A stretch of 64,000 nt of DNA from Rugalucina vietnamica (lineage: Eukaryota; Mollusca; Bivalvia; Lucinida; Lucinidae), in contig OZ024871.1 in assembly GCA_964017185.1 (NCBI GenBank), positions 65,104,866-65,168,865 on the forward strand. The letters are read 5' to 3'. The translations under genes were made by a program, and so were the position numbers. How positions within the stretch are numbered: the stretch's first letter is position 1; each line of letters starts with the position of its first letter. Under the pieces are notes generated by a model, which saw only the letters and a list, made by a program, of their open reading frames with translations, did not search any database and was not told the DNA's origin. Shown here piece by piece: positions 1 to 64,000 of the stretch.

Positions 1-3000
1 CCAAACTACCGTTTATACCTGGACATGAGACTGCGGGCACGGTGGTAAAATGCGGACCCGAGACGACAATACCGGTTGGGACCGTCGTGGGGGTGGAGAA
101 TCACTTCTTCTGTGGGGAGTGTTACCATTGTACGCATGATTTGAAGCAGAACTGCACAGATATGGGTCAGTATGGACACGGCCGGAAGACGATGCACGGA
201 GGGTGCGCAGAGTACTCTATTGTGTCGTCGAGACATCTGTATGCCATCACGAAAGACCTTTGTAAGTAAAGTTTTCATTGCCTCTTTTTTCACTTAGTAG
301 AATTATTTTGATCATGTGCTTTCTACGTTTTACTTTCCAATTTTCCTCGAATAACAGAAAATTAGTTGCATTCCATTCTTCTTCATATAATCCACTAATA
401 TTTTCGATAGCGAATTTTAACTGTAGTTCTAGAAAAAATATTTATAATGTTTTATGGTCATTAATTTTCGAAACAGAAAATTTGATATGTCATTTCTGAC
501 ATCAGCCACTTCCGTTCTTTTATACCACAGCCTCAGAAGAGATAGCACTGTTAGAGCCTATGGGTGTTGCCCACAATGGTGTAGAGAAATTAAAACCTAG
601 GGATGAGGATGTGGTGGTAATAGGTTGTGGTCCTATGGGACTGCTCATACAGATGCTAGCTAAAGTCATGGGGGCAAAACGGTAATCTACCATCTTATAT
701 TTCATCGTTTTTGAACATTCGATTTGTATTTGGAAATGTGTATGTCTTTCAAAGTACTACTAGATTATTTGTTTGTTTGAATTAATGCTTTACGCCCCAG
801 TCAACAGATAAGGTCATGTCGGGACGTTGCCTCCACTTTATGGGACTCTTACCCAAAATGAGGATGTCATGACATCCAACAAGTGCAACTACTAGATTAT
901 TTAAAGAGGGACTGATTGTTGAGCTCGTTAATAATATGAAACCAAGTATCTAGGATAGATGTGTATCTCTTGTCTATTCTAAGTTATTTATGTTTAGCTG
1001 CTTCAAAAATGTCTTTTGTTTTATTTCCATTTTCACCACTCTTAATTGTTTTCAGGGTAATTGGAGTTGATATCGAGGAATGGAAGCTAGACTTGGCAAG
1101 AAAATTTGGTACTGACCTAGTAGTGAACGCGAAAAATCAAGATATTAAACAGGTACTCTTAAACTTTAACAAGTTGATCGAAATGAATTCTGAAAACACA
1201 AGCTAGTTATTTAAATGCTAGAATTGGCAATTGCATCGCTAGATTTTCTTCCATTTAGAGATGAAAAACTCTGATAAAGGCAGTCCAATATTCCATCTGA
1301 GTTCGGTTCAGGGCAGAAGCAACAAAGAAACGCGTTTTTTGGTACCACGTACATTACTAGGAATGGGGTATGATAGAAAAATGTAAATATGGTGCGGTGG
1401 TTAGTGATTGTGTTATTTGTCTCGCAAGAGGTTGTAATTTCGATCATCGGTGTACATGCCCTGTCACGAAGGTGACTTTTAACACTGATCAGTGATGTGT
1501 ACATCATAATATGGAATAAAGGCACACTGCCTTAACTGCAAACACACATGGTAAACCTTTCGCTATAAACTTAAATCAATCGTTGCCGTCAAGTAAAGTA
1601 TTGTCAATTTGGTGTGTCACCAGTAAACCATTCAGATTCAGTGTGTAAAAAGCCGTCCAGTGGGAGAATACCAGACTATTTTGATTTGATTTGAAGGAGA
1701 GAGTTCTCAGCTCCCTTGTCCCTGATTCACCATTTAGGTGGGTGGAGGTTTGAGGTATGTATGTGCGTAGGTGCGTAGGTGGAGGTAGGTGGGTTGGTGC
1801 ATAGATGTATGCAGGTAGGTAGGATTGGTAGGTAGGTCGGAGGGTGTAGGAAGGCAGTTAGGTTGGTGGATGGGGGAGGTAGGTGGGTGGATGAGTAGTT
1901 GGTAGGTATGTAGGTTGCTATGTACATGAAGCTAGGTGGATGAATGCGTGGGTGGAAGTAGGTAGGTACATGTGGTGTGTGGGTTGAGGTATGAAGGTAG
2001 ATTGGTAGGTGGGTGGTGGTAGGTAGATAAGTATTTAAGTAGGTAGGTCGGTGGGTTGAGATAGATAGGTAGGTAGGTGATTGGGGGTTTGTAGGTATTT
2101 AGGTAGGTGGATAGATGGGGGTAGGTAGGTAGGTAGGTAGGTGGGTGGGTGGGTGAAGGTAGGTACGTAGGTAGGTAGTTAGGTCGGAAGATAGGTAGCT
2201 GGGTGGGATGAGTGGGTGGAGGTAAGTAGGTAGGTGGGTAGGTAGGTAGGTTGGTTGTAAGGTAGGCAGGTATGTAGGTAGGTAGGTAGGTGGGTGGGTG
2301 GGTGAAGGTAGGTAGGTAGGTAGTTAGGTCGGAAGATAGGTAGCTGGATGGGATGAGTGGGTAAGTAGGTAGGTGGGTGGAGGTAGGTGGGTAGGTAGGT
2401 AGGTTGGTTGTAAGGTAGGCAGGTATGTAGGTAGGTGAGTAGGTAGGAATGAAGATGGGTTGTTAGATGTAGTTATTTATGTAGGTAGGTGGGTAGGTAG
2501 GTGGGTAGGTAGGTGGGTGAGTGGCTGGAGTTGGGTTGATGGGGGATGGGTGGGTAGGTAGGTTGGTGATTGAAGGTGGGTGGATGAAGGTAAGTAGGTG
2601 GGTGAGTAGATGTAGGTGTCCGTGAGTGGGTGGAGATAGGTAGTTAGGTAGGTAGGTGAATGAGATGATGAGTGGGTATGTAGGTAGGTGGTAGGTAGGT
2701 ACCGTAGGTAGGTAAGTGGATGGGTAGGTAGAAAGGTAGGTGGCTGGATGTGTGGATTGGTCGGTAGGTGGATTGGTCGGTAGGTGGGATGTAGGTGGGT
2801 GGCAGGGTGTAGGTGGGTAGGTATCCAAAAAGTATGTAAACTTTATCAAAGATTGAAAAAGGAATAAATTATTTGCTAAAAAGCCCAAACAAGAGGGTTT
2901 GGTGTGTCCTAGTGAAGGGTCTCCGACTAAAAGCCGAAACGATTGTCGGGACCGAAACGACACGTCAGGTCGAAAATGACAAATGGGTCCGAAACGACCT

Positions 3001-5286
3001 GTTACAGATGTTTGTGGTGTTCGAATCGAGAAAGACACTAACCGGAACTGGAAAAAAACTCCGGTATATCGTGATACTCAGAGAGACTGGTTTTCGAAAT
3101 ATTCCCATGAAATATTTCGAAATACTCATTTGGAATATATACAGTCAGATAACGACATAAATGGCCGTAACCACATCAATGGCCGCTCTTTACGCTCCGT
3201 TTTGTACAGCCAGGTATACAACAACATCATTTTTTTTTGTTTCTTACGTACGTTTATCCTTAAGCAAACACACATGTGTGTTTGCTATTATACAGGGAGG
3301 CTAGAACCCAATTTATGGTTTGATTTTAGTTTGTTATGGATCTAACTAACAACCTTGGTATAGGAAGAATCTGTGAATGTAGTGGCAACCCGCATGTGGA
3401 AAAAGTCTCCTCAGCGCGTCTTATCGTATTATCAGCTTAGGGGATTAGTGGTACAGGTAAATCATCTTCGGTTCTTTCCGGTGATTTACGATTTACTTGG
3501 CGCCTCTGTCCGTAAAATTACCTGTGTAACTTTAGCCCGAGGGCGACCATAAAATTTGATCATAAATTGTCTTAAAAATTTATGAACTCAAAACTAATAT
3601 GAAAATATAAGAAATACAAAATGTGTGGCTTTGATGACGGTAAAAAAACAACAGCACGATTTCGAATGAAAGAAAACTCGTGTTTTTCCCATTCAAATGC
3701 ACATTGTGGGTACCCGTGACAATCGCATCGTCGCGGTTAAACTCATGGACCAGTTTGTACTGTAAAAAGGTACAAGTAGGCAAAGATCAGGAAAAGGCGC
3801 AATCAGAAAAAGATTCCCACTCCAAAAACCGAGGTGGGAAAAAACCAAACTAACAATCAGGTACTTATACCATGAAACATATCGTAAGCCGAATGAGCAG
3901 CTATTTTCCCAATAGGTGGCCACTCAGTTACCTTAACTTAACTAAAAATATGAAAACATACATAAGGCGCCAACAGCACAAAAAATTTTAAACACCAAGA
4001 CATAAAACAAAAAGAACCACTACAGAAGTATCGACTTGGAACGATCAGTAACACAAAGTTACTGGCGGGCTTAAACCGGTTTACAGGTACCTAACCTCAC
4101 CCTCAGCTTCTGCAGTGGTTCACAACATTTAGTTAGTTCTTCGGTCCTCATTCAGCATTCAGTTGTATTATTTTTTATTTAATTATTTATTCATGTATTT
4201 ATTTATTTATTTATTTATTTATTGCTTCCTCAAAATAAGTGCTATGAGTATATGATATATGTTACATATTAAATGTAAGCATTACGAAAACACGCCCATG
4301 CAATATACAGATTTTTCCCAAATTGTAAAAGTAGAAATTATTTGATATTATTCGTATTATTGCTCAAAACATATATTGTGGGCACATATTAGAACCACCT
4401 CGCAGCCTGATCACTAGCTTAATCTTTATTTCCAATTTTCAAGTATTTATGTATGCGTAGACCGGTTTGCCTTTGAATCCTTCAAACCTCGCTTGGACAA
4501 GTTTTTCAAGTGCACAGGCTGATCGACTCCTTGCATTTTCACAATATTTATATAACAGGTACACCTTCCATTAAAAATGAGCTGCGTCATGCGAAAACCG
4601 GAATTTAACTCTGCAAAAACAAAGGCTCAGGTCAGCTGTGTAGCAGTTGCCTAGCTCATCAGCGCCATTGTTTTCGCTACACGGGTAAGACAATTCCTTA
4701 TCTTCCTCAATCCGAATTTTCAAGCTTCTTGCCAAATGGTGTAGTACACAAGCCGGTTTATGTCAGACCTGATCGGAAACCCCTAGTACCGGTTTTCTCA
4801 CACCGCGGCTCAAATGTGAAATGGTATAGTTTTATAATCCGAGACTGCATGTCATAAAATCAGGTACCCCTAGGTCATAGATAAACTAAAACAACATTGA
4901 TGCGCCACTGATCGTGATCAAAATCGTGTCGCATTTTTTGTGTAATATTGAATTATAGTACTAATCTTTTTTTTTTTTTTTTTTTTTTTGTTGTTGTTGT
5001 TGTTGTGTTGTTTAAAAAAAAATGTTGTAACATACAAGCCGGTTAGTGTCAGACCTGGTCGGAAAACCCATAATACCGGTTTTCTCACGCCGGGGCTAAA
5101 ATGTGAAATGGTTAAGGTTTTATAATCCGAGACTGCATGTCATAAAATCAGTCACGCTTTAAATCATACCCTTAGGTCATAGATTAACTAAAACAACATT
5201 GATGCGCCACTGAACTGTTCAAAATCGTATCGACAATATCTGCATTTTTGTGTAATATTAATCATAGATCTAGTACTAATCTTTTG

Positions 5287-5330
<44 letters not shown>

Positions 5331-5581
5331 ATTTAATGAATTTTTTTAAAAAGTAAAAAACAAAAATAATGAATTGATGTATCTTGCGACTTGTGACTGA
5401 GAATGAATGAATGAATGAATATGCGATTCCAGAAAACTCAACGGGATGATCTAGACCGTGGCTGAGAGCAGAAATAAAATAAGAAAATAAGAACGAATCA
5501 GCGTAAAAAGTAGCAGCACAGTAAAAACAAATCTTAATTTCATTGAAAACAGTGTACAGTTTCAGTGTTTTTCTGCAGCTT

Positions 5582-5645
<64 letters not shown>

Positions 5646-6032
5646 AATGAAGATAATTAAGAATTTTTATGTCGGTTTTTGCTTTGTTCAAACTGGGACA
5701 CGGAGACGCTATTGTTTGGTCATCAGATTGAGTAAAAAGTGTTACTTAGGTGTGAAATGCAAACTTTAATTGGACCAATTGCAATTACGACAATAAAGTT
5801 GATGTGCATTCTTACAATGCACAATGCGTTTGTTGTTCAGAGGTGTCACATTCTGTGAGGATATGTAATGTTAATAAAATTATACTCAAAAGTTAATCGC
5901 GATCATTGTGTAGCATCTTTCATAAATTTTAAATCGATTATCATTCGAGGTGAGAAAAAAAGACTTTTTATTTTTTTTTCTTTTGTGTAAATAAGTAATC
6001 TCCATGTTAAAATAAATAAATAAATAAATAAA

Positions 6033-6093
<61 letters not shown>

Positions 6094-7452
6094 CAAGGAA
6101 AAGAAGTATTACACCTTTATGCGAAATAGCAGACGCTTATGCACAGGTATTTCGTAATTCTCCGCCCGGTTTACGGGATTTGCCGATAAAACTATTGATT
6201 TACGGAAATTAGAAAAAAAAAATCAAAGTAGCTATAAAACACACGCAATTTGTCCACGCCAAATGTCGCTTGATTTTGAAGTTAAGCATGTCTTTAGAAA
6301 GATCATTTTCTTCTGATGAATAATCCGAAAGAACAAATTTAGAAAAAAGGTTTTGGAAACGATATATTTGGTATTTAACCAAAGCACCTTTGGTAGATTT
6401 TACACTTTTTGTATATCAGATATAAGATCATATAAGAAATGATGCGACCAAACAGGACCTTTTTAAATTTTGATTTTGTCCATTCAAAAAATCAAGATAA
6501 TTTAACGAAACAATATCCATTAAATCAGGAATACATTACATTACAATATTCCGAAAGAACAAATTTGATATCTGCCGTAATTAAGTTTTAATTAAACATT
6601 GAAAGTCAATGTCCTATTCATTTATGTACATTTTTTATCGGCAATAAACTGAATGACAGGTAAGGTATCGGCTCAATATTTCTCCGTATGGTGATGTTGA
6701 ATACGTGTTTCTCCTACCTAAGGAAGGGGGACGGTAGAGTCGTCCTTATTGGGCTTCCTAAACAACCACTGCACGTGGAAAACGTATTGCAAGACATCGG
6801 TAACCTTTTATACTGTTACACAATTACTGATCCATATTTTTTATCATACCCGTGTATAAATTATATATACAGCTGTATACATTATATGATTATATAGAAA
6901 CGTCATGTTAGAAATAATTGTTTTCTGCAGACACTCAAGTTTTGATTGTAGTCTTCGTACGCATCAGAAGTATTGTTCCACAAACTTTATTTTGTGGCGT
7001 TTTGCCGGAATGTTTGCTATACATTCATTTGTTGCCGGTTTGCTTGTCTTAGGCTTAATTGACTATGATTATAAAGCATATATTTCTGCATAAAATGTAT
7101 TTGGCCATCATACAGTGCATGCTGAAAGAATAAGTTACGATCTGAAATATACTTGTATGTATGTTTTCTTTCTCCGAAACGTTGAAAATGTTTACGTCGG
7201 ACTGTGAAAATTGACATCAGTTTTTGTAATATAGTTGTTTTTATTTCAGTATTCAAATGTCTGACAATAAAGACAATCCACGGCCGTCAAATCTACCGGA
7301 CCTGGCCGGAGATAGAGAGTATGGTGGCGGAGAGGAAAATCAAACTCACGGAGATTATTACACATCGCTACCCAATGTCGCAGTACGAAGAGGCGTTTAA
7401 GGTGTTGTTTTCGGGCAGTGCTTGTAAAATAATGTTGGACCCGACAAAATAG
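1..7452 (+). CDS. Zinc medium-chain dehydrogenase copy 1 (threonine/sorbitol dehydrogenase-like), 5'-truncated and possibly disrupted
   Basis: This is a zinc-dependent, NAD-linked alcohol/polyol/amino-acid dehydrogenase of the MDR superfamily. Exons seen are 1-261 (beginning lies outside the window), 531-681, 1056-1152, a split exon (3330 to about 3398, plus 6688-6799), and 7250-7452 with a TAG stop. All outer junctions are GT-AG and match the phases and sizes of the complete paralogue at 11427-14295. Exon 1 shows the GHE zinc ligand motif and the four structural-zinc cysteines (CGECYHC, then C seven residues on). Exon 2 has the LEPMG glutamate and the GCGPMG nucleotide-binding glycines. The last exon has HGRQIYRTW, close to the GRxxFxTW signature of L-threonine 3-dehydrogenases. 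The exon coding LGIGRICECSG is separated from VMLNTCFSYL by about 3.3 kb of repeats, with no obvious in-frame splice acceptor at the right edge. The copy may therefore be a pseudogene, or may use a new intron. Substrate is unknown. Confidence 0.85.
1737..2822. repeat. GTAG-type minisatellite in intron 3 of dehydrogenase copy 1
   Basis: About 1.1 kb of degenerate tetranucleotide (GTAG/GTGG variants) repeats fills the intron. Inside it, about 2122-2275 and 2276-2430 are two near-identical ~154-bp blocks containing GGTCGGAAGATAGG and GGTTGGTTGTAAGG, so a higher-order unit has formed. Long proline/threonine-rich open frames on the minus strand here (for example at 2463-3038) are a by-product of the repeat and are not genes. 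Confidence 0.95.
3420..3560. repeat. Interspersed repeat, copy 1 (second copy at 15333-15447)
   Basis: Both copies share CTTATCG, GGGGATTAGTG, ACAGGTAAA, a stretch with TTCCGTGATTT/TTCCGGTGATTT, then CTACCTGTG/TTACCTGTG and GCCCGAGG. The two differ by many substitutions, so the family is old. Its class is unknown. A weaker, reversed resemblance lies near 17380-17500. Confidence 0.6.
3765..4140 (-). repeat. Old interspersed repeat family R, minus-strand copy
   Basis: Read on the minus strand it resembles 30640-31030: shared pieces include ACTGAGTGG, GGGAAxATAGCTGCTC, a GATATGTTTC-like word, AAGTACCT, GTGGGAAT and CCTGATCTTTGCCTACTTGTAC. A third, interrupted copy flanks the nested insertions at about 43400-43482 and 52070-52190. 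The family's class is not recognised and no coding potential was seen. Confidence 0.6.
4280..4415 (+). mobile_element. Palindromic MITE family 1, partial copy
   Basis: It begins with the family's end sequence CATTACGAAAACACGCCCAT and runs to a decayed half of the central palindrome (ATTGTGGGCAC, then TTAGAACCACCTCG). The second half is missing or decayed. Confidence 0.65.
4578..4812. mobile_element. Palindromic MITE family 2, copy 1
   Basis: Terminal inverted repeats read GAGCTGCGTCATGCGAAAAC at the left and TTTTCTCACACCGCGGCTC at the right. A decayed central palindrome (AAACAAAGGC ... GCCATTGTTTTCG) lies between. Related copies are at 21898-22132, 38831-39047 and 52251-52484. Confidence 0.75.
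4745..5283. repeat. Tandem segmental duplication (~290-bp unit, two copies)
   Basis: About 4745-4970 and 5033-5283 share ACAAGCCGGTT, GGTTTTCTCAC, AATCCGAGACTGCATGTC, AACTAAAACAACATTG, ATGCGCCACTGA and TAGTACTAATCTTTT. The unit includes the right end of the family 2 MITE plus its flank, so it arose after that MITE inserted. Homopolymer and TTG runs sit between and after the copies. Confidence 0.85.
5586..6092. repeat. Microsatellites: (AG)n and (AAAT)n
   Basis: Positions 5586-5641 are an uninterrupted AG repeat and 6009-6092 an AAAT repeat; the ~370 bases between are AT-rich with no visible gene. Confidence 0.95.
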
Positions 7453-7480
7453 ACTATATTGGATTGAACATATACAAATA

Positions 7481-7527
7481 GTGTTCCCCGCAAGTGCTGA
7501 AGAGATCATGTAGGATCCAACAAAATA
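7481..7527 (+). pseudogene. Duplicated remnant of the dehydrogenase C-terminal codons
   Basis: Just 28 bases past the stop of dehydrogenase copy 1, the sequence GTGTT, then GCAAGTGCTGAAGAGATCAT, then GGATCCAACAAAATAA repeats the end of the gene. In the gene-2 paralogue the same region encodes GSACKIIMDPSK and a stop; here the frame would read roughly SAEEIM, a stop, DPTK, stop. It is a relic, presumably of an unequal exchange between tandem copies. It also supplies the AATAAA at 7524-7529. Confidence 0.7.
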
Positions 7528-7529
7528 AA
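7524..7529 (+). promoter_or_regulatory. Possible polyadenylation signal of dehydrogenase copy 1
   Basis: AATAAA lies 72 bases past the stop at 7452 and is the first such hexamer downstream. Placement is typical for a short animal 3' UTR. Confidence 0.5.
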
Positions 7530-7795
7530 AAAAACCCTTTCTTTTGTATACAGCAAAGAAAAACTATTTTGTCGATTATATAATTTTTGATAAACCGATG
7601 CATTAATATGTTAAAGGCTAGTGGAAATGGATCGCAGGAATCACAAAATACATTATTTATATGGTTTTTGTCTTGCTGTTCGCATTTCATTTCATATGGG
7701 TTGTAAAAATGGTGGCCATTTGTGATATGCAGTTTCAGAAGTTTTATTTTCGTTAATATCAAGTGTGATTCATACATAGTTACTGAGTAAAAATA

Positions 7796-7801
7796 TTTAT
7801 T
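7796..7801 (-). promoter_or_regulatory. Possible polyadenylation signal of the rhamnonate dehydratase gene
   Basis: On the minus strand AATAAA occurs about 385 bases past the stop of the gene at 8186-9475. The intervening 7802-8185 has no other gene; it and 7530-7795 are AT-rich 3' flank shared by two convergent genes. Confidence 0.4.
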
Positions 7802-8185
7802 GGTCCACCACGTTTTTTAAGATAAAAAGTCTGTTCTTCTGGTTGTTGGTCAATTACACTATCAATGTTCCGAGCCTAACGATTCACACCATGTTTACAC
7901 ACATTCGGCTTCACTCGAACCACAGAAAAGTTAAGAGGGTTTTGGTAAAACATAATGAGCTCACCGAAAAATCGTAGGTGAGTTCTTTCGAAAAATCGTA
8001 ATATCCATTCAAACTTCGGCACTTTACATTATCGTGACGCTCACTACCTTGTAAAGACGCATACTCTTTTAATATTCCACGCGGAGAAAGCAGAACACAG
8101 CAACTATAGAACATCGTTTATAATACCACCACCAGTATCAACGCATCCGTACTACTAAACCTTTAACAAGAGACTGTTCTGATTT

Positions 8186-9475
8186 TCAAAAAGGCATATG
8201 CGCCTTCGTCGGCCCCTTATAATTCCGGTTAATGTCCGCTTGTTGCTTCACTTCTTGCTCACTCCTTGGATAAGGCCGACTTAAATTATCCCTTTTCAGA
8301 GTCACACCAAATCCTGGACGATCTGGCAGGTCAATGAAACCAGTCGCAGGCAGTGGCTCGTCCGTGAAGATGCCTCCGAAATATGGCACTATTTGGTCTG
8401 AGTTCGGACTGAGGTTGATGTACTCAGCAAGTGGGCAGTTGGTAAAGGCGTACTGTAGGTGATAGGAGTACACGCTCGACCCGTGTGGTATAACTAGGGT
8501 ATCATGGGCCGCCGCTAACGCAACAACACGCCTAGCTTCCGTGATACCACCGAGCCATGTGATGTCCGGTTGTATAATATCCACGCACCGTGAATTTAAC
8601 AGCTGTTTGTAACCATATCGGTTGTACTCGTGTTCTCCGGTTGTCAGCAGAACCTTACATCCGCGGAGGTTTTCCCGTACCTCTTTATACCCCTCGTAGT
8701 CATCCGGCGGTAAGAACTCTTCCATCCATTTTAGACCGTACGGTTCCAACTCCTTCGCCAGCCGCGTGGCATACGGCACGGTCAGTGCCATATAACAATC
8801 CAACATTAGCGGAAAATCGTCTCCAACCTTTTCCCTCCAAGATTTGTAGAACTCGACGTTCTTTCTTAGTCCCTCGTCCCCTGCGGAAGGCCCATACGGA
8901 CAGGGGACTTTTCCTCCGACGAAACCGAATTTCTTCGCGTTATCTGGTCTAGATGAGGTCATATACACTGGTAAACGTTCTTTAGTCTTCCCACCAAGAA
9001 GAGCATAGACGGGTTCGTTTCTCAATTTTCCCAGTAAATCCCACAACGCGAGATCCACCGCGCTGATCGCCTGTACCGGCAATCCTTTTCGGCCATAGTT
9101 TATCGTTGCCCTGAACATCTGGTCATACATCAGTTCAATATTCCTAGGATCCTGTCCCTCAACGAACCGACTGAGATGTTTCTCCACGATGAAGCATCCC
9201 GGAGCACCACCGATGGTAACCCCAACGCCACACGTCCCGTCGTCCGCCTCCACTTCCACGACCAGAGTCCCTATCGCGTTGATGCCCCACGATTTCCGAA
9301 ATGGCTGATAAAGTTCATACATTGACATCGGGTTGGCGACAGGGTTGGGGTAGCCATTTATCCAGTGTTTGTCGTCCGTATCATGGCAGTCGGCACCTTG
9401 GTCCCCAGGGACAGCCTGAGGGACGTAGGCTCGTACCTCCTTAATCCGAGGGAAATTGCGCACACCACCAGACAT
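8186..9475 (-). CDS. L-rhamnonate dehydratase-like enolase-superfamily enzyme (intronless)
   Basis: The 429-aa product matches the L-rhamnonate dehydratase (RhmD) family along its whole length, from memory of that family; bacterial enzymes are about 400 aa. Such enzymes dehydrate L-rhamnonate (or a related aldonate) to the 2-keto-3-deoxy acid using Mg2+. Visible residues sit where RhmD has them: metal ligands D226 (LMLDCYM), E252 (KWMEEFLPP) and E281 (TTGEHEYN), the D304 (QPDITWLGG)/H331 (IPHGSSVYSYH) catalytic pair, H31 and R60 in the N-terminal capping domain, and LVVEVEADDGTCG and CFIVEKHL. A charged tail of about 30 residues follows the barrel. The reading frame stays open upstream but has no ATG before 9484; ATGs at 9484 and 9475 are three codons apart and 9475 precedes SGGVRNFPRIKEVRAY, where homology begins. 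It is a single exon, more GC-rich than its surroundings, between two multi-exon dehydrogenases. Bacterial or fungal transfer, or a retrocopy, could explain this. Confidence 0.93.
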   Translation of the reverse strand: MSGGVRNFPRIKEVRAYVPQAVPGDQGADCHDTDDKHWINGYPNPVANPMSMYELYQPFRKSWGINAIGTLVVEVEADDGTCGVGVTIGGAPGCFIVEKHLSRFVEGQDPRNIELMYDQMFRATINYGRKGLPVQAISAVDLALWDLLGKLRNEPVYALLGGKTKERLPVYMTSSRPDNAKKFGFVGGKVPCPYGPSAGDEGLRKNVEFYKSWREKVGDDFPLMLDCYMALTVPYATRLAKELEPYGLKWMEEFLPPDDYEGYKEVRENLRGCKVLLTTGEHEYNRYGYKQLLNSRCVDIIQPDITWLGGITEARRVVALAAAHDTLVIPHGSSVYSYHLQYAFTNCPLAEYINLSPNSDQIVPYFGGIFTDEPLPATGFIDLPDRPGFGVTLKRDNLSRPYPRSEQEVKQQADINRNYKGPTKAHMPF

Positions 9476-9543
9476 CCTGATCATAATAAATAAGCGTATG
9501 TAGCAAATGAAATTCCTTATTGTACGTCTTGAGCCACACTGCG

Positions 9544-9555
9544 TTACAAAAGCAT
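9544..9555 (-). other. Three-codon upstream ORF ahead of the dehydratase
   Basis: On the minus strand ATG CTT TTG TAA lies between the predicted transcription start and the ATGs at 9484/9475. It would be in the 5' leader if transcription starts about 30 bases past the TATA box at 9593-9600. It could dampen translation; function is inferred only. Confidence 0.4.
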
Positions 9556-9592
9556 TGCGGCCACCTCCGCACAAGAAGCATGGCCAGACACT

Positions 9593-9600
9593 CTTATATA
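9593..9600 (-). promoter_or_regulatory. TATA box of the rhamnonate dehydratase gene
   Basis: The minus strand reads CCTATATAAGAG about 120 bases upstream of the start codon, giving a predicted start near 9567 and a leader of about 90 bases. That the gene has its own TATA promoter fits an expressed gene rather than a dead retrocopy. Confidence 0.55.
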
Positions 9601-9699
9601 GGCATCTAATAAATTTGATTAGAGTCTAGAATATACGCATGAAGAAAGTGAACGTCTTTAATTTTTCCTGGGTACGTGGCGAATGCGGCCGCCTATGCT

Positions 9700-11426
9700 A
9701 ATCTGAGTAGTTCCTGGTACATTGTGTTTTGTTTCGTACAGGTTTTATAAAGCGATGCTCCCTTATCATTTGAACCACATCAAAATAAAATGCAACACAT
9801 GACAATGAATAAAAAGGGAACCGTGTCATTAGTCTTAGTCGCCATTGTCGGTACAGTAGTAGCAAAAACCTGAACAAAACACTTGCATGTTCAGGACACA
9901 CTGATGACTTGCATCGGACTTGCATGATGGCACTTTTAATTAGGCTCTGCAAAGTCGAAAGAGCCACTCTGCTAGTTTTGTGGCGAAACTACCCAGCTAA
10001 TTTATTCCTTAAGGTGCTTAAGGTGACTGATGCCATAATTTCAAAGATAACCTCCCAATGACACTCAGATAAGTCTGGCCGAACTGACTTCGTCCATACA
10101 AAGTAGTGAAAGTACTAATTTATGCATGTCATGCGTATTTGCAATTGAACGTTTTTCCTCAATTTACCAGATACTCGTTTGCAGTATATGTTCTTTTTGT
10201 ATCCCAGTTCCCCCATTTCGGTTGTTGACGTAAGGAGTAAAATTCTTGTGTGCCACTTCCTTGTGTGCTCACCTTTCAAATTAATCACGTACCAGTAAGT
10301 CGCCACCGTATGGCACACGTCATGCGTTTTTCTTGCGATATAATTTTGAACAGACTTCAACTCCTTCAGTTTGACCTTTCAGATCCGTCAGATCATTGTT
10401 TGAGTAAATACGCCGGAGGTGTTTCTATCATACAGTCGCAAACTCCATAGACTTCAATGTAATTTCACGTTTACCAGAAAAAATATCCTGCCTCTCCAGG
10501 TCAACAGATTTTCATTATTTAGTGTCATTTGAAAGGTAAATGACTAAAAGCTATACATAAGATTTTTGACTCTTCATTTTTTCAAATAGAGCTACAACAC
10601 TTTAAAACTGTAGGAAATTTTGAAAAAAAAAAAAAAAAAAAAAAAAATTCCCATTGACGTTAATGGTGACGTTGCCAAAACATCTCACATTTTCTTTAAA
10701 TGATTGCAGCCTTGAAACACATAGAATTGAATGAAAATATCGTGTTTATTGCTTTAGTTATTTACTATTCAAATGACACCAAAATCATGAATTGAAAATA
10801 CATTGAAGTCTATGGAGATTCTGACGCTGTGGACGTCAATTTGGCACATAACTGGCATAGCACATTTCTGGCAGACCGAATACGCGTCCCATAGTTACAG
10901 CACGTCGTGGCTACTGGCTAGAGCCAGTTCAAAACCATGCCCATATCAGAATTCTGGAACAGTCTTATATCGTTTTCGTTCACATCTTGCACTTCCTCCG
11001 CTATTCTCCCAAATAGTAAGACGGCTTTTCCTCTCAGCTCATTTGGTACATATCTAAAGAAAGCACCAGTGCGCAAGTGAATGGCCCCATGATGCTACCG
11101 AATTGCTGGTGTATCCAGCACAAGCAGTCAGTCTAACCATGTAAAATATGGCATTTGCGGTTGATTGTGCACTATGACACAAAGAATTGTGATGAGAATA
11201 TACGACATATATGCAATCATATTGACAAACTGATTATGGATAATCATGTATCCATTGCAGTACTAGACCTGCATACACATGTGTAAATACCACAACAGTG
11301 TAAAGGTTATCGCATTACAACATCTTGATAATAAAAGCGATTCAGACTGACCGACATACCGACATGTCATGAGTATTGATAAAGTTGTTGCAGATGTTAG
11401 TTCAATAAATATAGCGTTCAATAAAA
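9700..11426. other. Divergent intergenic region between dehydratase and dehydrogenase copy 2
   Basis: No gene is visible. It holds the shared upstream region of two divergently transcribed genes and a diverged palindromic element at 10434-10830. An A run lies at about 10625-10647. No TATA box is clear upstream of 11427. Confidence 0.6.
10434..10830. mobile_element. Diverged palindromic MITE in the divergent promoter region
   Basis: The ends read CAGTCGCA then ACTCCATAGACTTCAATGTA at the left, and TACATTGAAGTCTATGGAGA then CTGACGCTG at the right, the reverse complement. Inner segments also pair (TAGTGTCATTTGAA with TTCAAATGACACC), so most of the ~400 bp is one diverged palindrome. No transposase is present. 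Confidence 0.7.
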
Positions 11427-13269
11427 ATGGCGACACAAGCTATACAGAAGACAATGAAAGCGCTAATCAAGCGCACTGAAGCGGAATCTTATGAGTATAT
11501 TGACATTCCGGTACCAGAACCAGAAGGAGACGAAGTGTTAATCAAGGTGGACGCAGTTTCTATTTGCGGATCCGATATCGCGTTGTACCGATGGAACGAA
11601 GTGGCGCGTGTTATCGCGACGGTACCCTTTATTCCTGGTCACGAGAGCGCCGGAACTGTGGTAAAATGTGGACCCGATGCTACAGTACCGGTAGGGACAA
11701 AAGTCGGAGTAGAGAACCATTTTTATTGTGGAAATTGTTACCAATGTAAAAATGACTTGCGGGAAATTTGTACCAACATGGGACAGTATGGGCATGGGCG
11801 GAAAACAATGCATGGTGGATGTTCCGAGTATTCTATAGTGTCGTCGAAGTACCTATATACCATCACTAAAGATCTCAGTAAGTGTACTAATCAGCTTGAA
11901 AATTGTTGCTGCAATGCACCATGAGTTTTGCGCGTTGTAATTGCACAATGTTACGTTCTTTAGCATGCTTTATCATGGGGCTGTTGAATATGTTGCAAAT
12001 ACACAGATTTGTGTATACATGGTTGTGAAATGAGTGGTCACCTCAAAGCAAGTGAGTCATTTTTCGTGGGAGCCATTTTTCTTAGCTTTTTGAAAAAATA
12101 AACCAGATTTTTCGATGTAGTCATTGACTTTAATCATATAAGAACCTGAAACAAAAGGCATGTCATCTTACAGCAAACTGTAAGCGCACACGAGCCGCCC
12201 CAAGTTACCCACTTTGAGAATTTTCCAGAAAAACATGTTTACACTAACTTTTCCCAGAGAAATACATTTCCATGACCCCAAAATAATCCTTGATTTTTCA
12301 TATTATGTATCCTAGACGTGTAGGCTTTGCGTAAGTTTTATTTATATGCAAAGGAAATGGGTCCCACGAAAACCACTTACATTTCCAATTCTAAACCAAG
12401 CTATTTAAAATTTTAAAAGAATAACTATATTGAGTCATTCCTAGTACCTGTGACGTCTATTAGCAATAAATGCACATCATCATTTGATTTACAGATTAAA
12501 AAAACAACAGTAGATGTCTGTTTAACATACCCCACCCACTTATGTCAATATTGATAAAGTCTTAAGGTTCACAATAATATTTCCTGTTTGTTTAAATCTG
12601 CTTATAAAGTAAGAGCCATAAGATGTCGCACATATAGATGTGATGCAGAAATGAAACGATTAATATAAGATATAACTCGCAATGTCTGTACATAAAATGT
12701 CTAAATGATGCGGTTATATGAATTTCTATATGATGTAGGTAATGTTTTCTTTTAATAGATGCTGAAGAGATAACAATGTTAGAGCCTCTTGGTGTAGCTC
12801 ACAATGGTGTTGAGAGATTAGAGGTGCAGGGTGAGGATGTTCTAGTCATAGGCTGTGGTCCTGTTGGACTCCTGGCACAGAGATTGGCTAAGGTCATGGG
12901 CGCAAAACGGTCAGTATTGTTCATGATCAGAATTATATATGTTCATGGGCTTCTAAAAATTTCACTAAAAAGGCTGTCGGTGTTTCAATATCTTTTTATG
13001 CGTTTCAAAATAAACTGTTGTGTATCACACATGAATGATACTTGATTCGGAGGAGGGACATACTAAAATATGTACATGGTTTTGTTTCTTTACAGCGTTA
13101 TAGGGGCTGATGTCGAACAATGGAAACTAGATTTAGCACAGAAATTAGGAACTGATCTTGTGATCAACGTAAAAGAGCAAGACATCAAACAGGTAATCTG
13201 GCTATAAGTTAAGAATATTTTGAGGAGATCTTGCAGTCCATTGCTTCAATGCAGTGACCGTAAAGAAAC

Positions 13270-13327
<58 letters not shown>

Positions 13328-14295
13328 AAAACTTGAATAGAACATATTCATACGCTGATTTATAATGATTTCAAAATGATGTATTAATATATGGTTTTCA
13401 ATAAAGCATACATTTCCCTATATCTACTCTTTCATTTCTGGCAGCCACAAACTCTTCACTTTAGCGTGGCTTTAATTTTTTCACATACACGCATACCATC
13501 TTCCATCAATGTCCTTATTATTTCTTATCGATTGTTTGTTTTTAATTTATCTACATGTATTTATTTCTTCCTTTGTCTCAGTATATCATGGAACTGACAG
13601 ATGGTACTGGCATAGGTCGGATATGTGAGTGTAGTGGGGTATCACAGATGGTGAACACGTGCTTCTCCTATCTCCGGAAGGGTGGTCGAACTGTTCTTAT
13701 TGGTCTCCCAAAGCAACCGCTGCATGTGGAGAATGTCCTGCAAGATATAGGTAACTACAAGATAAATGTTTTTGTTTTGTTTTTTCTAGATGAAGTTGTT
13801 CAAACTTTGATTACTATTTGAAACTATGTACATGCTCCAGTACAGTACAGCAACTTTTGAAATAAGTATTTAAATGCATGAAATAAGTCGATTTATCATC
13901 ATCAGTTTAATAACAATTTTGCTTGACTTAGGCGAGCTTATTTTCGTTATTCTGAATGTGTTACTAAATATGACAGTTCCTATTCTGCAGTTCTTCTCTT
14001 GCTGCGTTTTATGGCATCATTTTGGTTTAAAATCATTTTTAAAACAGGCACCTATACCATTAATGCGCTCGCATGTATGTTCATCGTTTCAGTGTTCAAG
14101 TGCCTTACCCTGAAAACTGTTCATGGTCGTAAAATTTTCCACACCTGGGAGGAAATAGAACGACTTGTGGCAGAGAAGAAAGTTGACGTCACACAGGTCG
14201 TCACGCATCGTTTTCCGATGTCACAGTTCGAAGAGGCCTTCAAGGTTTTATTTGACGGCAGTGCATGCAAGATAATCATGGATCCATCGAAATAG
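11427..14295 (+). CDS. Zinc medium-chain dehydrogenase copy 2 (L-threonine 3-dehydrogenase/sorbitol dehydrogenase-like), complete
   Basis: Five coding exons (11427-11877, 12759-12909, 13096-13192, 13582-13750, 14093-14295) total 1071 nt and encode 356 aa, the usual length for this family. The start AAAATGG context is good. Visible residues are C47 (SICGSD), H72-E73 (GHE) and E159 (MLEPLG) as likely catalytic-zinc site; C101, C104, C107 and C115 as structural zinc ligands; GxGxxG at 182-187 (GCGPVG); and D206 after the second strand, which favours NAD+ over NADP+. The C-terminal VHGRKIFHTW resembles the threonine-dehydrogenase signature, while overall length and zinc lobes also fit polyol dehydrogenases. 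The protein probably oxidises a secondary alcohol; the substrate is not decidable here. It is the intact paralogue of the copy at 1-7452 and divergent from the intronless dehydratase, the arrangement suggesting joint use in sugar-acid catabolism (inference). Confidence 0.95.
13273..13323. repeat. (GA)n microsatellite in intron 3 of dehydrogenase copy 2
   Basis: About 25 uninterrupted GA units lie 80 bases past the exon end at 13192. Confidence 0.95.
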
Positions 14296-14654
14296 ATTCA
14301 CAACAGAATCACTGCGTGGTGATGCAGATAACTATGCAAAATAACTATTTTGTACAAAATTACGTACTCATATGTTACGTCAGCACATTCCTTTGAATGA
14401 AGGAAAGAGTTAATGTTTTATAAAGTCAGGGACTTCTATGTCATCAAGCTTATACTGTGATAAATGTCATATTTTGGAACTGCAATTAAGTGATGCCATA
14501 TCAATTGCAACGCACTAGATCAAATGTTAGCCAAATCTATAATTATATTTAATGCACAGATGTCCATTTGGACATGCCATTCATGATTGCTAAGTTATTA
14601 GTTCTATAACCTGTGAAAAATCATATTAAAATATAATTTGATGAAGAAAAAGAA

Positions 14655-14830
14655 TTCTGCTGGGACATTCCACCCACCAGAACCTCCCAGACAGACCCCA
14701 AACCGGGTCACCCCACGCCCATCAGGGACTCCCAACACATCAAGACCCTTGGGGATTCCCCACCCACAGGACTTCCAGGGACACCTAACCCACCTGGACC
14801 CCATGACCACAACATATATATAAAGAATGT
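14655..14830 (+). other. C-rich patch followed by a TATA-like sequence, unknown
   Basis: The stretch is rich in CCCACCC, CCCCA and CCAGG words, strikingly unlike its AT-rich surroundings, and ends in ACATATATATAAAGAATG. An open frame of 61 codons here is proline-rich. It could be a solo terminal repeat of a retroelement or a promoter; nothing decides between these. Confidence 0.3.
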
Positions 14831-15332
14831 CCCTAGCTTCGTGGCCGACCTTGTGTCGTTCAGTCACTTTGTACCTTGCTGACTATCAAACTTTAGTTTA
14901 TGGTATCGAAGACAGTCTCAAGATCTAGCACTAAACATATCGAGTAAAGTATAAATTCCTGACAGAAGCGCGACAATGCATCTTTGCTGTTGTTGTATAT
15001 TTCAACGATATCTAGAATTCACGTCAGCATGTTTTAGATATTGATAGAAAGTAAATTCTTACCATTTCAAATCTTTATTTTTCTAAAACAACAAATTTTC
15101 CGAATTATTCCAGTAAAGCCTTCCGCCATCGTGTTACATACGTAAGTGCATAGACATTATTATATAAAATAAGGGTATCAGTGGCCTCAGCTACATTTCT
15201 TCAAGCAATATCTAAGAGCATCTGATTTGCATGGATTCCTCGTATCAATATATTAATTGAAGCTAAATGTGGTTTAATTTTCTTCTTTTATATTTCATAC
15301 CCAAAAAATCTCATCATCAAATATTGGCCTTA

Positions 15333-15447
15333 TCGAACAAGGGGATTAGTGACAGTCGCATCTAGACAGGTAAAGTTATCTTCGTAAATTTCCGTGATTT
15401 TCCGATAGTGTACCTGGCGGTCAAACTACCTGTGGTCGATAAAGGGC
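15333..15447. repeat. Interspersed repeat, copy 2 (first copy at 3420-3560)
   Basis: It shares GGGGATTAGTG, ACAGGTAAA and GCCCGAGG in the same order with the copy inside the split dehydrogenase exon. No coding capacity is visible. Confidence 0.6.
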
Positions 15448-15625
15448 CCGAGGCTAATCATTATTTGCAAGGAGATTAAAATTTTACCTGTAGATTTTTT
15501 TGATAGTTCAGACTACAACTAGTAAATGAAGACAAGAACATGTATTTGTTAAGTTCAACTGAGCCGCGACACGAAAGACGTGTTTGTAACTGTGACAACT
15601 GTACATTTGAGCCTTGAATTTTATA

Positions 15626-15830
15626 AAACATTTCCATGTAAAATATTCCCCCTTAAACCCCATGTTTATATAGAAATAACCGGGGTATGCATGGACACAC
15701 CTATTTTCCTTATTTTTCATCTAAAACAAAACATTGTGGGTACCCGTTAGAACCGCCTCGGCGAGGCGGTCCTAACGTGTACCCACAATTTATATGATGA
15801 GCGAAAATATTAAAAAAAAAATCCAATGAA
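15626..15830 (-). mobile_element. Palindromic MITE family 1, copy 2 (reverse orientation)
   Basis: A near-perfect central palindrome reads ATTGTGGGTACCCGTTAGAA, CCGCCTCG, then CGAGGCGG and back to TACCCACAAT. The left flank carries the family's CCCCTTAAACCCCATG and TATATAG arm. The right end fades into an A/T-rich run. Confidence 0.8.
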
Positions 15831-16328
15831 ATTTTATTATTTTTTTTTTTTTTCTCAAAAGATCTCTCCATATAGCATGGGCAAGGTTTCGCAATGGTAT
15901 ATATATTTTTGAATTAAAGCGCCAATAACTGCGCAAGCAAATGGACAAATACAAAATGCACTTTCGCGAACAGTCTTTCACTCCGGAATTGGTCTTTGTC
16001 TGGCTTGTGTGTTTTGATAAAAGTTGTGATTTATTGCCACAGGACGCGTGTCACACCTGTCTTATGAAAACACTGCGATTAAAACTTGTCGGGGATTAAA
16101 GCGGTGACATATGAAACCCTGCTTATGACTATATTATAATGTCACAGATGTTCTGCGCTACCACAGACTGATCCATTCTATGTATTTTGCTGATATAGAT
16201 AACAGTCGAATCATGCAAGTTCGAAATTGAAGTTCTGTTTAATTTCACTCATTTAGCTTATTTCTGTTCATATGGACCGATCAGTGTATTAAATGAAAAT
16301 GATTCAAGTACTCTGTCAATGTTCACGC

Positions 16329-16430
16329 ATTTTTTTATTTTTTTATTTATTTATTTATTTATTTTTATTTTTATTTTTATTTTCATTTTCATTTTCATTT
16401 TTATTTTTATTTATTTACTTATTTATTCAT
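16329..16430. repeat. TTTA/TTTTC microsatellite
   Basis: Tetra- and hexanucleotide T-rich repeats; a similar pure TTTA tract lies at 17936-17983. Confidence 0.9.
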
Positions 16431-16821
16431 TTCATATGCGAAACAAATGATGAAGATGCAAAGTAACTGCGTGCCTGTGTGGCAGCCTGGTTTGTGATCA
16501 ACTTGTCGGAAACCATATGATCGGTTTTATGTTACAAATAATTATTTATTTAAATATTTATATGCAGAGAGAGAGACTACTTCCATTGTTTCTTTTCTTG
16601 CTGTCGGCGAGTCTTAAGTTTAAAGCCATGTTTCGGTAACTTTAATTGACTAGACGATTGGTCTGAAGATCTCATATGTGTAAACATGAGTTAATATTTG
16701 AGTAATACATTGAGAATAAGTAGATCAGCATTGAATTCTGTTCCATTTCATTTAATTTACTTTCGTTTAACAATTAATCCATATTTGGAGTTAAATTGGT
16801 TATTATTTTTTATTGCGTGGT

Positions 16822-17094
16822 CATTATGAAAACATGCCCATGCAATAAACAGAGATTTTTAAGTTGTGAAAATTGAAAATTTTCAGTAGAAATATTTTTT
16901 CTTATTTTTGCTTAAAACAAAGATTGAGGGTAAACGTTAGAACTGCCTCGCCGAGGCAGGTTCTAACGAGTACCCACAATCTATGTATTGGAGCAAAATA
17001 AGAAAAAAATTGGGTATTCCCTGCAAACCCCATTTTTTCTATATAAAAGTGGGGTTTAAGGGGAAAGACTTTTCACGGACATGTTTTCTTGGTG
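16822..17094 (+). mobile_element. Palindromic MITE family 1, full-length copy
   Basis: This is the most complete copy (273 bp). The left end is CATTATGAAAACATGCCCAT and the right end, read inward, CACCAAGAAAACATGTCCGT, so the ends are imperfect inverted repeats. The centre is a hairpin whose arms contain GTTAGAACTGCCTCG and CGAGGCAGGTTCTAAC. Family arms TTTTTCTTATTTTTGC and AAAAGTGGGGTTTAAGGGG are present. No clear target duplication was found here. Confidence 0.85.
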
Positions 17095-17935
17095 TTATGT
17101 CTTGAATTGAACGGTTAATGGTTTAAATTAATTGCGTAACTTCATAATTACTTTGTTTGACTTTTTGTACCTTTAAAACAGAAATTTATATCAGTGAACG
17201 AAGCAAACTTTATAATTGCTCCGCTCTAATCTGTAACTAAGTTTCGCTGTCGTAGCTAAAAAAAACTAGACACTGAAACTTATCATAAACAATATCAAGT
17301 AAACTATCAAATACTTCCTAATATCGCACATCGTTGACCGCTATATCAACGGATGACAGGAGGTGTCATAAAATCAAAATACCTATACCTTACCTGTTAA
17401 GAGATTAAGTTTTCCGCTGAACTACGTGACGGTACGGAAAAATCCGGAAACGCACGAGCGGAAACTGAAATTATTACCTGCTAATCCAATTATCCAAACA
17501 GACTAATTTAATATTTAAATACAAAATCAAAAATTATACCAATAAAAAGAAGATGCATTGTACAAATATAAGCTGTTCGCACACTAATTGTAGTATGATG
17601 CATTTTGATGCAAATAAGCGTGAAAGCGACAGAAATGATGTAGAAATTTCCTTATTTACTATATATTTATTACATTTTGATAGTACCTGTTTTATTTCAA
17701 CAAACAGACTATTTTTTACATAAGATAAAAAATTAATTTTAATTTCATCTTAAAGGGATATGAATGGGCTTTACAGAACCGTTCGCACAGGAATGATAGG
17801 ATTAATAGCTAAAAAGATATTAAGGATTAAATAAGCATTCCCGTTAACGCTCCATATAAAATTTTACGCGCATCCGATAACTGCCGGTGATGAGAATTCT
17901 GCTACATGCCCGAAGAAAATATCTTTGTACTGTTT

Positions 17936-17978
<43 letters not shown>

Positions 17979-18616
17979 TTTTTGTTTTTTAATATTTAAA
18001 TGAAAGTCTATGAAAAGCTTAAAAATATTGATATTCACAAATAAAGCAATGGTAAATATGAATTTTGATAACACGAAATGTACAACAGACATATGTACAC
18101 ATGTATATACGTTGTTTATGCTTATTATATATTTAATACATATTACCTCCAGCCGAGATATATAATGGAATCGTTTCCTTCAGCATTATGTAATTTATTC
18201 ACTGTTCAGAATATTACTGATGATTTATTATATTATTTTAGGAAATCTGTTTAGAAATTTGATTTATCTGTCTGCACACTGAGCAGCTAAACTATGTAGA
18301 CGTTTAACAAAATAAATCTAAGAAATTATCTTAAGTCTCTTGAACTGTTTGCCTGTGGAGTATACATAAATACGTCTACTATGTTCTTTAAATAATATCC
18401 TGTCAGTTAAGTCGCTGCATCAGTGATTGTTATAGCTCATATAGTATATTTTGATTATTATCCAACTGAAAAAAGTTTTGTTTATTGTCTTTTTTCAATG
18501 TCTGTGTGTTTGGTTTTTGGCAGCAACTGTTTGAGACGATGCTAATAGCAGATATTTTCCAGCAAACCTGGAAATAAAAGTAAAACTGAGTCCCTTTAAG
18601 AGCTTTGAAAGGGGAT

Positions 18617-18660
18617 GGGCCATACTGCGGTTTCGATTATTCAAACCATATCAGTGACCG
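18617..18660 (-). ncRNA. Decayed hammerhead ribozyme motif
   Basis: Read on the minus strand this matches the intact motif at 24095-24138 along its length and in its flanks (CTCCATGTTGCCAGATTTAT before, CATCCCCTTT after). Helix I still pairs over five positions and helix II over four, but two core bases of CTGATGA have changed (CTGATAT) and helix III has a mismatch. It should be inactive. The shared flanks show both belong to one dispersed element. Confidence 0.65.
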
Positions 18661-21600
18661 TATAAATCTGGCAACATGGAGCCAGAGAAAATAACTGCAC
18701 TTTTGAAAATTTCAACTTGGATGTCAAGCTGAGTCAACACATTGACGGGTAAATCTAAATAGAGCCTAATATGTTTAGAAAAGTGTATCTAAACTGTTGA
18801 TGAAATACTGATTTCTCAGAAAACCCTCAATGATCTCAAAGGACCAAAAGGAAAATATAACCTGGAAGTCTGTGACTACCTCGGAAAAAGTTGCTTAACA
18901 ACTTTATTTGGAGGCAAGTGACAGAAAACAACAACAAAAACGTATAAAACAGATAAACATATTTGATTGCCTACCGCTAGACTATTTGACGATCTTATCA
19001 TATCTAGGAAATCAAACTAATGTCTATGAATCAGATATTATCAAGTCCGAAGTGGTTTCAGAATTATCTCCCTGTGATTTCCAGGTGATTAGGTGCCAAT
19101 GTGGCTATTGTTGTTAGTCTAACGCTGTAAGTTTTAAGTGTTTCGACGTCGAGACTTGAAATATAAACTTTGTAGTTCCAGGAAACTGCCGAAAAGTCGT
19201 TGTTATAATAATCAGTACCATTGCACTGAACATACAGGTATCATCTTTGATTAAAGTAGGGTTTGCCCTTTTTTGTCTTATTTTCTACTTCAGCAGTACT
19301 GCCGCACTAATAGGTATACTAGTATGTCCCGAAATATAATAAAATTAAATTTTATTAACCATTCCAAATATTCAACGTTATGATTCATCTGCCCCTTGTT
19401 TTATATGAATATCGGTAGTGTTCAATCAAGTGAAAACTCATACAATGGCATTTACACTCCTTAAATTTCGTTTAAATTGTTTACAAAATATCTGTAGTGC
19501 TTGATTTTAAAATATGATACTGCCATCAGTATCACAGCCTATGAGGGTTAAACTCAGATTTGGTGATTTGTACATTAGTAAATAACAATGATTCCGATCG
19601 ATACTATTTCGAACACGAAGCTGTGGACCTGGTGGTGGCGACTTCCCTGGGATTCATTCCTGGTGCTATTTGATTCCCTCTGGGCCTATTTGTCCTGCGG
19701 TCATGGACCTTGTAGCTTGTAGGTCCCCTGTTAGACCTCAGTGGTGGAAGTATACTATACTTTATATTTGTTCGTCTCGATTTTCATATAAACATTGAAT
19801 GCAACTCCTGCTGACCCAGTCGTATATTTCATTAGATACTTTGAGTTGTTCATGTGTGACTGTATCGGCGCATGCATATCACTCGCCATTTAATTATTTA
19901 TCGCATGTGTCTAGGGAAAGGGCTTGGTCTATCTTTGGATACTTAATTTCGTTTTGTTCATCTGCGAAGCCACATGCGTTCTACAGTGCGAATTTAGTCG
20001 ATCAATATTCAAGTGTGGTAGTCTGCAAGCATTGGCTGCTATGTGGTCAAATGCGCTGTCATCTACTTTTCTAGATTCTAGTGCAGGATGTCCTTTATGT
20101 CCTATCGGCTGCATGAACGGTTACAAGTTTTAGAAACAAATATGCTTTTTTCCTAACGGTGTAATCCTTCTCAGTGATTTACTACATATTGCATATCCTA
20201 TATCCTGCTTATACATGTAGTATGCCAGTGCGCTCCACCGCGGTAGCTTGGCTGGCAGTATATTTTATGCCGTGTTCTTGACGTTGTTGTTATGTTCATC
20301 TATATAAGCTTGGCATTCTACTATACGGTTTTCCTGTCGTAAAGTGTCTGTTTAATCTGTCGTCAGTCCCTTCTTGTTAAATGTGTTTGATTCTCGGTCC
20401 AATTACACTAATCTCTGTTGTACCGGCCATATATGCGTCGTGTAATGTTTGTGATAATTTCCAAAATTAAAAGTAGAATTGAAGTAGGTATATAATCTCA
20501 TTGCTCGTTAAAGCTCTATTGTTGTATGGCATAAGACACTGTTAAACTGATTGGTCGAATAGCATTTTCGGCTAATCGTCACCGCCAGTTGCTTTAAAAT
20601 TGTTATCAATCCTTGTTGTTTCTTCTACATGGTCTATAGGTCGCATGGACACTATTTGCTTTAGCTGTTCCAATGTTCATATGCAACTCTTCGTGTTAGT
20701 ATAATGCCTGTTTGAGAAAAGAAACAGAACATTATTTGAGTGTTTGTGATAGTTGTTTTAAATGCAGCGGCAATATACTCAAGTCTGACACTATATTCTG
20801 CATGCTCATAAATTAATGTAACATCGTTAACATCTACATTTGACAATCATACGTAATACACACTTATGGCAAGCATTAAATATAAGATTAACCATAAGAT
20901 ACTTCTACGGTCAGTCTTGATCATAAGATAAGATATGCCTTTTGAAACGGCATGCTGCATCTATTTGAACGCAGCACTCTCTGGACATTTGAAGCAATTA
21001 AATATAACAATGTATGGATCATCATTATTTTATAAGCAAAAAGTTGCAAATCAGCATGCTTTTCGTTGAAAGTGTTTAAATATTAGCTTCGTTTGAGGAA
21101 GACAATGTTTGTTCTAATGTTGCAAACAAATACCTGTATCCGCTATGTGTTACAATGTTTATGAACTTGAATTTCTTTATAATAACAATATAGTGCAAAT
21201 TCAACTGTAGTAATTTGGGAGTCAATAAAAGTTGTTTCAAATGTTTGGCCACCTGTGCAATCCCGCTTCTCTTACACCGGCTCTGACTGGGAAAATACTA
21301 GGTGAATAGAATATAACTCTGGATTAAACTCGACACAGGTGTTGAAAGTTTTATTGAATAAACGTATCTTAATATAATTATATGTTTGTTTGGGCTATCG
21401 TTTTTATGGGTTTTATTCTTTCGTTAGGTAGTTGACAAATGCAGGTTACCCGATATACAACTGAATGGATGGAAAAAAAGTCACCAACGCATTACGTGGT
21501 TTCACCTCGCAGTTGTCTTTTTAGAGGTCTCTAGTGTAAAATTAGTAATTGCCCCATAAAATTGGTGGTTGCTGTTTTTGGTTAAGAAAGTAGCGAATAA

Positions 21601-21897
21601 AGAAAACGAATAATTCGGTTTTTAGACAATCGCGTTCATTTCAGTGAAAAGAAACTTTAATGAATAACCCTTGGTGCGCACTCAGTTTGCCGCTATTATC
21701 TCTTACATGCTCGGATGGGTGTTTTATTAGAGAAAAAAACTGTTCTTTTAAAAAAGACAAACCATGAGCAATGTATAGTTTTTGACACTGTTCAGTAAAT
21801 GAGGGACGAGAATACTAGTACATCACTACTGTAGTATTGAACAAGTAGTATACTTCCATACTTCGTTCTTCGTCATTGAAGGGTGTTGATATCAATT

Positions 21898-22132
21898 GAG
21901 CCGCATCGTGAGAAAACCGGATTTTTGCCTAGGCGAAAACAAAGGCGCAGATCAGCTTCGCGGTAACCGCGAAGCTGATCAGCGCCTTTGTTTTCGCTAC
22001 TCGGATAGTACAATTCCTCTTCTACTTAAATCCGAAATTTCAAGCTTCTAGCCCGCTTCTGTGACTGTACAGGTCGGTTTTTGTCGGACCTGGTCGGAAA
22101 CCCCGAAGACCGGTTTTCTCACGTCGCGGCTC
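21898..22132. mobile_element. Palindromic MITE family 2, best-preserved copy
   Basis: Terminal repeats GAGCCGCATCGTGAGAAAAC and GTTTTCTCACGTCGCGGCTC pair with few mismatches. The centre (about 21946-22005) is a near-perfect hairpin: AAACAAAGGCGCAGATCAGC, TTCGCG, GTAAC, then the reverse complement. Flanks share CAATT/AATT, so a 4-bp AT-rich target is possible. No transposase. Confidence 0.85.
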
Positions 22133-22901
22133 AATTAAGAAAGGATTAAAGAGATAGAAGGAAAACAAAGATTTTACATTAAAACTGATAACATAGAAGT
22201 GCAAGGGTGTGAGCGCTAATTTTTCGGTAAATATATTTCGATAAAGAACTACTGTATTATATAAAAGGGATATTGGAAATGCAATATATCGGTTAAAGAT
22301 CGGAGAACATCTTTAAACGGAGCTTCTGAAAAATAGGATAAATTTGTGTGAAGCGGATAGAAATAGCAAAAAGTGAAGTGACTGAAAAATATAGTGGGGT
22401 ATGGAGTGAAATTTATTTTTTGGATTTACTGGCGTGAAAAATCTTACCCAAGAAAAATATAATTGCGCATTTCTCATTATAGTTTTCATTAATTCTGGAG
22501 TGCGTGGATTGGAATATCTTATTGGTGTCTAACCCAGGTGTGTGCTTACACAGATGTGAAAAAAGTGCGGATACGTAAACGGATATTTCCAAAATAGGAG
22601 TAAAAATGTTTCGTAACGTGTCAAACTTTTGACAATTCGATATTGTGAGATGTCGTGAGAAGTATCTATCAGCATCACATATAAATATCCACGCTTACGT
22701 CGGGTAGTTATAAAATTGATCAGTTTATAAAATATTGAAATTAAAATGTCGTGATACCAGGAATGTCTCATCGTTCGAAGAACATTCCCAACTCTGTTAA
22801 TATTGGTTTCATTGATTTTGTGATGACATGGGAAGAAGACAAAGTATATATTAAGGCTTTAGTTAAAATCTTTTAATCCGTCTCTCACCTGCTTATCTAA
22901 A

Positions 22902-25900
22902 ATGACGCGGGCTCGGACATATCGTATAAAATTTTCGTATAAAAACTTCAACGTTTGTTTAATATTTATTTTACTTATGATGGATTGCCTTCCCCCGGGT
23001 TATGGTGCTCGGACAGCCAAGGCGGGAAAAGCGGAGAAAGAACAAACAGAAGCGATTGAAAGACTGTCGCGAGTGTTTGGAATTGACCATGTCCCGGAGC
23101 ATGAATTTAGTAAAGCACCTCCACAGTTTATGCTGGAACTTTTCAAAGATATCACTGATGTTGGAGGGTTGATAAGGAAGAAAGGGCCATACAATGCCTC
23201 AACGGTTGTTAGCTTCCCAGACAGGGGTGAGTACGTTGGTAATATCAGATAGATGTTTGCCTTAAAGAGCTATCGTCTAACAAAGTACAAATACTCATAA
23301 ATACGTATTGGCATTTGCATACATTAATTTAGTGTAGGTGTTTAATGCTATATAAATTAAGAATTAATTTATTAATCTTAAAATCGCACTCAAATAAAGG
23401 CTCATGGAAATACCCATCATAGTGCTTAGAATTCTACGACGTTCTGTTGTGAAGCAAACAAGTTTAAGTGATTACAATGTTATTTTGGATCGCTGAACAA
23501 CAACTGAACATATATCTATACAGTATACATAAGATGGGAACTTTTATGCATGCACTGATTTTTAAAAACGTGAATCCAACAAGAATATAAGATAACTAAA
23601 TTGCGAAAAGTATTTGCACTGCTTTAAAACGTATCAAAGGGCACTTTATATCCATTTAACCGGCTTTGTTAAAATAAAATCTAGGGCGATTAAACTGAGC
23701 AAGGAACAACAACCAAAGCACACAGCGTTGTAGTGTGTGGTGCAGAGAAAATCTAATTTTTGGAAATCATATTATCCTCCGAATCAAAATAAATCCAAAG
23801 AGCTGTATATAAAGTCGTTTTAAAACTGTTAATTGCGCCGGTGGAATCTGCTATATTGCAATTCTTTGAATGATGCTTAAAATGATTACAAGCTCGAATT
23901 ATTTTAAAGCAGATGCATAAACTTTAGATTACCATGGGCTTATAACTGATTCCATTATCTATTTAACAAAATGTAGCATATTAAAGCATTTGTATAAGTC
24001 ACGTTTGTCTATTTGCTTGTCCGTGTATTGACAGCCCAGATAAAATTCGTAAAATTGCAGTTACTGTCTCTGGCTCCATGTTGCCAGATTTATAGGGTCA
24101 CTGATGAGGCTTGAGTAGCCGAAACCGCGGTATGGCCCATCCCCTTTCTCATTAATGTTATCTCTGCTCTCGAAGGAACTCAGTTTTACTTTTTATTTAT
24201 TTTGTTTAGTTATTTATTTAGTCTGCAAAGTTTGAAAATACGGAATTTTCGCTGCACATTAATATCACTGATTGCATCTCGTTTTGCATAGCGCATTATG
24301 TTGTGCTTTAAAAGAAATATATCTTGTGCTTGATTGCACCTTCTTACGTTTTCGATTTCTGTTTTACAGCTGTCTATATTTCCTTTTGCTTACTTCAAAA
24401 GGTGACCGTGTACAGGTATAAACGGTATCATTTGACATATAATAAGCTTCTCGTTCACTTTCTAAAAAGTAACAATATAAACTTTGATCCTTAACTGTAA
24501 CTTGTTTAAGTCCTAATTTAAGTTTAAATCTATAATTAAACAGTAAAAGTTAAGATACAACAAACGTGAAACGTGCTTCTTCTGCCAGTAAGTCGCCGAT
24601 TCGTATATTCAGCGGTGATCACATGAAATCTGAAAAAAAAGTACAAAATCAACCATTAAGAATACATTAGACAATTATTTAGAAGCTAAGTACACATGCA
24701 TTCACAACACACCAACATGGATCAGACAGTGTGGATTTATTGAAAAATAATACATGCAAGATGCATTACTCTTATATTGTCAAAAGCTTGCTTTTTCTGT
24801 GCTTGAACGTATTGTAAAACGCTTTGTAAAAACCTAATGAAGCAGCGGTTGAAACTATCACTTTTGTCGTTTTTCGCTATCAGATTCACAAGAGATTGCA
24901 TCTTATCTTAGGTGGGTCACGCAAGAAAATCGGATGGCACGAAACGAGTACATGGTGTCAAATGACAATTAAGATTTTCGTTCCTGAGGTTGCAGTTTTA
25001 AATGAACATTGTTGGGACAAAAGTTGGCGGAAGAAATTTTCTGACCATTGCATGCATCTCTTACTAAAGGCCTTGGAACATTTTCGCACTTTTCGAAACC
25101 CACGAAGTCATTAGACTTTTAAGCGGAGAAAGAACAAACCCATGACATTAGACTTTTTAAATCTGATGATAAGAAATTTTAACTCGTCTGTATCTTTGAA
25201 TTAGATACATGATGCAACAGACCAATCCACTCAAATACTATAAGAATATTACATGAGTGTCAGGGATGGATAGACAAATCTCTCCTGAGGGTCACTTTGG
25301 CATCACGAGGCTCGCCGAGTGTTGCCAAACTGTGACCCTTGTGACATATTTGTCTATCTGTACCTTACACGCATCTTGCATGCCTTAATGCGCCGACTCT
25401 TGATTTTCATTCATAACATTTTCGTTGAAAAAAAACAACACTGCAATTGCGTCCGCAATCTTGAAATAGAACATTCCTGACGTCGCCGTGACGTTTACGC
25501 TTAACGACGAAATTTTATGACGTAATTTTCAACCAGTGTTAAAAAGGAACATGTGCACGCAGGGTCAGACAACCAGGGATAGAAAAGAATTTCTACCCCT
25601 GATCAAAACCTTAGATAGACTGCTATTTTCTTGTCAGGTATAAGAATCTATTGTCTCGGTCATTTTACTTCGTTGTCTATCTCATCAACCATACCTCAAA
25701 AGGTTAGCTTCTCTTTCTTCTCGTTCTGTATCGTTTCATGTACTTATATTTAGTGGACCAGTGTTCGTACATGTATCTTGCATGTCTTCTCACTTCGTCG
25801 TGATGCTAGTGTTTGATATCAGACTTTGAATTCCGTACTTGCAAAGGCTAGCTTCTCTTTCTTCTTGTTTTGTATCTTTCCTTGTGATAATATCTGAAGG

Positions 25901-28900
25901 ACCAGTTTTATTTATCTTACATGTCCTCTGTAATACCTCTTCGCCGTAATCCAAGTTCTGTATGTCGGACTTTCAGTTAAGTTCCAAAACCTAACTTCTC
26001 TTTCTACTTAATGGTTGTGGTAACAGCCTGTAAAAATAAAAGCATTTTATGAAGCTAATTTGATTTTAAATGGTGGCCACATTGTTTTCTGATTCAGCCG
26101 GATATTTTATCATCATTCTTTCTTATTCAATATCATCAAACATATGCATGGATATAATTAATTATTTTTCGTAGATTGAATACGTATAACATGTCAATAA
26201 TGTCTTGTGTGTTTCTAAAATAGAGACCTAAAATCTTGTTACCGATAGTCTTGTAAAGTAAAACCTTAGAAACTGTTAACCGAGTCTGTCATTAAAGAAG
26301 CGACACCTTCATATTTAGTTTATTTGGTTCATCATTTTCGTTGTCTTACCTATAACTGATGAAGGAATGTTAGCGAGGTGACGGTAATTATGGTTTATGT
26401 CCATTGTCCAGACGGTTGTCATTAGTCCTCCTGCCTTTCGTGGTGGATCTGTGACCATATGTGTGAGGTTTCAACATTGTCAACCAAGTAACTAATTGAT
26501 ATAGGTAAAATGCCATTGAACCGTATCTCTACCACAGAAATGAAACAATGAAACAGCGCATCGATGGTGCAAAAAGAAACGGCCGCGGACCGGTGTATCG
26601 TATACATGTAGTCTCGCGTCAAAACAGAATGTCATAAACACAAAATTTCGATGTTAAAATAATAAATGTTGGAGTTAAAAGAAAAGATAAACATGAAACA
26701 TTGATTGAAAGACAGTTACCAAAAGTGACCAAGGGCTTAATTGAGAGATCGTATTTCCCGCACGCTCGCTGAAAGTTTGAAAAGTGAACGGCCTAGACGT
26801 GGACAGGGTTTGCCGTTTGGAGTTAAGAAAAATGGTTCTAGATTTACATACAAAAGCAATGAATCTAAGACCTAAGAATTGGTGTTCTTGGGAGGCGTTT
26901 GCCACCTGCGAAATATCAGCGTCGTTTGTAAAGCCAATTATATAACACAGCATCTCGTCAGCTCAACAATCATTTCAAATTTACAAAATTTCATTATCTG
27001 TTTTCTAACAAAAACCACCAAAGGTACAAACTGGGTAGCAAAGAAGATGTCATGGTGGTTTTATTATGGTTCTCTCTCATTTTCGCTGGTAAACTCATTA
27101 GCCACAAAAGGCTTTATGGGGTAACTTTTGTGCGAATGTCATTTACTATTAGTTAAACCAGGTAGGGTATCATTAAATGAAAGGAAGACATAAATTATCA
27201 CCTGCTGTGCTAATAGCCCTTGTGCCCCAATAATCGACTACCAAGTGAAAGGCTGTAATTTGAGCAGCTCGGAAAATAAGAGCATCATGTATCAATTCAA
27301 TGAAATCTCATGTGTAAGCGAATTCAACTCTACATCGTGGATAAAACATCTTCCCAATGTTTACAAAATATTATAAAACACGTGACGGATGTATCAGAAA
27401 CTAACGTTCATATCTTTTCTTTCCTTGTCTCTATTTCTCGATATTTTTCTGTCTGGTAAATTATTTTGCTCCGTTTCAAATAGAATTACAAGATAGATGC
27501 TCCAAACGTACAAGGCAGAACTGCAAAGTCAACATTAGTGTTAAAATTTGGGGAAGTTTGCCAGTTCAAATAGAATTACAAGGCGCGCCAAACGTGCAAG
27601 ACATAACTGAAAAGTCAACACTCATTTGTTAAAACTCGAAGCTTTTGCCAGTTCAAATAGAATTACAAGACGCGCCAACGTGCAAGACAGAGCTGTAAAG
27701 TCAACACTCATTTGTTAAAACTCGAAGCTTTTGCCAGCTCGAATAGAATTACAAGACGCGCCAAACGCACAAGACAAAACCGGAAAGTCAAAATCCAAAT
27801 GTTAAAACTCGAAAACCAGAATCAAAAGGCAAAACTAAAAAATTAAAATTGAAGAGACAAAACTAAAAAGACAAACTGTGACCCGCGTATCAACGAATTT
27901 CTTAAATGCTTTGTGTAGAATATAAGAATCATCTGTGTTAAAATGATATAAAGATGATTTCTTTTTATCATCTCTATACGTTTTCGAAAACACCGAAAAA
28001 AGTGTTTCCAAACTTTACCTTATAGCAGAGTGTGCATGGTTAATTGGCTTAAACTCATCGATACAGTCTTAGTTAACTTTAACCAAAACACATTGAGATC
28101 GAGAAACGATTTTGTTTTTGAAAAATGACTATCACTGAGTCAGTATATTGGTATTGGTTTTCAAAGTGACAGTTTTGTACCTTAACAAATGGACCGGATG
28201 ATGAATGCTCTTTTAGCTAACAGTCTTTTATCCTTCGTTCTTAACTAGAAAGTCCGACAAGATCTTATCTCCCAAAGCTGTCAAAAAGCGATAGTTGAGA
28301 AGGTAGAAAAAATAGAAGAAACTAAAAGGTTCTTTCAACTCATTTTAAGGTGGTAGCGGAGGCATAACCCATGGAGTTAATCATCACGATCACTTAGAGC
28401 ATGACAAAGATAACACAATAGCAGAGTCGCCAAAAGATTTTGATCAACACTCTAGAAAGACTGTGGCTTGTACTTTGTTTTTCGTAATTAAGAACTGATA
28501 CAAGGAGTGGGCGCACTAATTGATTAACATACAGTTCCAGTTACATGTCTCCATGCCGTGATTTCCATTATTTTCACATTACATCTTCTAGAAGTCATGA
28601 CATCTTCTAGAAGTCATGAATGATATTAAGAAATCTAACAAATAAGTAAATGTTATCTTAATTGACACACTACACGGCTGCATTTCGATCAGATGAAACT
28701 ACATCCCGTCAGTATGAAACAAACGTAAACATAAAAACTTCCACAGCGTTGTGCTACATTGCGCATTGAAATTTCAAAATCAGACTGTACGTGTAGTTTA
28801 TTACCATATTATTTCCATGGTCTAAACAGTATTTCATTTATCGAACCCTGTTTGGCATTAGAATTGTTAAGGACTCCCCAAAATATAAATTCATAGACAT

Positions 28901-31900
28901 TATGGTACAACTGTTTGTAAAAGGCATTATGGTACAACTGTTTGTAAAGGGTCACCTACAGTATGATGGTTCATCACATAAAATTGCAAATAGTGATCCA
29001 CCCAATTTCTTCGTCTCTCCTTCGAAGGGCTCTATGTTAACATTTGTCTTGGAAAAGCAGCAGGCATTTTTATGTTGGTCGGTGTCAATTGCAATGGTGA
29101 AAATATATCTTTGTAGTAATAAAAGTGAACGCGGTAGGTAATGATGCAGACATAGGTTGACACGCTCTAAGAAGGTATACTATTGCACCATTATATATAA
29201 TCTTGTCTATTCATCTTTGCAGTACATCCTTTACTAATTTAACACCTGCTTCAAGTGTTACTTAGTTGGCCTTGGCTGACCTAATAATATAAGAACATGC
29301 CTGGTTAAACTTAAGTTTCGTAAGGTTACCTTGCAGAACACCTGGTTATACCTTATAAAGCGAAACAAGAACGCAAATGGGAAAGTTGAGTTTTCGGATA
29401 AGATCCAATCATATATTTATGTTCATGAGTGACTAACCATTCTAACTATTTATTAAACAGCTCCTCTAATCCATTGACAGCGAAAACAGTGCCTGTCATT
29501 CATGATTCTTTCAAAGATATCCAGGGGATTAAACATTATCTACCAAGTATTCAAGATGCGCTGCAATATCATACTAAGATTAACTGGTACCACTAACAAA
29601 AGGGCCACTTTAATAGAAAGAGATTGTTAATATTCGCTATCACCCATTCATGGAGTACTTGAAGGCATAATATAGAAATTGAAAGTGACAATTGAAAAGT
29701 TTGAAATAGTGGCTTATATATCATGACTTAGAATATATAGAAGAGATTTAAAGCACTGTCATTACGTCGACCTTTTGACATCTTATCTCTTATCTCATAA
29801 TACGAGATAAGATCACTTAATTGTTGGCATTTTTAATACTTTCAGGTTCTTTTAGAACCAGCGAAGCAATTTGTATAGTTATTTTGAAATAATTAAACAA
29901 ATGAAGGTATACCACATGAATTCAGAATAAATAATTCTAATACTCACTATATTTTAATAACTTAAACATTATTAATTTTTGCGTTTGCAATATAGATTTG
30001 ATTTAGAAAACAGCTTATTTTCTGTAGAAGCATCCTATTATGATATATAATTTTCAGATTTGTAATGATTGATCCAAAGCTAAATTTATAGCATCTGTAT
30101 CATTAAATATTTACATGTTTATTGCCATCGCCCTAGATGAAAGTATCTTTCTTGATGTTCTTCATTTCCCAATGAAAAACATTAAGTCACGTGATCTTGA
30201 GGCCACGCCTATGGGCGGGGTGACGTCAAAACTCGTCCAGTGACGTTATTTGTTTACTCTTGTTGACGTGACGTTGGTCGCGTATCGCCATGACGTAAGG
30301 CGCGAAAATTTGACGTTTTGGCTGTTCCAAAATTACGTTAAGTCGGATTTAATGTCATATAACATGAAAATGAACGGTGGTATGCGCAATTAAAAATCTG
30401 ATACTTGATTGATAATATAAAATGTAAATATACGTATTGAAATTCAGATTTTAGCTTTCACTGGATGATGAAAAACATTAGCTGTTTTAATGTCTCCGAG
30501 AAGCCCTTCGGGCTTCACAGACATTAAAACAGCCTAATGTTTTTCATCATCCAGTGAAAGCTAAAATCTGAATTTCAATCCTTAAATGAAATTTTAAAAC
30601 CACACCCCACAAAAAGATGTGCGATGTCATAGTTTAATGTGTTAATATATAAATACTGACCTTTCCAGGGCGACAATGCTGTTGTGACCCAAGTCACTGT
30701 TGGGCTTGTTAGTTTCAATGCGGTTTTATATTACTGATAGTTCCAAGGCGATGCTTCTGTTGTGGTTCCATTTGTTTTACGTAGTATGTTTTGGAGTCGA
30801 TTTTTGTACTGTTTGCACCTTATGTACGTTTTCGTATTTTTATTTAAGTTCTGGTAACTGAGTGGCTTATTGGGGAATAGCTGCTCACTTACGATATGTT
30901 TTCTAAGTATAAGTACCTAATTGTCTATTTTTGGAGTGGGAATTTCTTTCTGATTGGGCCTTTTCCTGACCATTGCCTACTTGTACATTTTTACATTATG
31001 TATCAGCATATTATACTTGGTTCGGTTCAGTTAGAGTGTCTGAATGGACTATCTATCTATTCTTAGAATTATAAGTACTCATTGTGTAACTACTCTAAGG
31101 TATTTCATTTGATAAACCTATCTACAGATACCTCTATCAACTCTTCATCGTCGTCTTTGTCTTGTTCTCTTGGCTGCAGTTTTCTCGTGCCCTTGGTAAG
31201 AAATTGTCGAATAAGCTGAAAATAAGAATATTAGGTCATGTCTTCATTCCAGCATGCAGTTGTAACGAAATACAACCTAACAGAATGAGAAAATGATAGT
31301 TTCAGTGGCAAACCGCAACGTGCAAAACCACAGTGACCTCGCGGTGTACCAAGGTAGTGCGGATTACCTCGTAATCACGGCAAAGAATGATTATTTTATT
31401 GATTCCTAATTGATTGGAACTGTATGATTCATGAAATATTACTTTGTCACAGGTTTAATTATCAATAACCATTGATGTTCCATGGCTAATAACATGTTGT
31501 TTATCCGGTGTACTTTGTCCACAGTCAACAATTCTATAATTCCAATGCCTCACCTTCGTTTTCACGCTGATTAAGTGATTCATCTCACTGTTTTATCTCA
31601 TCCCTTTAACATCCTCGTTATTTTTTCTGGCATTCCTATAGTCGGGTCCCTGAAGTCAAGCATATTGGCATACTTTACCAAATGAGTTATGTTTTTTACT
31701 CGTCATGGAGATTATTCAAGGCCACTATGTCCTTCATTGGAACGGCGTCCCAATCCTTGCTGTTTGTTCAATAAAAATTTTGAACAATCTGACAAAACTA
31801 CATACATACATACATACATACATACATACATACATAGGTTTCAGTCGTAAGTATATGAGGTACATTAATTCCATTGCATGTGCTTTTCATTGATGTTCTT

Positions 31901-32926
31901 TCTCTGTTGTTTTTTCTAATAAATGAAGTCTTTCATACAATTTTCTTCTTAAGGTGTATCATATTTAGTGTTTTATATTTGCATTATTTTCAGCTTACAA
32001 TAAAGAGATGCATTTCTGGTACAACGTATCTACTATACATACCAGTGAGTCTTTGTTGGAGGCTGAGTTCCATGTGTTCAGAATGCACCCAAGGCCAAAT
32101 CACACACAATTCTTACAACCTGCAACAAGAAGATCTCATTTAATAGAGGTAAGCACAGATTAAAAAGTTTCCATTAGACTTTCGTAGACATTGGACAAAC
32201 CGGTAATATGTTGATACTATTAAAACAAGTAGGCGTTGTATTCTTATTTGAGTTGTCCCTTGCCTAATTGTCATATTTAGATATTCGAATAGTGTACAGT
32301 CAAATTTATTTTGCATTTGCAAAATCCGCATTAGAAAAAATGGTAATGGTCATATACGGAAGTGACTGTACCATAGACCCTACTAGAGGCATACTCTGTT
32401 GTCTATTCACATTCTTTGCAAATTCAATGCTTATCTTCAAACTATTTTCAGGTAAAAATATACCAGGTGACAAACCCAGACACGATGTACACCCCAGCTG
32501 GCAGAGAACTGATATCACAACAGAGGATTGGTACTCACCTCAGGGGATGGCTCGTGTTTAACGTGACAAAGGCAGTGAAGTCTTGGAAATACGGAGGAGC
32601 GCCAAATTATGGTAAGTTAGTGCTTACACAAGTACAGACAGGAAAAAGGCAATACATGAAATATAATTAAAATATAACAACACTCATGAAGATGAGATGC
32701 TCTTTTATTTGAAACAGAACTAACGTTTTAGACAAAACTTTTGATACTGATAATACTGGTAAATTAATGTTTAACAATAAATTAAGAGTGCGACCTAAAT
32801 TCTTAAAATTGTTGTAGTTGGTCTCAAATGGCACATAGTGTTTGCAGGATGAAAAAATGAAATTCTAAGCTAAATATGAATACAAACGATAACAGTTTAT
32901 TTTTATTCTCACAAATCTGTGTGTAA

Positions 32927-32969
<43 letters not shown>

Positions 32970-34598
32970 ACATTGTTTTTGGCCAACTGCTCATGCTATA
33001 AACACATGAGAGACATGTGTTCGCACTGTCCGCATTATTAAGCAATAATTTTCACCAACTGATATGAGAACTTCCATAATGTTGTAATAGTGCAAAAATT
33101 ATAATCTGGATTCGCTACAGTTACAACCCGCATTTTCTGGAGCAAATAAACTGTAAAACCACTACACCTTTCACATTCAATAGCTGCATTGTACAAATGT
33201 CAACATACCATTTTGTAACGCAATAAGCTTTTCATGTCGGGCACAAAGCGGAGGCTTTACCCCATACTATCGTTGCTGAAAAGAGAACATCTATTAAGAA
33301 GGTACCTGCGCTTTGAAGCACGAACCGAACGTGTCACTTACACCTGTGGTCTGGTTGACACCTTGCTTATTGCATAAAATCTACCAGATAAGTAACATAT
33401 TGGGAGCTGATGAGAAGTATGCATTGATATTGTATTAAAGACCAACTGTTGCCATCCAGTGAAAATTGTTGCACATTGCATGCAAGCTGAAGATAATCAT
33501 GCACAGTTCCTTAGTTTCTTTGAAAGGTATAGTTTTCATTATAGGCTGCATTTTAGAAACATAGATAAATGGCATATGCATAATCCTGCGACATCTGAGC
33601 GGTTTCTATATCACTTGCACAACAATAATCATATACAAGACAGAGTAACTCCGTTAAATCATTAAATGTTGTTTTCGTGGAGGAGAAGTAACTAAGGCTC
33701 GAGAGCATTTTGCAACCACCCACACCTAGTTAAACTCATTATTTGAAATAGTGATTATAATTATTTGGCCATGAAGTATACAAAAGTGAGTTCATATTTG
33801 ACCCTGAGCTTTGTCTTAAGAAAACTTACCATTTTGAGGAACGAGCAAATAACATCAACATTGGCACCTGGTACCATTTCCTATCATTAGACTGGGTCCG
33901 TGACGGCGACAGTAAAAACAGGGCGATCTACGATACTTGAAAGTAAAATACAAACAATTTTTAAAATGGTGACGAAAGTCAGGGCTGCCAATCTGTGGCC
34001 ATGGGAAAATCTATGGACAGTACTCGGTGAACTTTCAAGCCCCATTCTTTCAAATAAATTAACCAACCAATCCAAATTGAATGCGTGAATGCGTGGCATA
34101 TTTTTGCACTATTATCGTTTTCATCGTAAGCAGATATAAACAATATTCAATCTGTATAATTTTCACATTAAAATAAAACAAAATTCAAATATATTTTAAA
34201 GGATTGGGAAGTTTTTGTTCGAAAAACTTTTTATGATAAGTGCAAGTATAGAGAAAGAATATAGACCTAAATCGAAAAGTTAGCTTGCACAGAAAATCAC
34301 TCTGCCATTCGAGAGAATGTCTGAACATTGGTTCTTAAGATGCGAACATGCCTGAAAAAATTCAGTAGCAGATATCCATTCAAAATAAACAACTGCGGCA
34401 TGTTTTGTTTTAAAATGAGGGAATAATTTGCATTCTCACATTTCTCAACGGTAGAAAGTGTTTGCACATACAGTTCGTAGCAGTAGACAACGTCGTGATA
34501 ATGATTTCCAACTATAAATCATGCTTAAACAATCGGTATGTGGTATATACTAATAGTCAAAATAAACACCTTTGTAGTCATGCGTGTAATTCACTCGC

Positions 34599-34633
<35 letters not shown>

Positions 34634-37600
34634 TTTTAATAATAATAATGTCTTTAATTAAAGAGGATAACATATTTAGCAAAATGCTGATCTCACACAT
34701 GGTCCTCTATGGAGTAAGGTTACATACAAATATATACATATTTACAACAGAAATGATGTCTGGGAGAATTAATCATATGTATGTACAAACGAGACCATTA
34801 GATTGTAATATAAAATGAAGTAAGATTTAAGACACTCAGTAAAGATACATACACAAACCATACATTTAATGAGGCAGTGATATTTAAACCTGCTTATTTA
34901 TTTTCAGGTTTCCTGGTTTCAAGTCAGACAGTATACGGGAGTGACTTGGGTGAGAGTACAGTGAGATTTGCTCAAAGAAAGGCACATCATGACAGTAAAC
35001 AGCCCATTCTTGTTATATACACGAATAACGGGGACCAAAGAACGCCAAATTTTATTTCACCACAAGACCAAGGTAATATTTTCAGTTCCCAAATACAAAT
35101 AATTAACATCAACGAGGAAACCAAAATTGAAATGAAGACAAGTAAGCTATGACCAGGGACTGACATCTTAATCATTAAAAAGCGAACGGGCGATAACTAA
35201 AGCAGCAAAAAAGAAATAAATAGTAAACCAAAGCAAAGGGAGCAACTATCATATCATATCATATCATATCATATCATATCATATCATATCATATCATATC
35301 ATATCATATCATATCATATCATATCATATCATATCATATCATATCATATCATATCATATCATATCATATCATATCATATCATATCATATCATATCATATC
35401 ATATCATATCATATCATATCATATCATATCATATCATATCATATCATATCATAAGCCGTGGCCTCCTAATTATGCTTCTACAATGTATCAGTTGGTTTTG
35501 ACTTACTGAAGATAGACGTCAAGCTAGGCATTTCTTCTTAACTGCTTAGCTAAGTAGAAATGCATAGTTTGACGTCTATCACCAGTAAGTCAAAACCAAC
35601 TATAACATTGAGGAGTTAGTAAAATAAAATACGAACCAAACAAATGATTTGTGAATTTTTCTGATCAATCTAAATATTGCTTCCTGGTTGTCTGTGTTTC
35701 ATGCTTACTTGGATAGTTATTAGGAAGAATACAAATTATTGTGGAACCTTAAAACGATCCCAGTAGGCAATAATGACTATTCTATTAACTAGATTTGGAA
35801 TACAAGACAGGCATGCACGTATCATACTGTGAGTCGGATCCATTTGAATACCCTCCGGAGATTGTATGGGGAGTCTAAAACCATTTTATATTCCTAGCTT
35901 ATAATGATAACGATGGCAATAATTCTTTCTGTAAATAACAAGGAAAGCACTAGTTCATTCAGTATTGAAGTTTCAGTTTATTAGCTAAATTTAAAATTAA
36001 ATTTGTGTTAAACTGTGTTCAAAGAAACAATCATAAAGGTAGCAGTAAAACTGCAATATACTCAGATATTTTCTTGGGAAGTTTTTCCTAGAGAATAGTC
36101 TTGTCTGCTTACGCTGAGCTAGAGCTTGGAAAAGCCTGACGTAGAGTGTATTTTATTTGTCCCAGTATGTCAATCAAATAATAATCAGACGTTATGGTTA
36201 ATAGCAAAACACTAAATAAGATGTCTGGTAGAATACGGCTTAGTCTGGCTGTGTCTGCAGATCAATAAAGATTAGTCATAGATTAAAAAAAAATAACTTC
36301 TTGAGACTGTTAGTGGTGTCGTGTACATTTCCGTGGAACAACAAATACCATTCTGTAAAATAAGCAATGAACTGGAACCAGCGGAAGTAGACAGAATCCC
36401 ATCCTAAACATCAGGGTGTGATATTCAACCAAAATAACAAAACATATACTGATACATAAAAATGTTTTTATTTTATTAACATTTCGACAGGCACCTTGCC
36501 CAATATATTTTAAAAACGTCTTTCATGCACGTTTAAAATCAAGGGCCAACATTTTATCATAGACTATGACAAAATTGTAAAATGTAAAGCTACCAGAAAT
36601 TGTAAAATGTAAAGCTACCAGAAATAGTTCAGGAAACATAGATCTGTATTGAAATTGAAATAAGTGACTTGGGTGAACAAAGTGCATTTTAAAAATGACT
36701 AAGGAACAAATTTCACACACATATATGGAAATTTTACTTGAGCTTTGACAAGAGTAAATATGTTCCATGTTACGGACAAAGCAATCATCAAGTTATGGAT
36801 TCTAGTACTACTATAGGCAAAGTCTTACATGTTTTCTATCTAGAAGGCGTTTAAGTAAAACCCTAGATTCAAAAATCAAATGGATCTGAAGTCCTCGTAT
36901 CCAGATAATTTGTTGAAGATGTTGTAATTGGCACAAATGGATGGAAACCCTGACGTCAGATTTTACCGCGAACTCGCTCAATTATGCTAATGACACAGAT
37001 GCTATCATGATATAATAGATTTATTTTCTTTATATGGCGCTAATATAGCTTGACATTGTGCAGTTCTAATGCAATGTTTGCCATTCTCCTAGAATGGGTG
37101 GAACATATATTATCTAATAAAAAATCTGACGTCCAAAATGATATATCACTGAACATATTATACTCTTCATCTATGAATTTATATGACACCATTTTAATTC
37201 AAGTAATGCAAGGTATTTCTGTATGATAATGTACCAACTCTTCAAAAACATGCATTTTGGTTGGTCCACAAAAGACGCCCGTGAAATATTAAGTTATTTT
37301 TTTCATCCATTTTCAGGCTATAAAGAAATTAAAAGAGATGCTCAAAGACAGGAAAGAAAGCAACAAAAGAAAAGTTACAATCATGCTGCATTGCAAAATG
37401 CGATAAGATTTTTAAACGAAAAAGACAGAGAAGAATATGATCATCCGTTTTTCCGCCGTCAAAATGCCGGTGCTTGGCACAGACAAAAACGAAGTACTTC
37501 TTTATCAGAGGAAACATTGTCCAACAGAAAACGGACTAAAAGAAGATCCAAAGGTCACAAGAAACGAGATAAGGGTAAAAGAGACACAAGTTATAGTAGA

Positions 37601-37924
37601 AACAGAAAAAGTTGTAGTAGAAGACAAATGTATGTTGACTTCGATGAAATTGGTTGGGCAGGGTGGATAATCTCGCCCAAAGGATATAACGCATATCATT
37701 GCAAAGGATCGTGTCCTTTCCCACTGGGACAAAGTCAAAAACCCACAAACCATGCAACTGTTCAAAGTATTGTGCATGCACTTCGGGTAGCTAAAGGTGT
37801 CTCAACGCCGTGCTGTGTACCTAATAAATTGTATTCCATAAGTTTGTTGTATTTCGATGATTCAGAAAATGTGATCTTAAAGCAATACGATGACATGGTT
37901 GCTGCGAGTTGCGGGTGTCACTAG
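22902..37924 (+). CDS. BMP-type TGF-beta family ligand precursor
   Basis: Five coding exons (22902-23226, 31994-32148, 32452-32611, 34908-35072, 37317-37924) join in phase to 1413 nt, 470 aa. A hydrophobic stretch (VCLIFILLMMDCL, about residues 18-30) is a signal peptide. The propeptide has LSRVFGIDHVPEHEFSKAPP, QFMLELFKDI, SLLEAEFHVFRM, GWLVFNVTKAVKSW and ILVIYTNNG, all typical of BMP prodomains, with several N-glycosylation sequons. A furin site RQKR ends at residue 327; 40 very basic residues follow. The knot domain (368-470) keeps all seven cysteines, including the CC pair used for dimerisation, and ends CGCH. DEIGWAGWIISPKGYNAYHC resembles ADMP, BMP2/4 and BMP3 groups, and KPTNHATVQSIVHALRVAKG is BMP3-like, so subfamily is unresolved. 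Secreted morphogen acting through BMP receptors by family. Intron 1 is 8.8 kb and repeat-rich. Confidence 0.95.
24095..24138 (+). ncRNA. Type I hammerhead self-cleaving ribozyme
   Basis: All core parts are present in order. Helix I: GGGTCA (24095-24100) pairs with TGGCCC (24133-24138), six pairs with one G-U. Core CTGATGA is at 24101-24107. Helix II: GGCT (24108-24111) and AGCC (24117-24120) with a five-base loop. Core GAAA is at 24121-24124. Helix III: ACC-GC-GGT (24124-24131) with a two-base loop, then A at 24132; predicted cleavage is after 24132. The very short helix III is the form known from Penelope-like elements and metazoan retrozymes. It is on the sense strand of the BMP-type gene's first intron; relatives at 18617-18660 and 56054-56099 show it moves with an element. 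Confidence 0.88.
25254..25376. mobile_element. Foldback/MITE with central hairpin
   Basis: GATAGACAAAT at the left pairs with ATTTGTCTATC at the right; inside, GAGGGTCAC/GTGACCCTT and TTTGGCA/TTGCCAAA pair around GGCTCGCCGAG. Outer GAGTGTCAGGG and CCTTACACGC extend the arms imperfectly. No coding sequence. Confidence 0.75.
25478..25530. promoter_or_regulatory. Small cluster of TGACG (CRE/ATF half-site) motifs
   Basis: CCTGACGTCG, CGTGACGTTT and ATGACGTAAT lie within about 50 bases. Such words also occur at 30185-30330, so they may belong to a dispersed repeat rather than an enhancer. Confidence 0.3.
25697..26008. repeat. ~148-bp tandem repeat, two copies plus a partial third
   Basis: Copies start with AAAAGGTTAGCTTCTCTTTC, AAAGGCTAGCTTCTCTTTC and AAAACCTAACTTCTCTTTC. 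Each contains TTCTTxTTxTGTATC, GGACCAGT and a CTTCGxCGT word. Copies are clearly diverged. Confidence 0.75.
27475..27822. repeat. ~86-bp minisatellite, four copies
   Basis: Units begin about 27475, 27566, 27653 and 27738, each with TCAAATAGAATTACAAG, CGCGCCAAACG, GxAAAGTCAA and TTGTTAAAACTCGAAGCTTT. The middle two are the most alike. Confidence 0.9.
28579..28955. repeat. Two short tandem duplications
   Basis: CATCTTCTAGAAGTCATGA occurs twice in a row at about 28582-28619. ATTATGGTACAACTGTTTGT occurs twice at about 28899-28946. The latter opens a frame of 79 codons that has no recognisable domain. Confidence 0.85.
30185..30330. promoter_or_regulatory. Dense TGACG motif cluster with E-box and GC-box
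   Basis: Within about 145 bases are CACGTG, GGGCGGGG, TGACGTCA, and TGACG in CAGTGACGTTA, GTTGACGTGACGTTGG, CATGACGTAAGG and TTTGACGTTTTG. This would suit CREB/ATF binding, in the first intron of the BMP-type gene. It directly precedes a foldback element, so the cluster may be part of a transposon. Confidence 0.4.
30436..30579. mobile_element. Near-perfect foldback element
   Basis: Arms of 60 and 61 nt (30436-30495 and 30519-30579) are exact reverse complements except for one extra base; they start ATTGAAATTCAGATTTTAGC. The loop has its own stem, GAAGCC/GGCTTC. Near-identity of the arms suggests a young insertion or ongoing gene conversion between arms. Confidence 0.9.
30640..31030 (+). repeat. 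Old interspersed repeat family R, plus-strand copy
   Basis: Shares an ordered set of words with 3765-4140 (opposite strand) and with the split copy around 43400-43482 and 52070-52190: GCTGCTCACTxxAC, GATATGTTxTCT, AGTACCT and TTCCTGACCATTGC. This uninterrupted copy shows what the target of the nested insertions looked like. Class unknown. Confidence 0.6.
31801..31836. repeat. (TACA)n microsatellite
   Basis: Nine CATA/TACA units lie 160 bases before coding exon 2 of the BMP-type gene. Confidence 0.95.
32612..34907. other. Intron 3 of the BMP-type gene: microsatellites only
   Basis: An AAAT run lies at 32926-32970 and an AAT run at 34599-34649. No further gene or well-defined transposon was seen in the 2.3 kb. 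The preceding intron 2 (32149-32451) is short and plain. Confidence 0.7.
35247..35452. repeat. (ATATC)n pentanucleotide microsatellite
   Basis: About 41 uninterrupted copies of a TATCA/ATATC unit lie 175 bases past exon 4 of the BMP-type gene. Uniformity suggests recent expansion and likely length variation between individuals. Confidence 0.97.
35487..35602. mobile_element. Foldback element next to the pentanucleotide repeat
   Basis: AGTTGGTTTTGACTTACTG at the left pairs with CAGTAAGTCAAAACCAACT at the right; AGATAGACGTCAA and TTGACGTCTATC, and GGCATTTCT/AGAAATGCA, extend the stem to about 45 bp with small bulges. No coding sequence. Confidence 0.85.
35603..37316. other. Remainder of intron 4 of the BMP-type gene
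   Basis: AT-rich with no gene. A 27-bp tandem duplication lies at about 36573-36626 (AATTGTAAAATGTAAAGCTA repeated). CGTCAGATTTT at about 36953 and AAATCTGACGTCC at about 37123 are inverted, perhaps ends of a small decayed element. Confidence 0.6.
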
Positions 37925-38830
37925 TGACACTGTCGTCGCTAGTGATATAGTAATTCCTGGCATTGGAACTTCAATAATCAGTAGGGTAAACTACCTGAAC
38001 ATAAACCAGTTTTCAAAGTATACAAACTTGTAGACGGCGGTGCCCAATCTAAATATGAAATCTAGGGCAATGCAGACAAGTATATGAATGCCGCTGTTGA
38101 AGCGATAGGGAGAAAGCGGACAGAAAAGAAAACTACGAAAAGCTCTTTCGGCAAAGAGTGCAATATACTGGAAGTACTCTGTGGATCGAGAGAAAAAGAG
38201 TGGGACAAGAGAATATATGGTTGAACTTCTAAATGACCATTTAAATATGGAAGAAGCTATAGTTGTCACATTACGCAACGATATTTACAAACGGCGAGTT
38301 CAACTACTTCTTTTAATCTGAATTCGATATTTTAAATGGGGGAACAGGTGTTTAGCATTGACCTCGGAGTTTACATATATGGAATAAGTTTAAGACAGAT
38401 GTTGATTTTCTTATGGGATTTCTGAATAATATTTGTGCTATCCAAAAAGTTCAAGAGGATGATCATGGCTTAAGTTGTTTTGAACCACAGATGTTCAGAA
38501 AAACAAGCATGACCATGCACTACGGGAGAAGAAAGGTGAAAACAACTATTTAAAATATGAAGTGATATTATTATTCAAGTGCTATGTAGATATGTTATTA
38601 TTTTTTGCTTGAAAGCAAAATAGACCTTAAAGATTCCTTAACAGATACACTTAACGCTGCTAAGGAATGTAATTGAAAGTGAAATTATTTGATGGCGTGT
38701 AATTGAAAAATGTTAAAAATTGCCATAAAATGGATCTCTTACAAAAAGATGAAACATGTAATGTACATAATGAGGTGTAAATAGCGCGTGGTTCAGTAAG
38801 AAAGAAGAACCATTTACATTGATGTTGAAA

Positions 38831-39047
38831 TGAGCCGCGTCATTAGAAAACGTTGTAGTTTCCGACAAGGTCCGACAGCAACTGGTCTGTAGTCTAAGAA
38901 GCCTAGAAGCTTGAAATTTCGTATTAAAGAAGACGACAGAGTGTACAATCCGAGAAGAGAAATAAAGGTGCAGATCATACCTGCACAGCTGATCTGCGTC
39001 TTTGTTTACGCATACGCAAAATCCGGTTTTCTCATGACGCGGTTTAA
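38831..39047. mobile_element. Palindromic MITE family 2, copy 3
   Basis: Left end GAGCCGCGTCATTAGAAAAC, right end GTTTTCTCATGACGCGG. Internally TAGAAGCTTGAAATTTCG and CTGATCTGCGTCTTTGTTTA match the family in reversed orientation relative to 21898-22132. Central palindrome decayed. Confidence 0.8.
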
Positions 39048-41055
39048 ATATATTCAGTAAGATATTTATCTACTCACTCAATCATCATCATGGTATCTTA
39101 TACGAGCTAGGACTTCGAAAACTTGACCGGTTCCGGCACAAACCCAGTGGTGCCACTATAACTGTTCTATCTGTTTGGCAAAACAGGGTTCAGTGACCGA
39201 TCTGCGCCATTTTGAAGGCTGGGTTTCTCATGATGTTGCCATCAAGGGTATGCTACATTCTGTGGTCATTTTGTTTGCTTTTATTTTACAGTTAAATTGA
39301 CTTTGCTGACCCTCGCCCATTTGGTGCCGTGAGAAATAAATGGGTTACTTGTGCCTCCAGATAAAGCTTATAACCCACCGACCGACCAGCTGATTACTGG
39401 GTTAACCGTTAAGGTACAGAAAAAATGGTTTAATCAAACACTTAATACATATAGCCTCAGTTGCTTTCGTAGGTGGTTATATTCAAAGCACATTTCGCGG
39501 ATGTCATGACATCCGCAATGTTGGGTAGAAGTTCCATAAATATGACCGACATAACAATAAACGTTCACTGTGACGTAAAGCAACAAACAAAAACAAACAT
39601 ATAATAACCAAGCTGCACTGTAAACTACCATAGCCTATACCGACTGCATACAGCTTCTTAACTCATGTACATGTAGTGGGGATATTAGGAAATGCAATCC
39701 AATTGTCAATTGTACTATGGGTTTACATGCTTCGTTTATATTTCAAATAAAACTATACTACATGTAGTTATTAGCCGTCAATATTTGCTAGAAATGGAAT
39801 TCTTTCATTGTAGACTCACATCAAAGATTTACCGTCATTAATTGGATGACGTGCCTGTTTCTATTGACCAAAAGCATTTATTTCATTCATATTTATTATG
39901 GTAAAACTGTGAAGTGAGTCTACACGAAATAAATCCATTTGTTTTATACTAAGCAGTGAAATCAATCAAAAGTAAATAAAAGTGATATTTTCACTAGTGA
40001 TCAATATCAGTATCAGCTGATATTAATTACACACTTTGGAATTTATAACAAAGTCATTTTCACAAAAAATGTATGTTATGAATGACGAAAAACTGGAAAT
40101 GTTGACCACTGAAATTGCATAGAGCTAGAATATCATGCACAATCACATCCAAGTATATGTTGTTATACATGTATGATCAAATGCGGTTAAATTTTAAATA
40201 AAATGTTACAAATACAGCATTGTTTGGTTTTTGTTTTTCTCCATTCCTCTGGGTGATATAACAACTGGCGTCCTGATCACAAAAACCAACAGCTGATATC
40301 TATCTTCTTTTAATGGTCTATATTAAAAGTCCTGACCAAACCACTGTACTACGTCACATGGGTTTGCACTTTAAGCTGTGTCTTCTTGTGTCTTCCTATA
40401 AAGATATGAAGACATAAGTAAATCTCTTATTGAATAAAGACACCGTCAAAGGAGATTGGATCATTTTCTCTAAATCAAAACCATCTGACATCGGCTTTAA
40501 TTGTATTTTTGATTCGATCACAAGAATTATTGTTCAGAGACATTGGCCGATCATAATCAACTCATAAACCACCTGAAAGAATCTCCAATCTAATGACAAG
40601 ATATTAAGAGGTGGTACATGATCGTAAATGGTCCGGGATGAACCTCACACTATAACAATACATCAAAACATAAGATAACGTTTCTGACATCCTTGTGACC
40701 TCACAACTACCATAATGGACATTTTTTTTGTAGCTAACTTTGGCCAGATATATTAAATTAACGCTGCTCATAACTTTTTTCATCGACCTTGTAATGAGGC
40801 TTGAATTTTAGAGCTGCATGCTTAATTATTGTTTTGTAAAAGGCAATGCATCATCACTTATTACTGAAGAAAAATATTCACCTACCGACGTCTCTTTCGA
40901 TTATTTTATGGACACGAGTCCATTGTTGTAGGCCTTCTCAAATAATCACTTTGTTGACCCAGACTGTGCCGTCAAAAGATGCGAAAACAGCGTTAGAAGA
41001 AGCATTCCGAAGTTCGTCAACGCAAACGAAATCTAGCAATCTTAGCACAAAAATA

Positions 41056-42041
41056 CAGTTTACTCGACAATGGCGAATCACTAAGAGATCTAACGCTATT
41101 GTTTTAAACACGACCATGGGAATGTTATTGTATTTGATACTAAGAACATCTAACATATCTCAGCTTTACAGGAAAATAATAATTTTAATTCATTCAATTT
41201 CTTAATGGGAGATAACTCTGTTGATATGATACCTCCTGCATTAGACAATGGCGAACCAAACTCGACAATGGCGAATCAGATAGTCTATAGCCCATAAGAA
41301 ATCATTTTAGAAGAGTATTTTTGCACACAAATGGTGCCATCATCATTCGAAACTAAATGGTGTTCGACAATATTGTGTTAATTTGCTTTTGTGCTTTACG
41401 TTAACTGTCAACAGCAAATGCCATATCGGAAAGGTCAATTTTACCGATTTAAGCATGTCTTATTGCTTTAACGAATCAATGTAAGCCTAAAAGCAAGATG
41501 GTTAAACCACGACTTGCACCAATATTAGTTACGCCATTAACCAAACCAAATGGTTCCAGGGCAAGCCTTCAAAAGGTAGATTATCAGTATTTTGTGCACA
41601 TTCTTTTCACCACACAAAGTATGATTCGCTATTGTCGAATTTACATGTACATCTTTCCCCGCTTACATCTACCTTCAGTGTCAAAACTTTTATCAAAAAC
41701 AGGCATATTGCATAACTAGGGATATTAGGCATTAAAGTAATGCAAAAGTGGCCATCATTTTAATGCTTAGAAACGAGGTATGAAACACATTTTATCTGAA
41801 CGTTACTTTTTGTGGAACAATAAACTAGGCATCTTAGTTAAGGGGTCAAGCGTTTCAGCAACCCTGATTTTATTGTCCGGTGGAATTTTGACTCCATTCT
41901 TTTACCAAACCCCAAGGCATAGATGAAAGTAAATGACTGAGTAATATAATAAATAATATTTTGTCTAAGTTTCAAGAAATTCTGCAATATCTTTACGAGT
42001 GGTTCGCCATTGTCGATGATTCTCTATTGTCGAGTTCACTG
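41056..42041. mobile_element. Non-autonomous Tc1/mariner-type element (986 bp)
   Basis: Ends are CAGTTTACTCGACAATGGCG at the left and ATTGTCGAGTTCACTG at the right, flanked on both sides by TA, the target duplicated by Tc1/mariner transposases. The motif CGACAATGGCGAA recurs inside: direct near 41244-41281 (twice), and reversed near 41626 and 42000. The pair at 41244-41281 mirrors the paired motifs of the right end. No transposase frame is present. Confidence 0.75.
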
Positions 42042-43577
42042 TAGTGTAACTGCCATAGTCGTACATGGTAGTTGCACTGTTTTTAACACCAATATGACGG
42101 TAACGCTACACTATTCAAGAGGAGACTGTTGTTGAAGCAAAGCACGCTTTAAACGTATGGTTATCTGACTAATTGTGTTTGAAGGTGCATCTATTTTACG
42201 TCTGCTACAGCGCGTTTAATGCTCGCAAAATAACGGCACTGTGACGCCGACTTTCCCGTTGTAAAAGAGCCAATCACTCTACTCAACGTTATCGCCTTTT
42301 TGTAAATTAATAACTTTTGATTGTTTCATTCATTTTTCATGAAAGATTTTTTTCTGAGTTCTCCAATTTCCGGCCAATTCTTACCGCTCTTCTGTACAGA
42401 GTGGGGTTGAGGATAGACCCATGCCATCTTGTTACATCTTCGTCACTACACGTCGTAGAAACTGTAAGCATACGTGAAACTTGAATATAAGGCCTTGTCA
42501 TTAAAGAGTTCATTAACGCCTTCTGTGACCTTCTTGCTCATATCTTATCAAATCTTGTCTATCTTGCGACAATCTTATCTTTCAAAACTACCACACGCGT
42601 CTTCGCTTCTATCGTGAAACAATGGTTATCAAATCAGACATTGATTAGTATTGACAAAATTTAAATGGTCTGAGACATCCGTGTATTTTGCAATGTTCTG
42701 ATGCATTGTTATGCCTAATGACTTTGGCTGGGTGAGAATTTTCAGACGTTTAAAAATAAAATGACATACCAACGGGCTCGTAAATCATTTTTTCCATTCA
42801 GCAGATTACGAATATTTGTAATTCAAACTAATTGTTGTCACATTATGGCTTGTTGAGCGTCATAAAAGGTTTCTTTCATGTGCAGATTTGAGGAGTTTTG
42901 AAACTTCTGACACTCTCAACGTTGAGGTGCTTATCTGATGGCGATGTTAACACCAGTCGGACGCCGGGATATGCGGTCTGTCGCGGTGTTTATTGTCACG
43001 GTATGGTAGATACAATTGCAAAAATGATCGCGAGATAGATCAGATTAAGGCATTTAATTGTTATGATATCTCATCTGTGTTGATGTATTGTAACACTAGA
43101 TTCCATAAATTACCACCCGCACTTCATTCATGAACAGTTTCGAATATGTTTTCTTTAACTGTGACAACTGTTATAAGATAGAAGTAAGCAGACTGAGTTA
43201 TTTGCTGTTACACTGTCTCTCGTCCGTCATCTATGTTTCGTTACTTTTTTCTATATATCAATTTTAATTGATTATTTGCCTTTCTGTAATATGAAAGGTT
43301 TTCTTTACTTCCGGTTTATGCATGTTATGATGACGAGTTCTTTGGCTAATATTTTCTCTAACAGCTAGGAGTATAGCTTGTTATGTCTGATTATCAAGTC
43401 TTAACTGAGGATAACTCGTGTCGACACGGCCCTTTGACCACTCTTAGGAGTAATGCTGCTCACTCAACTTAGATATGTTCTCTCACCAGAAAAACATGTC
43501 CGTGACATGTAAACCCACTTAAAACCCACTTTTTATATAGAAAAAAAACTGGAGTTTGCAAGCGGGTATGCCTATTT

Positions 43578-44974
43578 TTAGCTCACCTGAGCCATTAGGC
43601 TCACAAGGGGAGATTATAGGATGGCCATGATCCGGCGTCCGTCCGTCGTCCGTCCGTCCACAATTTCAAAGATCTTCTCCTCTAAAACCGCTTGGCCAAT
43701 CAAAACCAAATTTTATATGAAGCATCTATAGGAAAGGGGAACCAATGTACAAATAATCCAGGTCACATGACCAAGATGGCCGCCACGCCCACATATGGTA
43801 AAAACCTTTAAAATACTTCTTCTCCAGAACCGGTGAACCGATTTCAACGAAACTTGGCATGAAGTATGGATGACTCAAGTACTACAATGTGTATATAAAT
43901 CATGACCCTGTGATGACCTTGACCTATTTTACGGCAAGGTCAACATAGGTCGCCAATGCATTTGAATGGGGAAAACTTTTTAAAGTTAAAGTCTTGCAGG
44001 AAATGGGCAGTAGGACTGAATATTAATGATTCTGGAAAAAATTGGATCCAGGGGCTAATCTGCCCCCACCCCGGGGCATTATACATGTGTATTACCATAA
44101 TATTCAAACACCTTCTCCTCTGATTCCGCTTGGCCAATCAAAGCCAAATTTTATGTGAAGCATCCATAGAATGGGAGAATCAATGTTTATATAATTAGTC
44201 TAGGTTACATGACCAAGATGGCCGCCATGCTCATATATGGTAAAAACCCTTCAAAAATCTTCTTCTCTGAAACCAGTGGACCAATTTCAAAGAAACTTGG
44301 CATGACGCATTGGTGGCTAAAGTACTACAATGTGTATATAAATCATGACCCTGTGGTGACCATGACCTACTTTACAAGGTCAACATAGGTCGCCAATGCA
44401 TTTGAATGGGGAAAACTTTTAAAAAGTCATTTGAGGTGAAAATCTTGCAGGAAAAGGGTAGTAGGAATGAATATTAATGATTCTGAAAAAAAAATGGACC
44501 CAAGGGCCTACGCATATGGCCCCACCCCGGGGCAATAAACATGTATATTAGCATAATATTCAATGGGAACCAATGTGTATATTAATAATCTAGGTCACAT
44601 GACCAAGATGGCCGCCATGCCCATATATGGTTAAAACCCTTCAAAAATCTTCTTCTCTGAAACCAATAGACTGATTTCAATGAAACTTGGCGTGAAGCAT
44701 CGATGGCTAAAGTACTAAGATGTATATATAAATCATGACCCTGTGATGACCTTGACCCGGTTTATGGCAAAGTCAACATGGGTTGCCCATGCATTTGAAT
44801 GGGGAAAGCTGTTAAAATGTCATTTGAAGGCAAAAGCCTGCAGGAAATTTGCAAATGGACAGAATATTGATTATTCTGAAAAAAGAAAATGGCCCAAGGG
44901 CTTCATCTGCCCCTGCGCTGGGTATATGCAGCAGATCTCAGGTGAGCGTTTACAGGACCATTGGTCCTCTGGTT
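43578..44974 (-). mobile_element. CTCACCTGAG-ended interspersed repeat, copy A (three ~430-bp monomers)
   Basis: Read on the minus strand it starts AACCAGAGGACCAATGGTCC and ends in a short hairpin (GAGCC/GGCTC) followed by AGGTGAGCTAA. The body is about three tandem monomers, each with GGCCAATCAAA, CATGACCAAGATGGCCGCC, AAACTTGGC and TGACCTTGACC. A hairpin just before a CTAA terminus is reminiscent of a Helitron 3' end, but the other end does not start TC, so class is uncertain. Flanking TTAG occurs on both sides. Confidence 0.7.
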
Positions 44975-45110
44975 CTTAGTTTTGCTTCAAAACATAGATT
45001 GTGGGTACTCGTTCGCCGAGGCGGTTCTAACGTGTATCCACAATCAATGTTTTGAGCAAAAATAAGAAAAATATCAAAATTTTTCTACTGAAAATTTTCA
45101 TTTTTTACAA

Positions 45111-45938
45111 TGTTATGTATGACAGTTACTTGTTGAAAGATGTGCATTCAGTACTGGTAAACTTCCCAAGGGAGTATGCCCAGGAAAGTATGATGTTATA
45201 CATATGATGTTTACTTGTTGTCCTTAGCAATTATTTACTTTTAGTGTCCCAGATATTGGACATAAACAGGTTGTTTACTTCAGAATTTTCTAGAAATTTC
45301 AAATTGTTCTTTGACGGAAAAGTCCGGAAAAATCTGGAAGAACCAAAGATGTAGAATCTTCTAGAAAAATCTTTTTTTATGTCAAAAGAATATTGTGGAA
45401 TTTTCTGGAAGGATAATGGCCTCTCTAGAATATTCCAAAACATTAAATTTTGGTAAACAACTTGTTATTTTTAGTATATGATATCATAGAATTTGCTGGA
45501 AGAATCCTGAATGTTCCTCAGTGCTATATAAGGGCTACAAATTTTCATAAGGACAATCTTTGGGTACTGTTACTATTAAGAAGTCAAAATCTATCTTACT
45601 GGAATTTAAACTTATTCTTGGATTACTTTGTGATATTCGATTCTGGATTGGGACATAGTGCTATTTTGAAACAAACTTTAATTCTTGGGATCAGAAACTG
45701 ATACAGACTTGTGTTAAAAAATTCTGAGGGACATTCAGACATTCTTTAAGGGAATTAACATCTTGAAAGGTATTGTACATTCATTTTTGTTTGATTGTAT
45801 ATATGCTTTTGATTGTTTCACATGTAATTACTGGTTAAATCACTTCTAAATAGATTTGTTAAATTTTAAACAAAGCTTGTTGCTGGCTAACCAACTTGTT
45901 GGTTTCCTTAATCTTCTAGTTACGCCTGGCACGTAACA
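45111..45938 (+). repeat. Left LTR
   Basis: Starts TGTTATGTATGACAG and ends GGCACGTAACA, so the ends are TG...CA with short inverted TGTTA/TAACA. A TATATAA box lies at 45525-45531, preceded by four heat-shock-element-like arrays (45283-45435). Confidence 0.95.
45283..45435 (+). promoter_or_regulatory. Heat-shock-element arrays in the LTR (left copy)
   Basis: Inverted GAA/TTC units spaced by two bases occur four times: 45283-45300 fits GAAnnTTCnnGAAnnTTC exactly, 45354-45366 and 45398-45410 fit GAAnnTTCnnGAA exactly, and 45423-45435 fits xTCnnGAAnnTTC. These are the consensus for HSF trimer binding. They lie 90-240 bases before the TATA box. The same arrays are in the right LTR at 51363-51515. 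Confidence 0.8.
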
Positions 45939-45942
45939 GAAT

Positions 45943-45960
45943 TGGGGGCTCGAGTCCGGG
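45943..45960 (+). other. Primer-binding site of the LTR element
   Basis: TGGGGGCTCGAGTCCGGG lies four bases inside the left LTR; its complement ends CCCCCA, fitting the 3' CCA end of a host tRNA with a T-arm-like CGGACTCGAG. The tRNA species was not identified. Confidence 0.75.
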
Positions 45961-46051
45961 ATTGAAATTTCTTGTGCACCAAATTTATTTAAAATTCTAA
46001 AGTATCTTCACTGTTTGCTGTTTAAATAGCTAAAGCCAGCAAAAAGCAACC

Positions 46052-49000
46052 ATGTCATTCAAACTAAGTGACTTTATTGCTGCGCCTTCTCAGGAGCTGT
46101 TAGATAAGGCCAAAAAGAGTGACCTCTTAGACATAGCTGATCATTATGGGTTGTCAAATATCAAGACTTCCATGTTAAAACATGAAATTAAGAACATTTT
46201 GATTCAGTTTTTTGTTGACGAGGAAATTTTTGATTCCTCGGCTACTTCTCAGATTCTAGTCACTCAGACTGACTTGCAGTTGAGGGAACTAGAAATCAAA
46301 AGACAAATTGAGATGGAAAAACTAAAATTTGAGTATGAAGAAAGAATAAGGTTGGAAACTTTAGAACGGGATGAAAGAATAAGGGCAGAAAAGGCCGAAA
46401 GGGAAGAAAGAATAAGATTGGAAACTTTAGAACGGGAAGAAAGAATGCATAAACAAAAGTTAGAAATGGATAAACAAAAGTTAGAAATGGAAGAACGAGA
46501 GAAGGAAAAACAAAGAGAATTAGAACGAGAAAAAATTGAGTTAGAAAAAGAAAAATTAGAAAGAGAAGAAAGGCTTGAAATTGAAAAAGAAAAATTTAAA
46601 TTTGAAATTGAAGAAAAAGAAAGAGAAAGGCAATTTCAGTTACGAATGAAGGAAATTGAACTTAATGACAAATCAAAATCAAAATCTTTGCCTTTGGCTA
46701 CTAGTACAGTATTTGATGTCACAAAACACATTCGTCTCGTTCCTCCATTTCAAGAAAAAGAGGTTGACAAATATTTCTTACATTTTGAGAAGGTGGCAGA
46801 AAACTTGAAATGGCCAAGAGAGCACTGGACCTTGCTTTTGCAAAGTGTTGTAATTGGTAAAGCTCGAGAAATTTACACTCAGCTTTCTCTTGAGCAAAGC
46901 TCAGATTATGATACAGTAAAGGAATTCATTCTTAAGGCTTATGAGTTGGTCCCTGAGGCATACAGGCAGAAATTTAGAGACTGTAGAAAAGAACATGACC
47001 AGACTCATGTTGAGTTTGCTATAACAAAAGAGCAACTATTTGATAGATGGTGTTCTTCAAAGAAAGTAGGTTCTGATCATGCAAAGCTAAGGCAGCTCAT
47101 GCTTGTTGAAGAATTCAAACGGTGCATAAATTCTGATGTTAAGGCTTTCTTGAACGAAAGAGAAGTTGAAAACTTGGAAACAGCAGCACGTTTAGCTGAT
47201 GACTATGCTTTGACTCATAAGGCTTCATTTGTTAACAAGCCATATCCTAGGAAACCATATAACCCTCAATCAAAGCAAATTACCCCTCAGTCAAAACCAT
47301 ATTCCCTTCAGTCCGGTCCCAAAGCCTATCCCAGTAATCCAACTGACAATTCCAGTCCAAAACCCAAATTTTCTAGTGAAAACAAAGGACAAAATCCCTT
47401 ATCCCAGCCAATTTGTAATTATTGTAAGAAAACTGGCCACATTATTTCTGAATGTTTGGCACTGAAACGAAAGAAAGAAAGAGAAAATCTAGATAGTGCT
47501 AAACCGACAGGTCTCATCTCCTTAAAGGCTAAACCACAGTCTTGTATCCAGGAAGAAAACCCTATACTGACCAGAACTTGTAAAGAGTCAGTCTCTGAGG
47601 ATTCTATTATGGAGATTTATGAACCATTCTTATCAGATGGTTTTGTGTCACTTAACAGTGACTCTGCCCAGTCTACCCCTATCAAAATCTTACGAGATAC
47701 CGGAGCTTCTCAATCCCTTATCTTGGCAGATACCTTGCCATTTTCCGAGAAGTCTTCTTCTGGGACAAGTGTCCTTATCCAGGGCGTAGAGTGTGGATTT
47801 GTTAACGTACCGCTCCATAATATCTATTTGTCCTCAGACTTAGTTAAAGGTCCCGTGGCTGTAGGTATTAGACCTTCCTTACCATTTAAAGGTATTCATT
47901 TGCTGTTAGGCAATGATTTGGCAGGAGATAAGGTTGTGGTAAACCCACTTTTGACCAGCACACCATGTGTTGATCAACCGCCTGATCCCATTGAGCAGGA
48001 AATTCCTGACCTTTACCCTTCTTGTGCTGTCACTAGGGCAATGGCAAAGAAAGCCAAATTATATGATGGGATGCAAGACATAAATTTAACTGACACTTTG
48101 ATAGGTCAGTCCTTTAATAAAGAGATTTCAACATCTCTTTCCCCTAGTCAGTCTGATATTCAGACTGACCCTAGCAATCCAAGGTCGGGGTCAGAAAATG
48201 ACCTTTCACCCTCAACGTCAAATGATCAAGGTCATGACCAGATGTCAAGGTCACAGCTTTGTAAAGAACAACACAGTGATTCTGAGATCTCGCCTTTATT
48301 TGAAAGGGCTTTAGATGAAAAAGAAATATCCCAGGTCCCTGTTTGCTATTATGTCAAAAATGGCATATTAATGCGAAAATGGCGTCCTCCAGATGTCTCA
48401 GCAGAAGATGAGTGGACTGTTAACCACCAAATTGTGATCCCTAGGGTTTATCGCCCTGAAATCTTAAACTTGGCCCATGAAACTCCAATGTCAGGCCATT
48501 TAGGTGTAAATGTAACCTATCACAAGATCCTTAATCATTTCTACTGGCCAGGAATAAAATCTGATGTATCTCAACACTGCAAATCCTGCCACACTTGTCA
48601 GATGGTAGGAAAACCCAATCAGACTATTCCTAAAGCTCAGTTACAGCCCATTCCTGCCTTTGATGAACCTTTCAGCAGAGTGATTATTGATTGTGTAGGT
48701 CCCTTACCCAAAACAAAGAAAGGTTGTGAATATCTTCTGACCATAATGTGTGCTTCAACTCGCTTTCCTGAAGCTATCCCACTCAGAAATATCAAGGCTA
48801 AAACAATAGTTAATGCACTTGTGAAGTTCTTCACATTTGTAGGCCTCCCAAAATCTATCCAGTCAGATCAGGGCTCAAATTTTATGTCAGGAATTTTTCA
48901 GCAAGTTATGTACGAACTTGGAATTAAGCAATACAAGTCATCGGCTTACCACCCTGAAAGCCAAGGTGCCTTAGAAAGATTCCATCAAACTTTGAAAAAC

Positions 49001-51043
49001 ATGATCAGATCTTACTGCTTTGACACTGAAAAAGATTGGGATGAAGGCATACACTTGCTTCTATTTGCTGTAAGAGAATCTGTACAAGAGTCTCTGGGGT
49101 TCAGCCCATTTGAGCTTGTTTTTGGGCACACTGTACATGGACCGTTAAAACTTCTAAAAGAGAAATTTCTCTCAGATGATGACAGTTCTTTGAACTTACT
49201 TCAGTATGTGTCTGATTTCAAAAACAGACTATCAAAGGCCTGTGATGCAGCTCGGTCCAATCTCAAATCTGCTCAAAGCAAAATGAAGATTCGTTATGAT
49301 GAAAATGCTAAAGACAGAAATTTTGAACCTGGAGACTAGGTACTTGCTCTCTTGCCCGTTCCTGGCAGACCTTTACAAGCTAGATATTATGGCCCGTATA
49401 CTGTTGATAAAAAGTTAAGTGACGTGAATTACATTGTTAACACTCCTGGGAGGCGCAAGCAAAAACAGCTATGTCACATTAATATGCTCAAGAAGTATAT
49501 TGATAGGGATAGTTCTGTTATTTCATCAGTAAATATAGTTAATTCTGTCCCTCATGAACAAAATCAAATGGACTCTGAGGACTTCAACTTGGAGAAATCT
49601 GATCCCTCGTCATCGAAACTCCAGAATTCTGACATACTACAGAATCTTGATCAGAAACTGTCTCACCTTGATTCAGACAAAAGACTTGAACTGAAACAGT
49701 TAGTTCTCGAATATGAGCACTTATTTCCAGACATTCCATCCAGAACTGACAAAATTTATCATGATGTTGACATTATTGAAGGTTCAAAACCTGTAAAGCA
49801 ACATCCTTATAGAATGAACCCTGTAAAACAGCAATATCTCAGGGAAGAAGTTCAATATTTGCTGGACAATGATTTCATTGAACCCAGCCAAAGTGAATGG
49901 AGTTCTCCTTGTATTCTTGTACCAAAGCCAGATGGGACATTTAGAATGTGCACAGACTATCGAAAAGTCAATTCTGTCACTAAAACAGACACTTTTCCCA
50001 TCCCACGAATCGATGACTGCATTGATAATATTGGACATGCCAAGTATGTTACAAAGTTCGATCTGCTAAAGGGATTTTGGCAGATACCCCTCACGGACAG
50101 AGCAAAGGAGATCTCGGCATTTGTTACACCAGATGGACTGTACCAGTATAAAGTCATGCCATTTGGAATGAAGAACTCGCCTGCGACTTTTCAGCGGCTG
50201 GTCAACAGTTTGATTTCCAATCTGGATGGCTGTAAAGCCTATATCGACGAGGCTATTATCTTCAGTGAGGAGTGGCAACAACACTTGCAGACAATCAGAA
50301 CATTCTTTGACCGGCTAAGTGATGCTAAACTAACTGTGAACTTGGCAAAAAGTGAATTTTGCCATGCAAACTTGACATTTCTTGGACACATTGTAGGTCA
50401 AGGTCAGGTAAAACCTGTAGAAGCTAAAGTTGAGGCTATCTCAGATTTTCCTGTACCTACTAGCAAAAGACAACTGATGCGCTTTCTGGGTATGGCTGGA
50501 TATTACAGGAAATTCTGCAACAACTTCTCGGCTATAGCTGAGCCTCTGACAAACTTGCTTGGTAAGAAGGCCAAGTATGTTTGGACGGATGACTGCCAGA
50601 AGTCATTTGATAAGCTCAAGGCCATACTTAGAAGTGCTCCGGTTCTCTTAGCACCAAGTTTTGACAAAGAGTTCAAGTTGGCTGTAGATGCCAGTGATGT
50701 TGGTGCAGGCAGTGTATTGTTGCAAGAAGATGACAATGGTGTTGACCATCCTGTTTGTTATTTTTCCAAAAAGTTTAACAAGCATCAGAGAAATTACTCT
50801 ACCATAGAGAAAGAATGCCTATCTCTAATCCTTGCACTTCAGCACTTTGAAGTTTACTTAGCTTCTTCACATGCACCAATTGTTGTCTTCAGTGACCACA
50901 ATCCACTGACTTTCATACATAAAATGAAAAACAAGAACCAGCGTTTACTCAGGTGGAGTCTCATGTTGCAAGAGCACAATCTTGACATCAGACATATCCG
51001 AGGAAGAGATAATATCATTCCAGACACCCTAAGCAGAGCTTAA
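46052..51043 (+). other. gag-pol region of the Gmr1-like LTR element (fossil)
   Basis: Domains seen in order: a long charged coiled-coil with RLETLER-type repeats (about 46270-46680), gag core, a CCHC zinc knuckle (about 47412-47455), an aspartic protease DTGAS motif (about 47695), integrase with HHCC zinc finger and DDE-type core (about 48450-49200), then reverse transcriptase (about 49850-50430) and RNase H (about 50680-51020). Integrase before reverse transcriptase is the order of Ty1/copia, but the sequence character of the polymerase is Ty3/gypsy; this is the hallmark of Gmr1-like elements. The region is nearly intact, with about one or two breaks. Confidence 0.9.
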
Positions 51044-51178
51044 GTGCCTCTACAATGCTGATGTCCAGCTTTGTGCTGTTGTATTTGATTAATTTTGCAC
51101 AAATTTTGCTAAACATATTGTATACAATTATCCAGTATTGCAAAAGAAAGCTTTATTTTATAAAACTTTCTTTTCTTT

Positions 51179-51190
51179 GAAGAGGGGAAG
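51179..51190 (+). other. Polypurine tract of the LTR element
   Basis: AAGAGGGGAAG directly precedes the right LTR, the expected plus-strand priming site. Confidence 0.8.
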
Positions 51191-52017
51191 TGTTATGTAT
51201 GACAGTTACTTGTTGAAAGATGTGCATTCAGTACTGGTAAACTTCCCAAGGGAGTATGCCCAGGAAAGTATGATGTTATACATATGATGTTTACTTGTTG
51301 TCCTTAGCAATTATTTACTTTTAGTGTCCCAGATATTGGACATAAACAGGTTGTTTACTTCAGAATTTTCTAGAAATTTCAAATTGTTCTTTCACGGAAA
51401 AGTCCGGAAAAATCTGGAAGAACCAAAGATGTAGAATCTTCTAGAAAAATCTTTTTTTATGTCAAAAGAATATTGTGGAATTTTCTGGAAGGATAATGGC
51501 CTCTCTAGAATATTCCAAAACATTAAATTTTGGTAAACAACTTGTTATTTTAGTATATGATATCATAGAATTTGCTGGAAGAATCCTGAATGTTCCGCAG
51601 TGCTATATAAGGGCTACAAATTTTCATAAGGACAATCTTTGGGTACTGTTACTATTAAGAAGTCAAAATCTATCTTACTGGAATTTAAACTTATTCTTGG
51701 ATTACTTTGTGATATTCGATTCTGGATTGGGACATAGTGCTATTTTGAAACAAACTTTAATTCTTGGGATCAGAAACTGATACAGACTTGTGTTAAAAAA
51801 TTCTGAGGGACATTCAGACATTCTTTAAGGGAATTAACATCTTGAAAGGTATTGTACATTCATTTTTGTTTGATTGTATATATGCTTTTGATTGTTTCAC
51901 ATGTAATTACTGGTTAAATCACTTCTAAATAGATTTGTTAAATTTTAAACAAAGCTTGTTGCTGGCTAACCAACTTGTTGGTTTCCTTAATCTTCTAGTT
52001 ACGCCTGGCACGTAACA
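51191..52017 (+). repeat. Right LTR
   Basis: 827 bp, over 99 percent identical to the left LTR by eye, same ends, same heat-shock-element arrays and TATATAA box (about 51604). Confidence 0.95.
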
Positions 52018-52250
52018 ACAAGTTGAAAAATCTATGTACTCGTATATTGCAAGGGCAAGTTTTCGTAATGTTAGATATGTTCTCTTAATATCAGTACCTC
52101 GCAACTTTGGCTTTAAGTTGGGAGTTTGGATCTAATTGCACCAATTCCTGACCATTGCTCATTTTTACCTTTGATAAAAAGCATTCATTTTGCCATCTCT
52201 CTACGTCACAGATTCTTTCTGGTCTGTTGATAACAAGGCATCGTCATTTC

Positions 52251-52484
52251 AGCCGCCTCGTGGGAAAACCAACAATGTGGTTTCCGAACAGGTCCGACAC
52301 AAACCGACCTGTACAGTCACAGAAAAGAGCTAGAAGCTTGAAATTTTGGAGTTAAGTAGAGGAGGAATTGTACTATCCGAGTAGCGAAAACAAAGGCGCT
52401 GATCAGCTTCGCAGTTACTGCGAAGCTGATCTGTGCCTTTGTTTTCGCCTATGCAGATTGTTGGTTTTCCCATGTGGCGGCTTA
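52251..52484. mobile_element. Palindromic MITE family 2, copy 4
   Basis: Left AGCCGCCTCGTGGGAAAACC, right GGTTTTCCCATGTGGCGGCT. The centre is a near-perfect hairpin with AAACAAAGGCGCTGATCAGC, TTCGCAGTTACTGCGAA, and its complement. Oriented opposite to 21898-22132. Confidence 0.85.
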
Positions 52485-52949
52485 CTTTATTTATTTTGTT
52501 TGTATACATATATCATTCAATGAGACTCGCCCCTAGCGTTCCTTCTGATCAATTTCAGTTTTACCTTCTGTAGTTCTACGAGAAATAGCATATCGGGCAT
52601 TTCTTGGGCATGGCCAGTCCACCAAAGTTGTGCAAGCTTTAAGAGCGTATTTACGCTTTTCATTTCTGCCTTCTCCAGGACCTCTGTCTAGTATACTGTC
52701 TTGTCATTTGATTTTAACATTTTCAAGCAACGTAAGTTGGAATTTTTTATGAAGTCTTTGGCTCTGCTTTCTTGGTATGACGTTTTCACACGCACATAAG
52801 ATGGTTAGCTACTCCACTTTTGTAGGTTTTCAACTGGGTGTCAACTTCAATTATCACACTGTCTGTTGCATTTCTGGCTGTGATATCGTTATAAATGTGC
52901 ACCGCTCTTAGATGTAAAGTTGTCAATACCTTTCAGCTTTTGTCAGCTC
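52485..52949. other. No recognised feature
   Basis: About 460 bases of unique-looking AT-rich sequence without gene or repeat that could be recognised. Confidence 0.5.
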
Positions 52950-53334
52950 ACAGCAGTGATTGGTTAATTTTAAAGATTCCATGTGCTGGTATGGTGTGCC
53001 ATACCAAAGAGTATCTGCCTGATATATGGCTTTAATTGGCTAAGTGGTTTGTGAGAAGCATTTTGAAAATGATTAATGGATAGATGGATGAACAACGCCA
53101 GAGCATGGATATATGTACTATTAGCTCAACTGGAGTCTCATGGTTCAGGTGAGATAAAAAGTGCTGTTGTGTCAGTAAGACTAAATTGATGGACTGATAG
53201 ATAACCAACGCCAGACCTTGTGTATACTATAAGCTCAACTGAAGTGTCTCATGATTCAGGTGAGCTACAAAGTGTGTTGTTATGTCAGATAAACTAACCT
53301 GGACTTATGGATAACCTCAGAGCATGAGTAATAC
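52950..53334. repeat. Degenerate tail of the CTCACCTGAG-ended repeat grading into satellite-like monomers
   Basis: ATATGGCTTTAATTGGCTAA and GTGGTTTGTGAGAAG match the body of the interspersed repeat. Then three diverged units follow with GCCAGAGCATGG, AGCTCAACTGGAGTCTCATG and GGTTCAGGTGAG, the same words as the satellite at 61341-62690. This is the left half of the site in which the hAT-type element sits. Confidence 0.7.
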
Positions 53335-53464
53335 CAGACATGGGATAATCATAATTAGTAATTTAATCATCAGTAATGGATTACAATTTTTTGAATAATC
53401 ATGGCTAATCAGTAATCACAAAATTTCAAAGTAATTTTAATTCAATCATAATCAGGTTTTATTA

Positions 53465-56400
53465 GGCTAGTAATCATGATTAGTCCAGTAAAATTAGCGA
53501 TATTTTTGGCAAACCCACCACAAATTGCAACACAAATGTTTCTTGCATTTCTATTGAGAAACAACCTTTATAAATAAAATACTAAAAGTAGGACGGAATC
53601 GGAAGATATGAAATTTGACTTTTTTCGTCTTTTTTCGGAGTGTCAATTTCCATATTACATTTTCTAAAAACATCAGCAATATCGTCGTTTGCATTTTTAC
53701 CCAGGATTTTCTTTATATGATATAAGCTTAATAATATGATTAGAGGCTATTTTACTCATAAACAGTTGTGGATGAGATTTCTTATTGTTTTCTTTTCTTG
53801 AAAAGCGCATCAGGTAAATACGGATTTACCCCACCCACTGTATTTTGCACTGTTCACCAAAACTTCATACTACAACTTACTTACACATGTTTTCTCTAGT
53901 TTATAAAGTGTAACCTCATCTAAGTTTGTTTGTTTAGTGTTTATCATCCTAATCAACAGTTTACAGTCATTTTAAGATGGCCTGATAAGTGCTCAGATTT
54001 CGCACATATTACACGAATCTTGTGCCAATAGCAAATAGCTTTACCCCGAGGTACTTTGACCTACCTTGTAGGCCCCTACCCTAGGACTATTTTTCATGGG
54101 TGCCAAATCGTTCCATGATTGGAACCCCAAAATATAAAGATTTTTTGTCCTCAAAGATAAACTTGTTTGCACTATGAAAACAGTGCACGGTTTCCAAGGT
54201 AACCATTAACATGATTCTTGAGCATGGGGTGAACATGCAAAATTGGTCACATCTCCGCTGTTACTTTCCCTGAACTACTGCATCTGGTCTCAATATAAAG
54301 CTTAGATATAACCCTTTTATCCTAATGGTGAGTAATGCAAGTTATCTAATGTGCACATTCATGAATTTTAATGAAAACATTAAAAATGGCAGAAAGATCC
54401 ATAATAAACTAATGTTAGGCTCAAACTGTCATTGAGCCAGTAATATCATATAACATATTTATTGATGTCATGGGCCTAAATTAAAATTATCTCATTTGCA
54501 AATTCATTAATATTAATAAAAATGTCGAAAATCGAGACAAAAAGAGGGAAAATCTATAGCCAATAGAAGGTTTTTGATGGGTTTTAAGATCTATCGTGCA
54601 TCCCTGGGACCAATATTCATGGCTGACAGTGTGGTCAGCGGGACCACCTTAATGCCATAAAATATTGTTCTCACCGATGAACACATTTGCATGATGTAAA
54701 ATTATATAGATTCTACACCCACCCCTGGTGTTATTGTAAAGAATAGAGTGTACTCACAAAATACTCATATACCAACAATTATTATTGGTCTGATAGTGAT
54801 GTAAGGGCCTAGCAATTTATTTAACCTCAAAAGCATTGATCTTGCTTATTCGTGAAAATTAATAAAGAAAAAAAAAACAACAACAAAAGAAAACAGAGAA
54901 AAAATCTTGAAAACAATTGGGGTATGCTTACAAAATCACTTGTTCCAGATCTGTTAACAAACCCAGCCACTGAAAGAAGTATCAAATGAATGTTATGGCA
55001 ATGTATTATGACCCTAAAGTATGATAATAATGATCTGATTTTCGATTTCATTAAGTTTAATGAAAATATAGAAATAGGAATGGAAAAGTGGAAAAATTAA
55101 ATGGATAAACCAACAAAATGACATGTATCTTGACAATCAAAAGCCCAACATGATGCTGAAATGGTTGCTAGGGCAATATTATACTATCCTGTATGTATTA
55201 CAATATACAATTCATTTGATTTTTAGTTTTATGAATATCAACAAAACCTTTTGAATTTACTGTAGAGGCAAATTACATAAAAAAATAAGGCGGTATACAG
55301 AGAAAAAAACAAATGTATCTTGACAACTTATAGACCGAGAGAGCTATAATTAGCATCAAATGGTTGCTAGGACAATGTTCTATAACCATATGTTGTTACC
55401 GGTACATGTAAACAACCAGCTATTTCTGTTGTATGGATATGGATGAGCTCTGTATAAATAAGAGAAAAATCAACGAATACTGAAAGCGTATACCAACAAA
55501 ATGGCTTATACATCGACTGACAATAGGCGTAGAGAACTCACAATGACATCAGTTAATAGCTAGGACTATGTTTTCTTGCCATGTATTCAGTTATGTAAAA
55601 CATGCAGGCTGGCAACCAAAATTTAATAAACTTTGTTTGAGCACAATCTTTAAATTTCTGTTAATATTACAATTTTCGAAATTTTAAGTAACATTCACAG
55701 AATTTTAAAACGCATGGTTAGACTATCAGACTACCTGGTAATAGTGCATTGTCCTAGCAGTCTACTGATACCATTTTGTCTATAAAGTGCTCATTAATAC
55801 CCATACAGTGAACATAAATAAACATCACTGATTATTTATATATCAGATTATGTGGTTATAGAACATTGTCCTAGGAATCATATAACACCAACTATAGCTC
55901 TCTAGGTCTATCAGTAGCCAAGATAAATGTGTTTTTCTATGTGTTTTTTCTATGTTTTTTCTATGTATTAGTCTTTGATTTAGACTATACTTGTGTAAAT
56001 TCTAGAAATTGCAGCAATCATGAATGTCTGGCTTTCGCTGCCAGTTTTGTAAAGGGTCACTGACGAAGGTTCATTACCCGAAATTGTACAATATGGCCCA
56101 CCTTCTCTCTTTGAATGTTTTTACTGCTTCCAAAGGATCTAATAATTATATTTTATTAACTTCTTATTTTTCCGTACTTTTCCTCAAAATTCGAAAGGTT
56201 TTGTTAATATTCATAAAGCAAAAAATCAAATGACTTCTAAAGTGTAGAACAGGATGATATTATCCTGTCATAGCAACCATTTGATGCCATTTTCAGCATG
56301 TTTGGGCTTTTGAATGCCAAGAGACAAGTGTTTTGTAAATTTACCAATTTATTTTTTCCATTTTTTCATTACTAAAGTTTCCATTAAAATTCATGAAATT

Positions 56401-57475
56401 GAAAATCAAATTATTCTTATATGAGACTTTAGGGTCATACATGTAGTATCTTATCATTGCATTCATCAGCATCCTGGGCTTGTTAACAGCTATGGTACAA
56501 CTGATTTTGTATGTACATACCTATATTTTCCAAGATTTTTCTATGATTTTGTAGGTACAACCCTTACTCAAGAATCATGTTAATGGTTGCCATGGAAACC
56601 ATGCATTTTTTCATAGTGCAAAAGAGTTAATCTTTGAGGACAAAACTGTTTTGCATTTCTGGTGATCTAATAAGCGATATTGCACGCATGAAAAATTGTC
56701 CTGTGAGTGATGCAAGGAAGGTCAAATTAGCTCCCGAGGTCTATGTTCAAATTATGAACAAATTATGTTCATGGGTTTTTTAAACTTCTGACCAATAATG
56801 TTTGTTAAACTCAGTTAAACACATAACATGATATTTAAAGTTTATGTTTTACATCTGCAAAAAGCAAATGATGCCACTTTTGTTTTCATTTGAGTCAGAA
56901 AAAGGCTGCTAAGGGGCATTTAAAACAGATAAGAAGGGCCTGAGAAACAATTTATTTATTTTATTTGGCCTTAGATTTTTCTTCACAAATACTCACTTTA
57001 TGGTTATCTACTCATTTCAAATACAAGCCAGTGCGATAAAAAGATCAGTTGTCCAAAAGACGAACATGAAAAATTTGTATAGGTGGGTGGGGTAAATCAG
57101 TGCTTATTTAACATAAATATCGCCTGTTTGAATTGTAGTTTTAGGATTATGTTGAACCATACTCTGGAAGATTATAATTTCCTATCTAAATACTATATAG
57201 TTAGCTGAAAATGCCTTCTACAGTACTGTTAAGAGCCAATTACCATGTCAACAGTAGTTTCACAATGGGAAAAATCATCCGAAACCAAAACATTGAAAAA
57301 AATCAAATTACATATCCTCCGATTTTGTCCTACTTTTAGTATGTTTAATATATAGGTCTAAGGTACCTAAAAATGTAAAAATGATTTGTGTTGCAATTTG
57401 TGTTGGGTCCTCCTACAATATGACTGGGCTAGATTATTCAGGATTACTATCAAGATTACAGAAAAATAATTACAA
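53465..57475. repeat. Giant diverged palindrome (~2-kb arms)
   Basis: Colinear reverse-complement matches were found along both arms: CACAAATTGCAACACAAAT at 53518 with 57390; TACCCCACCCAC near 53828 with GGTGGGTGGGGTAAA near 57083; CATTAACATGATTCTTGAG near 54206 with 56570; the CAACATGATGCTGAAATGG region near 55146 with 56275; TATGAATATCAACAAAACCT near 55230 with 56190; GAGAGAGCTATA near 55340 with 55890. The centre is near 55640. Arms differ by many substitutions and small gaps, so the palindrome is old. A hammerhead element (about 56010-56150) interrupts the right arm only. Confidence 0.85.
56054..56099 (+). ncRNA. Type I hammerhead ribozyme, second copy
   Basis: Helix I GGGTCA (56054-56059) pairs with TGGCCC (56094-56099). 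Core CTGACGA at 56060-56066 fits CUGANGA. Helix II GGT/ACC with a five-base loop, closed by an A-C mismatch. GAAA at 56080-56083. Helix III ATTG-TA-CAAT (56083-56092), fully paired, then A at 56093 as the cleavage residue. Helix III differs from the copy at 24095 in every pair yet is still paired, which is compensatory change. The left palindrome arm lacks it, so it inserted later. Confidence 0.8.
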
Positions 57476-57794
57476 TATAAATGTCTTCAGAAAATCTGCC
57501 TAAAACAAGTTTATTGTTGAATAAAAATGTTTGTATTGATGCTGCTTCACACTAAGAATGAATGAAATAAAAATTAAAACTGAGATTTATTTATTTATTA
57601 TTTTTATTTCTTTACCACCAGAGACTGGTGAGCGGTTTGATCATTATTACTATGCAGTAGGTTTGAACAGGATATATACTTTTTTATTCTAGAATGTATA
57701 TCCTTTGAGGGGGTCTATGGTGAAACTATGTTTCATTGAGATTTAGGATAACTACACCATGTATCGATTCATTGCTAGTGTCAAAATTATAGAA

Positions 57795-58440
57795 AACCAG
57801 AGGACCAATGGTCCTGTAAACGCTCACCTGAGATCTGCTTCATATACCAATAAACATATTTGAATATTATGGATTTAACCCCAGTGCAGGGGCAGATGAA
57901 GCCCTTGGGCCATTTTCTTTTTTCAGAATAATCAATATTCTGTCCATTTGCCAATTTCCTGCTGATTTTCACCTTCAAATAACATTTTAAAAGCAGATGA
58001 GCCCCTGGGGTCCATTTTTTTTTTCAGAATCATTAAATTTCAGTCCTACGGCCCATTTCCTGCAAGACTTTCACTTAAAATGACATTTTAAAAGTTTTCC
58101 CCATTCAAATGCATTGACGACCTATGTTGACCTTGCCATAAAATAGGTCAAGGTCACCACAGGGTTTTATATATACATTGTAGTACTTGAGTCATCCATA
58201 CATCATGCAATGTTTCGTTGAAATCGGTTCACCAGTTCTGGAGAAGAAGATATTTTAAGGTTTTTACCATATATGGGCATGGCAGCCATCTTGGTCATGT
58301 GACCTGGAGTATTTATATACACATTGGTTCCCACTTCCTATAGATGCTTCATATAAAATTTGGCTTTGATTGGCCAAGTGGTTTCAGAGAAAAAAATCTT
58401 TGAAAAGTGTGTATGGATGACAGACCAGCCAAGGTCAAGA
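57795..58440 (+). mobile_element. CTCACCTGAG-ended interspersed repeat, copy B (partial)
   Basis: Starts AACCAGAGGACCAATGGTCC and ACGCTCACCTGAG, then about one and a half monomers with GACCTTGCC, CATCTTGGTCATGTGACC and TTGATTGGCCAAG. Its hairpin tail is missing; it runs into the unrelated tandem repeat that follows. Confidence 0.7.
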
Positions 58441-58499
58441 GATGACCTTGACCTAAATTAATCATATACCTTCATCTAATCCATTAGTTGTTTGCATCT

Positions 58500-59290
58500 A
58501 CCACTTTTCAGATCTCAGGCTGTAATAGTTTTCAAAAAAATAGCTAATTTCCACCTTTCCCATTACTGGTATAAGTCTATGGAAACTTAAAGTTACAATA
58601 GCAACCAGAGTTCTTATCCGACTGGAATAAAAAACACAAATTATGTAGAGGCTAGTGTCAGGAACATGTATACAAAGTACAGGATTCATCCACTTGACAG
58701 TTTTTGAGGAGAAGATTTTTGAATGTTTTTTTTTTTTTTTTTTTTCAAAATTTTGCCCTTTATGGGGCCCCAGCAACGAATCAAAATAAAGGATTAGGAC
58801 AAAACTCGCAAGAAACGTCAAACACTACTCAATAAACATTTCTGCAAAAACAAAATTCAAATGTCTGCAATTTTAGCGGAAAAATAGCCTATTTCCACTT
58901 TTGCCATTTTAAGTCTATGGAAACTTTAAGTTGCCATAGCAACCAGAGTTCTTATCCGCCTGGAATAAAAAACACAAATTATGTAGAGGCCACTGTCAGG
59001 AACATGTATACAAAGTATAGGCTTGATCCCCTTGACAGTTTCTGAGAAGAAGATTTTTGAATGCTTTTCGAAATTTTGCCCTATATGGGGCCCCTGCAAC
59101 CAATCAAAATGAAGGATTAGGACAAAAGTCACATGAAACGTAGAGGACTACTCAATAAACATTTCTGCAAAAACAAAATTCAAATATCTCCAACAAGACA
59201 GCAAAAACTGGCAATTTTCACTTTTTTCCATTATAAGTCTATGGGAAGCATAAGTTGCCATAGCGACCAGAGTCCTTATCCGATCAAAAC
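58500..59290. repeat. ~330-bp tandem repeat, two and a half copies
   Basis: AAGTCTATGG, then ATAGCAACCAGAG and TTATCCG recur at about 58570, 58911 and 59234, with AACATGTATACAAAGTA, TTTTGCCCT and CAATAAACATTTCTGC between. The last copy is truncated by copy C of the CTCACCTGAG-ended repeat. Confidence 0.8.
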
Positions 59291-59291
59291 A

Positions 59292-60991
59292 AACCAGAGG
59301 ACCAATGGTCCTGTAAACGCTCACCTGAGACATGAGATATATACCAATAAACTTGTTTGACCAGAATGGTAATATACATGTATATAACCCCAGGGCAGGG
59401 TCCGAGCAACCTCTGGAGTCAATTTCTTTTTTAAATCATAAAGATTCAGTCCATTTGCCAATTATATTATTACTACAAGTTTTGCCCTTCAAATGACATT
59501 GTAACAATTTTGCCCATTCAAATGTGTGGGCAACCTAAGTTGACCTTGCCGTAAAAAAAGGTCAAGGTCATCCCAGGGTCATGATTTATACAAACTTTGT
59601 AGAGTGCCATTGCCTGATGCTTCATGCCAAGTTTCAAAATCATAGGCCTTCTGGTTCTGGAGAAGAAGATTTTTAAAGGTTTTTGCTATTTATAGCCATG
59701 GCGGCCATCTTGGTCATGTGACCTTGACCATTTATACAAACTTTCATTCACTCTTCCTAAGAATACTCCACATAAAGTTTGGCTTTGATTGGCCAAGCAG
59801 TTTCAGAGAAAAAGATGTTTGAATATTATGGTCATACACATGTATATAGCCCCGGGGCAGGGGCAGACAACCCTCTGGGCCCAAAATATTTTCATAATCA
59901 TAAATCTTCTGTCCATTTGCTCATTCCTAGCAAGTTATTTGCCATTAAATGACATTTTCCTATTTTTTCCCATTCAAATACATGGGCGGCCTAAGTTGAC
60001 CTTGCTGTAAAAAAAGGTCAAGGTCATCCCAGGGTCATGATTTATACAAACTTTGTAGAGCTCCATTGCCTGATGCTTCATGCCAAGTTTAAAAATCATA
60101 GGCCTTCTGGTTCTGAAGAAGAAGATTTTTAAAGGTTTTTGCTATTTATAGCCATGGCGGCCATCTTGGTCATGTGACCTTGGCTATTTATATAAACTTT
60201 CATTCACTCTTCCTAAGAATGCTCCACATAAAGTTTGGCTTTGATTGGCCAAGCGGTTTCAGAGAAGAAGATGTTTGAATACTATGGTCATACACATGTA
60301 TATAGCCCCGGGGCAGGGGCAAACAACCCTCTAGGCCCAAAATATTTTCAAAAACATGAATATTCTGTCCATTTGCTCATTCCTAGCAAGTTTTTTGCCA
60401 TTAAATGACATTTTCCTATTTTTTCCCATTCAAATGCATGGGCGGCTAAGTTGACCTTGCCGTAAAAAAGGTCAAGGTCATCCCAGGGTCATGATTTATA
60501 CAAACTTTGTAGAGCTCCATTGCCTGATGCTTCATGCCAAGTTTCAAAATCATAGGCCTTCTGGTTCTGGAGAAGAAGATTTTTAAAGGTTTTTGCTATT
60601 TATAGCCATGGTGGCCATCTTGGTCATGTGACCTTGACCATTTATATAAACTTTCGTTCCCCCTTCCTAAGGATGCTCTATATGAAGTTTGGCTTTGATT
60701 GGCCCAGCGGTTTCAGAGAAGAAGATCTTTGAAATTGTGGACGGACGTCGGACGACGGACGCCGGAGCATGGGTATACTATAAGCTCACCTGTGAGCTAA
60801 AAACACAATTATTCTTTCCCCCTACCTGTAGATGGTGTATGTGTAATATGAGAACAATCGACCCAGCAGTTTCAGAGAAGAAGATCTTTGAAATTGTGGA
60901 CGACGGACGACGGACGGAAGGACGACAGATGGACGACGGAGCATGGGTATATTATAAGCTCACCTATGAGCCTTCGGCTCAGGTGAGCTAA
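59292..60991 (+). mobile_element. CTCACCTGAG-ended interspersed repeat, copy C
   Basis: Starts AACCAGAGGACCAATGGTCC and carries about three ~430-bp monomers. The tail has GACGGACG words, GGAGCATGGGTATA, TAAGCTCACCT, then a hairpin GAGCCTTCGGCTC and AGGTGAGCTAA. A second, shorter tail ending GTGAGCTAA lies at about 60780-60800, so it may be a composite. Monomers resemble each other more closely than those of copy B. Confidence 0.75.
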
Positions 60992-61340
60992 AAATAAAGA
61001 TGTAATAGAGAATTGAGTGATCCAAATCAAAGTGCCCCTTCATTATTTAATTTAAATTTCTGTGTAATGGTCAGGGCAGCTATACCTGTTAGGTTTCTGT
61101 TATACCAGATGAAGTGTCTGGATCCTGTTCAACAACAGAAAAAAATAAATAAGATACAACAATAACAACAAAAATTGCAATCATTAATCATAAAAACAAA
61201 TCTGATTACTTTTCACATTAATCATAATTTAATCAATTACTCTTGAAAAATGGATAATCATAATCATAATTTAATCATACAGACAGCAGAGTAATTGTAA
61301 TTTAATCATTACTGATACCCCAGTAATCGCCCCATGTCTG

Positions 61341-62690
61341 GGAAATACTTTAAGCTCAAATGGAGTGTCTTATGGTTCAGATCAGCTAAAAAGTATGTTG
61401 TTATGTCAGGTAAACTAAACTGATGGACTCCTGGATAACCTGCCCCAGAGCATGGGTAATAAATAAGCTCAAGGTGAGAGTCTTATGGTTCAGGTGAGCT
61501 AAAAAGTATGTTGATGGACTTATGCATAACCTGCCCCAGAGCATGGGTAATATGCTCAACTAGAGAGTCTTATGGTTCATGTGAACTAAAAAGTACAATG
61601 TATGTTGATGGACTTATGCATAACCTGCCCCAGAGCATGGGTTATATGCTCAACTAGAGAGTCTTATGGTTCATGTGAACTAAAAAGTACAATGTATGTT
61701 GATGGACTTACATAACCTGCCCCAGAGCATGGGTAATACCATATGCTCATCTGGAGAGTCTTATGGTTCATGTGAACTAAAAAGTACAATGTATGTTGAT
61801 GGACTTACATAACCTGCCCCAGAGCATGGGTTATATGCTCAACTGGAGAGTCTTATGGTTCATGTGAACTAAAATGTACAATGTATGTTGATGGACTTAT
61901 GCATAACCTGCCCCAGAGCATGGGTTATATGCTCAACTAGAGAGTCTTATGGTTCATGTGAACTAAAAAGTACAATGTATGTTGATGGACTTACTTAACC
62001 TGCCCCAGAGCATGGGTAATACCATATGCTCAACTGGAGAGTCTTATGGTTCATGTGAACTAAAAAGTACAATGTATGTTGATGGACTTACATAACCTGC
62101 CCCAGAGCATGGGTTATATGCTCAACTGGAGAGTCTTATGGTTCATGTGAACTAAAATGTACAATGTATGTTGATGGACTTATGCATAACCTGCCCCAGA
62201 GCATGGGTTATATGCTCAACTAGAGAGTCTTATGGTTCATGTGAACTAAAAAGTACAATGTATGTTGATGGACTTACATAACCTGCCCCAGAGCATGGGT
62301 TATATGCTCAACTGGAGAGTCTTATGGTTCATGTGAACTAAAATGTACAATGTATGTTGATGGACTTATGCATAACCTGCCCCAGAGCATGGGTTATATG
62401 CTCAACTAGAGAGTCTTATGGTTCATGTGAACTAAAAAGTACAATGTATGTTGATGGACTTACATAACCTGCCCAAGAGCATGGGTTATATGCTCAACTG
62501 GAGAGTCTTATGGTTCATGTGAACTAAAAAGTACAATGTATGTTGATGGACTTACATAACCTGCCCAAGAGCATGGGTAATACCATATGCTCAACTGGAG
62601 AGTCTTATGGTTCAGATGAGCTAAAACGTATGCTGTTATGTCAGGTAAACTAAAATGATGGACTTATGGACAACCTACATCAGAGCATGT
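61341..62690 (+). repeat. ~94-bp satellite array with higher-order structure
   Basis: About 13 monomers, each with GATGGACTTA, AACCTGCCCCAGAGCATGGG, GAGAGTCTTATGGTTCATGT and GAACTAAAA. Three monomer types differ at fixed places: a (TTATGCATAACC, AACTAGAGAG), b (GGGTAATACCATATGCTC) and c (AACTGGAGAG with AAAATGTAC). From about 61608 the order is a-b-c, a-b-c, a-c, a-c-like, b, so the array grew by multi-monomer steps. Edge monomers are most diverged. Confidence 0.9.
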
Positions 62691-63008
62691 CCTCACTTGG
62701 CTATGTTATTTAAACGGTGGATAACAGAATACCTGTACTGAAATGGTTAATTATTTTATTTCTATTTTCCATTTATCACAATCAACTTTGCCAAACTGAT
62801 TCTGTTCACGGCCTAGTTACTTCATGTTTACCCACACACGACAATAGGGAGTAAATACCTGCCTTGGAACAACTTACAACAGATCACTCTATACATGTGA
62901 CATTCAATAATCTGTGGGAAGCTGTTCCCAGACAGGTATGTACATCCAATTTAGCTATATATTGATTTTATCTGCATTGGTTGTTCTTAGTCTTGCTGTA
63001 AACCAAAT

Positions 63009-63214
63009 GTCAACACGCCCATGTATTATATAGATTTTTCTGAAGTTGCAAAAATTGAAAAATTTCTGCAGAAAATTTTGGATATTTTTCTTATTTTTGC
63101 TCAAAACATAGATTGTGGGTACCCACAATGTTTTGGAGCAAAAATAATAAAAATAGGTATACCCCTTCATACCCCAGTTTTACTATATAAAAGTGGGGTT
63201 TAACGGGGTATTCA
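63009..63214 (+). mobile_element. Palindromic MITE family 1, copy with collapsed centre
   Basis: CAACACGCCCATGTATTATA, TTTTTCTTATTTTTGCTC and GTGGGGTTTAACGGGGTA match the family. The central hairpin is reduced to GATTGTGGGTACCCACAAT, as if the hairpin tip had been deleted. Confidence 0.8.
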
Positions 63215-63322
63215 ATACATTATAATGTTATCCTGATGAAGTTTATTATGTATGAAGTATGAGCTTCCTCAGTCCGTCAATCCAAATTCAAGAAACAGAT
63301 GCTTTTGTTATGCATGAAGTAT

Positions 63323-63523
63323 CACACCGTATTAGCGGCAATCTCCAACCATTTTGATAAACAAAAAGATTTCTGGATTGCCATAAAAAGGTGTTTCGGA
63401 TTGCCAAAATGATGATGTAGAACGTAAATTGAATGTTCTCGATTGCCAACATGTGCTTTTTGGCAATCAGGATCGCAGTTTTGTAAAAAATCACACGTTC
63501 CACATTGCCGCTAATTCAGTGTG
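63323..63523. mobile_element. Short MITE (201 bp) with 5-bp target duplication
   Basis: Ends CACACCGTATTAGCGGCAAT and ATTGCCGCTAATTCAGTGTG are imperfect inverted repeats; AGTAT flanks both sides. The word GATTGCCA, on either strand, recurs about five times inside. No coding capacity. Confidence 0.75.
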
Positions 63524-64000
63524 AGTATGATCTTTATCTGTCAGCTGTCTTTTCGTATCTTTAATGTACACCAATATAAACCAAATTTCAATGATCCTAT
63601 GAGTTTATTATGTATCAAGTATTATCTTCGTTAGTCTTGCGTCTTAAAAGCTTTTCCTCAACTGTAACTGGTTTCTTCATTTTCTTGCCACCATCTGCAA
63701 TAGAAAATGAGAGACTAAACATGAATTTCCATTTATACATTATGAAAACATACCTATCATAGAGTCATTTTGTAGCTGTGAAAAATTGATGAAAAAAAAT
63801 CAGTTGAAAAAAAGTTGTTGTTTTTCTGTTGGTTTGCTTTGGATCATGCTGGTCTGTGGGTCCAAGCAGTTTTGATAAAAGTTGTGAAAAGTGTGCAATG
63901 GTATAACTTAAAATAAGTAAGTAAAACACTTACAATGAGTGAGGGTAGGAGGTGCGTGGGGCTGTGGATACATCCTCAATAATCTGTTGATTTGTTTTGG
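63524..64000. other. No recognised feature
   Basis: AT-rich sequence to the window end without recognised gene or repeat. Confidence 0.5.

Follow-up and report, generated by a model that had tools for sequence, protein, structure and literature searches.

Because a complete hammerhead motif lies on the sense strand of an intron in a TGF-beta/BMP-type gene of the bivalve Rugalucina vietnamica, we questioned whether this ribozyme serves the gene that carries it or came to lie there by other means. The window, meaning the whole 64,000-nt stretch of DNA analysed, holds coding exon 1 of the gene at 22902-23226 (+), with boundaries inferred from ATG and GTGAGT and without a Pfam match, an open frame with exon 2 at 32377-32667 (+; TGFb_propeptide, 36.2 bits), and an open frame with the last exon at 37187-37924 (+; TGF_beta, 124 bits). 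With splice sites inferred in this way, the hammerhead is situated approximately 870 nt into intron 1. A sequence-only reading had placed it in this intron in the sense orientation, and the gene structure agrees: exon 1 lies 5′, the propeptide and TGF_beta exons lie 3′, and all are on the plus strand. Cutting of the host pre-mRNA at the hammerhead would therefore be possible in principle. Elsewhere in the window, an LTR-type retroelement (46034-51043, +) encodes integrase domains (H2C2, rve) before reverse transcriptase/RNase H, a domain order that we take to recall Gmr1-like gypsy elements, and has a stop at 49337-49339 separating two frames that share a register. Also present are long simple repeats of the GGTA/AGGT type, strongly skewed in GC (1755-2741), a long mandelate-racemase/enolase-like ORF (8186-9625, −) near an alcohol-dehydrogenase-like frame (11415-11924, +), and large tandem arrays at 59481-60740 and 61421-62630, with periods of 456 (2.8 copies) and 94/186/283.

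The motif occupies 24095-24138 (+) and constitutes a type I hammerhead in which three helices, both core strands and a cleavage site were all found, exactly as the sequence-only reading had described. Helix I, which is open, pairs GGGUCA (24095-24100) with UGGCCC (24133-24138) through six pairs, one of them U-G. The core strand CUGAUGA lies at 24101-24107, the four pairs of helix II (GGCU/AGCC) lie within 24108-24120, and the GAA core strand is found at 24121-24123. Helix III (A-C-C/G-G-U within 24124-24131) has the minimal form that had been noticed earlier, with three pairs, including A15.1-U16.1, and a 2-nt loop, GC. The cleavage triplet is G-U-A, with A 24132 as H17 in keeping with the NUH requirement, and the motif predicts a cut after A 24132 (24132-24133), so that the 3′ product would begin at 24133, the position originally proposed. 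No equally good motif occurred in 100 first-order Markov windows scanned on both strands (14 loose motifs in total, one of medium quality), and in the real window one other place, at 18217, passes the loose motif test only.

An earlier suggestion was that a covariance model should decide the matter, with the lack of a hit counting against a ribozyme. Formally, this is what happened: no Rfam family matched the 64-kb window at gathering score, and relaxed settings yielded near the motif, at best, a match to Hammerhead_3, a model of the wrong type, scoring 16.5 bits where 48.5 are required. However, Rfam also gave no match at E ≤ 1 on an intact young tandem of the repeat family to which the motif belongs, and the surroundings of a hammerhead in a Penelope-like element (PLE) of the same genome gave none either. 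As these intact relatives and the PLE hammerhead were missed too, Rfam is an insensitive test here, and we discarded it as an arbiter of ribozyme status. For 24085-24150, minimum-energy folding yields a competing structure (−17.2 kcal/mol, versus −12.3 kcal/mol when helices I and II are imposed). Conformations constrained to the hammerhead made up 1.6e-4 to 5.4e-4 of the ensemble over three stretches, helix III and tertiary contacts not being included in this figure. The folding z-score was −0.45, with 55 of 200 shuffles folding equally well or better, and a circular consensus monomer also showed (by eye) a competing structure at the hammerhead. A 2-nt loop lies outside what energy-based folding can score. 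Support for the hammerhead comes from the repeat family and from covariation, and folding energy is not supportive.

When the same genome (1.09 Gb, 47 contigs) was searched with a 161-nt query spanning the motif, 40 places out of 2,727 first-look candidates were scored, and the 39 beside the window copy were 90–97% identical. The part of the window homologous to the repeat is 188 bp long (24011-24198, +) and forms a 5′-truncated single unit (unit 187-374) that shares 94% identity with the family consensus. It differs from that consensus at 11 positions, none within the hammerhead, all 44 nt of which equal the consensus of subfamily A. The consensus itself is 374 nt long with a GC content of 0.393 and a longest ATG ORF of 36 aa. 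Whereas the window copy is one truncated unit, the tandem form is seen at other loci of the family, such as L017 (3.1 tandem units, period 374). Across the genome, the hammerhead pattern had 5,896 matches at ≤3 mismatches (2,871 + 3,025; reversed-pattern control 0), and subfamily C, which is younger and has another helix II, had 4,178 at ≤2 mismatches (2,094 + 2,084; control 0), two counts that may overlap slightly. The tail pattern had 6,515 matches at ≤3 mismatches (control 0), and the tandem junction in family A letters had 1,270, which is an undercount.

Two further copies lie in the window. An older one (18572-18864, −; 77% to consensus) has a broken core, the usual 3′ end and a 9-nt direct repeat in its flanks, TTCCAGGTT, two bases of which, at the 3′ side, belong to the element. 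A divergent family B copy (56006-56157, +; 68%) carries a second hammerhead motif at 56054-56099 (+), with four pairs and a UA loop in helix III and an A-C mismatch at the first pair of helix II. Of 50 copies found, a set of 47 leaves aside one deletion copy and two of family B, and 14 of these 47 pass a strict intactness test. Loci L001, L004, L010 and L027 were left out as overlapping duplicates. Retrozyme copies with near-identical flanks were seen at L082, L098, L105 and L108 and again at L102, L106, L107 and L109, and in each group an insertion was probably multiplied within a larger repeat.

We assessed covariation in two alignments of related sequences that had been chosen for their intact core. 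The first, A1, comprised 22 hammerheads (20 hand-picked from the 47-copy set plus two family B copies, with L024 one base out of register), and 92.3% of its pair cells were standard, compared with 11.9–46.8% when the pairing was slid. Changes on both sides affected seven cells in three pairs; none of 500 shuffles reached seven cells, and 65 reached three pairs. The second, A2, comprised 36 hammerheads from three subfamilies together with the hairpin just 5′ of helix I (UCUGGC/GCCAGA, 24069-24088, +), and drew on 36 of 42 sequences. Here 94.9% of the cells were standard (9.3–51.9% when slid), a percentage that is flattered because the search pattern could match only sequences in which the core is intact and helix I at least partly present. 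Doubly changed cells numbered 37 in four pairs, a cell count that none of 500 shuffles reached and that compares with 1–7 cells in slid versions, whereas 88 of 500 shuffles had at least as many doubly changed pairs and slide −1 had more (five pairs). The double changes affect two pairs of helix II, one of helix III and one of the upstream hairpin (C-G to U-A between subfamilies), and helix I showed one-sided changes only. Further pair types in A2 showed no excess over shuffles (500/500). RNAalifold on A2 recovered helix I and three of the four helix II pairs, with core bases paired and helix III not formed, and over 48 aligned copies mean conservation was slightly higher in the hammerhead (0.940) than elsewhere (0.904). 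From these alignments we infer that the ribozyme fold of the family is selected, with compensatory changes preserving it.

Were the hammerhead a functional intronic ribozyme of the BMP-type gene, cutting its pre-mRNA for regulation, its sense orientation inside intron 1 would be expected, as would the match of its 44 nt to the subfamily consensus despite 11 other differences in the 188 nt. However, 11 randomly placed differences would miss 44 of 188 nt approximately one time in 20, and because of this chance sparing the intactness of the hammerhead is weak evidence of selection. The hammerhead is moreover one of thousands of dispersed copies, and a competing structure is preferred in the isolated fold, so that we consider a regulatory role very unlikely. 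Amniotes have intronic hammerheads, HH9 and HH10, which likewise lie in host introns; unlike these, the hammerhead here is a copy of a dispersed repeat. The earlier view of the motif as a feature of the BMP-type gene accordingly gives way to one of a retrozyme copy that is a passenger in the intron, while its suggested link to retrozymes and PLEs was borne out.

We are highly confident that 24011-24198 represents the fossil of an inserted metazoan non-LTR retrozyme, i.e. a non-autonomous, non-coding element of approximately 374 nt with one type I hammerhead. The family has the short tandem units (150–450 bp) with a type I hammerhead that characterize such elements, no ORF, and a GC content below 50%; unit size, copy number, hammerhead type, low GC and the lack of an ORF all match. 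It thus belongs to an already known kind, of which it is a further member. For Mytilus galloprovincialis retrozymes, the published account gives ~5000 hammerhead copies, repeats of ~350–390 bp and abundant circular RNA (Cervera and de la Pena 2020, PMC7229834). Judged by this published description, the two are alike in type I hammerhead, unit size, thousands of copies and tandem repeats, as well as in GC under 50%, the apparent absence of an LTR and co-existing hammerhead PLEs (PMC7229834). They differ in that target-site duplications (TSDs) in the mussel are described in that account as over 4 bp "when present", whereas here a junction repeat of at least 8 nt was found in 2 of 36 insertions (0.03 expected). 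Plant LTR retrozymes are likewise non-autonomous and hammerhead-processed with circular RNA (circles being proposed here), but measure ~700 bp, with LTRs, PBS/PPT, a 4-bp TSD and a type III hammerhead, as opposed to ~374 bp and type I (PMC7229834, PMC7761336).

The ends of the insertions indicate how copies may have entered the genome. Most copies end 3′ at ...TTTTTATTT, i.e. at unit 374, which lies 66 nt 3′ of the cleavage site, and in the window copy this tail spans 24133-24198 (+), its end being the inferred starting point of reverse transcriptase (RT). The usual end was found in 32 of 45 chained matches (E ≤ 1e-10; some are parts of one array), 26 of them at unit 371-374 and six running 1–4 nt beyond; the other 13 end elsewhere. 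Among 40 intact tails on one chromosome, C1, 38 were followed by DNA without detectable retrozyme similarity, one by a next unit (L078) and one by an inverted unit (L090). These C1 insertions are 44–866 nt long, 37 of the 40 being shorter than one unit (44–347 nt), and their 5′ ends are scattered across the unit; twelve fall into four groups with common 3′ flanks and were not de-duplicated. A de-duplicated set of 67 usable insertions was obtained from 80 rows minus nine with a common 3′ flank, one over-long and three tandem. Both sets were chosen by an intact tail and are therefore alone no proof of a fixed 3′ end.

The cleavage site is crossed by 51 of the 67 insertions, so most templates would have been continuous across it, either as ligated circles or as uncut multimers. 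Of the other 16, ten stop clearly short of the site and six close to it, three of these exactly at it. Relative to an even spread, 5′ ends were in excess at the site (three exact versus 0.18; six within 5 nt versus 2.0; ten within 8 nt versus 3.0), although 5′ ends are denser near the tail in general and two exact cases, L134 and L138, are alike in start and flank. This excess is suggestive of run-off from cut linear RNA, which we do not claim; given that some 5′ ends lie at the cleavage site, cut linear RNA may also serve as template. In a second set, flank-to-flank direct repeats of at least 8 nt occurred in 2 of 40 insertions (0.92 expected), and TSDs are absent or irregular, with no general TSD. 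Inverted repeats of at least 8 nt in the flanks (7 of 36 versus 1.5 expected, in 45-nt flanks and post hoc) were dropped as a candidate feature, with 40 other insertions giving three versus 1.2 expected.

Tandem arrays were compared using 34 units in 13 arrays chosen for several junctions (11 from the junction list plus L017 and L029). Units differed by a median of 1.1% within arrays and 9.0% between arrays, and for 30 of the 34 the nearest neighbour lay in the same array (0 of 2,000 permutations as good). Arrays L062 and L071 are 0.3% apart, closer than some of their own units, while L017, L029 and L072 are old arrays; because these have diverged internally by 5–11%, the test rests on the young ones. 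In the ten young arrays, 40 of 62 within-array differences were private and 22 were common to other arrays, compared with 80 of 109 array-fixed differences that were common to other arrays (Fisher p = 1.9e-6). Near-identity of units at birth fits the expectation for several turns around one circle; later unequal exchange after insertion could also make the units of an array alike. If the whole family were satellite DNA spread by recombination at the DNA level, with the hammerhead incidental, unequal exchange would yield such near-identical tandem units too. However, the sub-unit length of 37 of the 40 C1 insertions and their scattered 5′ ends, the lack of a further unit in the same orientation after 39 of the 40 tails, and the compensatory changes that preserve the ribozyme fold speak against a satellite, which we regard as a highly improbable origin.

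For the retrozyme, the insertion pattern fits reverse transcription from a fixed internal site on RNA that would be continuous across the cleavage site, probably as circles. In the proposed cycle, tandem copies would be transcribed, the hammerhead would cut multimers to monomers (as the motif and its covariation suggest), and monomers would be ligated into circles, as reported for mussel retrozymes. An RT supplied in trans would then always begin at one internal position, 66 nt 3′ of the cleavage site, and copy a variable length, sometimes exceeding one turn. Such a cycle would account for the fixed 3′ end, the variable 5′ end and the near-identical tandem units that we observed as a pattern among the copies examined.

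The putative start site adjoins a conserved block. On the RNA, unit 1-82 follows immediately after the usual end at unit 374. Within it, single copies of families B and C are identical to the family A consensus, with 53–97% identity elsewhere in these two units. In six other copies that cover the block, its two halves are 82–100% identical; two more scarcely reach or match it. A hairpin predicted in the block was not significant (z = −1.17; 20 of 200 shuffles as good). The block may be where RT is loaded. We propose tentatively, with somewhat more doubt than belief, that an RT rolls around ligated hammerhead circles and thereby writes the arrays, starting at unit 374 beside this block, which would be its loading site, and that this enzyme works without regular TSDs or the (AT)n targeting of the genome's hammerhead PLEs.

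PLEs have been put forward as strong candidates for mobilising animal retrozymes (PMC7229834). In this genome, GIY-YIG elements gave 150 scored places among 451 candidates, some in tandem, and the one element tested carries RVT_1 and GIY-YIG in a single 964-aa frame, as expected of a PLE. Several of these elements have hammerheads whose helix III shows (by eye) the same three pairs and 2-nt loop. For a 201-nt PLE stretch, 40 of the 41 matches listed were 100% identical, and these copies are thus recent. Among 31 GIY-YIG loci, L057 alone contained a retrozyme-like copy as well. We considered and rejected a common retrozyme/PLE tail: three by three tails gave 0 of 9 comparisons under 5%, the best being equalled by 36 of 500 shuffles, and one PLE family matched over 12 nt of the tail with E = 0.64. 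Four PLE ends run into (AT)n, at ~11, ~48 and ~82 nt 3′ of the cleavage site, and those of L046, L049 and L059 suggest multiple start sites and insertion into (AT)n. A close analogy is offered by the anole PLE, in which RT starts internally and the genomic "tail" ends there (PMC11167929).

PLEs and Terminons, which carry a hammerhead in the pLTR, resemble the family in their minimal hammerhead and tandem arrangement (PMC11167929; PMC7761336), and in the internal RT start that leaves a tail at the genomic 3′ end (PMC11167929). They differ in that the retrozyme unit has no ORF, and hence none for RT or GIY-YIG, so that it does not qualify as a PLE, in the absence of (AT)n targeting and in a tail unlike those of three PLE families here. 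That the window copy is the remnant of a PLE, namely of its pLTR, is scarcely credible despite the shared helix III, tandem form and internal 3′ end, given a 374-nt unit repeated head to tail with no ORF within or between, a tail without significant similarity to three PLE tails, and flanks of only ~65% AT (33 insertions) where four PLE copies run into (AT)n.

A hammerhead family with thousands of copies can escape Rfam, and "no covariance hit" must therefore not be taken to mean "no ribozyme". Titles and opening lines of abstracts, mostly of non-subscription papers, on retrozyme insertion and on bivalve and oyster hammerheads do not describe the insertion pattern found here. The insertion pattern together with the 82-nt block makes it directly testable how animal retrozymes return to DNA.
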